Below, piece by piece: positions 1 to 64,000 of a stretch of DNA of 64,000 bases. The notes below the pieces were generated by a model. It had not been told where the DNA came from. It saw nothing but the letters and a program-made list of their open reading frames with translations, and did not search any database. The position numbers and the translations under genes are program-made. The number at the start of each line of letters is the position of its first letter. Position 1 is the stretch's first letter. This DNA is from Diplonema papillatum (taxonomy: Eukaryota; Euglenozoa; Diplonemea; Diplonemida; Diplonemidae), in assembly GCA_030068145.1 (NCBI GenBank), contig JAPJBO010000637.1, positions 62,001 through 126,000 of the forward strand. The letters are read 5' to 3'.

Positions 1-60
1 CTCAAAGCATTTGCAAAATAACACGAAAAGCCTCTAGGCAAAAACCCGTTTTCACATTTC

Positions 61-172
61 TTCTCAAGCCACGTACAATGCTGCTGGTGGGGTTGCTAAG
101 ATATTATAGGCGTATTTTCTCAAGCCACGTACAAAGCTGCTGGTGGGTTTGCTAAGATATCATAGGCGTATT
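61..172. repeat. 56-bp tandem duplication
   Basis: Two adjacent units of 56 bp (starts 61 and 117) share the text from TTCTCAAGCCACGTACAA to ATAGGCGTATT, with three or four mismatches. There is no coding signal, and the duplication looks local. Confidence 0.85.
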
Positions 173-190
173 CCAACTTATTCCAACTCG

Positions 191-270
191 TCTCGGGAAA
201 GGTCAGTCGACGACCGTATGCAGGTGGATGGAGGCACTGGGACTGCGAAGGCGTGACCACCCCACAAGGA
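191..270. repeat. Dispersed repeat R1, copy a
   Basis: The block TCTCGGGAAAGGTCAG, then a GGAGGC(A/C)CTGGGACT core and GGCGTGACCACCCC, recurs at 33872-33961. It is an approximately 85-bp dispersed repeat; I see no termini and no coding capacity. Confidence 0.6.
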
Positions 271-2131
271 GGACTCTCTATCTGGCATTATCTGTCCCAG
301 TCGCCATAGCAACCTTATCCTCGGCCAAGCATCATCCTGCAACCCTGCTTTCAGGATGGCCATCGTGCCTCACATTTTGGTTATCAACCTTACTCCTCGC
401 TCGATTGCCGTCTTCGACCGTATCTGCCCCTGGTCCTGGTGTTAGGGTTTAGCATGCAAAGAGCCTGTGGCGATAATCTGCATCTGCTCTCCTTTCGTGA
501 CTATCTCTTCGCGCCACCTCTCTTCGTCACTGGCACTTTATCGTGCACCTCTGCCCGCCGCGGGGTGCACGTCTCTGTCTTCGATGACGGCGAGTCCTTA
601 CGCCGCCGCTTCGTTGCCAGCGGCTGTCCTAGTGTCGTCGCCTTCTGCGGCGTTCATGATGGCGGTGTTGGCGCCGGCATCCGCCGCTTCCCTTGTGGCG
701 CTTTGGGCCGATGGCGCAGCTTACGTCTCAACTTCGGTGTCGCTTCGGGCGTCCCCGGGGGCGAAGGCCCGCACGTGGTGTGAGTTCCTGCAGCATTCCG
801 CGATCGTCTTGCACGTCCCGCACTGCGCCGTCCTGAGCTTCTGGCAATACTTCACGGCGAGGCCGTCCCCTGCTGCGTGGTGTGCCTCGGCAGCAGTGCG
901 CTACCGACGCTTGCCGATGCTTGCACTCTTCGCATTTCTCTCGTCCTTGGTGGTGGCCTGGGCACGCCCACCTCCCATGCGCTGGGTCTCCGCCGCCCAC
1001 TAAATTTACCCTCTTCTGCCCCTTCTTGCCGGAGGTGCCGTCTTCGAAGGCGTCCCACCAGCACGTCCGATCCTTTCCTCCCCATACGTGGAAAATACGT
1101 CCATCCCCCAGACCTCATCATTGAAGGCGTGCCTGTTCGTCCCCAGCTGCGACTCGAGCACGAGTATCGTCTCTGTACCCGCACGATCTCTGGTGGAACG
1201 GTTCCTGCTCTCCTTGCCGCAGCGGATCCTGTCGCTACCTGTGTCAAACCATGTCAACCTGTACCTCCCAGTCTGTCCTTCCTTCTCAGCCTCTATCTTC
1301 GTCTTCGCGGAATAGCCAAACTCGGGACCGCTCTGCGCAAGGTAGGGCCATAATAGCGTAGCTTCCTCCCCGCCTTCGCCAAGGCCGGCTGCAGGGAAAG
1401 TGGTCGCCCCAAAGGAAATACCCCAAAACTCCCCGAATTTCCCCGAAATTCCCCGAAACTCCCCAAAATTCCCCGAAACTCCCCGAAACTCTCCGAAACT
1501 CCCCGATACTCCCAGATATTTTTGTCTGGACCAGGTGGAATTGTGAGGAAACTGAACCGCCTGAGTACGATGCACGTCCAGGATTTTGGCATGCTAATCC
1601 TGCAGGGAATAGTACCAGACTTTGGAACCTGACAAATCTTAAAGCAGAACCGACCCCCCGTTTTTTTTTTCGTGGGAAAGGGTAGAATACAAACACTCTC
1701 TTTTCCCGCTAGTGCGCACAAACACATGTACGCAACTGCCACTACCGCAGAAACGATACGCACACGAGCATACGATACCTTAAAGGAACCTTTACAACAA
1801 TGGTCACCCGGAGACTTTAAAACGCCGGATCTCTAAGCGAACTAAAGCGCCATACTATTTTTTGCTATCTGTTTTGCCAGAATGCTGCGACTCTACCAAT
1901 CTTTGCCAGTTGTCACGTGACAGGGGAAGCGTACATTCGTCAACGCAAGGTTTTTGGGAAAGGATGCGAAGGTGCATTCTGTGAAAGAATGTTTCGGACG
2001 GGAATCTAAGCTTTAATGGTGGGACAGACTACTGCCTCCTGTTTTGCTGGCATCAAGTCGTCTAAGAAAAAAACTTTAACTCTAAAATGAACGTGAGGAG
2101 AACCGTCCCTCAATGCCCAATTTCTATCTTA
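271..2131. other. No supported gene; low-complexity and repeat DNA
   Basis: From 430 to 1350 the DNA is GC-rich and open in several overlapping frames on both strands, but none shows a recognisable domain or a frame clearly preferred over the others. A 10-11 bp minisatellite follows at 1419-1525. A fragment of dispersed repeat R3 (GAGGAAACTGAACCGCC) lies near 1548-1595. Near 1798-1825 is a stretch (ATGGTCACCCGGAGACTTTA) resembling 20680-20706. Confidence 0.5.
1419..1525. repeat. CCCCGAAACT minisatellite
   Basis: About ten imperfect copies of a 10-11 bp unit (CCCCGAAACT, with variants ending ATT or CAAAA). The array keeps minus-strand frames open, which explains the repetitive ORFs there; they are not evidence for a protein. 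Confidence 0.85.
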
Positions 2132-2360
2132 CCTACCTCCCCCCCCCGTGCATAAGATGGATAGCCAAACCCCCTTGATTAAGATGGATAACGGACGAGA
2201 ATGCCAATCCATCTTAAACACGGGGGTGAGGTACCCCCGTGTAAGGCGACTACAGTGTATTCTACAGTGCCCCCGTGTTTAAGATGGATACCCCCCTTGA
2301 TTAAGATGGATACCGCCAAAACCCGAATTATTCATCCATCTTATGCACGGGGGGGGTAGG
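2132..2360. mobile_element. 229-bp MITE with TIRs and TA duplication
   Basis: Terminal inverted repeats begin CCTACC, continue through a C-run, then GTGCATAAGATGGAT; the right end is the reverse complement (ATCCATCTTATGCAC, G-run, GGTAGG). The element is flanked by TA on both sides (2130-2131 and 2361-2362), as expected for a Tc1/mariner-type insertion. Internally it repeats TTAAGATGGATA and contains a second inverted pair around GTACCCCCGTGT. It has no coding capacity. It lies about 150 bp upstream of the nucleotidyltransferase ORF. Confidence 0.75.
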
Positions 2361-2560
2361 TACCCTCTTTAAAGCCGGACCCAAATTACACGACCACCAC
2401 GCCCCCCTGTGTTGAAGCTAACTTTTCGTGAACTGGCGCGCTAATAATATCGCCGTTTTTATAGCTGCCTTTCGGATCGTCGCCGAGGCGACTTAAGCTA
2501 ATAAACTTCCTGCGCAGGGGCGCCGACAAGCATTTCTCCGGGTTGCTGGTGCGAGACGCG

Positions 2561-4507
2561 ATGCGGCTGGCCATTGACGACGTGCACGCGCGGTACAAGC
2601 GGCTCTTCGACGAAGCGTGTTTGGTGGACGGCACCGCCGACTTCGCGGAGCGGCGGAAGCGGGCGTCGGCGGTGTACGCGGCGGGCATCGCGAGGGGAGA
2701 GCCGTGCGGGGTCTGCTGGTTTGTGGCGGCCGACGTGCTGGCCGACGTGAAGGTGGCCCGCGGGGTTGCGGGGGGCACCGGGGTGGAGCAGCTGGCGCTG
2801 GGCGTAGGGCTGGGCATGCGGGAGGACTTCACGGACGAGCTGCCGAGGGCGCACGCCGACCAACTGAGCCGCGCCGAAGTTGTGCAGTCCATCGAAGACT
2901 GCCTGTCGGACGTCGGCGGGTCCGTCTCCGTGTTCGGGTCATCGGCCTTGTTCACCTGCGGCCCCTTTTCGGACCTCGATTTGTGCGTCGCGCTCCCGGC
3001 TGGCGCCGGCGCCGCGCTTCCCGCAGCAACCACCGAGCGCGCCCGGCAGCGTGCAATGCTCGAAACCGTCGTTTTCCCGAGGGTTGCGCCCCGCTTCGAC
3101 CGCCTGCGCGTCGTCGACTCGGACCCGCCGATCATCAAAGCGCGGACCGGCGGCGCCCCCGCCCTTTCCGTCGACCTGACCCTTTCGGCGGACGGGGTCC
3201 GCAAGGCAGCCCTGCTGAGGTCCGTCGTTTTAGACAGGCGCAACCCGTCCCTGTTCCTCGCGTACCGCGCTGTGACCACTTGGGCGCGCGCCTGCGGGCT
3301 CGTGGCGTCCGGGGATCCGAGGCTGGGGGCGGCCGCAGGCGAGAAGGACGAGGGCGTCCTGCACAGCGGGGAGCTGCAGCTGTTCTTCCTCGCGTGCCTG
3401 CGGTGTCCGGGCGTGGGCTTGGCCCGTGCGGACAGGGTGGGGGGGGCGGCGGTGGAGAACGAGGCGTGTGCGGGGTCCGTTTGGTTGGACCGGGACGGCG
3501 CGCTGGCAGTGCCCGTGAGGCCCAGCGAAGAGGGTGGGCAGGGGGAGTGGGCGTCGCTGGACGAGCTGTCCGCGGCGCTGGCGGTTGCAGGGGACGCGGC
3601 GGCGGCAACCGGCGGCCGCGTGTTCCTGCACTTCCTGGAAGTAGCCGCGAAGACGCCCGCCGAGACCGTCTTGCTGTCTTGGCCGCCCGAGGTTTGCGGC
3701 AGGCCGACGTATCACCTTGACGCGGCGACCGTGCACGTCATCCGGGACCTGGCTCTCCGCGCTTTGCACTGCGTGGTGTACACTTCGTCGTTCGCGGACC
3801 TCCTGTCCGACGCCGCCGAGGAAGGCTCGGGCCTGTCCACGATGCTGACCCGGCTGCCCAAAGGAGTCCCGACGACCGACTTCTACAAGATCAAGCTCTC
3901 CGTGCCAGGGGTCGACGTGCACTTGGATACCCGCCACGGCGCGACGTACCTGCGCGCGGAGGGAACACGGGCACAGATCTCGGCGTTGCGGGCGAAGGTG
4001 AGGGAGTTCAGGAGGGAGTGGAAGACCAGGCAGGTCGGACGGACTGAGGCAAGCCGGTACCAGTTCGAGGACTCAGCGCTGCTCGCGTTCATCGGCGCGG
4101 AGCCGCCGGGGGCCGACACCATGCGGGTGGAGTTCGGCGCGTTGGCGCCGAGGTGCTGCTCGGTGCTGCACCGAGCCATGGAGACGAGTTGCGTCCTGCT
4201 GCAGACTGGCAGCCGTGCGTGCGCCGCGCCGCAGGCCTGGGCGCCGGCGGCCTCGGCGTGGGCCGCTGGTAAGGCGGCTGCCCAGCTTCTGTCCCGACGC
4301 AACGACGCGATGCCGAGCGCGCAGTGCCTCGTGAGAGCGTCGTTCGGGCGGTTCTACGTCCGCAACGCCCAAACCCAGCAACACACGCTCGCCAGTCTCT
4401 CCGCCGGTCTGCGTGTCGGTCGCAGGCATGGATTCCTTCTGCGCTCATTTTCTCACATGAAACATAATAGAAAGAGTCCCAACACTGCTCTTTGTGCCGG
4501 GAGTTAA
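2561..4507 (+). CDS. Nucleotidyltransferase of TUTase / non-canonical poly(A) polymerase type
   Basis: The frame is open from 2465 to the stop at 4507; the first ATG is at 2561. A CAG at 2516-2518 could be a splice acceptor, so this may be an internal or last exon. Counting from the ATG, residues about 122-142 hold the Pol-beta nucleotidyltransferase signature: FGSS, then a spaced DLD (D138, D140). The third acidic residue, D205, lies in LSVDLTLS. A helical segment with YRAVTTWARACGL and HSGELQLFF follows, where the family carries its central domain. Enzymes of this family add U or A to RNA 3' ends. The C-terminal half, about residues 430-560, is unrecognised. After about residue 570 the sequence becomes Ala/Arg-rich and may be intron: a donor-like GTAAGG lies at 4270, so the true 3' boundary is uncertain. 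No clear RNA-binding finger is visible. A CCA-adding or other Pol-beta enzyme cannot be excluded. Confidence 0.6.
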   Translation: MRLAIDDVHARYKRLFDEACLVDGTADFAERRKRASAVYAAGIARGEPCGVCWFVAADVLADVKVARGVAGGTGVEQLALGVGLGMREDFTDELPRAHADQLSRAEVVQSIEDCLSDVGGSVSVFGSSALFTCGPFSDLDLCVALPAGAGAALPAATTERARQRAMLETVVFPRVAPRFDRLRVVDSDPPIIKARTGGAPALSVDLTLSADGVRKAALLRSVVLDRRNPSLFLAYRAVTTWARACGLVASGDPRLGAAAGEKDEGVLHSGELQLFFLACLRCPGVGLARADRVGGAAVENEACAGSVWLDRDGALAVPVRPSEEGGQGEWASLDELSAALAVAGDAAAATGGRVFLHFLEVAAKTPAETVLLSWPPEVCGRPTYHLDAATVHVIRDLALRALHCVVYTSSFADLLSDAAEEGSGLSTMLTRLPKGVPTTDFYKIKLSVPGVDVHLDTRHGATYLRAEGTRAQISALRAKVREFRREWKTRQVGRTEASRYQFEDSALLAFIGAEPPGADTMRVEFGALAPRCCSVLHRAMETSCVLLQTGSRACAAPQAWAPAASAWAAGKAAAQLLSRRNDAMPSAQCLVRASFGRFYVRNAQTQQHTLASLSAGLRVGRRHGFLLRSFSHMKHNRKSPNTALCAGS

Positions 4508-4537
4508 TTCGTAATAACCAACCACAAACAAAAGGCA

Positions 4538-4636
4538 GCCGCTGCTTAACGTGTGCATGCTGATCCATGTACTTAATAGTTCCTAGTGCTTAATGGCTTT
4601 ATCACGTGGGCGGCCCTGAGATTACCCCGCTACTAT
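4538..4636. repeat. Dispersed repeat R2, copy a
   Basis: About 99 bp starting CAGCCGCTGCTTAAC and ending TGGGCGGCCCTG then GATTACCCC. Related copies lie at 6276-6374 and 9723-9816. It sits just after the nucleotidyltransferase ORF. Confidence 0.75.
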
Positions 4637-4639
4637 ACT

Positions 4640-5785
4640 ACAACTCTCTTCCAGTCATTAAGGTTTCCATTTAAAACTAGGGCGAGACCTATATGAGTTT
4701 GAGTTTGTACCGAACGGTGCAGAACCCAAGCCTGACAGTGGACGACGCATCGTACCGGCCTACGCCCGGTCGTTATTGGCCTATAAATTAGAAGCTAGAC
4801 GGTACACCAACCCGTAGTTTTTAGACATACCGTATTTCTAAAAATGTTGGCCCCCCGGGGGTACCTGTAACTCGGGGCCCGGGCCCTGGAAAAATTTCCA
4901 GGGGTTTTGGCCCTGAACGATTACCAAAGGAAAAACTCTTTGGTACGAGATGCAGTTCTTTTACAGTTCCATTCCAGGGCCCCAGGCTGTCCTTGAGCTC
5001 AACGGATTCAAAAGCGTTCAAAACCGTCCTCGGAATGTATTTTTCGACACAGCCACGAAACCTGAAGGAGGTTTTCAGGTTGGCTGCCTGAAGGCGCGAG
5101 CGGGCCGCTTTGCCTTCTTCGGGGCGACGGTCCCCCCCCGGTCTGGCCTGGTCCGTTCTTCCCCGCTGCCTGAGTCCGCCGGCACCCATTGTCGGGTCGG
5201 AGCTCTGGTGACCTTTCCGGCCTCTGTTGGAAAATGATCGGGGGGCGGTGCCCGCGAGCATGTGTCCGGGGATTCCCTCCTGGTTTGGCTCCTGCACCTC
5301 AGAATTCTCCGCCGACTCGACTCAGGCATGGCGCGCATACTTCTGTTTTTTAGTACTAACAATCTTGTGGGTTGCCCTTCAATGTATTGTGCAGGCTAAA
5401 AAGACGTAGGCAGCGTGTTTTGGTGGTTGATCAGAATTCCTTACCTGAATACACACAGGGTAAATACAAGTGGGAAAACGATCAACCGGCACGCACAAAC
5501 AATGCATTATTGGTACTAAAAATTAGTAGTTGGCAGCATACTACATGAGGTGCACGCCAAGGGCGAGATTGCTAAAAAGTTTATAGCGATGTATCTTATC
5601 GAACAATGCCCATTTCGATAAGATAGGTAATTTTATCCCATGGAGGACCTCATTTGAGCTACTCGCGAAGAGACCTCATCATCCCACAAGCGGCGAAACC
5701 CGATGGCAGTGTGTTTATCGAGTGGGAAAAAGGGCTTTCTCAACTTGTGTTGTGGAAAACACCATGTCTTGACTCGACTGGGCAC
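4640..5785. other. No supported gene
   Basis: GC-rich open frames at 4820-5400 on both strands show no domain. The stretch at 4840-4990 is rich in GGCCC and CCCGG runs. The remainder is AT-richer single-copy DNA without visible signals. Confidence 0.4.
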
Positions 5786-6275
5786 TCAACTGGGTAACAC
5801 CGCCCCCGCTCCGCGCCGTAAGTCCACATCGCCGCAAACCCGCTGATACCGAAGCAGGCCGCGCGAGGGGAGGAACCCGCCGATGGTAAAGGAGAAAATG
5901 AAGGAAGCGGGAACCGGCAAGACGAGCAAGCTGGCGAAGCCGGTGAAGGTGACCGCCCCGTTCCACTTGCAGCTGAGCGACGGGGAAGGAGAGGCTGCAG
6001 CGGGTCTACTTTATCCTTTCCCGCAGGGACACCGAGACCGGGGCCAGTTGCAGCGCGAGGTGCGCCAAGGACGAGACAGATCGTTAACGCTCAATGGAGT
6101 TTTATCAACACTGCCCCCGCTCCGTGCCCGAAGTCCATACGCCCCGCAGACCGGCCGCGTGCGGGTTGCTGCCCCCACCACCCGTGGCGCGTCGAGTTCC
6201 GGGCACGCAAATGCGGCGAACACACACATATTACGGCCAGTTGTTTGTTAGCGGTTCTACTTTATCACGGGATAA
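5786..6275 (+). pseudogene. Broken upstream copies of the 6590-7751 gene
   Basis: Two degenerate partial copies lie head to tail before the intact gene. The first, 5786-6010, repeats the leader and first 40 or so codons (ATG at 5883, MVKEKMKEAG then HLQLSDGEGE) and breaks off after GEAAAG. The second, 6011-6275, repeats the block that precedes the intact start (compare 6011-6118 with about 6409-6515). It then jumps to a fragment matching 6734-6800 (CCACCCGTGGCGCGTCGAG), with most of the 5' coding part deleted. Both end before an R2 repeat. They look like relics of local tandem duplication rather than retrocopies. Confidence 0.7.
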
Positions 6276-6374
6276 GCCGGCAGCCGCTGCTTAACTCGGA
6301 TCCGTGTGGTCCGTGGACTTAAAAGTTCCCAGTGCTTAACGGCTTCATCACATGGGCGGCCCTGGGACTACCCC
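6276..6374. repeat. Dispersed repeat R2, copy b
   Basis: Same family as 4538-4636: CAGCCGCTGCTTAAC at the left, and CATGGGCGGCCCTGGGACTA before CCCCC at the right. It separates the broken copies from the intact gene. Confidence 0.75.
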
Positions 6375-6589
6375 CTCAGGTGACACCACTTTATCTTTAG
6401 CCGTACCTGAAGATCCTTTCCCGCAGCGGCACCGAAACCGTGGCCAGTCGCTGCGCGACTGGCGCACACCAAGGACGAGAATGATTGAAGTCTAATGGAG
6501 GTTTATCAACACCCCACGCCCGCAGATACCGTAGGCAGGCCGCGCGAGGGGAGTACCGAACCGCGGACCACCGGAAGGAACGCCCGCCG

Positions 6590-7751
6590 ATGGTAAAGGA
6601 GAAAATGAAGGAAGCGGGAGCCGGCAAGACGAGCAAGCCGGCGAAGCCGATGAAGGTGAACGCCTCGTTCCACTTGCAGCTGAGCGACGGGGAAGGCGAG
6701 AGGCTGAAGCGGGTGCTGCGCACGGTTCTGGCGGCGTGCGGGTTTGCCGCGGCGCCGGCGGTGCAGCCCCACCACCCGTGGCGCGTCGAGTTCCGCACGA
6801 CGAGGTGCTTTTCGCTGCTCGCCGAAGTCGACGACAACCTGCGGGTCGTCGCCACCCACGAGCGGCCGCTGTCGTGGCTGGCGGCCACGTTCCTGCACGC
6901 GCGCGGCTCCGGCGACGATGCCGGCGGGGAGCGGCAGGCCTGGACGCACTGGCTGGCCACCCACGACGTCGGCGTGCAGGTCCGGACCGAAACCGGCGTC
7001 GACGCTCGTTCCGACCTGTTCGGCGATGTGTTGCCGGCGGACCGCCGCGTCCTGCGCCTCGACAGCGACGGGTGCCCGCAGCCGTCGTTTTCACTGGACA
7101 CCACAGGTACGGTCGCCGCAATTGTAAAGAATACTAACATACTCAAATGGGAAGCTTCCCGTCTCCAATCGCACATGCGCCGCACGCAATCGTCTACCAC
7201 TATACACTTTACACCGACACGTCTTGGGGGTTCCCCGCCAGCCTGAGAAGGTAGAATTCTACGGGGAGTACTACAAGTGGGTCTTTTCTTTGCCGCTGAA
7301 CGCTTACGCCCAGCTGGACTCCACCGTGTGCGTCTCGTGCGGGGTTTGGATGGCGAGGCGTCTCGTTTTGTTTGTGTTCGTAAAATCTGTCTCCCTCTTT
7401 CGCTGACGAGCTTGGACCAGCACACAGCATGCAATCCCGCATACCACATACATAACAGGGCGCGACTGCTTGTCTTATGCGAGGAACCGCATCACTGTCG
7501 AGACCTATGGGTGTGAAGTTGAAGGACTCTGCGCGGTGGTGACCACAGGGGTTCACTATTACTTCACAGGCGACACAAAGCCGAAGGCCGAGCCTTTCGT
7601 CGAGTTCGTCCTCAAGGCCTTCGACGGGCCGTTGAAGGTTTGGATCAGCGGGGCGGGCCGAAGCGTCGAACCGACAAAGGAGTGGATCCGCGAGATCACG
7701 GCAAAGGCATTCGAGGTTTCCGAAGCGCTGCGTGCTGCTGAGGTCGACTAG
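6590..7751 (+). CDS. Unrecognised protein, three-exon model
   Basis: The start is the ATG at 6590, supported because the same MVKEKMKEAG start is conserved in the broken upstream copy. Exon 1 runs to about 7106 or 7111: residues 1-30 are Lys-rich (K-E-K-M-K, TSK, AKP) and residues 30-172 look like a folded alpha/beta segment. Exon 2 is about 7242-7343 (PEKVEFYGEYYKWVFSLPLN in frame). Exon 3 is about 7428-7751 and ends RAAEVD then TAG. The 7242 acceptor is good and exons 2 and 3 join in phase. However, the best exon 1 donor (CAG then GTACGG at 7107) leaves the frame off by one, while a donor at 7112 would be in phase, so that junction is unsure. I recognise no family, signal peptide or membrane segment. 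The conserved-looking codon use and the absence of stops in three separate exons argue for a real gene. Confidence 0.55.
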
Positions 7752-8503
7752 GGAACGTCGAAAGTGTGTGGAAAGGTAAAACGGAGGTAATCTCAGGACC
7801 GTTCGCGTGAAATTCAGACACAACGATCTACTACCCGTCTTGAAACACGGACCAAGGAGTCTAAGACGTGTGCGAGGCTTAGGGTGTCAAACACACAAGC
7901 CGCACTGAAAGGGAGATATGCCAATCCTTGAGGACGCAGCACAGCCCGATCCTGATTTACTGGAAAGAAATTTGAGGTTACGTACACTTGTTGGGACCCG
8001 CCGTTAACCACTTACGGACGGAGGGGGGAAAGGGTTAATTTGGGAAGGGGGGGGCTTCACGGCAAACCTCAGGTATCCGTTGAGAGCTCGGAGCAAGACT
8101 TTTGCCGATGAGGGATGCTTTTCAAAGATTTGTGCCAAATCTTCCAATAAAGCAACCAGCGGCCACTTTCGACCATTCTGTCCAGGGCTTACGCAGCTCT
8201 TTTGTCTTGGAGCTAAATACCTACTGAAAGTCAGTACGTAGGGTCAGGCAAAAGAGAAATAGAGCACAGGAGGCTCACCTGCCAGTGTTGCATGTCTTTG
8301 CCTGCCTCCTCTCCTCAACCCTCCAGTGTCGCGGTAAGCAACAGCAGGATTTGCCGTTACTGTGGTTGATTCCCCAGATGAATCTGCGGAAAAGATAGTA
8401 CGTGCTGAAAACGACTGATTTCAGCACGTGTACACGTACTGATTCAGCATGCTGAACGTAAGGCCTGCTTGTGTTGTCGACAACGAATACGTAGGAGAGC
8501 CAG
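7752..8503. other. No supported gene
   Basis: Intergenic DNA without a recognisable frame. A self-complementary cluster built on TTTCAGCACGTG and ACACGTACTGATTCAGCA lies at 8396-8456. Confidence 0.4.
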
Positions 8504-8512
8504 ATGTTCCGA

Positions 8513-8660
8513 ATACTCCCCTGCAACTCCGTGCAGGGGGTGCTGCGGGAGTATCTGCCAGCCGCTGCTGAACAGACTCACGTAGGCGGTGTCTTCAGAC
8601 AACACCTCGTGAAGCTCGCGTCACAAAACAAAGAAGACAACGAAATAATCGTGGCTTTTA
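8513..8660 (+). CDS. Candidate exon, function unknown
   Basis: A frame entered after CCAG at about 8503 reads FRILPCNSVQGVLREYLPAA and continues to VAFK. It meets a donor-like AAG then GTTTCG at 8660. The composition is protein-like but short. No homologous family is recognised and partner exons were not found, so this is a weak call. Confidence 0.25.
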
Positions 8661-8795
8661 AGGTTTCGCTCTGCGACCGTTTCCTGAGCATCCTTCCAGA
8701 AACCCGCGGTTTAGCTAAGAATAAAGCATGGCCTCCAGTCGCGCAAGCACCACGCGCTCTTCAAACCCAAGAAACATTTCCCCCCCTTTCCTAGA

Positions 8796-8885
8796 CAACA
8801 TCTTCCTCGAAGAAGACTTGATGCTAACATCAACCATGCATGAGAGGCAGAGCTCTGCCTAAACCTTAACTAAGATTTCTCCCCT
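8796..8885 (+). repeat. Introner-like repeat, copy 1
   Basis: Core AGAAGACTTGATGCTAACAT, then CATGCATGAGAGGCAG, then AACTAAGATTTCTCCCC. A splice-acceptor-like CCACCCTGCAG follows about 20 bp downstream. Confidence 0.7.
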
Positions 8886-9540
8886 GTTTTGGGGACCCAC
8901 CCTGCAGCTTTGCGACCGCAGTGAGCAGGTGGCCCACGAAGGGTGAATAGTTGGAGCTGGCGTCTTCTGGCCTCTCGCACTGGCTTGGCTACATGGGGCT
9001 TGTGCTGACTTTCAGGAGTGCTTCTATTTACCGGGATATTACTAGCCCCCGAATTCTTCTGGTGTCGATTCGAGGTGGTCGTGCTCATCTGGCCATGCGT
9101 CTTGCTCCTATTCCCTCAGTAACTGTAAGAAGCTGCTGTCCCGCGTACGTCCCGTGAACGGGGCGCATTTCCTCTCTGTTCTCCTGCTGCCTTGTGGCGC
9201 CTCGTCATGCAGCCACGCCTAATCTTTTGAGATCGCAGGCGCAGAGAACCTCTTCCTCCCTTCCATTCTTGCCAGGCGAACGTACCCACTCTCGCACGCA
9301 TTTCTTTCTGCTTCTTTCCTTTTCGCCTGATTCGTACGTCCGGAGAAGCGACGCTCCGCTGCCTTATGGGCATGCCTCATGGGTGAATCCCAGCGGCGCT
9401 ATTGCGTTCGACGATCTGATGAGTCTCGCGCTTCTGCAACACCCGTAGAAACAGACCATTCGCGTCTGGCCGCGGTCTTCATCGTGCCCACACTGGTAGG
9501 CGCCGCGCGGCTGCGCCAGGGGACAGGGCCGCGACTTTCT

Positions 9541-9621
9541 CATGCATGGTTGATGCTAGCATCGACCATGCATGAGAGGCAGTGCCCTGCCTACACATTA
9601 AACTAAGATTTCCCCCCCACC
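9541..9621 (+). repeat. Introner-like repeat, copy 2
   Basis: Same core as copy 1, ending AAACTAAGATTTCCCCCCC. Its left part forms a near-perfect 38-bp palindrome (9538-9575) centred on GCTAGC, with CTCATGCATGGT arms. Confidence 0.75.
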
Positions 9622-9722
9622 AGCGACCCAGCGAGCTACGAGGGTCCCAACAAAATATCAACTTCCCATTTACTTCCAACCTTCTCCTTTACCTTGCATC
9701 AAATAGGTGTCACGACAAGTTT

Positions 9723-9816
9723 CGGCAGCCGCTGCTTAACAAGTGCATGCTAATCCATGAGGTTCATGTACTTAAAAGAACTCAATGCTCAAAACTTGCC
9801 GTGGGCGGCTTTAGAT
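9723..9816. repeat. Dispersed repeat R2, copy c
   Basis: CAGCCGCTGCTTAAC, then GTGCATGCTAATCCATG and a diverged right half ending GTGGGCGGCTTTAG. It is the most diverged R2 copy in the window and lies about 200 bp upstream of the SmD3 start. Confidence 0.65.
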
Positions 9817-10016
9817 CTATATCTGAATGACACCTCAACCACAACATGTTGTCGACCACAAACAAGTAAAAGAATAAAACAAAACTACGCACCTCTTTCA
9901 GACGGGAGGGGCGAGAGGCGGGTGGTCGGGGGCACAAGGACCGGCGCCACGTGAGTGGGGCAGGCTAAACCCCCTCGTGACCCCGTTTGTCCTTCAAGGA
10001 GGGCTCGGTCGAACTC

Positions 10017-11812
10017 ATGTCGAACGTCGCGCAGCGCCTGAAGCGGTGCTCGCTGCCCATTAGACTGCTGCTCGAAGCGAAGTCTTGCATCATCGCCTTG
10101 GAGACGTGCAGAGGTGACGTTTACAGAGGGTTCTGCGCCGACATTCAGGTACGCGGGCAGGCACAGTGCTATTTTGACGCAACTAAGATTCCCCCCCCCC
10201 CCCCCTTTTTTTAACATACGAAGGAAGGATGCGACGAACAATGAAACCAGAAAGCTGTGATAGCACCGGAACAGGACCGAAAGTCCCCATCCAAAGGACC
10301 CACTGATGAGCTCTACCTCTGGATTGGTCTGCGTTCACGAGCGAAACCCGAGACGAAGAACGAGGTGCACACAACACCGCGGTGAAAAAGAATAAAGAGG
10401 ACTAGTCCCTCAAGGTTTCATACCCTACCTGCGGAGTCTTACACTCCCCGTGACCCCTTTACCCTTTTCCTTTTTCCCTTTTCTATTTTACACTCTCTTC
10501 GAAGAAGACTTGATGCTAGCATCAAACATGCATGAGAGGCAGTGTCCTGCCGAAACATTAAACTAAGTTTTCCCCCCCTGAGACACATCCCGCAAACCCG
10601 GCGCAGCACCAATGGTTGAAGTATTGGGTGGTGACCCCCTCCGAACAGCCTCCCTGGCCCTGGCCCACGCCTGATGCCGCAACCCCTTAACCCGGGCGGC
10701 GGCGCCTTGGCATGAGCCAGGAACCTCAACGGGAGCAGCGCGAGAGGCATCATCCACGCTTCAAAAGCCACACACACTGGTTGACGTATCAAAGGATACA
10801 GAGTCATGTCTACTGTGATCTGCAGAGAGAATTCTGCAGGTTGCCAACAGGACGCCAGTACGTTCAGCGAGGCGGGTGGGGGCGCCCGCCCTGAGTATGC
10901 CGTTGCTGCGATAGCGCTTTTAAACGTCTGCACACGTGGTTAGACCGTCATCAGTGTGCTTGAGATTCGTAGCAACTCTTGCGTTTGAGACCTCGTAACC
11001 GCCGCATTAGTATCTGATAGCGCTGTGGGCTCTTCCTGCGCACGGTGATACCCGTGGAGCGCCACCCCCCCCCGCCCGAGAAAAAAGAAGTTGTCACAAC
11101 GAAAGAAAGAAAAGAACAGAAAATAAGACTCTGCATTCCGCGAAGAAGACTTGATGCTAACATCAAACACATGAAAGGCAAGTAGCGCCTGAACACGAAA
11201 CTAAGGTTTTCCCCCCCGCCCGCGATTATTGTGCGCCACCCTGCAGGAAAGCATCAACATCCGGCTGACGAATGTGACGCTCACGAAGCGCAATGGGACG
11301 TCCTTCGAGCTGGAGCAGGTGTACCTACGCGGTTCGCAGATAAAGTTCGTCGTCCTCCCCGACCAGCTGCGGTGTGTCTTGTTGTCTCTATCCCGCCATG
11401 TAGTATACCGGGTAAAGGGGTCAATCTTAGTTTGACTGTCTTTTCTTTTGCCGGAAAAGATCGAGGATCTTAGACATTTTGTAAATTGGCGATTCCGGGT
11501 GCAGCCTATCGGCACGGATTGTTGCTGCGTACCACGTTCAAACTATTCCGACGAGTACGAACATTATACAAGGTTATTACCGCGTTGCTAACCCGAGTCG
11601 CATGCCCCTCGAGCCACAGACGACTGGGGACACGCAGTTCGCTACCATCACCACTTCAAGCGAAGCTGGCACACTACCATTGCACCGGGGCTTAAAAATA
11701 AACTAAACCCGACAGCGTTCGCTACGAAAAGGAGCTCGAAAAGGTGCTCGAACTGCACCAGCTGAAGGAAGAGGAACGGGGCCGGCAGCGAGCACGCGTC
11801 CGCACCACATAG
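10017..11812 (+). CDS. SNRPD3: Small nuclear ribonucleoprotein SmD3
   Basis: Three exons join without frame conflict: 10017-10148, 11247-11371 and 11716-11812, giving 117 residues and ending at TAG. Donors are CAG/GTACGC and CG/GTGTGT; acceptors are CTGCAG and CGACAG. Exon 1 carries the Sm1 motif (CIIALETCRGDVYRG). Exon 2 carries Sm2 (LEQVYLRGSQIKFVVLP), which matches the D3-type VYIRG-like strand closely. SmD3 is a core subunit of the heptameric Sm ring on spliceosomal snRNAs and acts in the nucleus. The start is the first ATG in frame, giving MSNVAQRLKRCSLPIRLLLE. The N-terminus is about seven residues longer than the usual D3. The C-terminus is odd: instead of an RG-rich tail, exon 3 encodes a short charged Glu/Lys/Arg helix. 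Intron 1 (1098 bp) contains two introner-like repeats, the second ending 27 bp before the acceptor. Confidence 0.88.
10200..10295 (+). repeat. 5' part of a longer introner-like unit
   Basis: CGAAGGAAGGATGCGAC, then AACCAGAAAG and TGTGATAGCACCGGAACAGG, recurs at about 30946-31018. In both places it lies upstream of an introner core, so the family may have a longer form of roughly 250-380 bp. A C-run of more than a dozen bases precedes it at 10191-10205. Confidence 0.6.
10494..10578 (+). repeat. Introner-like repeat, copy 3 (SmD3 intron 1)
   Basis: Core AGAAGACTTGATGCTAGCAT, then CATGCATGAGAGGCAGTG, then AAACTAAGTTTTCCCCCCC. It lies in the middle of SmD3 intron 1 and is not next to a used acceptor. 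Confidence 0.75.
11138..11220 (+). repeat. Introner-like repeat, copy 4 (end of SmD3 intron 1)
   Basis: Core AGAAGACTTGATGCTAACAT, ending AAACTAAGGTTTTCCCCCCC. The acceptor of SmD3 exon 2 (CTGCAG at 11246) follows 27 bp later, so the repeat supplies the likely branch point and pyrimidine tract of a real intron. Confidence 0.8.
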
Positions 11813-11975
11813 AAAGAAGGCACGGCCCTTGCGCTCAGTGTGCACGTCTTTCGCGGCTTCGGCCACACCGTTGACGGTCCGTTGTGTTCGCCGCAGATCG
11901 CGTGCCTCCGTAGTAGCAGCGATGCGGGCAGCGCGTGTAGCTTACACCCCCGAACTTCAGCAGCCATATACTATG

Positions 11976-12023
11976 TCAATGCGGGAGTGAAAAAGTGCGG
12001 GAGTGGCCACACTCCCGCATTGA
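11976..12023. repeat. 14-bp inverted repeat at a retroelement 5' end
   Basis: TCAATGCGGGAGTG at 11976-11989 and its exact reverse complement CACTCCCGCATTGA at 12010-12023 enclose a 20-base loop with a further GCGGGAGTGG partial copy. It lies 30 bp before the retroelement-related ORF. Confidence 0.75.
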
Positions 12024-12053
12024 GGGAGTGAGGCCGACCGCACAAACGACCGC

Positions 12054-12400
12054 ATGATGGCACAACAGGACGCCCGAGCCGAGGCGGCCGACGGACCACA
12101 GAGGCGAAAGGCAGAACAGGAAAAGCAGGCGCGGTCGGTACGAGAAGCGACAATCGCGGATACGGCAGCGAGTACAGAGCAGTCGGCGCGCAGACGAGCA
12201 GCAAAGCCGCCCGCGTCGCAGGTGGCACAAACCGAAGAAGCCCGTGCGGCAAGGAGCGAAGACGAGGCGATGCAAGACGAAGGGGAAGCGCGAAGCGACC
12301 AGCCCGGACGGACCAACAAGACGCAAGACCGGGCTCACGCACTCAAAGATCGACTTATACGCACAAACGACCGCAAAACCACTCCCGCTATCCGTAGTGG
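12054..12400 (+). mobile_element. 5' fragment of an RNase H-type non-LTR retrotransposon
   Basis: The frame beginning MMAQQDARAEAADG is rich in Arg, Ala, Glu and Gln. It resembles the 5' coding leader of the retroelement copies at 36076 and 42690: shared text includes GCACAACAGGACGCCCG, GAAAAGCAGGC, ACAGAGCAGTC and AGACGAGCAGC. No reverse transcriptase follows, so only the 5' end is present. The frame stays open to 12644 but no longer resembles the family after about 12400. Confidence 0.55.
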
Positions 12401-13032
12401 GAGTCCGGGGTGTAGTACCGAAGGGGGATCCCCCAGCGTTATTGAAGGCCCAAATGCAGCGCAAGCATCGCCATGGAAAGTTGCGCAGCCACCGCGCAGC
12501 ATGCTGTCATGTCGGCGGCACGCACGCCCTTGGCTCGTACCGTTGGCTGTTCTCGGCATCGTCTCGCGCAACATGAATACGGTCTGGCTGCGTTCGTCGC
12601 AGAGTGCTGTGGCGATATCGATACTCGCAGTGTACTGCGCATAGTCCGAGGGTATTTTCCCAGCGGTGCCGCCGGCTCTATCGTACCCTCTACGTGCTGT
12701 AGGATGGTATGTGGTAGCAGCAGCTACCACCGTAGTGCAAGCATCGCTTGTAAAGTGGCGCATAAATGTGCGCAGCGGGGGCGCAATTCCGGCCGCAGCG
12801 CGGCTCCGCCCAAGACCGAAGGTGGTCAACCGCGGATTATCGCGGAGCGTCTGCTTAGCAATATCGGCTTCTCGTAGTGTTTGGTGCACGTACCCAAATT
12901 TACCCGAAGTTATTATTGTTAGGCGTTCTTGCCCTTCTATTGTTGTCAAGCGCGGCAACGAGGCTGCTGCTTCATCGCGGAATGCAAGCATTCCGCACCA
13001 GGATGCGGAGATCCATGGTGGTGACACATTGA

Positions 13033-13910
13033 CGATCCTGATCAACCACGTCCATCCGGATGGACGACTGCGCTCTTTTTGAATAAAGAGTTCACCCCTC
13101 CAAACGCTTAGACATCCTGCAAAGCTGCACTTTTTTCGGGCAGTAAGGTGGTCTTGAGGGTGTGCAAAACACGGGAGATCTCATTCTCTAGGTCTCCTGA
13201 GGCTAAAATCCTCTTACCGACTGAACACTGTAGTCGCTTCCGCATGAAGATGCATCGGATGGCGCAGTCGTCTCTTCTTGAATAAAGAGTTCACCCCTCC
13301 AAACACTTCACACGGTAGACAGGGATAGATACCCTGCAAATTTGCACTTTCTTCGGGTAGTAAAGTGGCTTGAGGGTGTGCATAAAAAAAACAGGGGAGA
13401 TCTCATTCTCTAGGTCTCCTGAGGCTAAAATCCTCTTACCGACTGAACACTGTAGTCGCTTCCGCATGAAGATGCATCGGATGGCGCAGTCGTCTCTTCT
13501 CGAATAAAGAGTTCATCTTCAAACGCTTCACCCGGTAGACAGGGATAGATACCTGCAAATTTGCACTTTCTTCGGGTAGTAAAGTGGCTTGAGGGTGTGC
13601 ATAAAAAAAACAGGGGATCTCATTCTGTAGGTCTCCTGAGGCTAAAATCCTCTTATCGACTGAACACTGTAATCGCTTCCGCATGAAGATGCATCGGATG
13701 GCGCAGTCGTCTCTTCTCGAATAAAGAGTTCATCTTCAAACGCTTCACCCGGTAGACAGGGATAGAAATCCTGCAAAGTTGCACTGTCTTCGGGCAGCAC
13801 GGTGTCTTGAGGGCGTGCATAAAAAAAACAGGGGAGATCTCATTCTCTAGTTCTTTAGGGCTAAAAGCTTCTCACCGACTGAACACTGTAGTCGCTTGCG
13901 CATGAAGATG
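13033..13910. repeat. Tandem array, about 200-223 bp, four to five units
   Basis: Units begin with GAATAAAGAGTTCA at 13081, 13279, 13502 and 13720. Each contains TTCGGGTAGTAAAGTGG, AGATCTCATTCTCTAGGTCT, CTGAACACTGTAGTCGCTTC and GCATGAAGATGCATCGGATG. The first, partial unit (13033-13080) overlaps the end of an open frame whose last codons read NHVHPDGRLRSF. Each unit contains AATAAA, the usual polyadenylation hexamer. The array could therefore be copies of a gene 3' end; I could not identify the gene. Confidence 0.8.
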
Positions 13911-15268
13911 CATCAGCTCCGCCGGCAAGAGACGGGGAAACAGCGCCGAAGTCGGATTCTGATTCTGCGACACATTTTATCAACCGAGCAGCAAGAGGCC
14001 GGTGCTCGTCGCTTGACCCCCTCCATGTCAGTGTGCCATTGCAGCACATCCCGCTTTTTCGACCCCTCCGAAGTGACTAACCGAAGGCCGGAGGGATCGA
14101 CCGCTCGCCAGACACCTCTCAGCGGAGGAGCTAGCTTCTTTTTATGCCCTCTTCGGCGTTCGTCTCCGACCATGCGTTGTACGCAAGACCTGCGAAGAGT
14201 TGGTTGCAGCACTTGCGACCAGCCGGTTGCTCCGGGCCACCAGAATGCTGGCACTGCGTTCTAATTCAGAGTCGCACACCCGCTTTTCGGGTGCGACTCG
14301 GGCACACCTCTTTTATCTCCAGCCTCTGAGTCTGGACCCACCGGTGTGGGCGCCAAATGGTGTGAACGACGCACATCTGATAGAATTTCGAACTCAACCC
14401 CCCCGACCGGAGACTTTAAAATACCGACCTTCTAATCCACAAATAACGCTATAATATCTTACCTCGGGCTTTTTTTTTGTACAAGCACCTGCTTTGTAGG
14501 AAATGCTTGAGGAGACTGCCAGTTGCGATAGATCAAAGGAGGTAAATGTGCTGTAGCCCACACGAAACACAGGTAAATCTGGGTTTAGTGGCGGGCGTAA
14601 GCGTTCAACAAAAAAGACCCACTTTGTAGTTGTATTGTTTTCTTCCCCTCTAGCCTCCTTCGAAATGAGCACAAGGCAGTCCCTCGAGTATTTCTTTGAA
14701 CCGGCCGTCAAACCTTGCACCCGTGTGCTTGCTAACAAGAAGGATAAAATGGCAGACCGAGCTAGACCGCACTACCTGTGCCATGAAAGATGCAAATCCC
14801 GATCCCACTCCATGGCCGCAAAAGGACATGCCTGCAGAATAAAGCCGCCCGAACAATATAGTTTTTCGGGAGGGGAGGTGCCTGATGAAACGTCTTCCCT
14901 CGGGTCTATTTGGACCGGCCGGGTTGCTCTCGTTGTGCTTGCGAACAAGCTAGTTACAAAGGCGAGTCAAGCTCGATGACTAGATTGCACTACTTGTGCC
15001 GAAGACGTCGTTACTCCATGCACCTACCTCACAAGCACAAAACATCGAAAGTCACCAATCTGTACGCCCACACGGGATTGTACGGACCGATCCACAACCG
15101 CATGATGTTTTAGTAACCTGGTCTGATCTGAGGGTCCGACCAGCTAGAATTGGATGCTGCCAAAATTTGGCACTTTTTCTTCGTCGGAAACACAAATATT
15201 AGTGTCAAAAGAACGGGAAACCGAGGACTACGACCCCTTCTCCCCCATCCCGAACGGAAGTGCTCGAG
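13911..15268. other. No supported gene
   Basis: Mixed single-copy DNA. It contains a hairpin at 14271-14298 (GTCGCACACCCG, loop CTTTT, CGGGTGCGAC) and a short copy of the CGGAGACTTTAAAA text seen near 1810. An acceptor-like TTCCCCTCTAG at 14643-14653 precedes an ATG (MSTRQSLEYFF), but no supported exon could be completed. Confidence 0.4.
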
Positions 15269-17346
15269 ATGTCCACCAAGCGATCCGGCACATGGGGCTA
15301 CGTGGCCTTGCTCGCGTGCGCGCTCGTCGGTGTGGCCAACGGAGTGGTCCTCACGAAGCAGGACCAGGAGAAGTGGAAGCCCCCGCCGCAAACCGAAACC
15401 CGGCCGTCTATTTACGCCGTGCCCCTCGTCGAGCAGGGCGAGATGCAGGTGAGCAGCACGTGGTCTGACTGGTTTAATTGGTTGAAGACGGGTTGATCCA
15501 ATGGTCCTGCATGTCGTGCACCGCCGTGACAAACAAAGTGCACGCGCTTTGAATGCGGCTCAGCAGGCGTGGCCCGTCGATTTGCACTGTGCCCTCGTCG
15601 AGTAGGGTGAGCTGCAGCGTAGTTGCTCGTTGTTCGGATGGTTCGGAAGACTGGTTAATCCAAGGGTCCTGAGGTACGTCCGTAAGAACAATGAGTGCAC
15701 GCGCTTTGAACGCGGCTCAACTGGAGTGACCCGTCGATTCACATTGTGCCCTCGTCGAGCAGGGCGAGATGCAGGCGAGCTGAATGGTTGGGGAAGACGG
15801 GTTGATCCAATGGTCCTGCATGTCGTGCACCGCCGTGGCAAACAATTGAGTGCACGCGCTTTGAATGCGACTCAGCAGGAGTGGCCCGTCGATTTGCACT
15901 GTGCCCTCGTCGAGTAGTGTGGTCTGCAGCGTAGTTGCTCGTGGTTCAGATGGTTAGGAAGACTGGTTAATCCAAGGGTCCTGAGCTGCGTCACCGTAAG
16001 AACAATGAGTGCACGCGCTTTGAACGCGGCTCAACCGGAGTGACCCGTCGATTTGCACTGCGCTCTTCGTCAAGTAGTGCGAGATGCAGGCGACTGGTTT
16101 AAGAAGACTCGCTCGGGGTTCGACCGGTTGGGGAAGACGCCTTGATCCAATGCTCCTGCGGTCATGCATCGTCGCGAAAAAACCCGAGTGCACGCGCTTC
16201 GAATTCGAACGCGACTCAGCAGCAGAAGTGACCCGTCGTTTCACTTTGTGCCCTCGTCGAGCAGGGCGAGATGCAGGCGACTGGTTAAAGAAGACGGGCT
16301 GGTCCAATGGTCCTGCACGTCGTGCACTGCCGTGGCAAACAATTGAGTGCACGCGCTTCGAATGCGACTCAGCAAGTGCGGCCCGTCGATTTGCACTGTG
16401 CTCTTCGTCAAGTCGTGAGGGATGCAGCCTAGCAGCTCGGGGTTCAACTGGTTAATGTTCCTGCGGTCATGCATGTCGTGAAAAACCCTGAGTGCACGCG
16501 CTTCGAACGTGACTCAAACAGGAGGAGTGACCCGTCGATTCACTTTGTGCCCTCGTCGAGCAGGGCGAGATGCAGGCGAGCAGCTCGTGGTCCGACTGGT
16601 TTAAGAAGACGGGCTGATCCAATGATGATCCTGCATGTCGCGCATTTCCGTGAGAACAATTGAGTGCACGCGCTTTGAACGCGACTCAGCAGGAGTGTGC
16701 CCTTCGTCAAGTAGGACGAGATGCAGCCTACTCAGCTCGGGGTTCGACTGGTTGGGGAAGCCGCGTTGATCTAATGTTCCTACGGTCATGCATCGCTCGC
16801 GGAAACAATTGAGTGCATGCGCTTCGAACGCACAGTCTTCGCCCAATGCCTACACGCCCAATGCCTACACCAAAGTTTGTAGCGTGTCGGACAGCGCGTA
16901 TCACGAGGCTACCACGTCGCCAGCCGGGCTATCACACCAACTGCAACACCTATTCCTCTTTGAATGCCTCAGACGGGTACAACACATGGGCGAGTGCTGG
17001 CTATCACAGTGCCTGATCATCCAGCGGATGCATCCAAGAGAAAGTAGAGCCATCGCACCCACAACACCACCCAATTCCTCTTGCTCGTCCTTGGATGACC
17101 ACACATCTTCTCATCCCTTGCCACCCCACGGCGTTCTGGCCCCCCCAAGTGGACCCAATGGCCCGATCGGACGCTCCGTTCGAGAACTGTTTCACTGTTC
17201 CTGCGGCTTTGAATGTATACCGGTTCTACCAGCTAGCTTTGCATGTGGCCCACTGCTCGGCGGCACTTCAGTTCCCCCCAGAGCCTATTTTCTACTTTCG
17301 GTGCGCAGGTGACCATAGCCGTGGCGACGTGGCACACCGCTACCAG
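15269..17346 (+). CDS. Small protein with signal-anchor-like N-terminus, two exons visible
   Basis: Exon 1 (15269-15448) starts at an ATG and encodes 60 residues: MSTKRSGTWGY, a hydrophobic stretch (VALLACALVGVANG, residues 12-25), then a Lys/Gln/Pro-rich part with KWKPPPQTE, ending LVEQGEMQ before a CAG/GTGAGC donor. A strong candidate exon 2 of 38 nt (17309-17346) lies between TTTCGGTGCGCAG and CAG/GTAAGTATG; joined in phase it adds VTIAVATWHTAT. The last exon was not found. The hydrophobic segment could be a secretory signal or a single membrane anchor. It shares the TKR start, hydrophobic segment and small size with the gene at 17731. The intron between these exons holds at least eight copies of the exon 1 end. 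I recognise no family. Confidence 0.45.
15449..16800 (+). repeat. Array of exon-end copies, about 160 bp units
   Basis: Units recur at roughly 15590, 15745, 15900, 16060, 16250, 16400, 16550 and 16700. Each contains a version of GCCCTCGTCGAGCAGGGCGA then GATGCAG (the last codons of the preceding exon plus its donor), and downstream ATCCAATGGTCCTGCATGTC and GAGTGCACGCGCTTTGAA. Many copies have lost the donor GT (GATGCAGGCGAG) or gained a stop (GAGTAG). They are decayed tandem duplicates of exon end plus intron start. Confidence 0.8.
16800..17308. other. No further gene recognised before the 38-nt exon
   Basis: The open frame at 16788-17312 is mostly low-complexity (Pro/Ser/His-rich) and shows no domain. 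It ends in a pyrimidine-rich tract, TTTTCTACTTTCGGTGCGCAG in part, that serves as the acceptor of the candidate 38-nt exon. Confidence 0.4.
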
Positions 17347-17564
17347 GTAAGTATGAACCCTCGGGCGGGGAAAGAAGAAGCGGAAGTCGCTGATTCGGTT
17401 CTGGTAAACGCCTACGTTTTACCTCCAAAGCCGTTTCCTCACTGCGGACGCCGCAGCATGCGTTGTAGTCAACACGTAGGCTTCGAAGCCCAGACAACTG
17501 CTAGCAGCACAAATAAAGCGACCCTCCCACTACAAGGCACACAGGGCGGGGTTTTTCTTGTTAG

Positions 17565-17690
17565 CCACATGCGACGTGTTGAGAAACTGAACCGTCCAAG
17601 TAGGACCTTCCGATCGTGTGATCATGCGCCAATTTGCCACCTGAAACCACGTCCAGGATTTGGGTTGAGGGTAGTGCGGTCAACGAAAAG
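17565..17690. repeat. Dispersed repeat R3, copy a
   Basis: Contains GAGAAACTGAACCGTCCAAG, TAGGACCTTCCGATC, ATTTGCCACCTGAAACC and GTCCAGGATTTGGG. It matches 28915-29035 over about 120 bp and, in part, 1548-1595. Confidence 0.75.
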
Positions 17691-17730
17691 GCGGCGAACC
17701 CTGCCGCGGGGCCCGTAGCAAGGGGTATAA

Positions 17731-17979
17731 ATGACGAAGCGCACACTCGCCGGCCAGCTGGGCGCCTTCGCCATGTTCAGCTGCGTCGTGCTGGGTTTGG
17801 TCACAGGGCAGGCGTCGGAGGACTACCTGAAGAAGGACGTAACCCGCACGTGGGAGGCCGTCGACAACACGAAGCCTTCGAGCAAAAAAGTCGGCTGGGG
17901 CGACCACCAGCAGGCGCCCAAACCGATCCCGATGCCGGAGAACACCTATTCGAAAATGAAGGACTGGTACTACAGCTAA
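17731..17979 (+). CDS. Small 82-residue protein with signal-like N-terminus
   Basis: A complete single-exon ORF from ATG to TAA. Residues 1-10 are basic (MTKRTLAGQL), residues 11-26 are hydrophobic (GAFAMFSCVVLGLVTG), and a plausible signal cleavage follows at GQA/SED. The mature part is polar and aromatic: EDYLKKDVTRTWEAVDNT, then KVGWGDHQQAPKPIPMPE, then YSKMKDWYYS at the end. I recognise no family. A short mitochondrial or secretory membrane-associated protein is possible, and a relationship to the 15269 gene is suggested only by layout. The last 40 codons plus the stop are copied repeatedly downstream, and one copy (18282-18400) is nearly identical. A TATAAA text at 17726-17731 immediately abuts the ATG and is probably chance. 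Confidence 0.55.
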   Translation: MTKRTLAGQLGAFAMFSCVVLGLVTGQASEDYLKKDVTRTWEAVDNTKPSSKKVGWGDHQQAPKPIPMPENTYSKMKDWYYS

Positions 17980-17989
17980 GAGCCCTGTT

Positions 17990-19290
17990 CTCATTTTCTC
18001 CCGCCGACGTGCAGCTGTCGACAACGTGAAGCCTCCGAGCAAAAAAAAGATTGACCGGATTAACTACCAGTAGGCGCCGAATAATGAAGGACTGGTGGTA
18101 CGACATCTAAGAGCTCTGGCCTCATTTTCTACCCCCGACGTGCAGCTGCCGACAACATGAAGCCTCCGAGCAAAAAAGGTCCACGGGGTTAACCACCAGT
18201 AGACGCCGAAGATTGAAGGACTTGAACTCTAGCTAAGAGCCGACGCCCTGGCCTCATTTTTTCCCGCCGACGTGCAGCTGACGGCAACACGAAGCCTTCG
18301 AGCAAAGAAGTCGGCTGGGGCGACCACCAGCAGGCGCCCAAACCGATCCCGATGCCGGAGAACACCTATTCGAAAATGAAGGACTGGTACCACAGCTAAG
18401 AGCCCTGTTCTCATTTTCTCCCGCCGTCGACAACATGAAGCCAGCAAAAAAGATTCGACCGGATTAACCACCAGTAGGCGCCGAATAATGAAGGACTGGT
18501 GGTACGACATCTAAGAGCTCTGGCCTCATTTTCTACCCCCGACGTGCAGCTGTCGACAACACGAAGCCCTCTAGCAAAAAAGGTCGACGGGGTTAACCAC
18601 CAGTAGATTGAAGGACTGGAACTCTAGCTAAGAGCCGACTCCCTGGCCTCATTTTCCCCCGCCGACGTGCAGCTGTCGGCAACACGAAGCCTTCAAGCCA
18701 AAAAGGTCGACCGGGTTAACTACCAGTCGTCGAAGAATGAAAGACTGGCAATGCGGCTAAAAGCCGATGTCTGGATCTCTTCATCTTCGCCCGCAGGTGG
18801 AGCCAACGCTCCAAGGTTTTGACCAACGAAACGAGGGATCGGTATCGTTGGCCAAACCTTCTTGCGACAGCTCTCCGAGCACGGTGTTTGTGCGCACTAC
18901 GGAACTCAAGTTTCATGTGGTACGCTGCCAAATACTACCAATGATGCATTGCGAACACAAACATCCCGTCGGGGTTTGGCACAAGGCACAAGTCGAACAG
19001 CAGCAGGGCGGAAGATGATAGATGTTCTTCGGCATCGGGGTGGGTCTGGGTGCCTGCTGGTGGTTTACCCAGTCGGCTTTTTCAGCTCGAAGGCTTCGCG
19101 TTGGTGTGATCACCGACGGGCGCTCAACCCGTCCCGATACCAGAGAACGAGGGACTGATCCAACAGTCAAGCATCGACCCTGACGGCATATCTGCCGCGC
19201 GCAGGTGGGCTGTCGGCAACACGAGACCTTATAGCAAAAAAGGTCGGCCGGGGTGACCACCAGCAGGCGTCCAACCCCGTGTGGTCTTTG
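17990..19290 (+). repeat. Array of copies of the 82-residue gene's 3' end
   Basis: Units of about 125-150 bp start near 18010, 18150, 18282, 18425, 18545 and 18665. Each contains a version of ACAACACGAAGCCTTCGAGC, a C/T/A-rich run, ACCACCAGTAGGCGCC and TGAAGGACTGGT, then TAAGAGC and CTCATTTTCTCCCGCCGACG. Most have a stop in place of the CAG codon of ACCACCAG. A further copy at 19022-19110 is inverted, and another direct one lies at 19205-19290. The 18282 unit still encodes DHQQAPKPIPMPENTYSKMK. Confidence 0.8.
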
Positions 19291-19299
19291 CTGCGGCAT

Positions 19300-20160
19300 G
19301 ATGTATGCAGCTGCTGAAGAGCCCATCGGGGAGGCAGGTACCCTGGTGAAGGGTGCACTTCGCTCGCAGTTTTTTGTTTTTGTGCCGGGGGTCTGGGTCT
19401 TGTGCGCACCAAGGCCTCCTTGAAGGAGCAGTAACGCGCTATTTGTGTCCTTCCGTCTAGTCAGACCGAGTCCTGATTTCGTCAACTAACTCAAGGTGCT
19501 CGTCTGACTATTGCCTCATACTGAGCCAGTCGACCCCTATTTTCTAGAAGTGAACCTACCAGCAGTCTTTCGACCCCTCACGGACGGAAGGGGAGAGAGG
19601 CTGTCCAGCGCGCAGAAAGCCTTCTGGAGAACGATGTGACACGATACAATATCTGGTATCGGGGAATCTCTGATTCGTCAGATTTTCCTCGGTCCAGTCT
19701 GGTTTGAGTGACAAGAAGTCTGGTGGATCCTGCCAGTATTCATACGCTTGTTTCAAGGATTAAGCCTCAGAGTAAATGGATTAACAGTGGGTCTGCAGAC
19801 GGCTCATTATATAGGTGGCAATCTACGCGGTCAAACCCGAGAGGTTTACGACTCCAGAAAGGGAAACCTGGTGCTCCTTGAGCAAGGTCCAAATGAATCG
19901 TAAACATTTTGACAGCCGGGCGCGTGTCAAATGACAGTTATTATTCGACCCCCCCCTTTTTAAAAGTGTCGGAGTGATGGAAGTCGGCATCCGATAATGA
20001 AGGTGTGACAACTCACCGCCGAAATGCACCGGTCTCGAAGATGGATGATGCTCAAGCGATCTACCCACAGTTGGCCGCGTTCTGGTATCAAAACCAAAGC
20101 CAGTGCGTGGTCCATGCCGCAAAGTCATTGGCGCGAGCCTCGGAGAGCAGATCTTTTATC
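19300..20160. other. No supported gene
   Basis: Single-copy DNA on both strands without recognisable domains. There is a C-run followed by T-run and A-run around 19950-19965. Confidence 0.4.
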
Positions 20161-20370
20161 ATGCAGGGTCAAAACCTTGTGTCTTCTTAAAACGCTGCCG
20201 CGGGGCCGATGGCCCCCAAAAAATAAATTTGGAGTTTTCTTTTTTGCTCAACTTCACCAAAAATTACTGCCGTGTTTGTTCCAAAATTTTAAAATTTAAA
20301 AAACCCAATTTTTTTCCGGAAAAGAATTGGTGGCCATTTACCAAAAAGACACAAGGTTTTGACCCTGCAT
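20161..20370. mobile_element. 210-bp MITE with hAT-like CAGGG termini
   Basis: ATGCAGGGTCAAAACCTTGT then GTCTT at the left, and its near-exact reverse complement (AAGACACAAGGTTTTGAC then CCTGCAT) at the right, bound an AT-rich core without coding capacity. CAGGG termini are typical of hAT elements, but a clean 8-bp duplication is not visible, so the exact ends are uncertain. Confidence 0.65.
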
Positions 20371-20732
20371 GTTATCTTGATTGTGGCGCGAGTATTCAAT
20401 GGGCGGCACCATTGCAGGCCACAGTGGAGACGGATTCCGCGTCAGCAGAATTGGCGGCCCTTCCAAGTACCGAGTCAGACATTCGCACCCCATGCTTGCT
20501 TGCTTCCGCGAAGGGTCCTTGCGGCTGTTGCCGCTTCCGCGTCTTCTTCCATCTCCCTTTCCCTCATGCTTGGAGTGCTGATCGCTCGAGTCCAACAGGT
20601 TTCCCGAAAGCAGAACCCCGACACACTAGCCACAGTACATAGGCACACCCGTCTACTACACTACAAAGAGAACCCTTTCGACGGTGGTCACGCGGAAGCT
20701 TTAAAAGAGGCCCCCCCCCCCCCCCCCCCCCC

Positions 20733-20793
20733 GGTGCAACCATGCATGCGAAGCAGTGCTTTGCCTACACATTAGACTAATATTTTCTCCCCG
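20733..20793 (+). repeat. Introner-like repeat, copy 5 (truncated)
   Basis: Right part only: CATGCATGCGAAGCAGTGC, then TTAGACTAATATTTTCTCCC. It follows a run of more than 20 C. A possible acceptor (CTCACACAG) ends about 10 bp later. Confidence 0.65.
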
Positions 20794-20804
20794 GCTCACA
20801 CAGC

Positions 20805-21149
20805 ACGAAGTATATTTGCGAAATCAATCAGAAGCTAAAACACAAGGCTTGCCCGATCTCGCATCTACTGTACGATGCCAAAATAGATGCTCTATTCTTC
20901 TTGTTCTTCTTAGCACTCCCAACCAGGCGGGGGAGGCCAGACCGTATCGGGCGCCGCTGTCAAAGGAAAAGGGAGGTAGGGTGACACCACAGGCAATATG
21001 TTGGTCCTCGCGAGCAACAACCACTGCAGTCCGGCGCAGATCGTGAAGGCCCTGGCCCTCATCAACACCCGTCTCTCCACGAAGCTCAGCAAGCTCGCCA
21101 TCCAAACGCATCACTACATCGACCTGAAAAATGGCGCATCGGAGCTGGT
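20805..21149 (+). CDS. Candidate exons, function unknown
   Basis: Directly after an introner-like repeat and an ACACAG acceptor, one frame reads TKYICEINQKLKHKACPISH and continues LLYDAKIDALFF. A second stretch (20998-21149, after CCACAG) reads SPAQIVKALALINTRLSTKL and ends KNGASEL before a GTACCA donor. Both look protein-like and are helix-prone. Neither is recognised and their joining was not established. Confidence 0.3.
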
Positions 21150-21195
21150 ACCAATTTCTTTTAGCTTCGGCTACACAACCTTCTGATTCCTTGTG

Positions 21196-21198
<3 letters not shown>

Positions 21199-21233
<35 letters not shown>

Positions 21234-21295
21234 ACTTTCGTGAAGGGAGGCACCACGTTACAACAGGTCCGTAACACACACACACACACCCACAC
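21199..21295. repeat. (AC)n microsatellites
   Basis: About 17 AC dinucleotides at 21199-21231 and a shorter AC run near 21277-21289. The second lies less than 100 bp before the RNase H fragment and may mark its truncated 5' side. Confidence 0.9.
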
Positions 21296-21388
21296 TGGAA
21301 AAACGCAAACGGCCGACGTACTGCTAGCTCCACGACTCTGCTCCAGCCTGCCCGTGGTGCAAGATGTAGCACGGCTTCCGGCGCAGGA

Positions 21389-22093
21389 CTTCTGGCGAGC
21401 CTGGAACTCCTCCAGCAGGCACGAACCGAACAAGGAGCGCGTTGCGTAGTCCGAGGCGACTCGGCCCTCGCGGTGGGCCAGGTGACAGGGCAGACGGGCT
21501 GCTCGGAGCAGCTAAGGCCAATGCTCACCCGGGCAAAAGCGCTCCTATGTGAGATCCAACGACGGATGCAGGTAGTTGTGCAACATGTTCGACGGGAGTG
21601 CAACAGCGATGCTGACGCGTTGAGTAACGCGGCGATGGACGTGGTGCAGCGGAACCGCCCACCCCGGCGGGTACAGATGCAGCTGCTGCAACAAGTACAG
21701 ACATCACTTCTGGGAAAGGCACTGAGCCTCATAGAGCTGGGGAGCGCCTACACAAAAGTGGCGAAGCAGCCGTGGCACTTTGGGTTCGACGCGCCAACGA
21801 CGGTCCTAACATCGCTTGGAGGAACGGTTGTGCGGGGAATATCGTGCAGGGCGAAGATCTCGCAAGCTGCCGAGGATGTCATCCTGAGGATCCGTGAGCA
21901 CGTGCAGAGCCGCCCTCCCTCAACGGAGGATACGCCGCTTTTCCCGCAGCACCTAGCATGGGCCGCGACGTACCAACCAGAGGAGGTGTACCCCATGGGA
22001 TGGTCGCGAGCATGGGCCGGCCGGGCGAGACCGCAAAAGCCTGAGGATCCCCGCGGAGAGCGAAAACGAAGGGAGGCACCGGAACCCGGTTAG
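21389..22093 (+). mobile_element. Retroelement fragment with RNase H domain
   Basis: A frame open before the first conventional start reads LLASLELLQQARTEQGARC, then VVRGDSALAVGQVTG, and further on HVRRECNSDADALSNAAMD. This is the layout of a cellular/plant-type RNase H: the helix bearing the catalytic Glu is degraded, the GDS strand holds the third acidic residue, and N-x-x-AD-L-N-x-A-M-D is the end of the domain. It differs from the RNase H of the 35969 element (TDSSS and GNDEAD). The C-terminal 130 codons are unrecognised. The 5' part (reverse transcriptase) is absent. Confidence 0.55.
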
Positions 22094-24121
22094 ACCGCTA
22101 AACGCGGAAGGCCTGCACGAACGGCCGATAGGGCGAGCAACGAGGAAGACGAGCGAGCGACGCAGCGAACGGAGCCCGCGACCAAAAACCGAACACTGCC
22201 AACTCCATGAACAGGAGCAGCGCCGAGAGAGTCGAAACGAAGGGTCGCGCGGCCTCAGGCGCCACCCGGGCTCGCAGGAGACACCGGGCCCCCACCAGCG
22301 GCCGGGGGGGGCATCGGCCGTAATCTAGAAGGGAACCATGCGTGGACACACTCTCGCTAAGGGGGGCGCCACGTTAAAATGAGTCCGCGACACACCCACA
22401 CTGGGGTAGCAGTCGACAGCATTGCAGAATGCTGGGCTGCATGTGGTGCGAGCGAGTCTCGGAACAGGACTCAAAACTGTGACCCAGGTGGCGACTGCCC
22501 ATGACGGGTGCTTGCATCACAGCTAGTCAGACCAAGCTCTCTCTGTGCTTGACACATACTCGGGTGAGATGTGCCGCCTGTGCAAAGACACGCCAGCTGT
22601 TGCAGGCCGAAACCCCCGTGCAGCTGCCCGCAACAGATGACAAAAAAAGGAAGTCTTGCGCCGAGTGCCGGATGGAGAAGCTGGCAACCTCCACGCTCAA
22701 TGCGTCCACCGAAGGATCCCGCCCCACCCACCCTTCGGCGAGGGGTCACAGAACCCAAACGCAGCGTGTCGGAAATTCAATGCCTGGTGAAAGCGACAAG
22801 TGGGCCATACTTTGATTCAGCTGTTACCCACTTAGAGCCCTGGACACACACATACACATCGACAACTTTGTCAACGAGGCTACCGTTCCGACAGCTCGTG
22901 GTCACTGCTCTGACGTGAGGAAAGTAGCAGCCTGGGCTATACTCATGGCTTCCGATGCTTTTGGGCTCAAATTTAATTCACATGCGGAACGTGCGGAAAA
23001 GATCCAAAAAAAAACTTTTCCGAGTTTCATGCAGGAGGGGTACAAGCTCCAGAAAAGGGTTCAGGGTGTAGTCTGGTAGGGAGGCTGCCCCCAACTTGCC
23101 ATATTTGGGTCGCCAAGTCCACATCAGCATCACTTTGCGGGCTTCGTGGTTTTGTGCAGTTGGCTTGGTGCCACGGGATCTATCCGCTTGTTGCGGACCT
23201 CCTGCAAGAACACGAAGGAAAAAGTGCGTAGTTGTTTACAATGCATACTTGTTTTCCGGTAAGGAGTGGGCAGGACGTTTCAAAGGGGGAAAAGAGGAAC
23301 AAAGCACATGATTGCTTCTTAGAAAATAGTAGGTGGGACGATCTTGATTAGAGTGAAAGTTCGTAAGTAAGTTAATATCACACTGCTCGATGGTCGCTTC
23401 ACACTGCCGCACATCAACCTGCTCATCCTCCTTGGCTGTCAGCTTATTGAAGGCGTCCGCGGCCAGGCATATTAGTATTGCCTCACAGGTTGATTAGCCA
23501 AGCCAAAAGACACATCTCAGGAGAAAAGAATCGGGGCAGGTTGACTTTTACATAAGCCCTGCTCACAGTCCATGATCGCAAGCTGGGACCGGTGCAGGAA
23601 CAAACATATGTGTTGGTTTGGCGGGACACAGTGGTCTACAAGGCGAAATGAGAGCAAGATTTCGTACAAGAACCTCAAGAACGTCCACTTTTGCTTTTGT
23701 GTGTGCTAATGGCCCACGCAATCAGTCGATGGATTGTTGCCCGACTCGGATGTAGGACGGACCCACCCTTCGGTCCAAGGTCTGGACGGAATTCCCGACT
23801 GTGACAAACCAATGATAGTAGGTGGCTGACATGCGGAAACACAAGCGGAAAACACGTGCGGAAACACGTACGGAATTCCGCACGTACGGAAAATCACAAT
23901 TTTATTCACGTGCGGAATTCCGTACGTTCCGCATGCGGAACGCAAGGCCTGGCTATACTCCGCGACGTGGGTTACCCATTCATGAATTCTACACACAAAC
24001 ACACATCCAGACACACCCACGTACCCACACACATGAATTATCCTCATCACTCGTCGCATCCTCGGGCATCACTTTTCGCCTCATCATCCAACGCTCTTCA
24101 CCCGTCACAACCTTCCAACAG
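22094..24121. other. No supported gene; palindromic cluster
   Basis: No exon of the missing PFAS N-terminus could be recognised here. At 23821-23945 the text TGCGGAA is repeated many times in both orientations (for example ACGGAATTCCGCACGTACGG and GTGCGGAATTCCGTACG). A related copy near 22981-23000 reads ATGCGGAACGTGCGGAAA. Confidence 0.45.
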
Positions 24122-27100
24122 TCAACCGAAGACCTCGTGGCAGTTAGCGCTTGCCTAGACTACGGATACGGCGCGTGCAATGCTGAAGGGCTTCCGTGGA
24201 CGCTGACTGTGCTTCCCCGACCGGGCACCATCACGCCGTGGAGCAGCAAGGCGACCGAAATCCTGGCGCTGTGCCTGCACCCGTCGCCGATCCAGCGTAT
24301 CGAGCACGGCACCGTGTGGAAGTTCGAAAGGGAGCTGAGCAAGGACGAAGTGGCGCAAATAGGCGACATTCTGTACGACCGCATGACGCAGATCATGGTG
24401 CGGCCGGAGACGCCGGTCACTGCGGACATCTTGTTCCACCACGAGAAGCCGAGGCTGCTGGGATCGGTTCCCTTGAACAAGGAGAGTCTTGAAGGAGTTA
24501 ACGCAAAGCTCGGTATGCGCGGCGCCCGGCAGCGCAACATTTTCCGCGCTCAACGAAACTCAACCCTCAGCAGCTGAACACGTTGAATACTCTCGACGTT
24601 GAATACACTCGGCAACTATGCACCTGCTCAGTTCGAACAAGTAGCACTTGAGTATAACTTACCGAAGCTCAAAACTCTGCTCGGGACTCAAGAGGCTGAA
24701 GCCCAGTTGAACACGTTGATTACACTCGACACGACAGCTAGACACCTGCTCAATCTGGACAACGGACAGCAACAGTCACACAACTTACTACCGAACACAA
24801 CTTACCCAAACTCAAGATTCAAACCTCTGGACTCGAAACTCAATAATCAACCCTCGACAACTGAACGCGTTTCATACACTCGACAACGAGACATCTACTC
24901 AACCTTAACAGCAACATTCACACCAAAATTCAAGACGCAAAACTCCGGACTCGGGACTCAAGTGCTGAGGCTCACGAGCTGAACGCGTTGAATTCACTCG
25001 ACAAACTTGCTCAACCTGAACAACTGAACATATGCACTCCAACACTCAACTCCCAACTACCGAGCGCGCTGCAATTTAACAATCACAACAGGACTGGCCC
25101 TTCAAGCAGATGAAATTGAGTACATTCTCGCATCGTGGCCGCGTGACCCAACGGACGTTGAGCTGATGATGTTCGCGCAGGTGAACTCCGAGCACTGCAG
25201 GCACAAGATCTTCAACGCGAGCTGGACCCTCGACGGCAAGGAAGCCGAGCACTCGCTCTTCCAAATGATCAAGAACACGTACAAGTGCAACCCGGAGGGA
25301 GTCCTCTCTGCCTACTCCGACAACGCCGCCGTGCTCAAAGGTGTGCACATCTGTCTTTCACTGTGTCCCGCGCCCGTATGCGTGGTGAAATCCAGCCGGA
25401 CACGACCTCCGCGGGTAAGGTAAGTGAACTCCAAACTAAGCCGCGAATTGCTTTACCGTGGTGAAAAATATCCGTCAGCGTGGGTCTTGAATTCACAGCA
25501 AACATTGTAAAATTGTATACAACGTATTTTTTTGAGGTATACCCATATCGCACGCTGGGAGGCGCGCCCAGGCACCGAACCCGGGTCTACCTGCCCACTT
25601 TGCGTCCACATGAAACAGCTGGCTTCTTGCCGGACTCCACTTCCGTGGGAAAGTGGGCTCCAAACTAAGCCGCGATTTGCTTTAACCGGGGGAAAATAGT
25701 ATACAGCTAAAAAGGAACGTTGACAGCGGTTTAACCTGAACGCGTACAGGTCAAATCGCACAAACAAATATCTGATATCGCCAATATCGCCAATATCGCC
25801 AATATCGCCAATATCGCCAATATCGCCAATATCGCCAATATCGCAAATATCGCAAATATCGCAAATATCGCAAACATCTCATACCGCAAACATCTCATCC
25901 ATCCACAAATATCTCATATCGCAAACATCCCATACCGCAAACATCTCATACATCCGCAAATATCTCATATCGCAAATATCTCATACCGCAAACATCTCAT
26001 ACATCCGCAAATATCTCATCGCAAATATCTCGTATCGCAAACATCTCATGCCGCAAACATCTCATACCGCAAACATCTCATACATCCGCAAATACCGTAA
26101 ACGGAAATAAGTTGGACCGGACAAAATGGTCCAACTCACCTATTTCGGGCTCTCGCGGTCCAACTTTTGTCCGGTCCAACTATTTTCGGGGGGTCCTGTG
26201 CACTTAGTGAAATTTCGCGGCTGACCACTGACCAACACTGGCTTCACTTCCTTAGTTTGCAAGTCGCGCATGAGCCCGCCGCCAGGAGTTCTAGAACACT
26301 GCGCGGCACAACCCGCAGTGTCCCATCCGTCTGCCCCTTTGCTTTGGTAGAGTGCAAACGCAAAAATGTAGAGTGAAAACTAAGTGGATCGAGGTTGGCT
26401 GACACTGAAGGGTGGAGCTGCTTATGTTGCGTAGGTCGGCTGAGTCAGGATAGTGGCGGAGGTGGGTGTCGTCGTTTATCGTCAGGACGTGGTCTGATGT
26501 AGCTGTTTCGTCACACCCGGGCACTCTACATTTGACCTTCGTACCGTAGGGCATGATGCCTCGGCGTACGATGGCCTGCAACAAGTCAGTTGTGCCATGT
26601 AACTTTCGTAGTTTTGTGAAAGTCTGTGCGCGCATACAGCTCGGTGGCGTTACTTCTGATAGACGTTTCCGCACCTCGTGGTCGCGTAAACGCTCGGCAC
26701 AGCGCCGAATGAAGCGCCCGGATTCTTCCATCTGTGCTTACCTGTCGTCCTCCGGACCGTTTGACATGGATTTTTTTTTTTCAACCCCGCCTAAGCAGGG
26801 AAGTAGCTTGGGCTCTGGGCCCCACGTAAAATCCTACCAAATGTTGTACAGAGCGCTTTTCAGGGTCCTCGGGGCACTTTGTGTGTGTGGAGCTCAGACT
26901 GACACTGTGTTGGGGGGTGTTCGGACAAAATGCGGCGCGTGCAGGTGGGTTTTGCTCATGGAAGGTAGCAACACAGCAAGAATTGCTAACCGCTTTGTAG
27001 CCCACAGAGACTGTGGCAACTTTGATGTGAGCTAACTTATAGTTGTCGCTACTGTCCACCACAGAGGCTGTCCTTCGGGAAGCAAAAGAACCATGCGAAG

Positions 27101-30100
27101 AAGGCGAGTGCCGCTTAGCGGTTTTCTGCGACAGCAGGGCGGCTAACACTACACACGTCAAGACCAGCGCCGCAGGCGCGGAAAAATTGATATTGCCGCT
27201 TTGTAGTCCACAGGGACTGCGGCAAAGTTGATGCGAGTCAAGTGCGCACTTATGCACTCTGCAGGGTGCTCCTCTTTGTGGTTGTCACTACTGCCCACCA
27301 CAGAGAGCAGCAGTCTTCTTGGCAACACGACACGAAACATGTGTATTACACAAGCCAAAAATGCCAGCGCCGCAGGCGCGGAAAATTTGCCAAGCTATTG
27401 GGCCAGTATTGCCCAAAATTGAGGGTGTACGTTGCTAGACCCATGATCCAGAGGTCGTACTGTAGCATCATCCCCACCCACTGCACTGCCTACAACACAC
27501 CCACCACCACCACTGCCCACCGCACCACCCACCCACTGCACTACCTCCACGACCTCCCACCACATGACCACCCACTACCGCCGCCCCCCCACGACACCAC
27601 CGGCCGCTGGCTATAACTATAGTTTTTTTTTTTTTTTTGGATGTTGTATGGGGTTAACATTGGGTATATGAAGCTACTTCTCTGCGCCTAAGTGAAAACG
27701 TGCCTGGGCGGAAATATGTTGGACCGGACAAAATGGTCCAACTGTTTTGGTCGTCGCGCGGTCCAACTTTTGTCCGGTCCAACATATTTCCGGTCCAACA
27801 TATTTCCGGTCCAACTTATTTCCGTTTACGGTATCTCATATCGTAAATATCTCGTATCGCAAACATCTCATGCCGCAAACATCTCATACCGCAAATATCT
27901 CATATCGCAAATATCTCATATCGCAAACATCTCATACCGCAAACATCTCATACTCATATCGCAAATATCTCGTATCGCAACATCTCATACTCATACCGCA
28001 AACATCTCATACCGCAAATATCTCATATCGAAAATATCTCATATCGCAAATATCTCATATCGCAAACATCTCGTACATCCGCAAATATCTCATATCGCAA
28101 ACGTCTCATACATCCGCAAATATCTCATGTCGCAAATATCTCATATCGCAAACATCTCATACCGCAAACATCTCATACATCCGCAAATATCTCATATCGC
28201 AAATATCTCGTATCGCAAATATCTTGTATCGCAAACATCTCATACCGCAAAATATCTCACATCGCAAACATCTCGTGTCGCAAACATCTCATACATCCGC
28301 AAATATCTCATATCGCAAACATCTCATACCGCAAACATCTCATACATCCGCAAATATCTCATATCGCAAATTCTCACATCGCACGCGGGGAGGCGCGCCG
28401 AGGCACCAAACCAACACAGGGCACACGGCCATGCGGTTCTTCCCGGATCCAGCGTCGAAAGAGTACGGCGCCGTGGAGGAGCCGATCCACATCGTGTGCA
28501 AGGTCGAGACGCACAACCACCCTACGGCCGTGTCGCCGTTCCCGGGCGCTGCGACAGGGGTCGGCGGCGAGATCCGCGACGAGGGCGCGACCGGCATCGG
28601 CGGGAAGCCGAAGGCGGGGCTCACCGGCTTCTCCGTCTCGCACCTGCTGCTGCCCGGCGCGGAGCAGCCGTGGGAAGACCGCACTATCGGCAAGCCGAAC
28701 CGCATCGCCTCCGCGCTGCAGATCATGCTCGACGCGCCCATCGGCGGGGCTCGCTTCAACAACGAGTTCGGTCGTCCGAACGTTTGCGGCTACTTCCGGT
28801 GTGTGACGATAGTTAGTTGGTTCACTGTGAATAATAGAGGGGGGGGGAAAGAAAAAAAAACCACTCGAGTTTTCTTGTTTTCTTTGGCCAGGAGCGCCGG
28901 GGAACAATATTCTTTGTAGCCACGTGCTGTGTGTGAGGAAACTGAACCGCCCAAGTAGGACCTTCTGATCATGATCATTTGCCACCTTGAAACCGCGTCC
29001 AGGGGTTGGGTAAGGGTACGTGCGGTCAGTCCAACAATGTAGGCCTGGACAGTGAGCCAACCAACACCATACTGCAGATCATGCCACTGCCACACGTTGA
29101 CATGTCCGTGCTTCACATGGATCCCCAACTCAAGACATACCAGGTGAAAAAGGAACTACGTGGGTGCAACAGAGCAACAGTTTGGACAAGATAGCGAAAG
29201 GGCGAAGGCTTATCTTGCTTTCCCTCCGTTCCCGAAACCCGCATACCCACCACTTCATGTGGCCAGCACTGAGTTTTGTAAAGTGCAAGTGCCATGAAGG
29301 CAGGCGAGCACTTGTTAATCATTGAGTTCTGTAAAGTGCAAGTGCCATCAAGGCAGGCGAGCACTTGTTAAGCATTGAGTTCTGTAAAGTGCAAGTGCCA
29401 TGAAGGCAGGCGAGCACTTGTTACGCATTGAGTTCTGTAAAGTGCAAGTGCCATGAAGGCAGGCGAGCACTTGTTAAGCATTGAGTTCTGTAAAGTGCAA
29501 GTGCCATCAAGGCAGGCGAGCACTTCATGTGGCCAGCAGAAAGATGAACAACTTCGTGGCTTCGCCTTTTGCTCCAAGCATGGAGCGACGGACCCAACCA
29601 GACGAGTGGGTAATTATTATGGTAGCAAACGCGGTTGTCAATTAATTAGCTCAAAACAAAAAGAGACGGTCAACCGGAGCCTCACAAATTAGGTGAAACC
29701 ATGAACAACAGTCTATCATCGAAATTGTGCGCGTCTTCAGCAGACGGCCCCAGAATGCCATCCAGGTCCCTGGGGTCCCACGGGTTAGTCCTACCGTCGG
29801 TGCTTTTTCATGGTAACAAGCTTGCTTGTATGTATCAAAAAGTGTCGGATGGCAGCGTGCTGTGCTGAATCACCCAAAACAGGGTTTACACACGTACGCA
29901 CAAACAGAAAATATGCCGGCTGTGCGTACCCTAGAACAAATGGACCTACCGAACGTAGATTGGGATACCTACTATATCCGGCGAGCAGGCCGTCTGCTGT
30001 GGGACGAAGACAATGCGTTTTTGCCCCAGCACGGCAACAGCTTTTCGGTTTTGAAGATATGGCCCCGCCTGGCGCCAATAAGGGCTATCGTGTAGCAAGA

Positions 30101-30546
30101 CTTGTGCACCCCAACCAACAGGTCGTTCTTGCAAGACGTTGGCGGACAGGTGAAAGGGTACCACAAGCCGATCATGCTGGCCGGCGGTCTCGGGAACATT
30201 CGGGACCAGCACTTGTTCAAGAAGAAGGTGGGCCCCGGCTGCCACATCGTGGTGCTCGGAGGCCCGGCGATGCTGATCGGCCTCGGCGGGGGTGCCGCCA
30301 GCTCGATGGCGCAGGGCGCCTCCGCCGAAGACGTCGACTTCGCCTCCGTGCAGAGGGACAACGCTGAGCTGGAGAGACGGTGCCAAGAGGTCATCGACCG
30401 GTGCTGGGAGCTCGGCGACCACAACCCGATCTTGTGCATCCACGACGTCGGTGCCGGCGGCCTCAGCAACGCCATTCCCGAAGTCCTCCACGACTCCGGC
30501 AACGGCGGTATCATCCACCTCCGAAAGGTGCCGAACACGGAGCCTG
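24122..30546 (+). CDS. PFAS: Phosphoribosylformylglycinamidine synthase, N-terminal part in four exons
   Basis: Exons 24122-24512, 25092-25340, 28420-28798 and 30122-30546 join in phase with GT donors and CAG acceptors (CAACAG, CAACAG, ACACAG, CAACAG). They encode about 481 residues. The enzyme converts FGAR to FGAM with glutamine and ATP in purine synthesis. Landmarks are [16 protein letters not shown] (about 24213), the linker NSEHCRHK (25183-25206), VETHNHPTA (about 28503), [25 protein letters not shown] (30289) and [10 protein letters not shown] (30441-30470). The order matches the long single-chain PurL/Ade6 form of roughly 1300 residues, and [10 protein letters not shown] is the fungal/proteobacterial variant. 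The first 50-60 residues (the PurS-like start) and everything after EPG are missing. After the last donor (30547) come a 130-bp intron-like repeat and a duplicated exon piece; no continuation (the expected LEIW region, second synthase half and glutaminase) was found to 64 kb. The gene may have a very long intron or may be broken here. Confidence 0.85.
24590..25080. repeat. Degenerate A/C-rich repeats in PFAS intron
   Basis: Loose repeats of ACTCGACAACTGAAC and GTTGAATACACTCGAC fill most of the 579-bp intron between PFAS exons 1 and 2 as numbered here. No coding. Confidence 0.65.
25777..26092. repeat. ATATCGC satellite, left part
   Basis: It starts as a 9-bp repeat (AATATCGCC, about nine copies, 25777-25862). 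It then changes to a 15-16 bp unit of the form CATATCGCAAATATCT with AACATCTCATACATCCG variants. It lies in the PFAS intron and is cut by the transposon at 26095. Confidence 0.9.
26095..27831. mobile_element. 1.74-kb TIR transposon with TA duplication
   Basis: The left end begins CCGTAAACGGAAATAAGTTG and the right end is its reverse complement, ending CTTATTTCCGTTTACGG. TA flanks both sides (26093-26094, 27832-27833), and the same satellite lies on either side, so the insertion split one array. Near both ends the text TTGGACCGGAC and GTCCGGTCCAAC forms inner inverted repeats, with extra copies at the right end. No transposase was recognised, so it is probably non-autonomous. It carries a minus-strand fragment at 26291-26731. 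Confidence 0.8.
26291..26731 (-). pseudogene. Possible C-terminal fragment of a non-LTR retroelement ORF
   Basis: A 146-codon frame contains [20 protein letters not shown] and [20 protein letters not shown] Cys-x4-Cys followed by an Asp-His pair after a helical basic stretch is common at the C-terminal end of non-LTR retrotransposon proteins. The reverse transcriptase is absent and the family is not certain. Confidence 0.3.
27834..28375. repeat. ATATCGC satellite, right part
   Basis: Continuation of the 25777-26092 array after the transposon, with units of the form CATATCGCAAATATCT and CATACCGCAAACATCT. It ends about 45 bp before the acceptor of the third PFAS exon. The long open frames read across it are artefacts of the repeat. 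Confidence 0.9.
28915..29035. repeat. Dispersed repeat R3, copy b (PFAS intron)
   Basis: Matches 17565-17690: GAGGAAACTGAACCGCCCAA, TAGGACCTTCTGATC, ATTTGCCACCTTGAAACC, GTCCAGGGGTTGGG and GTGCGGTCA. No termini were recognised. Confidence 0.75.
29262..29532. repeat. 53-bp tandem repeat, five units
   Basis: The unit contains GTAAAGTGCAAGTGCCAT, GAAGGCAGGCGAGCACTTGT and TGAGTTCTG at exact 53-bp spacing. The array is bracketed by the direct text CACTTCATGTGGCCAGCA (about 29252 and 29522), so it looks like a flanked expansion within the PFAS intron. Confidence 0.9.
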
Positions 30547-30676
30547 GTATTAAGTTCCCTCCTTTTTCAATACAACATCTTCTCCGAAGAAGACCTGATG
30601 CTAGCATGATTCATGCATATACGAGGCAGCGTTCTGTCTGAACATTATAATTAAACATTTTTCCCCTTTCACGTAG
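30547..30676 (+). repeat. Introner-like repeat, copy 6: a complete 130-bp GT-AG unit
   Basis: Starts at the PFAS donor (GTATTAAGTTCCCTCC) and contains the core AGAAGACCTGATGCTAGCAT, then AATTAAACATTTTTCCCC. It ends CACGTAG exactly before a second copy of the PFAS exon sequence. Here the repeat and an intron-sized unit coincide. Confidence 0.75.
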
Positions 30677-30747
30677 TCCCAAAGTCCTCCACGACTCCGG
30701 CAACGGCGGTATCATCCACCTCCGAAAGGTGCCGAACACCGAGCCTG
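30677..30747 (+). pseudogene. Duplicated 3' end of the last visible PFAS exon
   Basis: Matches 30476-30546 almost base for base (CAAAGTCCTCCACGACTCC and onward to CCGAGCCTG). If spliced after the preceding 130-bp unit, its frame would be shifted and would not repeat HDSGNGG in phase. It is therefore a decayed or non-productive duplicate exon. Confidence 0.8.
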
Positions 30748-30880
30748 GTATTTAGTCCCCTCCTTTTTCAATACAACATCTTCTTCGAAGCAGACTTGAT
30801 GCTAGCGTGAATCATGCAGGAAGCAGTGTTCTCTCTGAACATTGGACTACTATTTTCCCCCTTCCACTTCGTGAAAGCAG
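30748..30880 (+). repeat. Introner-like repeat, copy 7
   Basis: Follows the duplicated exon piece as copy 6 follows the original: it starts GTATTTAGTCCCCTCC, has the core AGCAGACTTGATGCTAGCGT, then CTACTATTTTCCCCC, and ends GAAAGCAG. Copies 6 and 7 plus the exon piece form a 201-bp tandem unit. Confidence 0.75.
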
Positions 30881-30945
30881 TGCCCCGTGGGGTTCGTTAT
30901 GAGCCACAACCCAGACCCAGACCCCCTTCTTTATCTTCTTCTTCT

Positions 30946-31117
30946 TTATGACGAAGGAAGGATGCGACAATCATTGGAACCAGAAAGTTGTGATAGCACC
31001 GGAACAGGACTGACGACCCCCCCGTCTTTTCTGTTTAACATCTTCGTTCAAGAAGACTCGGTGCTAGCATCAAGCATGAGAAGCAATGTCCTGCCCACAT
31101 TAAACTAAGATTTTTTG
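30946..31117 (+). repeat. Introner-like repeat, copy 8 with upstream part
   Basis: CGAAGGAAGGATGCGAC, TGTGATAGCACCGGAACAGG, then the core AGAAGACTCGGTGCTAGCAT and TTAAACTAAGATTTTTTG. It combines both blocks of the longer unit seen at 10200-10578. Confidence 0.7.
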
Positions 31118-32398
31118 TTTTTTTCACGGTTGGCAGATAATCACGATTATTACCTATTTTTAGATTTCCGAAATCCGCCCCAAATTATTAGATTTTATTA
31201 GAAATGATTAGATACTATTACCTGGTTCCTGAAATTATTAGATATTATTACCTGATTATTAGAAATTATTACCCATTATTAGATATTATTACCAGGTAAT
31301 AATCCATTATTACCTGACTTTCCCATGCATTCTCACAGCAAAAGTGCCCCTAGGAGTGGAAGGTGATCGTCACAGTGGGTGTTCGTGCGTCCAAACCATT
31401 CCTTTCACCCCGTTCGCAATTCCGTTTGTTGCTAAGTCGAAATGGAAGGATGCCAAAAGAGGTAGGAGAGGTTTGAGGCAAGATCCTGGCAGAGGACGAT
31501 GATGTGGCACGTGGGGTATGCGACCTCTACCCGCCAGAACCCGTATTCTTAGGGCAGAATGGGGGTCTAACTCATCTGGGAAACCTTCTTTTGAGCACGA
31601 ATCCCGTTCGCTGGGCATACAGTCCGTTGCATGTGGCCTTTGATGATCGGCATTCGCTGGAACCCGACCGAAGCAGACAATAAGATCCCGTGTCATTTCA
31701 CGTTCATCTGCACGCGGAATGTACGGCCTGCTTGTGATCTTCTGCCGGTTCTTCGGACTGTCTTCTGCAAGCACCATAGTCACGTCCTGCCTTTTTCACC
31801 GCGGCTTACCCACAACCGCTTTGATGAAGCGCTGGGACTTGCGGTGATTAAGTACATTATGGGGCGACATTAATACAATACCATTGCTTAAAAACACCAT
31901 GGGCCGTTTGCACTGCCAGGCCACCCAGTCTCTTGCCTGGCATGGATTCTGGTGTTGTTTTCGTGTTTCTTCTTCTTTGCGTTCGTCGCCATTGAGCATC
32001 GTCCGGGACCGTGATGTTTTCTGGGCGGGCGCCGGGTTTTCGCTCACAAACTCGCAGATTTTGAACTCGCATGTGAGTTTTGGGCTGAGTGCATAATCTG
32101 AGATTGGAGGAACAATCTGCAGATCTTCACCGAAACTTAAACGGCGAAAGCTGAATCTGAGATTTTCACCGAGAGCTAAATCAGATATTTTCACTGAGTA
32201 CAAGTCTGAGATTTGGGTGTAGCTACTTTGATTTCTGGGTTCCCTCCATTTTCGCGGCTTCATTGCCAAGATCCTAGTCCGACTGAGTAGTCTTTCCCGG
32301 ATCCTCCCACATCCTGGGGACTCTCTACAGGCGATTATTAGATTATTAGAAATTATTAGATTTTATTAGAAATTATTAGAAATTATTACCAGGTAATA
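31118..32398. other. No gene; AT-rich repeat blocks
   Basis: ATTATTAGAAATTATTACC-type repeats occupy 31135-31315 and 32333-32397. Between them lies DNA without a supported frame, with loose repeats of TCTGAGATTTTCACCGAG near 32095-32215. Confidence 0.6.
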
Positions 32399-34273
32399 TG
32401 AGCCAATTCACCTACCCCCCCTGAAAGCGACTTGAGCTCGATTACACTCGATTACGCGTCGATTACACTCGATTACACTCGATTACGATCGATTACAATC
32501 GATCAACTTTTGGTGAATTGGGGGGGTACTGTAACAATTGATTAAACACACAGCACTCAGCCAATCCTGATTAGCTGATGCAACGTGTCTATTATCGAGC
32601 CTTCTTCTGGGGCTAAAGATGCTGATAGCACGATCATCGAATATCGAACAAAAAGAAGCATATTCGTCTGAAAAAAAGATGTAGCCAGGCAGTGCAGCAG
32701 GGGACGAGGAAGTTCGGACTGACTTGTGGAAGCAGGTTGTCGAGTGCATAGGGGCTCGGGTACCATTTTCCCGTATTAGCAACCTTTGCAATTTAGCGCA
32801 GCTAATACTCGAGCCTTTTGGCATTCCCTGCGGGGCAGTTCCAGGCGATATGGCTGTTCGACAAGCGCTTGGCAGACACCCTGTCCTCGAAGATGTCAAG
32901 TTTCTGTTTGTGGGTTCGATCTCCCTGGCGATAACAAGGCGGTTGAAGACGGAGGCTAATCTCACCTTTAGGCGCATGCCATTGTCAGACGCTACCGTCT
33001 GGCATTGCGCAATTCGTGCCATAGTCGTTGGGGGTATTGGCAAGGGGGTTCAGTGGACACTCATCTGTTGGCTCCTCGTTACTGCCCACGTAGGTTCCGG
33101 GAGGTCTGCTTGGCTGCACGCGGCTTGTGGTGTTGCTTCGTTCTTGAACTTTTTCTTCGGCTTCATGCGGTTCATCGTCCCGGCCTGCCCCTGGTACACG
33201 ACTCGTCTCGTCTCCGTAGCTCGTCTATCCTGCTTCACTTCGTGCTTCCATCGAGCCTACTTGCGCTGTCACATTCCGATGGGTAGTGCGTCTGCGGGAG
33301 GAACCTGGCTGACACACCCTGTCCCTGCGGCCTTCATCGCTGTCTGCTCTCGTGCGGCCACTGTGGGGCATGATTCCGCCTCGGATCCTCGGTTGTGCTC
33401 CTTAGCTGGATCGCTAGCTCGATAAGAAGAGCTGGTGTGTGGGCACAAGCGAATGTGGTTGCGGTTGCGGGCCGGCCGGCGTGACTGCGAGCAGACAGGC
33501 TGCATGCGCGTGGGCCCAATCGCGCCATTCACGCGGTACTCCAAGGCCTAATCGGGCCGGGCCGGCACATACAGATTGCGACCGGGGCCAGCGTCGCACC
33601 TCGGTCTCGTCCCTTACAGCCGGAGCACGTGGCTCTCCCCAAGCCTCTGGGAAGGTGGCGGAGCTGGGAAGACGCGAGAGAAAACCAAAGTAGCGGCGGC
33701 CGACCTCTGTCTGCAAGCACGTCTCTGGCAGGGCAGTCGGCACCAAACGGAGCACAGTACCTCTTCCAAAGCAGTCGGCTGAAGCGGAGCACAGTCAATG
33801 GGCATTCAGAGAGTGCAAAGCATGTCTCTTGTAGGGCAGTGGGCAGCGGGCTTTGACTTGTTTTGATGTGCTCTCGGGAAAGGTCAGCGCGGTAGCGATG
33901 ACCAGGAGATCACATACAGATGGGAGGCCCTGGGACTAAGGCGTGACTACCCCCCCCAGGGCGCCACCCCGAATCTAGCCTGGCTCCACCACGGTGAAGG
34001 CCCACACCTGCGGTTTCCGTCCCTCGTATGCTTGTGCCTGGCACTTCTTGGGCCAGACAGTGGTCGACATGGTCGCTCATGGGCCAGCCAGGGGTCCACC
34101 AGTGGTCGAACCCAAAATTCTAGTGTCAATTTCGATCACACTCTACAACGCTCGACTACACTCTACTACACTCTACTACACTGCGATGCAGATTATCGCC
34201 ACAGATTCTTTGCATTCTAATCCAAACTACTACACTCGATTACGCTCGATCAGGGGGTAGGTGAATTGGCTCA
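32399..34273. mobile_element. 1.87-kb TIR element
   Basis: The 5' terminus TGAGCCAATTCACCTACCCC and the 3' terminus GGGGTAGGTGAATTGGCTCA are reverse complements. ATA flanks both sides. Inside each end are direct CGATTACACT-type repeats (32436-32500 and 34120-34250). The minus-strand frame 32483-33043 contains PGYIFFSDEYASF, which resembles the FSDE strand of Tc1/mariner transposases. Too little is intact to assign it, and an ATA duplication would not be typical of mariner. Dispersed repeat R1 (33872-33961) lies within. Confidence 0.6.
33872..33961. repeat. Dispersed repeat R1, copy b
   Basis: Matches 191-270: TCTCGGGAAAGGTCAG, GGGAGGCCCTGGGACT and GGCGTGACTACCCCCC. It lies within the 32399-34273 TIR element. 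Confidence 0.6.
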
Positions 34274-34279
34274 ATACTC

Positions 34280-35020
34280 GGGTAATATTGACAAAGCCAC
34301 TACACCCGAAGTGACGGTGTCGACGTCCGCCTTTGGGGGTTTCAACATCAGACCGCCGCAGAAGCCGCGAGAGCAACCATCCTTGCACAAGGTGGAGGAA
34401 AGCAGAAGTTGAAGCTCACCATACTCTGCGGGTAGCTGGCGCTTATTCTCGCCGATGGAAATGCCACCGACCAGCCGTCAGTAGGCTCTCACACGGTGGT
34501 TCGGTAGGACCGTGACATCGCAATTGGGCATGTCAGAAGAGAGATACAAGATTGACGGACACCCGCACAATTGACAGTCCTCTGGGACACTGCTTTATTG
34601 TTCGCAGCGTACCCAGCGAACCGCGATCTCGAGTTCAAACCCGAGTGTTTTTTCTCCTGTGGCATCGACTATTATCTGCAGCCTCCGACTATGGAAGGTT
34701 TTTGTCGAAACGCACCCCGTGCGACGTTCAGGACTGTTGAACTCTAGACTGCCACCGCAACCCCTCGGACACATCAAGTTCATCATCACACTCACCTTTG
34801 AGCTCATCGTCCAGGAATTCTACCAACAACGGGCACAAAAGTGCCAACAGCGGACCGGCCAGTAGTATAACCGGCACATATGGTGTGACATCCAGTAGCA
34901 GAAAGTCTTGTGGCAAAAGTTATTTTTTTTCTGAAAAGTTTTTTTTTGCGCGCGCGCGCGTAAATTTCTGTGGGCCGACGGACATGGGCCAAAAAAAAAA
35001 AAAACCGCCTACCCTAAATA
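34280..35020. other. No supported gene
   Basis: Single-copy DNA without domain-bearing frames. A (GC)n run (GCGCGCGCGCGCG) lies at 34949-34962, and long T-runs and A-runs occur at 34921-35005. Confidence 0.4.
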
Positions 35021-35022
35021 TT

Positions 35023-36104
35023 TTTCTGTTTCCGATAAGTATTGATCACTTTGACAGTCGGTTCACCTACTTCGTAGGTACGTGGACGACCGCGACGAAG
35101 CCAAATACGATCGGTTTTCTATCTAGTTTCGGGTCGAAAGCCTCCCAAGCAAAGGCTGTTCAATTTTCAACACCAGATACGCAAACCTTGTCGAATGCAG
35201 CACACGGGTATCCATCAAGCGAGTTGTAGTATGGCTAAAGGTAAAGTGGTGGCATCTAACTATCTGGTTGCATTGAGCAGTATCCGGATCTGAAAGCTGA
35301 AGACTTTGTACCACTTCACCGCGACAAAGGTCATGAACCGGGTTCGGCTTGCACTGCCGTTGCAGTAAAACTGCGTCTTGCGCACGAGCGCGGAAATCCG
35401 CCACCCACCATTCGGCTCGATATTGCAAGAACACAACTGCAAAGCTTACTTCAAACGGATAGTGTTACAAAGGCGAACGAATCATGCGAGAACCTACGTA
35501 GGGGCCCCTCAACAGCTTTCGGAACGGCATAGAAAGTCAAGAAAAGGATAAGTTTGCACATTCTACTTCCGTCTGATCTGCATGTTCCCCAGTTCTACCC
35601 TCCGTTGATCTGTTGTGTGTATTCGCAACGACTTCATCCGGGTCCTATGCGGCTCCAATACGACAAAACTGCATGCGGTCCTGACCAGGTAACATCCTAC
35701 CTGAAAATGTCTAACCACGACTACGGATTTGGTGCCATCGAGGCAGCCATGGAGTGTAAGTATGCCAACGGGGCTTAGTAGTATCGGGGCTCGTGCATAC
35801 TAGTTCCCGTAAAATATTTGTTTCCTTGACCTGTGCCATGTCGGACGGTAGGTTTTCCGCGTCAGCCTCATTTCAATCCTGGAGACAAAAGCACTCACAC
35901 AATAAAGACTAGCCCATTTCACGGGCCAAAACTGCCTTTGTTGCAGAAATCGGCAACAAAGGCAAGCGATGACAGAACAGCGCACACGAAGACGACCGGC
36001 TCTGAAGAGACCCGCGCCGCAAGCTGCGCGAGCAGAGGTGCCAAGCAAACCAGGAAGGAAGGCGAGGAGATTCAGATGGCACAGCAGGACGTCCTTCCTC
36101 AAGG
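35023..36104 (+). repeat. Large direct duplication, copy a (retroelement 5' region)
   Basis: Over about 1.08 kb this matches 41672-42705 with only small indels, from GTTTCCGATAAGTATTGATC to GGCACAGCAGGACG. It includes the pre-coding region of the retroelement and its first 40 or so codons (MTEQRTRRRPALKRPAPQ). An AATAAAG text in the shared leader (about 35902 and 42511) precedes the coding start. Confidence 0.85.
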
Positions 36105-38638
36105 GCAGAAACGCGATCTTCCGAGTGGACGGTGAGTACGGCGCCTCGGCGGAACTTGAGGGCGGTGTTCCGCAAGGGTCTGTACTGGGACCAATACTGT
36201 TCCTGCTGTACATCGACGACCTCGGGGACGACCTGGCGAAGCTGAAGGACTCAACGGCCTCGCTCTTCGCCGACGACGTAGGCGTAGTAGCGACGGGCAA
36301 AACGATGGCGGAGATGGCGAAGAACGTGCGTCTGATAATACAGGCGATGGAAAAGTGGTCGGACGAGGCGCTGATGCAGCTATCGCACGCAAAGACGGAG
36401 GCGATACTGTTCAAGCGCCCCGGAAACCCTGACGCGTCGCCGCCGACGATAGAGTTCCCGGCAACCCGAGCGAACGTGGCGATCCGCGCGGACGCGTACA
36501 AAAGGAGAACGAGGAAGCACGGTCGCACGGCTCGTCGGCTGTTTGCACCACAGAGCCAACACCACGAAAAGCGAGTGACCGGACTGAACGGAAAGGCGGC
36601 TCGCACCCTGCAAGAGAGAACAATTGCGGAGGAGAGCATCGGAGAGGGCTCCGACCGGCTGACGATCTCCCTGGTGAGGGAACTCGAATGGAAGAAGACC
36701 GTCACCCTACTGGGTCTAACCTTCGACGAGGAACTGACATTCGACCAGCATGTCAGCCGAGTGACGGCGGGCGCGGCCAAACACGCGTGCGTTCTCAGGC
36801 TTGTATCCGGTGCGGCATGGGGTCATCGTACGAAGACGCTCCGCTCGCTATACTACACCTACGTACTCCCGAAGATGACGTACGCCCTGTCGGTATACGG
36901 CGCCTTTGCCAGACCGACGACCATGGCGAAGCTGGAGAGCCAGCACAAGGCCGGGCTTTGCGCCGTCACGGGATGCAGGCGCTCGGCATCCGTGGAGGCC
37001 GTTTCGATTGAGTCGCGAGTGCAGCCGATCTCGGTCTATGCCGATCTTCGACTTGCAACACTGTGCGAGAAGCTGGCGACCTACCCGCAGTGGCGGGACA
37101 CCCTGGTCCCCACAAACAAGCACGACACGATCGCCGTCAAATACGGACTCCTGAAGAGGCGCGCGCGGACGGAAGACGTCGACAGGCAGACCCGCAAGGC
37201 GAACCCGTTCGCGCCGTGGGAGCCACGGTGCCCCAAAGTGCACATCTCGGCAACACTGAGGAAGAAGTCGGAAGACGTGGAGGCGAACAGAAGGGTAGTG
37301 GAACGTGTGTTAGCCGCCCTGCCGACGCCGCTCTTGGTAACCTGGACCGATGGCTCTGTTGTTGAGGAAACCACAATGGAACCGGCGCTAACAGTCCTCA
37401 ACGGCACAACGGAACCGACACCCACGGAGACGAAATGGGGAGGAGCCGGGTTTGCCATCGAATCCGGAGAGAATTGGTCGATACGGAGAAGCGCGCAAGA
37501 CGATCTTCCCTGGTGGGCGACCAACAGCGGTCCGGCCGGCAAGTGGGCGACAAGCTACCGGGCGGAACAGGTGGCGATGCAGAGAGCCCTGCGCGTCCTC
37601 GTGGGCAGTCTGAGCAGGAGGAACGACAAAACCCTGTGGATACTGACTGACTCGAGCTCGCTCCTCCAGGACCTCGACCATGGACCACATCGCCAAGTCG
37701 ACCCAGCCAACATCGAGATCTGGCAGCTGCTGGGCAAGCTCGCCGATCGTGGGTACACCATCCACCTCCAGTTCGTCTACAGCCACTGTGGACTGGCCGG
37801 GAACGACGAAGCGGATACCCGGGCGAAGACCGGCGCCAGCTCGCCAGGAGAAAGGGGACCCCGTCCCCCGCTCACGCGATCGACGGCGGCGGCCAGGCAC
37901 AAGAGCTATGTGCAGAAGAGGTGGTCGGCAGGCGTGCTGAAGGCCCACCCGGAGTTGGGCTCCCACTACGACGGGAAACTCGCACACGCGCAGATCGTCA
38001 ACGGGAGGAAACTCCCGAAAATTGATCACCTCACGCGACGGGCCGAGCGTGAGATCAGGCAGATCCGCACGGGCCAGCACCGCCTCCTTCGCAATTGGTG
38101 CCGGGAGGACTACGACGCGTTAGCGAAGTCCGAACGGAGCTCGAATCGTCCCTGCCCGCATTGCGGAGAGGTAGCCGAGTGCCCGGTCTCGCACCTTTTC
38201 TTGGACTGCGGCCATGAGGGGACGCAAGGGAAGCGTGACCTGATGTGGGAAGTGGCCTCCCCGTTACGGCGGGAGGGTGGCCAACCGGTGTGGATACCGA
38301 GACACGAACAGCTGTGGAGATTGCTGTTCGAACCCGACCACACCCGACGAGTAGCCCACCGAATCCCGCCCGCCCGCCACGAGAACCGCGACACAAACAC
38401 GCGAACTCGAGGCCAGCGGATTTGCACGCCCGTAATCGGACTCGGCCCCGTTTCAACCACCGCATACCGGGCCCCGCCTCGTCCGTCGGAGGGACAACCC
38501 CCCCGGCCCACGAGAGCGCGTCCGAGGAACAGTCACGACCGTGACCGCGAGACGGCCGACCCCCGACGTCGAAGCAACCTCGAAGAGCGACGAAACGAAG
38601 GCAAAGCGAAGCGAAGTACAAATGGAGAACGAGAGTAG
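35969..38638 (+). mobile_element. Internally deleted non-LTR retrotransposon, RT-RNase H
   Basis: One 889-codon frame from ATG to TAG. Codons 1-40 are the element's basic N-terminal leader. At about 36104 it jumps to the middle of a reverse transcriptase (SFLKGRNAIFRVDGEYGA). It keeps the GGVPQGSVLGPILF and FADDVG motifs but lacks the apurinic-type endonuclease and RT motif A. An RNase H domain follows (TWTDGS, YRAEQVAMQRAL, LTDSSSLL, GNDEAD), with all four acidic positions present. Further on are RRAEREIRQIRTGQHRLLRN and a zinc knuckle, CPHCGEVAECPVSHLFLDC. The order RT-RNase H-CCHC fits the I/ingi group. Copy 42579 has an extra G early on and no deletion at the joint, so the 36104 junction is derived. 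The element is unable to retrotranspose by itself, yet remains open for 2.67 kb. Confidence 0.8.
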
Positions 38639-38639
38639 G

Positions 38640-39067
38640 AAGCTAGAGAATTCTACTCCGGCACCTTGCACTTGACACTTTGAACCAAGAAAGTAGAAAG
38701 AGGAGCAGAGGCATTACTAGCGAAAAGCGAATTGATTTGCCCAGTACGTATAGGTGCCTCAAGCATCGCAAGCAAAACTGAGGTCCGATGCTCACCCGAG
38801 AAGGTACGGCTCGGAGGAGACAGCATTGAAACATGAAAAGCTGCGCGCCCTGACCACGCCCTCGGACTTGGAGTAGGACCTCAAACTTTTACGTGAACCG
38901 AAAACCGTTAACGGAAAGAGAACCAATTTACGTAAACCGAAAACCATTACCAGAAAGCGAACCCAATAACGAGAACCAAGAACCGAAGCCAGAAGGAAAA
39001 ACAATTAACGTGAAACAAAAAACCGATAAACGAACAAGTAGTAGTCATCACTCCATCACAAACAACA
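38640..39067. other. Retroelement 3' flank with A/C-rich repeats
   Basis: After the RT-RNase H stop there is no gene. 38893-39025 consists of loose copies of AACCGAAAACCGTTAACGGA and GAAAGCGAACC. Confidence 0.5.
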
Positions 39068-39178
39068 CAACGGAGTAAATGGTGGCACAAAGAACCACTG
39101 TACGCTTGCCCGTTAGAGACCGTCTTGCCTCGTCTTGCCCGGGCTTCGTTCCGCCCTACAGAACAGAACAGAAAAAAC
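39068..39178 (+). mobile_element. 3' half of the SINE also seen at 63.3 kb
   Basis: Shares CAACGGAGTAAA, a GAACC-x-CTGTAC block, CCGTCTTGCCTCG and GTTCCGCC, then a (CAGAA)n tail (ACAGAACAGAACAGAA), with 63473-63596. The tRNA-like 5' half is absent. This is typical of a 5'-truncated SINE. Confidence 0.6.
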
Positions 39179-39570
39179 GGATTGCGATGCCGCTCGCGTT
39201 GGACACTAATCTGTTTCAGCCGCGGAGATTGTCAACATCGTCGAAGGCGTTCGCTGAGTCTTAGGGCTTGGCTGCAAATGACCGTGTCCCCGCAAGTCGG
39301 CGCAACCGTTCGTTTGAAAGAGTCGCCGCTGTGACGTCGTGGAGAGCGCGCCGGATGCCGCCTATTGCTTTGTGAATTACATCGTTACCTGTAAGCTTCT
39401 CTAGTGCAGTCAACACCTGAGTTAATGCTCAGGTCGCCGGCCTTACCTGAAGCAAGGTCAGACAGTGTAGGCTTAGACCTATTCTGTAGCCTGTTACGCT
39501 AATGCCTTGACAACTTGCTGTTCGAGCCCTTATCACTGGGACTTGTGCACTGACTACTGGGGGGGGCCAA

Positions 39571-40555
39571 TTACAATTGAGTTCAATTGTAATATAACGA
39601 TACACGGCGTGGAATTGGGGGGTCCCAGACCCCCCCCAAAAAACACTAGTGTACTACAATTGAAGTGCAGCTTGCCTGTTAGAAACACGTTGTTGTCGGG
39701 ACTAAATGACAGTACAATGCAACTCCGAGCAAAAACTGAAGGGAAAACCTTCACGCAACAAGCGAAAGGTTCGAGCCCGCAGTTCGGACTCCGAGCCCTG
39801 ATTTCTCGTGCACCGGGTCGGAAATACCGCATGCCGTGGGTGTTTCCACCAACACCTGGCAAGACTCCTGCCAAGACTCTTGGGAAGAGAGTACCCTAAC
39901 TTGGGCCTAAGGTTCACTTTCTGGGGCGGTTGCTCAAAATCAGAGTTTCCAACAGCATGGCGACCGCAGTCCGACGAACTTACTGCTTTCTCTTTTTGAC
40001 AGAGAGCGCTGGCGGCAGACGGGTACCACCGATAAATCTGGGGATAACAAGATGTCCCATCCGATGGGCCATCGCCCCCATGCCGGGCCACGGTCACGAT
40101 TGGCAGTGTCTCCGGCTCAGCACCGGCGGCTGGCTCAGCAGCTCCGGAGCCACCGCCACACTGCGATTGCCGGCCCATTGCCATGTTTTGTGTCATGATC
40201 CCCGCACACACAGCCAGCTCCAAGACTTTGGCACGAGCTACGGCACCAGCGACATCATCATGATCATGCTCAAAACCTTTGGAAGACCCGGGTTCGGAAT
40301 GCACGCCAAAACCTCGTTTTAAGATTTCTTCTCCGCTTTGGAGGTCCAACATGACTTTTCCAAAAAAAAGCCGAAACGAAAACGGCCCTGAAACCGCCTC
40401 ACTGGCTGGCTCACACTCAACGGCAGTGCGAAAGTGTCAGCCGTACAGTAACATTACAATTCAATTGTATTATACGGTTGGGATGCGCCGATTCCCCGAA
40501 AAAAAAGTTCAATTGTATTATACGGTTCAATTGTATTATACGGTTCAATAGTAAT
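39571..40555. mobile_element. Possible element with imperfect AATTAC inverted ends
   Basis: The left end AATTACAATTGAGTTCAATT and the reverse complement of the right end (AATTACTATTGAACCGTATA) share imperfect inverted repeats. The right end carries three copies of GTTCAATTGTATTATACG. No coding region was recognised inside. The ends are tentative. Confidence 0.35.
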
Positions 40556-40557
40556 TA

Positions 40558-40846
40558 GCGAGTGCCCTGAGTTTTTTAACTGATTGCTCAGACACGGTTG
40601 TAGGGGCCTTCTCCCGGTGACGGATTCGCCTGTGCTCTAGTAGCACGGGTGGTCCTGGCTGTGACGAGCTACGAACAGCCGCCTGACAAACCAGACTCAC
40701 ACCGCAGTCCTGTCTGCAGACACTCAGGTTCCACGCTGATGATGGTCCGCCTAATGTGTCCGTGGCTTAAAGGACCGAAACACGGCGCAGACGGGACCAG
40801 TGCGGTGTTGAGCACATACCCATTCCAAGCACGTTCTTGCAATCCC
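40558..40846 (+). repeat. 289-bp direct repeat, copy a
   Basis: Nearly identical to 41058-41346 (about 2 differences seen), exactly 500 bp apart, from GCGAGTGCCCTGAGTTTTTT to CCAAGCACGTTCTTGCAA. Divergence is abrupt after TTGCAA. No coding support beyond an open frame present in both. Confidence 0.9.
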
Positions 40847-41057
40847 CCCATTCCAGTAGGGTACTTCGCGTAACGCGACTTGCTGCCCTCAGCACGCAGG
40901 ATTACTTCCTCGCACTCTTTTCCTTTTGGTACTTCAACCATTGGTGCTGCACACGGCAACCCCATGTCCACTGTGCTCTGCGGAGTTTACTTCGCAGATT
41001 GCCACCGTAAAAAGAAGACAAGTCAGTGCTGCCTAGCGAGTCGCAGTCACAATCAGG

Positions 41058-41346
41058 GCGAGTGCCCTGAGTTTTTTAACTGATTGCTCAGACACGGTTG
41101 TAGGGGCCTTCTCCCCGTGACGGATTCGCCTGTGCTCTAGTAGCACGGGTGGTCCTGGCTGTGACGAGCTACGAACAGCCGCCTGACAAACCAGACTCAC
41201 ACCGCAGTCCTGTCTGCAGACACTCAGGTTCCACGCTGATGATGGTCCGCCTTATGTGTCCGTGGCTTAAAGGACCGAAACACGGCGCAGACGGGACCAG
41301 TGCGGTGTTGAGCACATACCCATTCCAAGCACGTTCTTGCAAACCC
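41058..41346 (+). repeat. 289-bp direct repeat, copy b
   Basis: Second copy of 40558-40846. Its right side meets a run of C and then the left terminal region of the TIR element at about 41450. Confidence 0.9.
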
Positions 41347-41449
41347 CCCCCCCCTCAGGCTATTTTCACTGTGGAGGGGGGAGACGCTACCTGTCACACT
41401 CTAAGGTGGTCACCACGGTGGGCGGTCAGAAAAAAAAATTTTTTTTTTC

Positions 41450-43305
41450 GGAGAAAACCATAAGGGAAGCACTTAAGTCGGGAAAATATTTATCGGAAAC
41501 TGTTTCCGATAAATATTTTTTTTTGTTTCCGATAAATATTTTTTTTGTTTCCGATAAATATTTTCTTGTTTCCGATAAATATTTTTTTGTTTCCGATAAA
41601 TATTTTTCTGTTTCCGATATATATTTTTTTGTTTCCGATAAATATTTTTTGTTTCCGATAAATATTTTTCTGTTTCCGATAAGTATTGATCACTTTGACA
41701 GTAGGTTCACCTACTTCGTCCCGTGGACGACCGCGACGAAGCCAAATACGATCGTTTTTCTATCTAGTTTTGGGTCGAAAGCCTCCCCAGCAAAGGCTGT
41801 TCAATTTTCAACGCCAGATACGCAAACCTTTTCGAATGCAGCACACGGGTATCCATCAAGTGACATCTAACTATCTGGTTGCATTGAGCAGTATCCGGAT
41901 CTGAAAGCTGAAGACTTTGTACCACTTCACCGCGACAAAGGTCACGAACCGGGTTCGGCTTACACTGCAGTTGCAGTAAAACTGCGTCTTGCGCACGAGC
42001 GCGGAAATCCGCCACCCACCATTCGGCTAGATATTGCAAGAACACAACTGCAAAGCTTACTACAAACGGATAGTGTTACAAAGGCGAACGAATCATGCGA
42101 GAACCTACGTAGGGGCCCCTCAACAGCTTTCAGAACGGCAAGTCAAGAAAAGGATAAGTTTGCACATTCTACTTCCGTCTGATCTGCATGTTCCCCAGTT
42201 CTACCCTTCGTTGATCTGTTGTGTGTATTCGCAACGACTTCAGGGTCCTATGCGGCCCCAATACGACAAAACTGCATGCGGTCCTGACCAGGTAACAATC
42301 CTCCTACCTGAAAATGTCTAACCACGACTACGGATTTGGTGCCATCGAGGCAGCCATGGAGTGTAAGTATGTAACGGGGCTTAGTAGTATCGGGGCTGCC
42401 GTGCATACTAGTTCCCGTAAAATATTTGTTTCCCTTGACTTGTGCCATGTCGGACGGTAGGATTTTCCGCGTCAGCCTCATTTCAATCCTGGAGACAAAA
42501 GCACTCACACAATAAAGAGTAGCCCATTTCACGGGCCAAAACTGCCTTTGTTGCAGAAATCAGCAACAAAGGCAAGCGATGACAGAACAGCGCACACGAA
42601 GACGACCGGCTCTGAAGAGACCCGCGCCGCAAGCTGCGCGAGCAGAGGGTGCCAAGCAAACCAGGAAGGAAGGCGAGGAGATTCAGATGGCACAGCAGGA
42701 CGCCCGCGAGGGATCACCGAGGTCGAAAGACAGAAAAGGGAAAGCAGGCGTGGCCAGCTTGAAAAGCTGCAAGCGCGGAGAAGGCACAGGTACAGAGCAG
42801 TCCACATGCAGACGAGCAGCGAAGCGGCCCACATAACAGAGGTATCACACTGGCTCCGGATTACTTAGGGTCCTCGCAAAATCCAATGAAATTGCTTGCC
42901 CAATGGGACTCCCCTTGGGCACATTTCGCACTGGGGACTAGTCCCCAGGAACCCGTATCAAAAATATTTATCGGAAACAAAAAATATTTATCGGAAACAA
43001 AAAATATTTATCGGAAACAAAAAAATATTTATCGGAAACAAAAAAATATTTATCGGAAACAAAAAAAATATTTATCGGAAACAGAAAAATATTTATCGGA
43101 AACAAAAAAATATTTATCGGAAACAGAAAAATATTTATCGGAAACAAAAAATATTTATCGGAAACAAAAAAAATATTTATCGGAAACAAAAAAAAATATT
43201 TATCGGAAACAAAAAATATTTATCGGAAACAAAAAAATATTTATCGGAAACGTTCCGATAAATATTTTCCCCACTTAAGTGCTTCCGATATGGTTTTGTC
43301 TCTTT
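41450..43305. mobile_element. 1.85-kb element with TIRs and inverted subterminal arrays
   Basis: The left end has AAAACCATA, then GGAAGCACTTAAGT, then GGGAAAATATTTATCGGAA; the right end is the reverse complement (TTCCGATAAATATTTTCCCC, ACTTAAGTGCTTCC, TATGGTTTT). Inside the left TIR are about nine units of TTTCCGATAAATATTTTT (41497-41685); inside the right TIR are about 14 units in the opposite orientation (42957-43250). Between them sits the duplicated retroelement 5' region (41672-42705). The target duplication is not clear. Confidence 0.7.
41672..42840 (+). repeat. Large direct duplication, copy b (retroelement 5' region)
   Basis: Second copy of 35023-36104, then 135 bp more of the retroelement coding leader (MTEQRTRRRP at 42579, with AQQDAREG further on in a shifted frame). 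That leader resembles 12054-12200. It shows what followed the leader before the deletion in copy a. It has no reverse transcriptase. Confidence 0.8.
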
Positions 43306-43859
43306 TTTTTTTTGCCCCAAATACCCCAAATACCACACTTTGAAAATTTTTGTGGGCCCACTTTTGGCAGGGAATTTTGACCATTTCACCTTAGAGAATT
43401 TGACCACCCAGCCTCCAAGGCAACTGCACTGTAGAGGGGGGGGGGGGGAGGGGGGGGTCTGGTTTATCCGGCCATCCGGCCAAAGTGGCTGATCCTTAAC
43501 AAGAGCGCTGCCCCCCCCCCATAGATGGAAACATAAAACCCAAAACCCAAGGCCACCAGACACCTAGTATTTGGTGGCCAGCCACTACTGGGCGGCTGGT
43601 CCTTTTTCCCGATCGAATATACACACCTCCGAATCTAAACGGGCGAAGCCCGGCTTTTCTTTGCACCAATCCTTCCAAAAAAGAGGGGGGGATCCGGGGG
43701 GCACCGCCCCCCGGCCGAACGGTACGGTACAGCGACACAGATCGTGCGGTGAAAAACCTCAAGCTTCACGGATTTCCAAGGGAATCTGTGAAGCTTTACG
43801 AACCTTCTCACACTCGTATTTCTTGTTTTCGAGTCCCCCACCAACGAGACCTGTAACCG
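43306..43859. other. No supported gene
   Basis: Contains a G-run (43435-43457) and a short inverted pair: GGTGGCCAGCCACTACTGGG with GGCGGCTGGTCC. No coding frame is supported. Confidence 0.4.
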
Positions 43860-43865
43860 AGTTTA

Positions 43866-46800
43866 ACTAGTGCGTACCCAGTCTGTAACCACTGTAACCA
43901 CTTGTAACCACTTGTAACCGGGTGTAACCAGTCTGTAACCGGGATGTAACCGCTGTAACCACTTGTAACCAGCATGTTGTAACCAGTCTGTAACCGGGAT
44001 GTAACCGCTGTAACCACTTGTAACCAGCATGTTGACCACTGTAACCGGGTGTAACCAGTCTGTAACCGCTGTAACCACTTATGTAACCAGTCTGTATCCG
44101 GGATGTAACCGCTGTAACCACTTGTAACCAGCATGTAACCGCTGTAACCGAGTGTAACCAGTCTGTAACCGGGATGTAACCGCTGTAACCACTTGTAACC
44201 ACTGTAACCGAGTGTAACCAGTCTGTAACCGGGATGTAACCGCTGTAACCACTTGTAACCAGCATGTAACCGCTGTAACCGAGTGTAACCAGTCTGTAAC
44301 CGGGATGTAACCGCTGTAACCACTTGTAACCAGCATGTAACCACTGTAACCGAGTGTAACCAGTCTGTAACCGGGATGTAACCGCTGTAACCACTTGTAA
44401 CCAGCATGTAACCACTGTAACCGGGTGTAACCAGTCTGTAACCGGGATGTAACCGCTGTAACCACTTGTAACCAGCATGTAACCACTGTAACCGAGTGTA
44501 ACCAGTCTGTAACCGGGATGTAACCGCTGTAACCACTTGTAACCAGCATGTAACCACTGTAACCGAGTGTAACCAGTCTGTAACCGGGGTGTAACCGCTG
44601 TAACCACTTGTAACCAGCATGTAACCACTGTAACCGGGTGTAACCAGTCTGTAACCGGGATGTAACCGCTGTAACCACTTGTAACCAGCATGTAACCACT
44701 GTAACCGAGTGTAACCAGTCTGTAACCGGGATGTAACCGCTGTAACCACTTGTAACCAGCATGTAACCACTGTAACCGAGTGTAACCAGTCTGTAACCGG
44801 GATGTAACCGCTGTAACCACTTGTAACCAGCATGTAACCACTGTAACCGAGTGTAACCAGTCTGTAACCGGGATGTAACCGCTGTAACCACTTGTAACCA
44901 GCATGTAACCACTGTAACCGAGTGTAACCAGTCTGTAACCGGGATGTAACCGCTGTAACCACTTGTAACCAGCATGTAACCACTGTAACCGAGTGTAACC
45001 AGTCTGTAACCGGGATGTAACCGCTGTAACCACTTGTAACCAGCATGTAACCACTGTAACCGAGTGTAACCAGTCTGTAACCGGGATGTAACCGCTGTAA
45101 CCACTTGTAACCAGCATGTAACCACTGTAACCGAGTGTAACCAGTCTGTAACCGGGATGTAACCGCTGTAACCACTTGTAACCAGCATGTAACCACTGTA
45201 ACCGAGTGTAACCAGTCTGTAACCGGGATGTAACCGCTGTAACCACTTGTAACCAGCATGTAACCACTGTAACCGAGTGTAACCAGTCTGTAACCGGGAT
45301 GTAACCGCTGTAACCACTTGTAACCAGCATGTAACCACTGTAACCGAGTGTAACCAGTCTGTAACCGGGATGTAACCGCTGTAACCACTTGTAACCAGCA
45401 TGTAACCACTGTAACCGAGTGTAACCAGTCTGTAACCGGGATGTAACCGCTGTAACCACTTGTAACCAGCATGTAACCACTGTAACCGAGTGTAACCAGT
45501 CTGTAACCGGGATGTAACCGCTGTAACCACTTGTAACCAGCATGTAACCACTGTAACCGAGTGTAACCAGTCTGTAACCGGGATGTAACCGCTGTAACCA
45601 CTTGTAACCAGCATGTAACCACTGTAACCGGGTGTAACCAGTCTGTAACCGGGATGTAACCGCTGTAACCACTTGTAACCAGCATGTAACCACTGTAACC
45701 GAGTGTAACCAGTCTGTAACCGGGATGTAACCGCTGTAACCACTTGTAACCAGCATGTAACCACTGTAACCGAGTGTAACCAGTCTGTAACCGGGATGTA
45801 ACCGCTGTAACCACTTGTAACCAGCATGTAACCACTGTAACCGAGTGTAACCAGTCTGTAACCGGGATGTAACCGCTGTAACCACTTGTAACCAGCATGT
45901 AACCACTGTAACCGAGTGTAACCAGTCTGTAACCGGGATGTAACCGCTGTAACCACTTGTAACCAGCATGTAACCACTGTAACCGAGTGTAACCAGTCTG
46001 TAACCGGGATGTAACCGCTGTAACCACTTGTAACCAGCATGTAACCACTGTAACCGAGTGTAACCAGTCTGTAACCGGGATGTAACCGCTGTAACCACTT
46101 GTAACCAGCATGTAACCGCTGTAACCGAGTGTAACCAGTCTGTAACCGGGATGTAACCGCTGTAACCACTTGTAACCAGCATGTAACCGCTGTAACCGAG
46201 TGTAACCAGTCTGTAACCGGGATGTAACCGCTGTAACCACTTGTAACCAGCATGTAACCACTGTAACCGAGTGTAACCAGTCTGTAACCGGGATGTAACC
46301 GCTGTAACCACTTGTAACCAGCATGTAACCACTGTAACCGAGTGTAACCAGTCTGTAACCGGGATGTAACCGCTGTAACCACTTGTAACCAGCATGTAAC
46401 CACTGTAACCGAGTGTAACCAGTCTGTAACCGGGATGTAACCGCTGTAACCACTTGTAACCAGCATGTAACCACTGTAACCGAGTGTAACCAGTCTGTAA
46501 CCGGGATGTAACCGCTGTAACCACTTGTAACCAGCATGTAACCACTGTAACCGAGTGTAACCAGTCTGTAACCGGGATGTAACCGCTGTAACCACTTGTA
46601 ACCAGCATGTAACCACTGTAACCGAGTGTAACCAGTCTGTAACCGGGATGTAACCGCTGTAACCACTTGTAACCAGCATGTAACCACTGTAACCGAGTGT
46701 AACCAGTCTGTAACCGGGATGTAACCGCTGTAACCACTTGTAACCAGCATGTAACCACTGTAACCGAGTGTAACCAGTCTGTAACCGGGATGTAACCGCT

Positions 46801-46950
46801 GTAACCACTTGTAACCAGCATGTAACCACTGTAACCGGGTGTAACCAGTCTGTAACCGGGATGTAACCGCTGTAACCACTTGTAACCAGCATGTAACCAC
46901 TGTAACCGGGTGTAACCAGTGTGTATCCGGGATGTAGCCACTGTAAAAAC
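43866..46950. repeat. 71-bp satellite, about 40 units
   Basis: Each 71-bp unit is itself seven GTAACC-headed blocks of 9-11 bp (GTAACCACT, GTAACCGAGT, GTAACCAGTCT, GTAACCGGGAT, GTAACCGCT, GTAACCACTT, GTAACCAGCAT). From about 44100 to 46900 the units are almost identical, with alternations such as GAGT/GGGT and ACT/GCT. The left 250 bp is scrambled. Because 71 is not a multiple of 3 and the unit has no minus-strand stop, all three minus frames are open for about 3 kb; these are not genes. The array ends about 20 bp before the ATG at 46969. Confidence 0.97.
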
Positions 46951-46968
46951 CAGCTATAACCGTTCTCA

Positions 46969-49900
46969 ATGGAACCGTCGTCAATTCTCCATGCACACTC
47001 AGGAGTTCAAGTCGATCCTAATAAACGAGAATCAACCATGACTACCCCCCGTTGCGTGAACGTCTTTGGACTGACCCGCGCTCAGTACGTAAGTAGCGCA
47101 CTGTCTGCCAAGGAGAAAACTGCCATTCTGTTGGTACTGGTGTTTGTGTTATCGTCCTCGCTGATCCGGCGAAGCAAGCCGGCTGCACACTCGTCTACAG
47201 CACAGAGCAGCATGAGCGTCAGCGACACCGACGGCGGATTCGAAGACCGGACTGGCCAGTTCGGAGAAGACAGGCTGGCCGAGACAACGGCGCTCTACCT
47301 CCGGCTCCCCTCTCGTGTAACGTCATCGGAAACCGAACCCGATTTGTATCCGAGATTCGCACCTCCGGAACAAGAACTCCTCGTTCTCGCCTGTGCCCAA
47401 GCACCGCCCCTCGCCGCCGAAAGATTGACCCGAAGACAGCGCCGGTGGTTCCGCCAGCTTCGCCGGCAATGGATCGCCCAGTGGCACGTACGGCTTGGCA
47501 AATTGAGGGCTTGCCTCGGGGTAATACAGGAGTTCTTGTGTCAAGAGGAGGGTCCGCTGTCGGAAGTCGCCTGGGCAAACCCACTCAGGAACTCGGATCG
47601 CCAGCACTGGCAGCAGGAAGAAACTCTACAGCTGCTGATCCGCGATCCGACGGGGCGACTGCGTACAGCGACCGTCGACGGAACGTCGAAACTCTCGCAG
47701 GTCCTTAAGATACCACCGGAGGAGTCCATCTGGGCGAGTAAAAGGGGAGGGGGCCTAGCCCCGCTGTCCATGGACGCCAGGATCGAGGAACTCGGGCTGG
47801 TAGGAGGCGACGAGATTGAGCTGCACGCACGAATGAGAGGGGGGAGTGGTAGAGGCTACCAGGAGACCCGTGTCCCAAGTTGTGCATCCACACCGACTGC
47901 TCCAGCATCCGCAGCTGCACCGGCGCCACCTGCAAGTTGTGCGTATTGCAACCCTGGTGTCTTATCAAGAAACCTTCTGTGCACAACATGCTCCGCTCCT
48001 GCGACCGAGTTCCCGATTTGTTATGTCACGCGCGTTCCAGTTGCGTTGTACGGGCAGTGGACTGCAGCGAATAAGGCTTTGCCTCGGGTACAGAAAGTGC
48101 TATGTGCCTCAACTGCGGACTACCTCCGAGATGCGTTCGGAAGTCTCACTGCAGGGCTCGCGTGGCCCATCCGGCGCATTCTCTCCGAGTTTGCTGGAAA
48201 GCCATTCGACACATTCGACCGCATACCGCTGCTGCAGGCCGCGTCGGTGTTGTTTGTCTTGTCCCAAGTGAGCGACACCGTGGATCAAACGATCCGGGCT
48301 CGGGCACGCGCATCCGCGCCAACTGCGCCTGCGATTTGTGCATATTGCAACGTTCGTCTGCCAGATACTTCAACCGATTCAATCACCCATCTGTGCACAG
48401 AATGTGCCGGTGCGCCCGACTTCTCGGCCAAGGCTTATTGCGCGCGCGTTCCAGAAGCGTTGCACGGGCAGTGGACTGCAGTGAATATGGCTGAGCCCCC
48501 AGTACAGAAGGTAAGTCATGAATCACGAACGGACTACCTGAAACACGTGTTCGGACACGCGGGGGCGGTCACAGCTGGGCTCGTGTGGCCCATCCAGCGC
48601 ATTCTCTCCGAGTTTGGAGGATGTACGTTCTGCACGATGCACCTGGTGCAGGCCACATCGATCTTGTTGCTCTTGTCTCGAGTGAGCGACACGGTGGATC
48701 AGAAGATCCGGGCTCGCGCACGCGCACTCGTGCCGACCGAACCTGCTTTCGCACCGACTGCACCTGCCTCCGCGCCGACTGCCTCGCCGATTGAACCTGC
48801 CTCTGCGCCTGCCTCCGTGCCGACTGCACCTGCTGTTCCTCGCGAATCCGACGTGGCTGAGATGCCAGCTAGAAGTCCCGTCCCCCGCGACCTGGCTGAG
48901 GTGTCAGCTCTGCCCACTGACATCGACCTGCGACCTCCGACCGCCTCCGCGCCGACTGCACGTGCCTCCGCGCCGATTGCACCTGCCTCCGCGCCGACTG
49001 CACCTGCTGTTCCTCGCGAATCCGACGTGACTGAGATGCCAGCTAGAAGTCCCGCCCCCCGCGACCTGGCTGAGGTGTCAGCTCTGCCCACTGACATCGA
49101 CCTGCGACCTCCGACCGCCTCCGCGCCGACTGCACGTGCCTCCGCGCCGATTGCACCTGCCTCCGCGCCGACTGCACCTGCTGTTCCTCGCGAATCCGAC
49201 GTGACTGAGATGCCAGCTAGAAGTCCCGCCCCCCGCGACCTGGCTGAGGTGTCAGCTCTGCCCACTGACATCGACCTGCGACCTCCGACCGCCTCCGCGC
49301 CGACTGCACGTGCCTCCGCGCCGATTGCACCTGCCTCCGCGCCGACTGCACCTGCTGTTCCTCGCGAATCCGACGTGACTGAGATGCCAGCTAGAAGTCC
49401 CGCCCCCCGCGACCTGGCTGAGGTGTCAGCTCTGCCCACTGACATCGACCTGCGACCTCCGACCGCCTCCGCGCCGACTGCACGTGCCTCCGCGCCGATT
49501 GCACCTGCCTCCGCGCCGACTGCACCTGCTGTTCCTCGCGAATCCGACGTGACTGAGATGCCAGCTAGAAGTCCCGCCCCCCGCGACCTGGCTGAGGTGT
49601 CAGCTCTGCCCACTGACATCGACCTGCGACCTCCGACCGCCTCCGCGCCGACTGCACGTGCCTCCGCGCCGATTGCACCTGCCTCCGCGCCGACTGCACC
49701 TGCTGTTCCTCGCGAATCCGACGTGACTGAGATGCCAGCTAGAAGTCCCGCCCCCCGCGACCTGGCTGAGGTGTCAGCTCTGCCCACTGACATCGACCTG
49801 CGACCTCCGACCGCCTCCGCGCCGACTGCACGTGCCTCCGCGCCAAGAGCACCTGCCTCCGCGCCGACTGCACCTGCCGTTCCCCGCGAATCCGACGTGA

Positions 49901-52900
49901 CCGGGGTATCAGCTATAACCGCTGAAGACCCCGAACCTCAACTTCCTTCTCGCTGCAGCCCGGCAAGCCGACTCGGGACTCCCCCTCCCGAGTACGGTAG
50001 TCCCGACCCGCTCTGGATCTCCCGCGACCCCGACCTGTCTGAGGTGTCATCTCTACCCGCTGAGGAGATTGACCATGTAGCTCGCGATACGAAGCGAGGG
50101 GTGCACGGTTTGCGCAACGTGACGGGGAGCTGTTGCTTCGCAAGCTCTGTAATACAGATGCTGCGGATGTCGAACTGGGCACAAACGGTTCAGGGGGACG
50201 GCAGTGCTTTCCGGGAGTCGCTGCTCACTCTTCTCAGGAGTGATGGCGAAGATTCATCTTCCGCTGAGATGACGTCTTTTTTGCGCGAATTGCCTCCGTA
50301 TCTTGACGGTACCGTTCAAGAAGACGCCGGGGGAATGCTGCAATATGTGCTGCAGCAATTCAGCAGTGCAGAGCTGACATGGCTGTGTTCGCTTGAGAGA
50401 ACGACGATGGTTTGCCACCAGTGCGGGAGGCGCCGTCTCGTTGCCGAGCCCACCCCTGTCGTGTTCTTGCCTTTCAAGCATGGTGAAGGTACGCAGAAGT
50501 TGCTGGAGTCCACCAAAGATGTGGAGCTCGTCGACGACATCGACTGTGACCGTTGTGGTGTAAGGACGAAGACTTCGAAGAGCTCGAAGGTTCATTTGCT
50601 GGACCGCCAAGAGGATGTCCTCATGTACTGCAACCGTTTCGGCAGGTTTGAGGAGAGGAAGCACCCCGGCAAACCGAGAGGCTTGGTAACGCACAATGGG
50701 AGGACGCTCCATCTGCGCGCCTTCACCGTCCACCAAGGAGACTCCCGCACTGGCCACTTCATCTGCGTGACTCGGACCTCCCTCGGTTGGGCCGTCCACA
50801 ACGACTCGGTCACGGAGCACTCGGTTAAGTTTCCGAAGTACGAAGGCGAGGTAGTCGTCTTCCTGTACTCGAAAACGCCGTTGCCACCGACGGAGGAGTC
50901 AGTCGTTGCTCCGCCGGTACGTGGGCCGCCGACGATTGTTGTCGGGGATTCGTTTCCGTCCTGGGGAGAAAGGTGCTCCGAACTTCTGGTTACCTGCTTG
51001 GAGACAGCCTCAACCTCCTCGGTTGAGCAGCGTTTGCAATCCGTGCAGACGGGAAAGACATGCGCACTCTTCGCATGCGTGATGGCGTTGCATGACGTCG
51101 GGCCAACGCAAGTCGGCGAGGACATGCTGAAGGCGTGCGCGGCGGAGTTTGGCACCACCGTCGAAGCGTGTTCAAATTATGGGGTGAACACGGCAGTGGT
51201 CGATGCTTTCGCGAAGAAGTTCAGGCTGGGAGCGCTGCGCTACCGGGACCTCGCCGACATTCTGAGTGGAAGGAGGAAAGCCGCACACGAGAGGAACATA
51301 TTGTACCTTTCGTGCGGGGGGCCCGAGGGCCACTTCATCTACCTGCGGCTCCCTGACGCGATCCTCAAAGCGGAAGAAAAGTCGCTGCAGAGCGTTGCAG
51401 AGGCGCTGGTTACGCGATCCCGATGCAGTATCAGCACCGAGACCGGTCGTGAAGAGGCGCCTACGAGTCCTCATGCAACATCGGAGACCGGTGAAGAGGC
51501 TCCAACTAGTCCTCGTGCTGCCACGCCGGTTCTGGCATCGGAAGCACAGACCAACCGATCGCCTTCCACGTCTGGCGCCGTCGCCCACCTTGACAAGTGG
51601 GAGTATCGTGTTTTTTCCGTCAGGTCGTCAACTGCCGAGACCGACCTGACTCACGGGTTGGAAACACTCGGGGCCCGATGCTGTGAAGGCGGCTTCACCA
51701 GCGATGACACACGCCAGGGCGTCGCAACATACGTCGCCGGCTTTGTTGTGACGAGGCTGCAACAGGGAAACAGGGTACTTGGTGTTCCCAGCGACGAGGC
51801 ATTGCGGCTTTGGTGGCAGACAGCGGGGGAGCATGCCGTTGGCAAAGAGCAGGCGCCTGTGTACGAGAACAGCATGCGACTGCAGTTGTACACCCCTCTC
51901 CCAGGAAGCGGGCTCGATGCCATCGTCCAACAGGCAGTAAAGGCACCGTTAGTGTCGGTCCGTAAAATCCGGTACGTGGTTGGCAACTGCCCAGTTACCG
52001 CGTTACGGGCAATCTTCTCTGGAAACGTTGCCAGGTCCGTGCTCCTGGTTGAAGCCGTTTCCGGCAAACGGACTGCGAGCCACTTTTTCGTCATCGAAGT
52101 GGCTCCAGCACGTTCACCAGCACGTCCTGAGAAGAAGACGATGGTCGTCATGAAGGAAGGCATGCTCGTGCCAGAGCGGCCTCTGACGAGCAAACGTCCA
52201 CTGCACACGCTAACAGGGGTCGCGTGTTTCGAGCCAGTTGGAGATGGGCTGATGATTTGCAAGATCTGCAAACAAGCTCTCATCAACGACCTCGTGGTAA
52301 AGAAGCCACCTCGCCTTGAATTCGCCAAAGGTGGGGTCAAGATCCCAACCGGTTCCGCTGGGGAGAAGAAGCGAAGCGACCATGAGAAGTCGGAGTTTCA
52401 CGTGGCCGCAAAAGAGGCTCTCCTCGCACCTTTGCTCCCGTGCGACCGGCTGCTGCAGACGCATGCATTGCGCAAAATGCAAACGACAAAGCCCGCCCCC
52501 CTGCCGAAGAAGTCGCCCGCAGCGTTGCCGTCTATTCCGGCTGAAGACGTCGCGCTCTACAACCTGCATGCCCGCATGTACGTTGGGGTGAAGAATGGCC
52601 TGAGCCACTCGGCCATGATCAAAGAACTTGCTGGCGAGCGCCTGCAGCACGTTACTTTGGAGGCCAGGTACAATAACCGTACCGCTCTTCGAGAGCTTAT
52701 TGGAATCTGGTCCGAGCTCTTGCTGAACCGGTTTCGGCAACAGTTGCTGGCTGAAGGGCCTGAGAACCTGTCGCCCCTGTTTCTTGTGGTCGACGCATCG
52801 ACCATGCCGCATGCAGGGGACGACGTGGTAGGCGTACGTGTGCGATACGCCGATGCCTCGGAACCCAGTCTTTTGAAGGAGACCTTCATTGGGCTTGTGC

Positions 52901-55344
52901 CAAACGTTCCGAAGGGGTCGGACAACGCGAGCGCGACTGGGGACGCCACGTACAAGGCAGTTACGAAGCTGCTCAACCCCCTCTCCGTCAGCATGTCGGA
53001 CATTTATGGGTGGTGTTCCGACGACGGCGCGACTATGATAGGTCGAAATGAAGGGGTGATAGCGCTGATCGCTAAAAACAGCGGGCGCAAAAAAAAGGGC
53101 ATCGCTAAAGCGCTCGATGCGGCTCACCTGCTTCAGACAAAGTTGAAGTTTGTTCTGGAAGATCCCGCTGTAAAGCAGATCACCAGCACCGTTCGGTCGG
53201 TGAATCGGATTTTCAAATCCAGCACGCTGATGCGCCGTACCCTTCGGGAAGCGTGCTCCGAAGCGGGAAAGACGGCGTTGAAACCGGATGGCAGCTGGCG
53301 AATTCGCTGGCTCAAGAAATGGGCAACGTCGATGACGAAAGCGTCTCGCATGCGCGACGCGTGGGCGAAATGCCTCAGCATGGAGTCGGTCGTCAGGCGG
53401 GCGCAGAAGAAGGGGAAGTCGGAAAAGCGGCAGAAGGTGACGAAAAAACGGCTCCGGATTTCGAAGAAGCTGTGCGAGGAAAAATTCGTGACTGGCCTGA
53501 GGTACTTGTCTCAGCTATTCGGAGCCCTTGCGTGTCCGCAGCTGATTGGGCAGTTGGAGGCGGGTCAGGCCAGCCAGATTGCTGCCTACCTGCAGAAGGC
53601 GCAGCTCGCACTTGCGGTGATGAATGTCCCGGACGCGTACCTCAGCGTCCATCATCGTGCCATCTCGTTGCTGGTCCCGGAGACCGTCATGTCTGCCAAC
53701 GTGCTAGACGCCGTCACCGTGCTGGATGTCGGTCTCCTGAAGGAACGTCTTGTCGACACCGATTACGGCGAGTCTGCATGGACGCGCATGTGCGAACTTG
53801 CGTACCCGAACGACAAGGAGCACAGCGCGCTGCTGAAAGACTGGGGGAAGGTCAAGGAGGCCGCCCGGAGCACCAAACTTCTCTTCCTCGACTTCTGGAG
53901 GGCGCGTTTGGTGGAGTTGTCGGACCAGGGTTCTCGTGCCGCTCGTGTCCTTCAAGTGACACTCTGCACCGGGTGTGCCAGCAGCTGCGGCGTAGAGCGC
54001 GACTTCGGCGAAATGCGTTGGCGAGTTAGCGAGCTCAGAAACCGGGTGGAGGTGGAAACAATCAGCCAAGAGATGCTGATATCGAAGAACGGTCCATCAC
54101 CGGCTGATGCTCACGACTTCCTGATGGATGGCATCCGGTTCTGGAACGTAAAGGACCGAAGGGATTGTGGCGGGCGCCCAAAAAAGGAGACCGACTCGGA
54201 GGCGGAGCGGAACCGGAAGACGTGGACATGGGTAGAGGCCATGCATCGCCGAGGGCAAGACCCTGCCGTCCAGCGGACCGTCGACGAACTGCGTGAACGA
54301 GATCTCGCGCATTGGCTCGGGGTAAAGGGCCTCCTGGGTAACATCGCAATTGCCAGCATCGTTGCGGCTCTGCTGACGGCTCGCGTGGCAGGTCCGACTG
54401 GACAGCAGCCGGTGGCCCGCCCAAGCATCACTCCATCCGCGGTTTCTCGATCGCGAGTTACCCCGACCGCCAACGCAGCTACCTCATCGCCTGGGCAGCA
54501 GCCGAAAGCTCAAAGCATCCCTTCCGCGGGTGCTCGACCACAAGTTGCCCCGGGTGCCAAAGCATCTACCGCGTCGCAGCCCATCGCCACCCTAAGAAGC
54601 ACCCCTTCCGCGGGTGCTCGTTCACGAGTTGCCCCAGCCGCCAACGCAGCTACGTCGTCGCCTGCCAACACTGCTCAATCAAGACCTGCCCCTTCTCGGC
54701 CAAGAGGGTCCATATCAGCCTCTGCAGCGCCGTCTGCCGTAGCAGCTCCATCGCAGCCTGCATCTGCTTCGCCTATTCTGCTCCCTGTTGTTACGGCTTC
54801 AGCGAAAAGAAAGCAAACCCACCAACCCGATACACTGGGAACACACAAACGCCTCCGCACGACATCGGCCACTAAACCCGCCCCGTCAACAACTGACAAG
54901 CGTTCCTCAGCAGCTGTTCCCGCAGTCCCACAAGGCAAACGCACGACACCGGCCACTAAACCCGCCCCGTCAACAACTGACAATCGTTCCTCAGCAGCTG
55001 TTCCCGCAGTCCCACAAGGCAAACGCACGACACCGGCCACTAAACCCGCCCCGTCAACAACTGACAATCGTTCCTCAGCAGCTGTTCCCGCAGTCCCACA
55101 AGGCAAACGAAAACGTGCCTCGTCATGCCCGCCCTCTTGTCCGCCGCCCAAGGCCATAAAGCGAAGCAACGTGTCGTCGTCAGAGCTGATCGCGAGCAAA
55201 AAGTCGTCGAAAAAGGTCTGCTGCGTGAACCAGCAACATAATGCCACCACCAGGGGATCGATGCCCGTCCTGCTCATTGCACACCGGGTGGTTTCCAAGC
55301 CCGGTACTCTGCATCCTGTAAGAACCCACGGACAACGCACGTAA
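46969..55344 (+). CDS. Giant fusion ORF: ubiquitin-like / USP protease / hAT transposase
   Basis: A single 2791-codon frame from ATG (46969; a second Met is codon 24) to TAA. In order: hydrophobic segment 51-66; ubiquitin-like domain about 220-292 ending RMRGG; two tandem Cys-rich modules of about 133 residues (C324/C327 and C457/C460); Pro/Ala-rich linker with six 58-residue repeats (codons 625-972). Then a ubiquitin-specific-protease domain: Cys box GLRNVTGSCCFASS with C1056, zinc-type pairs CHQCG and CDRCG, His box GHFICVTR with H1263, then WAVHND (D1279). A second Cys/His segment follows (C1365, GHFIYLRL H1455), then a BED-like finger (C1764, C1767, H1805, H1811). The hAT transposase has D1942 in LVVDAST, D2018-D2019 in CSDDGATMIG, AH2053 and SSCGVERDFGEM with E2343 in the C-terminal dimerisation region. 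The tail is Ala/Ser/Thr/Pro-rich with three 28-residue repeats. hAT enzymes cut and paste DNA. A deubiquitinase in the same chain is unusual; its target is unknown. No stop interrupts it, so it may be recently active. Confidence 0.8.
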   Translation: MEPSSILHAHSGVQVDPNKRESTMTTPRCVNVFGLTRAQYVSSALSAKEKTAILLVLVFVLSSSLIRRSKPAAHSSTAQSSMSVSDTDGGFEDRTGQFGEDRLAETTALYLRLPSRVTSSETEPDLYPRFAPPEQELLVLACAQAPPLAAERLTRRQRRWFRQLRRQWIAQWHVRLGKLRACLGVIQEFLCQEEGPLSEVAWANPLRNSDRQHWQQEETLQLLIRDPTGRLRTATVDGTSKLSQVLKIPPEESIWASKRGGGLAPLSMDARIEELGLVGGDEIELHARMRGGSGRGYQETRVPSCASTPTAPASAAAPAPPASCAYCNPGVLSRNLLCTTCSAPATEFPICYVTRVPVALYGQWTAANKALPRVQKVLCASTADYLRDAFGSLTAGLAWPIRRILSEFAGKPFDTFDRIPLLQAASVLFVLSQVSDTVDQTIRARARASAPTAPAICAYCNVRLPDTSTDSITHLCTECAGAPDFSAKAYCARVPEALHGQWTAVNMAEPPVQKVSHESRTDYLKHVFGHAGAVTAGLVWPIQRILSEFGGCTFCTMHLVQATSILLLLSRVSDTVDQKIRARARALVPTEPAFAPTAPASAPTASPIEPASAPASVPTAPAVPRESDVAEMPARSPVPRDLAEVSALPTDIDLRPPTASAPTARASAPIAPASAPTAPAVPRESDVTEMPARSPAPRDLAEVSALPTDIDLRPPTASAPTARASAPIAPASAPTAPAVPRESDVTEMPARSPAPRDLAEVSALPTDIDLRPPTASAPTARASAPIAPASAPTAPAVPRESDVTEMPARSPAPRDLAEVSALPTDIDLRPPTASAPTARASAPIAPASAPTAPAVPRESDVTEMPARSPAPRDLAEVSALPTDIDLRPPTASAPTARASAPIAPASAPTAPAVPRESDVTEMPARSPAPRDLAEVSALPTDIDLRPPTASAPTARASAPRAPASAPTAPAVPRESDVTGVSAITAEDPEPQLPSRCSPASRLGTPPPEYGSPDPLWISRDPDLSEVSSLPAEEIDHVARDTKRGVHGLRNVTGSCCFASSVIQMLRMSNWAQTVQGDGSAFRESLLTLLRSDGEDSSSAEMTSFLRELPPYLDGTVQEDAGGMLQYVLQQFSSAELTWLCSLERTTMVCHQCGRRRLVAEPTPVVFLPFKHGEGTQKLLESTKDVELVDDIDCDRCGVRTKTSKSSKVHLLDRQEDVLMYCNRFGRFEERKHPGKPRGLVTHNGRTLHLRAFTVHQGDSRTGHFICVTRTSLGWAVHNDSVTEHSVKFPKYEGEVVVFLYSKTPLPPTEESVVAPPVRGPPTIVVGDSFPSWGERCSELLVTCLETASTSSVEQRLQSVQTGKTCALFACVMALHDVGPTQVGEDMLKACAAEFGTTVEACSNYGVNTAVVDAFAKKFRLGALRYRDLADILSGRRKAAHERNILYLSCGGPEGHFIYLRLPDAILKAEEKSLQSVAEALVTRSRCSISTETGREEAPTSPHATSETGEEAPTSPRAATPVLASEAQTNRSPSTSGAVAHLDKWEYRVFSVRSSTAETDLTHGLETLGARCCEGGFTSDDTRQGVATYVAGFVVTRLQQGNRVLGVPSDEALRLWWQTAGEHAVGKEQAPVYENSMRLQLYTPLPGSGLDAIVQQAVKAPLVSVRKIRYVVGNCPVTALRAIFSGNVARSVLLVEAVSGKRTASHFFVIEVAPARSPARPEKKTMVVMKEGMLVPERPLTSKRPLHTLTGVACFEPVGDGLMICKICKQALINDLVVKKPPRLEFAKGGVKIPTGSAGEKKRSDHEKSEFHVAAKEALLAPLLPCDRLLQTHALRKMQTTKPAPLPKKSPAALPSIPAEDVALYNLHARMYVGVKNGLSHSAMIKELAGERLQHVTLEARYNNRTALRELIGIWSELLLNRFRQQLLAEGPENLSPLFLVVDASTMPHAGDDVVGVRVRYADASEPSLLKETFIGLVPNVPKGSDNASATGDATYKAVTKLLNPLSVSMSDIYGWCSDDGATMIGRNEGVIALIAKNSGRKKKGIAKALDAAHLLQTKLKFVLEDPAVKQITSTVRSVNRIFKSSTLMRRTLREACSEAGKTALKPDGSWRIRWLKKWATSMTKASRMRDAWAKCLSMESVVRRAQKKGKSEKRQKVTKKRLRISKKLCEEKFVTGLRYLSQLFGALACPQLIGQLEAGQASQIAAYLQKAQLALAVMNVPDAYLSVHHRAISLLVPETVMSANVLDAVTVLDVGLLKERLVDTDYGESAWTRMCELAYPNDKEHSALLKDWGKVKEAARSTKLLFLDFWRARLVELSDQGSRAARVLQVTLCTGCASSCGVERDFGEMRWRVSELRNRVEVETISQEMLISKNGPSPADAHDFLMDGIRFWNVKDRRDCGGRPKKETDSEAERNRKTWTWVEAMHRRGQDPAVQRTVDELRERDLAHWLGVKGLLGNIAIASIVAALLTARVAGPTGQQPVARPSITPSAVSRSRVTPTANAATSSPGQQPKAQSIPSAGARPQVAPGAKASTASQPIATLRSTPSAGARSRVAPAANAATSSPANTAQSRPAPSRPRGSISASAAPSAVAAPSQPASASPILLPVVTASAKRKQTHQPDTLGTHKRLRTTSATKPAPSTTDKRSSAAVPAVPQGKRTTPATKPAPSTTDNRSSAAVPAVPQGKRTTPATKPAPSTTDNRSSAAVPAVPQGKRKRASSCPPSCPPPKAIKRSNVSSSELIASKKSSKKVCCVNQQHNATTRGSMPVLLIAHRVVSKPGTLHPVRTHGQRT
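48841..49884 (+). repeat. 174-bp coding repeat, six units
   Basis: Six in-frame units of 174 bp (58 codons) start with CGCGAATCCGACGTG at 48841, 49015, 49189, 49363, 49537 and 49711. A seventh, partial copy starts at 49885. Units 2-5 look essentially identical at the DNA level. The encoded unit runs RESDVTEMPARSPAPRDLAE to APTAPAVP. Minus-strand frames across it are shadows. Confidence 0.95.
54856..55107 (+). repeat. 84-bp coding repeat, three units
   Basis: Three in-frame units of 84 bp (28 codons) carry TKPAPSTTDNRSSAAVPAVP. They lie near the C-terminus of the giant ORF and differ at two or three bases. Confidence 0.95.
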
Positions 55345-56095
55345 TGTTTGATTCCCGGGTCTATTTTTCACGGATCTCTTCATCGAAGCTGATCGCGAGC
55401 AAAACTTTGTCGACAAAGATCTGCTACGCGGACCAGCAACAGAATGCCACCAGCCAGGGGATCGATACCGTCCGTGTTCAATGCACACCTGGTCAGGCTG
55501 GTGGTTTCTACGCCCGGTGCCCTGCAAATTGTAAAAACTACTGACCACGCACATAGTTTCTCGTCTCCGGGTCTATTTTTCACGGATCTCTTCATCGGAG
55601 CTGATCGCAAGCAAAAATTCGTCGGAAAAGGTTTGCTATGTGGACCAGCGGGAAAATGTCGCCAACCAGGGGATCGATTCCCGTCCTTCCCAATGCACAC
55701 CGGTGGTTTCCACGCCCGGTGCCCTGCATCTTGCACGGACCCACGAACCACGCACATACTTTTTCGTTTCCGGGTCTATTTTTCACGGATCTCTTCATTG
55801 CAGCTGATCGCGACCTAAAATTCGTCGAAAAAGGCCTGCCGCGTGGTCCGGCGGGAAAATGCCACCACCCAGGGGATCGATTCCCGTTCTTCTCAATCTA
55901 CACCTGGCGGCTTCCACGCCCGGCGCCCGGCAACTTGTAAAGGGCCACGAACCACGCACATAGTTTTTCGTCTCCGGGTCTACTTTTCACGGATCTCTTC
56001 ATCGGAGCTGAAAACGAGCAAAAATTCGTCGAAAAAGGTCTGCTACATGGACCAGCGGGAAAATGTCACCAACCAGGAAATCGATACCCATTATG
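55184..56095 (+). repeat. 204-bp array copied from the end of the giant ORF
   Basis: Five units with GAGCTGATCGCGAGCAAAA at 55184, 55388, 55600, 55803 and 56007. Each contains AAGGTCTGCTACGTGGACCA, CAGGGGATCGAT, CACGCCCGGTGCCCTGCA and GGGTCTATTTTTCACGGATC. The first unit is the last 51 codons of the ORF plus its stop region; the others are non-coding copies at about 85-90 percent identity by eye. Confidence 0.9.
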
Positions 56096-56340
56096 TGTGT
56101 GCACACGGAGAGGGCGGGGGGGGGTACCAGGGGGGGTTTGGGCGACTCTGAAAACGAGAATGAGGCAGAAACTCTGGTTTCGTCGCAATTTTTTTGCATT
56201 TTTGGGTACCTACCTGAGGTTTTCTGACGAAAAAGACGTGAACATATTTTCAGTCGTCTGGGCAGCTATTTTAGCTATTTTTAGCTAAAATAGCTAAAAA
56301 TAGCTAGCTGGCCAAATAGCTAGCTAAGTCTCACACTGCT
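56096..56340. other. Short spacer with TAGCTATTTT palindromes
   Basis: No gene. AGCTATTTTAGCTATTTTTA, then its inverted form and TAGCTAGCTGG lie at 56270-56325, immediately before the retroelement fragment. Confidence 0.5.
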
Positions 56341-57793
56341 GTGGGGGCCGTCTTCGACTTCGCTTGCATCGATCAGGCCACGCAGTCTTGCTTGGCGACG
56401 ATCACGGGTATCGAGACGGACGCCTCCGCCTGGGCCCTGGCTTCCCTTCCCGTCAGGCTAGGCGGCCTGGGTCTGCACTCCTGTGCAGACACAGCGGCGA
56501 TCGCGCATATCGCGGCCACCTTTGACGGCGAGGCTTGCCTTCCATCCCTGGTGACCCCCTACGTGCTGCCGCACGCCATGCTTCTGGACGAGGACGACAC
56601 TTTCCTAGCGTCCCTCGATGACCCGCGCCTTGCACCCTTCGAAACCGTTTTGGAGAAGATCCAGAACGCTCTGCAGGCACGGGATAACTACGGGGGACGT
56701 GGACAGAAAGTGTGGTCCGCGACGGTTCATGACGAGCGGCGCAAGGCCCTCATCATCTCGATGACTGAGGAGCTGGGCAGGTCAGGCCAGCTCCAAGGGT
56801 CGGCGCTGGCCCTGAAGCAGGTCCAAGTCCGGGCGCGGATCCAAAGCTGCTCCGGCCAACATGCGTCCGCGTGGCTTTACGGCAACGCGGAGGCAGACCC
56901 CAAGCTGTGGCTATCCCCCGCGGAGCTCGCGGTGGCCATCCGGCTCCGGCTGGGGCTGCCCATCGCCCCCATGCCGAGCATCTGTCGCCTTTGCGGGACA
57001 GGCTCGGCTGACGTTGACGGAGTGCATGCGCGGAGCTGCTTCTCCGGCGGCCGCCGGACGAGAATGCACAATGCACTCCGCGACGTCATCGCTGACTTCG
57101 CCCGCCGTGGCTTGCTGGCCCCGGCGGTCGAGCGCCCCGTGTTTTCGAACACGGAGCGGAAGCGCCCGGACATCAGCTATGTCCGGGACGGCACCACCGT
57201 TGTGTTAGATGTCGCCGTCACCTTCCCCCTGCAGCCATCGAATCCCCAGTACGCTAAGAGGGCAGCGGAGAAGCCAGGGGGGGCGGCGACAGCCTACGCA
57301 ACAGCTGTCAAAGAAGGCAAGTACCGCGGCATAATAGACAACGAGCCAAACCCTCGGGAATGGCTCGCTGTCCCGCTGGTCGTGGACACCTTCGGAGCGT
57401 GGTGTCCTGGAGCACTCACGGAGTTGCGGCAAATAGCCCGCAAAAGCGCCCTCCGTGAAGACCGGACCGCTTCGGCCGCCTGCCAGGACTTCTTCCACCA
57501 ATTGAGCTTTCAGGTAGCCCAAGGGGTGGCAAGAATAGTCATTGCATCTGGTGGGGCGCGACCGGACGAAGCGGTCCACCCTGTTGCAGGGGGTAGTGTC
57601 ACTGCATCGCGGGTTTTTTTACCTGGTCGGACCTGCTCGCTAGCAGGCCAGCCCAGGTCGCAGTGAGACTGGCGTTCACTGTGTGCTGAAGAAGCATTTT
57701 TTTGGGCTCCCGCTCCGGAAGCAACCGGATACCGGTAGCCCCGCTGTACCAACATGGCTTGTACAGTGTCCCGCGCTCCAAAAAAAAAAAAAA
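56341..57793 (+). mobile_element. 5'-truncated non-LTR retrotransposon with restriction-like endonuclease
   Basis: The frame 56341-57666 (441 codons) begins inside the region after the RT core (SLPVRLGGLGLHSC). It carries a zinc knuckle, CRLCG then GVHARSC (C215, C218), the segment GGRRTRMHNALRDVIADF, and a PD-(D/E)xK endonuclease core RPDISY with VVLDVAVTFP (D277, D290). This endonuclease type marks the R2/CRE/Utopia-like groups. The ORF is followed by about 115 bp of 3' UTR and a run of 13 A (57781-57793), taken as the poly(A) tail. Reverse transcriptase motifs are missing, so it is a dead 3' copy. Confidence 0.75.
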
Positions 57794-57795
57794 CC

Positions 57796-60000
57796 ATTCC
57801 TGGAATGCAGAATCGGGGGCGACGAGAGAGCGACCATGTGGAGACGGGTCCACAAGGCCATCCCGGACACACCAAGGGAAAAGCCGACACCCAGGGAAAG
57901 GCACAAGCTGCTTTGGCCGCTGCTCTTCGAGCTCCCTGAAGCAGCCCTCGCGTACCTTCAGGCCGTGGGGCTTGTGCCGAAGTACGAGGTCTACGAAGAC
58001 CCACCTGAGCCCGGCACACCGGAACTCGACGACAACATGGCGGCAGCAGCAACCGATGGCGTCGACAACACCTTCGACCTCGAGGGATCAAGCTCCGAGG
58101 ATGCCGAAGGCTGGGCATAGTTCGGGCCGGGTCGGAAGACTGAGGCGGCAACACACCCGGCACATCCGTGCAAAGCAACCTCACCCGACCGCCGGTGCAG
58201 GCGCAACAGGGCTGCTGAGTGCGAAGCGCGAATCAGTACGCTGACGGCGCAGTCCAACACCAGACGCACACACCCGGCACTACACAGTCCCCACGGCCAC
58301 CGACCAACCGCCGCAAGGCGGCAGCAGTAAACCGGCAGCACGACAACGGAGACGCAGGCGCCGACGAACAGCCGAAGCCCGCACGCCGACACGGACGCAG
58401 CCGGTCACCGGACCGAACAGCACCTGAGAACAATAAGAAAAGAGAGGGGAAAAAAAGAAGGCAAACAAAAGTACCACCGCAGCAGCGCAACAGCGCCGCG
58501 ACCGAACACGACTACCAACGAAGGGTAGACTCGGTGCACCGACAGCACACCCACCTGACCATAGGAAGGTCCAAAAGGGTGGAGTGAGCACTGGAGCGGT
58601 CACTGAGGCAGATAGGTAGCTGCAACACAAGAACAGTGCATTAGCAACCAAAACAAAAAAAGACAACCCTCCGGGCCGAGAGCGGACAATGAGCACGGGA
58701 TAGAACAGCGTCAGAAACACCAGCCCGGTGTTTCCGACTGCCGGAGACGACCTGGCCAACGGACCGCACCACGCAGAGTGAGCACTGGAGCGGTCACTGA
58801 GGCAGACAGGTAGCTGCAACACAAGAACAGTGCATTAGCAACCAAAACAAAAAAAAGACAACCCTCCGGGCCGAGAGCGGACAATGAGCACGGGATAGAA
58901 CAGCGTCGGAAACACCAGCCCGGTGTTTCTGACGCTGCCGGAAGCGACCAGGCCAACGGACCGCACCACGCAACAGCGCCGCAAAGCGAAACAGAGACAA
59001 GCAGCAAGCTCAAAGGCCCCGGAAGGAAGAACAAAGTAGAGGCAGGCGAAGCGCCCAACGGACCGCACCACGCAACAGCGCCGCAAAGCGAAACAGAGAC
59101 AAGCAGCAACCAAACCAGCCCCCCCCGACCGAAGCGGAGGACCGACTCAACAGGCAAACCCTGGCACGCCAGGGTTTACCAACAGAAGTCAGAACACCGC
59201 CCGGAAGGGAGAGCCGCACAACAAGTCCAAAAAATACCCCCCACCAACTGCCGAAAAAGAAATACCTTTCCCTTACCTTGTCCCACAAAACCAGAACCAA
59301 TAACAACGCCCCCCCCCCAAGCACGCAAGAGAAGCCGAGTCCTGCCAAAACAACAGACAACGTATTAACCCCCCGTTTCAGTGCTACACGCACCACGCTC
59401 AACAACAACCCACAAGAGCGAAGGCAGCAGGACGGGCAGCGGCAGCGAAACAGCGCCACGCGCCCGACAACAACAGGAAAGTCCCGAAGCGAAAGCAAAC
59501 CCCCCCCGACCGACACGGAAGACCGACTCAACAGGCAAACCTGGCACGCCAGGGTTACCAAAAGACGTCAGAACACCGCACCGGAAAGGGAGGGCGAGCG
59601 AAGGACGAAGCCACAACAAAACCAAGGAAAAACAACCATCACTGCACACAACACGCAGAGCCAAGCAGCATATCAGCAGCGAACCAAAGCAAACCCTTGA
59701 CAAATTACTATCACAGGCAACTGACAGCACGACAATCGCCGGAAACACACCGACCGCGACTGGTAAAGCCTGGCACGCCAGGACATCATTACCAAAACAG
59801 CGGCAAGAAACAAGGGGAGGGCGGGCAAGAAACAATCCCACTGAACCCCCCCACAACCATACCAAGAACGAACGAAAGGAAACAGAAAACAAACAAACGC
59901 CCCAAGGATGAAGAGGAGGCACAAGGAACCTTAGCACCGTATCCCCAAGCCTAACCCGGGTGCGGTTTCCAAATTTTTGAAATTGAAATTGAAATTGAAA
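57796..60000 (+). mobile_element. 5'-truncated RNase H-type non-LTR retrotransposon, copy 1
   Basis: Only the last 108 codons remain (FLECRIGG, RHKLLWPLLFELPEAALAYL, YEVYEDPPEPGTPELDD, stop at 58120). They match the end of the 60050-60928 ORF. About 1.84 kb of 3' UTR follows, with internal direct repeats at 58583-58735 and 58776-58928 (193 bp apart), at 58968 and 59064, and at 59125-59215 and 59516-59605. It ends CCAAGGATG, GGCACAAGGAACC, then a tail of AATTGA hexamers (59977-59998). Confidence 0.7.
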
Positions 60001-60049
60001 ACAGTAAGTAGAAGCGAAGGCGCTTCATAGGACTAAGAGCACGCAGGCT

Positions 60050-61620
60050 AACACCTGGTTCCTGACGGACTCCAGCTCACTGCTGACCGAGCTAAGGCGA
60101 GGCCCACACAAGCAAAAAGAGCCAACCAACATCGAAATCTGGCAGCTGCTCGAAAAGCTCGTGGCGAAGGGGCACACGCCGATCCTGCAGTTTGTCTTCG
60201 GACACTGTGCCCTGGCGGGTAACGATGAAGCGGACGCACTGGCGAAAGGCGGTATCTCCACAGCGCATGTGGAAAAACAACCGCCAATGACGGTGGCAAC
60301 GGCAAGGGCGCGCTACCGCGAGCACACCTGGGAAAGCGTGCATGCGTCAGCGATGAAGGCATCCCCGTACCGTCCCGGCGGACCGCTACCGTATGCGCAA
60401 CTCGTTCGAGGACGCAAGGTGCCCAAAACAGCGCACCTCACGAGGCGTGCGGAGCGAGAAATCCGCCAGCTGAGGACAGGGCACCACGAGCTCCTCCACA
60501 ACCGGTACCGCAAAGACTGGGAAGACCTCGCAGCCGAAGAAAGGCAGAGAGTCCGTCCGTGCGAGCTTTGCGACGCGACGCCCGTCTGCCCGATCACGCA
60601 CCTGTTCCTCGAGTGCAAAGTCGGGTACGCCATGAGGGCGCCGATGTGGAGGCAGGTGTTCGAAGCCGACCCGAAGGTCCCGAGGGAGCTACCGGCGCCA
60701 GCTTCGAGGCACAAGATGCTCTGGCCCCTGCTTTTCGAGCACCCGGAGGCAGCACTCGCCTACCTGCAGGACGCTGGGCTCGTGGCGAGGTACCAGATAC
60801 TGGAGGACCCGCCCGACCCCCAAACCCCCGCCTTGCATGAAACCCCGCAGGCAGGAGGGCCCAACTTCGCCGACGCGCTGGACCTCGACGCAACAAGCAG
60901 CGCAACAAGCTCGAACGACTGGGTTTGACGAAGACTCGCCGCATCGACGCTCAGACGCAAGCACCAACAGCAGCAGCAGCTTAGACCGCTAACCGGCCAA
61001 TGCCTATGAATGAAAAGAACGGGAGGGAAAAAAAAAGAAGAGACCGAACGCAGACAAACGCACAGGCGCCAAGCCTGGCAGCAACAACCCTCAGACCGAG
61101 TCGGAGGAATGCACGGTGCACCGACAGCATGCACACCTGACCATAGGAAAGGTCAAAGTAAGGGTGAAGCAAGCTTACGAGCGGTCACCGGGATGCAGAT
61201 AGAAAACTGCATGAAACAACGTACAAGTGCACTAGCAACCAACAAGACAATCTCCTGGAGCCGGCGTCGGGAGGGCGAACTAAGACGCTAACGCCCACCG
61301 ACACCCAGGAAGAGCCCGCATCGGACTGCCGCCGCGAAACAGCACCGCGCAGACCACCCCGGATCTCCCTTTTCTCCACCTCTTATTTCCATTTCCCCTC
61401 TGTTCAGTTCCGGGAGTAGGGGAGGGCGGGCAAAGTAAAAAGCTCACTGAACCCCCCCGCCACAATGTGAGACTGTAAAAACAAAGAACGAAACCGAACA
61501 CGAAAACAAACAACGCGCCAAGGATGGCGACGGGGAGGCACAAGGAACCACCTCACCTGTTCTCAAGAACTAACCCGAGGCAGGTATCCACCGTACCGAT
61601 AACCGATAACCGATAACAAT
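60050..61620 (+). mobile_element. 5'-truncated RNase H-type non-LTR retrotransposon, copy 2
   Basis: The frame from about 60050 to the stop at 60928 starts inside RNase H (LTDSSSLL, NIEIWQLLEKL, GHCALAGNDEAD). It continues with RRAEREIRQLRTGHHELLHN and a zinc knuckle CELCDATPVCPITHLFLEC, and ends SSATSSNDWV. It is clearly related to 35969-38638 (same RNase H and RRAEREIRQ). The 3' UTR (60929-61600) repeats the GAGCGGTCAC and AGTGCACTAGCAACCAA text of copy 1 and ends GGCACAAGGAACC, then an ACCGAT hexamer tail (61595-61618). The catalytic RT and the first RNase H residues are missing. Confidence 0.75.
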
Positions 61621-61648
61621 TTTTTTTTGTGTCAGAACTGACAACCAG

Positions 61649-62209
61649 CAGGGGACTTTAAAAGTTTGGGGTCCGAGCCAAAAACCCGGTTTGAGCCAAA
61701 AAACCGGTTTGGTTATGTAGGTCGGTGTATCACACTTGCATGCGGTGCTGCATCACGAGCGGGCTACTTTCTGCACTCTGTGTGGAGTTTTCCGCACTCT
61801 AGGCACTCTCGGTTTCCATGATCCACATGAAGGAAGCAAAAAGAAGCACTGTGTTGGTCAGAAAAGCACATTTTTCTTTCAGAACAAAAGGTTGCAATAA
61901 GAAATGACAAAAAGGCGGAGACGTAAAGAAACACCAGCTTCATGATGAGCCCCCCACTCCCCCCCACTCCCCGTTTTTCCCCCTTTTTAGGTTAAGCTGT
62001 TTTTTGAGGGCTTATTTGTACGCTATTACAGGCAGGTACGTTCATTACTACTATAGTACTACTACACAGTGAAGGTGGTAAAACTTTGAAATCGGTCTAT
62101 AAGATTTTTTTTTTTCCCCTCAAAAACTTTTTTTTTTCGGTCCCCTCAAAAACTCAAACCGGTTTATTCGGTTTGTCAAACCGATAAACCGGTATTTTAA
62201 AGTCCCCTG
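61649..62209. mobile_element. 561-bp hAT-type MITE
   Basis: Ends CAGGGGACTTTAAAA and its reverse complement TTTTAAAGTCCCCTG. The direct repeat CAACCAG abuts both ends (61642-61648 and 62210-62216). Inside are AACCGGTTT-type repeats in both orientations (61690-61712, 62155-62192) and T-runs near 62107 and 62130. No coding capacity. Confidence 0.8.
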
Positions 62210-63320
62210 CAACCAGCCATACGGAGGCGAATGAACGGGACCGGGCCGACTGGAAAATCAGCGGTCAGTTGGGAGACTGGGTTAGACGAGTGAACGAACA
62301 ATTCCAGAAGCTGACCTGGTCAAGGGGGCAATTCCCCTGGAGAGCTGTATGAAACAGAGGAGGAAGAACGTGGACGGAATGTCAGGCGGTTCTACATTAA
62401 CACTGCACATGTTTACTACTGGTTCGGTTCGCTTCGTGTCTGCACATATTCTCTACCGTGTCTGTACATGTAGAACACAATTAGGGTGGGCTCTAGTCAG
62501 CGAAGATTGCGAAGTTCGGTAGGTCCTTTGTTTTTTGGAGAAGCAGCAGGAGGCCTATGCAGTTGGTTGTTGAGAAAACTTGAGGCAGAGTGGAGGGAGG
62601 GGGATATCTAAGTGCGGCGCGTCTAAGCTTCTCTAATACGTGACAGTGTAGTGCGAAGTGTTCTAACATGGTGGTATTCGTTTTTAGGTGGCAGTGCCAG
62701 CAAGACAACAAACACTTATTCGTCACAATTTTATCATCCGCCCCCCCCCCCCACTCCCTCCTAACCCCTAACCTGTGGACCTGTCACTCGTGCGCGTGTC
62801 TCTTGGCGCAAATAGGCTAGTAACGCCTGACCTGTTCCAGACGCGGCTCTTCTGAGCAGCGGATGGACGGTGCTTGTTTTTCATTCATTCATTCACAACA
62901 TATGGTCGGCAACCCGAGCAATGGGCTCGGTTTAGTCGTTAGTCAAAGAGCTGACCTGTGCCACCAAACACCCCCGATCCGGCCGGCCAACGCAAGAAGG
63001 CCGAACGGAATCGGAACAAACGTTAGTAGAGTAGACTAGCACAATGATACGTCGTTGAATGATCCACATGTCTTAGAAACTAGGACGGTTGGCTTCAGGC
63101 AGCTACTAGTTAGTCTCGGGCGCTCCACCTGACCTACCCGGCCCCACTAGAAGGCCTTCATGGGGGGATCAGTTTGCAGGAAGCCCCGACAATCGAATTC
63201 CTCCCCGTTTCCATTTTTCTTTCAGTATCAGTTCAGTTTCTAACCCGACAGTAAACCCGGCCCAGTGAAGCCGTTGCCTACGGGCGTCGACATGAAAAAA
63301 AAAAAAAACAACAAAAGGGG
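62210..63320. other. No supported gene except a retroelement remnant
   Basis: Apart from the minus-strand fragment at 62493-62726 nothing is recognised. A C-run at 62740-62752 and an A-run just before 63312 are visible. Confidence 0.4.
62493..62726 (-). pseudogene. Possible C-terminal fragment of a non-LTR retroelement ORF
   Basis: A 77-codon frame reads LLSCWHCHLKTNTTMLEHFA then LHCHVLEKLRRAALRY. The C-x2-C-x9-H-x4-C spacing (CWHC, EHFALHC) is the zinc knuckle usual at the end of non-LTR retrotransposon proteins. No upstream RT lies on this strand. Confidence 0.35.
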
Positions 63321-63596
63321 GTACACCTGGCTGAGTCGGTAGGACGAGGGACCAAATTACCTCTATGAGGTGAACAACGACGGTTCGAATCCCACCAGAG
63401 AGACTTTCCAGGCGTTCGGGGATAAGCTCCCGGAAGCAAGCCCTAGCTTCGATTCCTTGGAGGTAGGACCAAACAAACAACGGAGTAAACAGCGGGTACA
63501 ATGAACCCCTGTACTACCTGCAGGATTAGGCCGTCTAGCCTCGCCTAGGCTGCAGTAAAAGTTCCGCCAGACAGAACAGAACAGAACAGAACAACT
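63321..63596 (+). mobile_element. tRNA-derived SINE
   Basis: Box A TGGCTGAGTCGG (63328-63339) and box B GGTTCGAATCC (63382-63392) are 54 bp apart and match the RNA polymerase III promoter of tRNA genes. The T-stem and acceptor do not pair properly (GACGG against CCACC), so it is not a working tRNA gene. A roughly 200-bp non-tRNA body follows, with a (CAGAA)n tail (63573-63593). The last 120 bp match 39068-39178. A poly(A) stretch (63296-63308) precedes it. Confidence 0.7.
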
Positions 63597-63607
63597 TTAT
63601 TGGGAAA

Positions 63608-64000
63608 ATGGGAAAACCGCTATCACACTCGGTCAGTGTACCGCCCGAAGTGAAGAAAAGGTGGCCGATCGCAGTGCTGACGTGCATTTGCCTCGGCCTC
63701 CTGCTGCTCGTCGAAGCCGAGTTCTCCGTCACTGAGCCGTTTGTGACGTCCAACTGCGAAGTGTCGTGCTGGATCGGAACGTCCCTGAAGCAGAGTCCGT
63801 GTGCCTTGAGCGAGGGGATCGGCTGCCACACGTCGACGGACCTTATGAACTGGAAGTTCCTCAACGAGACCATGCACGACACGTCAATTGTCAGCAGCGT
63901 TGGTACGCCGCCGTGGTGGATCGAACGCTCGGACGACCAGCATGGAAACGACACCGAGCCCATCGAAGTTCCGCTGACGAGGCCAACAACCATCACGTCG
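63608..64000 (+). CDS. Membrane or secreted Cys-containing protein, N-terminal part
   Basis: An open + strand frame runs from the ATG at 63608 off the window end (131 codons so far). Residues 1-18 are polar and basic (MGKPLSHSVSVPPEVKKR). Residues 19-37 form a hydrophobic helix (WPIAVLTCICLGLLLLVEA), either a signal peptide or a type II anchor. The following part has paired cysteines (NCEVSC, SPCALSEGIGC) and N-glycosylation sites (NET, NDT), consistent with a lumenal or extracellular location. The ATG lies 12 bp after the SINE tail, so the true start or promoter may differ. I recognise no family. Confidence 0.5.
   Translation, partial: MGKPLSHSVSVPPEVKKRWPIAVLTCICLGLLLLVEAEFSVTEPFVTSNCEVSCWIGTSLKQSPCALSEGIGCHTSTDLMNWKFLNETMHDTSIVSSVGTPPWWIERSDDQHGNDTEPIEVPLTRPTTITS

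Follow-up and report, generated by a model that had tools for sequence, protein, structure and literature searches.

Can a single gene of a diplonemid join a ubiquitin-like domain and a deubiquitinase to a transposase, and if so, does that gene belong to a mobile element or to its host? The question is raised by an open reading frame (ORF) of 2791 codons at 46969-55344 on the forward strand of our window, the 64,000-nucleotide stretch of DNA that was analysed, from the marine diplonemid Diplonema papillatum. We read the locus, tentatively and with slightly less than even confidence, as a hAT-type transposase gene of D. papillatum (DUF4371-hATC layout) with an N-terminal module formed by a ubiquitin-like (Ubl) domain and a USP-type deubiquitinase. 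As to its origin, we lean towards a lineage-specific gene derived from a transposon.

The open frame and the deposited gene model

The uninterrupted 2791-codon frame claimed in a preliminary description of this DNA is borne out: read with the standard code, it is free of internal stops, as against 89, 80, 49, 35 and 76 stops in the other five frames of 46969-55344. Judged from the sequence, translation may begin at M1 (46969) or at the alternative M24 (47038). The residues singled out earlier (C1056, H1263, D1279, D1942, D2018, D2019 and E2343) had all been placed correctly.

Four further observations support a single translated frame at the sequence level. First, the stretch between the two halves (residues 1311-1760) would stay open by chance with a probability of about 8.5e-6, given its own rate of stops in alternate frames. 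Second, in codon-usage scoring trained on residues 1890-2400 and run in 27 windows of 100 codons, frame 0 outscored the other two forward frames in 21 windows, five of which are the training stretch itself. Across residues 1301-1800 it led the forward frames in five of five windows, and all six frames in four of these with a tie in the other; the six windows in which it did not lead the forward frames (residues 301-400, 601-800, 901-1000 and 2501-2700) are repeat-rich except for residues 301-400. Third, the repeat period is divisible by 3 in all three tandem arrays wholly inside the ORF, compared with 8 of 29 outside it (one-sided p 0.033). Lastly, a CxxC module that is duplicated in tandem within the ORF shows a dN/dS of 0.61 between its copies (bootstrap 0.40-0.90).

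The same observations bear on the possibility that the locus is a relic, a once-active fusion that is open by chance or has recently died. Protein searches over limited length ranges returned no relatives outside the locus, and the ORF carries large in-frame repeat expansions, as a relic might; against this, none of the 2791 codons is a stop, the catalytic boxes of the USP are intact, and even the upper bound of the module dN/dS is 0.90. We consider a relic very improbable.

The linker itself, between the USP domain and the zinc finger (residues 1340-1749; 50986-52215, forward strand), matches no Pfam family above the cut-off. Its PDB sequence matches, to STING and immunity proteins, have E-values of 0.031 or worse and were taken as chance. 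By eye only, two Cys...His stretches in it look papain-like: C1365/H1455 (GKTCALF...GHFIYL) and C1674/H1705 (GNCPV...SHFFVI).

A deposited D. papillatum protein, DIPPA_31316, agrees with ORF residues 2023-2338 at 314 of 316 aligned positions, and residues 314-347 of the deposited protein are encoded at 55080-55181 in a different frame; we therefore take it as the deposited model of this locus. It is the only annotation that we have seen here, and it disagrees with the single-exon reading: the protein is 382 aa long, starts at M2023, covers ORF residues 2023-2335 and continues into an Ile/Val-rich tail, so that D1942 and E2343 are missing. It would suggest that an open frame runs by chance through two or more distinct genes, or through a gene that is spliced, with DIPPA_31316 nearer the truth. 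Its jump from residue 2335 to 55080 fits a GT-AG intron from GT at 53973 to AG at 55078, a boundary pair that we derived from the sequence at both ends, and introns are reported in about 41% of D. papillatum genes (PMC10161547). However, we distrust the model because this intron removes E2343 and has its acceptor inside an 84-bp tandem repeat, and because the last 35 residues of DIPPA_31316 are not found within the window. Spurious introns among tandem repeats are themselves reported in the D. papillatum genome paper (PMC10161547). Together with the low chance of an open linker, this makes the split or spliced alternative improbable.

Repeats also bound the ORF. Upstream, a 71-bp minisatellite (43 copies at 96%; 43883-46946, forward strand) ends 22 bp before the first ATG. 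At the other end, the C-terminal tail (54429-55109, forward strand) is rich in Ala, Pro, Ser and Lys and holds two in-frame 84-bp tandem arrays, and a 203-bp array (55183-56089, forward strand) begins in the last codons of the ORF and continues beyond the stop. This array across the ORF end resembles the repeat-bounded genes of D. papillatum, a pattern described for dozens of gene models in the genome paper (PMC10161547). The word TGTAACC occurs 297 times in the 71-bp array, always on one strand, and 0 times elsewhere in the stretches counted; the idea that these words are two-sided transposase sites was dropped for that reason.

The ubiquitin-related half

The claim that a Ubl domain, a USP-type deubiquitinase and a hAT transposase share one frame stands for the first two, and for the third by consensus alignment and domain order but not by Pfam or by structure prediction. 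Of the four Pfam families named in this context, UCH rises above its cut-off, and ubiquitin, hAT dimerisation and DUF4371 do not. No other family exceeds its cut-off on the separate pieces (transposase, zinc finger, linker, Ubl and CxxC modules), and NCBIfam gives no match on the whole ORF.

The deubiquitinase (residues 1040-1310; 50086-50898, forward strand) is a member of the USP family by Pfam profile and sequence motifs. Pfam UCH (PF00443) aligns to residues 1047-1284, scoring 28.2 bits when the full ORF is searched and 36.7 bits (E 4.4e-9) when the piece is excised, the cut-off being 23.9. The motifs comprise C1056, a QEDA box at 1117, the finger pairs CHQC1149 and CDRC1193, H1263 and D1279, with the GHF...ND box kept. 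A search of PDB sequences with the USP piece at E<=10 listed ten sequences, of which eight are USPs, led by USP21 (E 0.0062), and the other two calmodulin; USP21 reaches E 0.2 when the full ORF is the query. The Cys box, GLRNVTGSCCF, aligns to GLRNLGNTCF of USP21, a segment that alone contributes only 1.2 bits. In a protein search with residues 1040-1330, no relative appeared even at E<=10 among 2472 candidates, which came from limited length ranges and shared 5-residue words with the query.

Upstream, residues 212-296 (47602-47856, forward strand) are predicted to adopt a ubiquitin fold, which the models support. The AlphaFold model has a pLDDT of 77, and in Foldseek 49 of 50 titles among the matches listed are ubiquitin-fold proteins. 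The tail of the domain reads RMRGG (residues 288-292; 47830-47844), followed by SGRG, and ubiquitin aligned to the whole ORF finds its top placement at residues 220-292, ending at RGG. The Pfam ubiquitin-family profile reported nothing on this piece at E<=10.

Between the Ubl and USP domains lie the CxxC-pair module in two tandem copies of about 135 residues (residues 321-455 and 455-605; 47929-48783, forward strand), identical at 79 of 130 aligned residues, and a Pro/Ala-rich spacer (48804-49901, forward strand) built from 6.3 copies of an in-frame 174-bp (58-codon) tandem repeat. The modules match Pfam families only below the cut-off (Abhydrolase_10, E 0.0065; DZR_2, E 0.012).

Host USPs such as USP4/15, USP7 and USP14 also hold Ubl and USP domains in one chain, and built-in Ubl domains of this kind regulate the USP. 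The ORF is like them in this respect. Unlike them, it has a Ubl that ends in RGG in the manner of a processable precursor and is separated from the USP by about 750 residues, and it continues into a transposase-like domain. The Ubl domain of the ORF may thus either regulate the USP or be cut from the chain by it after RMRGG, which would release the N-terminus.

The hAT-like half

The hAT-like transposase domain (residues 1880-2420; 52606-54228, forward strand) was assigned from its residues and from consensus alignment. It contains D1942, D2018 or D2019, DxxH at 2050-2053, RW at 2113-2114, E2343 and RNR at 2357-2359, with spacings of 76 and 325 in D1942-D2018-E2343. If the alignment is right, D2050-A-A-H2053 occupies the position of the hAT CxxH motif, with the His kept and the Cys replaced.

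Pfam recognises the DUF4371 and hAT C-terminal consensuses that we aligned as DUF4371 (1.1e-20, restricted to its residues 2-84) and Dimer_Tnp_hAT (9.1e-31). The former has its top placement in the ORF at residues 1939-2094 with a score of 68, against a shuffle mean of 32 and 35 for the reversed sequence, and 0 of 1000 shuffles reach it. The latter falls at residues 2307-2374 with a score of 47, which 5 of 1000 shuffles reach; since the reversed sequence scores 41, this match is weak when taken alone. The two signatures do stand in the expected order, DUF4371 and then hATC.

Other searches gave no match. The Pfam hAT families PF05699 and PF14291 were absent at E<=10 on the pieces and at E<=5 on the whole ORF, as was any BED family, and a search of PDB sequences with the transposase piece was empty at E<=10. 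The AlphaFold (AF2) model of the transposase, built without an alignment, has a pLDDT of 40.5, and Foldseek returned 0 matches for it at E<=0.001. Protein searches, again over limited length ranges and shared 5-residue words, found none among 7251 candidates for residues 1040-2400 and, among 7995 scored for residues 1770-2420, DIPPA_31316 only. A search of viral contigs returned no relative. The consensuses found no hAT relatives either (the C-terminal consensus in viral contigs, the DUF4371 consensus in viral and prokaryote contigs), and therefore no family alignment was possible. We regard a divergent hAT half, with no Pfam family or usable model behind it, as plausible from its sequence.

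Ahead of this domain lies a putative BED/TTF-like zinc finger (C1764-x2-C1767...H1805-x5-H1811; 52216-52443, forward strand). Its Pfam match stays below the cut-off: zf-C17orf113 gives 16.9 bits (E 0.0057; cut-off 29.5), and an unrelated winged-helix family reaches 16.5 bits (E 0.010) on the same stretch.

The layout can be compared with BuT2, a 2,775-bp element with 12-bp terminal inverted repeats (TIRs) and 8-bp duplications whose 643-aa transposase has DUF4371 at 116-229 and hATC at 515-603 (PMC3942097). As in BuT2, a DUF4371-like region is followed by a hAT C-terminal dimerisation region at a fitting spacing and with the acidic residues in place (PMC3942097). Unlike BuT2, the ORF is 2791 aa long, has an added Ubl-USP half, and showed no termini in the flanks scanned (PMC3942097).

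Mobile element, host gene and known precedents

The search for termini covered both flanks. An exact 8-bp duplication accompanied by a TIR of at least 9/14 was absent from 41000-46969 and 55344-60500, and relaxed TIR pairs in 41000-47040 and 55344-60500 were at control level (at 9/12, 6 pairs where controls average 5.9; for longer pairs, below the control mean). One candidate pair, 42287/57627 (11/12, with 7/8 of a duplication), was rejected, as 6 of 63 overlapping control offsets give an equal pair; the left end also lies inside a repeat (41860-42702) that is unbroken in its second copy at 35249-36091. No second copy of the locus was found within the window. Because the Pfam profile failed and the scanned flanks held no terminal repeats, we do not file the locus as a proven hAT transposon. 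A more far-reaching reading, in which a hAT lineage that is or was recently mobile carries its own ubiquitin-like precursor and USP, cuts itself after RMRGG and deubiquitinates the transposase or its target chromatin, we hold to be unlikely; it would amount to a cut-and-paste transposon with a complete ubiquitin module of its own.

The locus might instead be a domesticated host gene, in which the hAT part no longer transposes and, as a dimer bound to DNA, recruits the USP to chromatin, for example as a histone deubiquitinase. The flanks without terminal repeats or an 8-bp duplication above control and the single copy in the window fit this proposal; so do the replacement of CxxH by DxxH, the former being required for hairpin formation in Kat1 (PMC4763223), and a repeat-bounded architecture that is also described for ordinary D. 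papillatum genes (PMC10161547). On the other hand, the D, D and E residues and the RNR stretch are apparently kept, missing termini around one copy are little proof, and conservation is seen in no second species. We give domestication a real chance, though on the unlikely side.

Under the preferred reading, a hAT-type transposase gene with an N-terminal Ubl-USP module, the whole ORF would be translated as one chain, in which the zinc finger and the hAT part would bind DNA and the deubiquitinase would travel along. The latter could strip ubiquitin from the transposase or from target chromatin proteins, and in this way prolong transposase activity.

Deubiquitinases carried by transposons have precedents, and Helinoto reportedly has three deubiquitinase-like domains. 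Helitrons and Helentrons carry OTU and VTD deubiquitinases, whose proposed role is to shield transposition proteins from the proteasome (PMC9741609), and by inference from this analogy the ORF may work in the same way. Like these, it places a deubiquitinase of the papain-fold class in frame with a transposition enzyme, the fold here being deduced from the USP family; it differs in its USP class, in a hAT-like rather than rolling-circle enzyme and in its own Ubl (PMC9741609). Ulp1-like proteases occur in MULE and CACTA elements, some rice proteins combine Tnp2 and ULP1 domains, and in KI-MULEs the Ulp1-like sequence runs opposite to the transposase gene (PMC2528002). In these elements too, a DNA transposon carries a cysteine protease related to ubiquitin or SUMO, but the ORF has a USP, and MULE and CACTA are other transposase superfamilies (PMC2528002).

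Transposon deubiquitinases are thus already known from Helitrons (PMC9741609). Searches of the open-licence literature for a USP, deubiquitinase or Ulp1 together with a hAT or another transposase, covering mostly titles and abstracts and passages in PMC2528002, PMC9741609 and PMC7599744, listed no USP, with or without a Ubl, joined to a hAT. Section 8 of the D. papillatum genome paper names TATE, MULE and Helitron proteins among DNA transposons and mentions no hAT (PMC10161547), and no word in the main text of the paper begins with 'hat' or 'ubiquitin'. If the preferred reading is true, the capture of deubiquitinases by transposons extends beyond Helitrons and has recurred in the Euglenozoa, with a different class of protease and a different kind of transposase. 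D. papillatum is reported to be genetically tractable (PMC12621601), which would permit a direct test of whether a transposase gains from the deubiquitinase that it carries.

The rest of the window holds several unrelated features. An 889-aa ORF at 35969-38638 matches Pfam RVT_1 (reverse transcriptase) and RNase_H, and the segments 35015-35219 and 35249-36091, before and in its start, are repeated at 41659-42702 with 95-96% identity. Arrays of a 21-bp unit (TTTCCGATAAATA...) lie at 41454-41687 and 43067-43297 in opposite orientation, an arrangement that resembles a small element with long inverted repeats. A 654-aa ORF (2543-4507) matches the palm domain of mitochondrial poly(A) polymerase just under the cut-off (E 1e-5; 26.1 bits against 27). 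Two arrays of one 16/51-bp minisatellite, with units like TATCTCATATCGCAAA, lie about 2 kb apart at 25765-26083 and 27832-28383, and an ORF at 23822-24577 matches the FGAR-AT N-terminal domain (E 3.9e-21) and is probably an exon of this purine synthesis enzyme.
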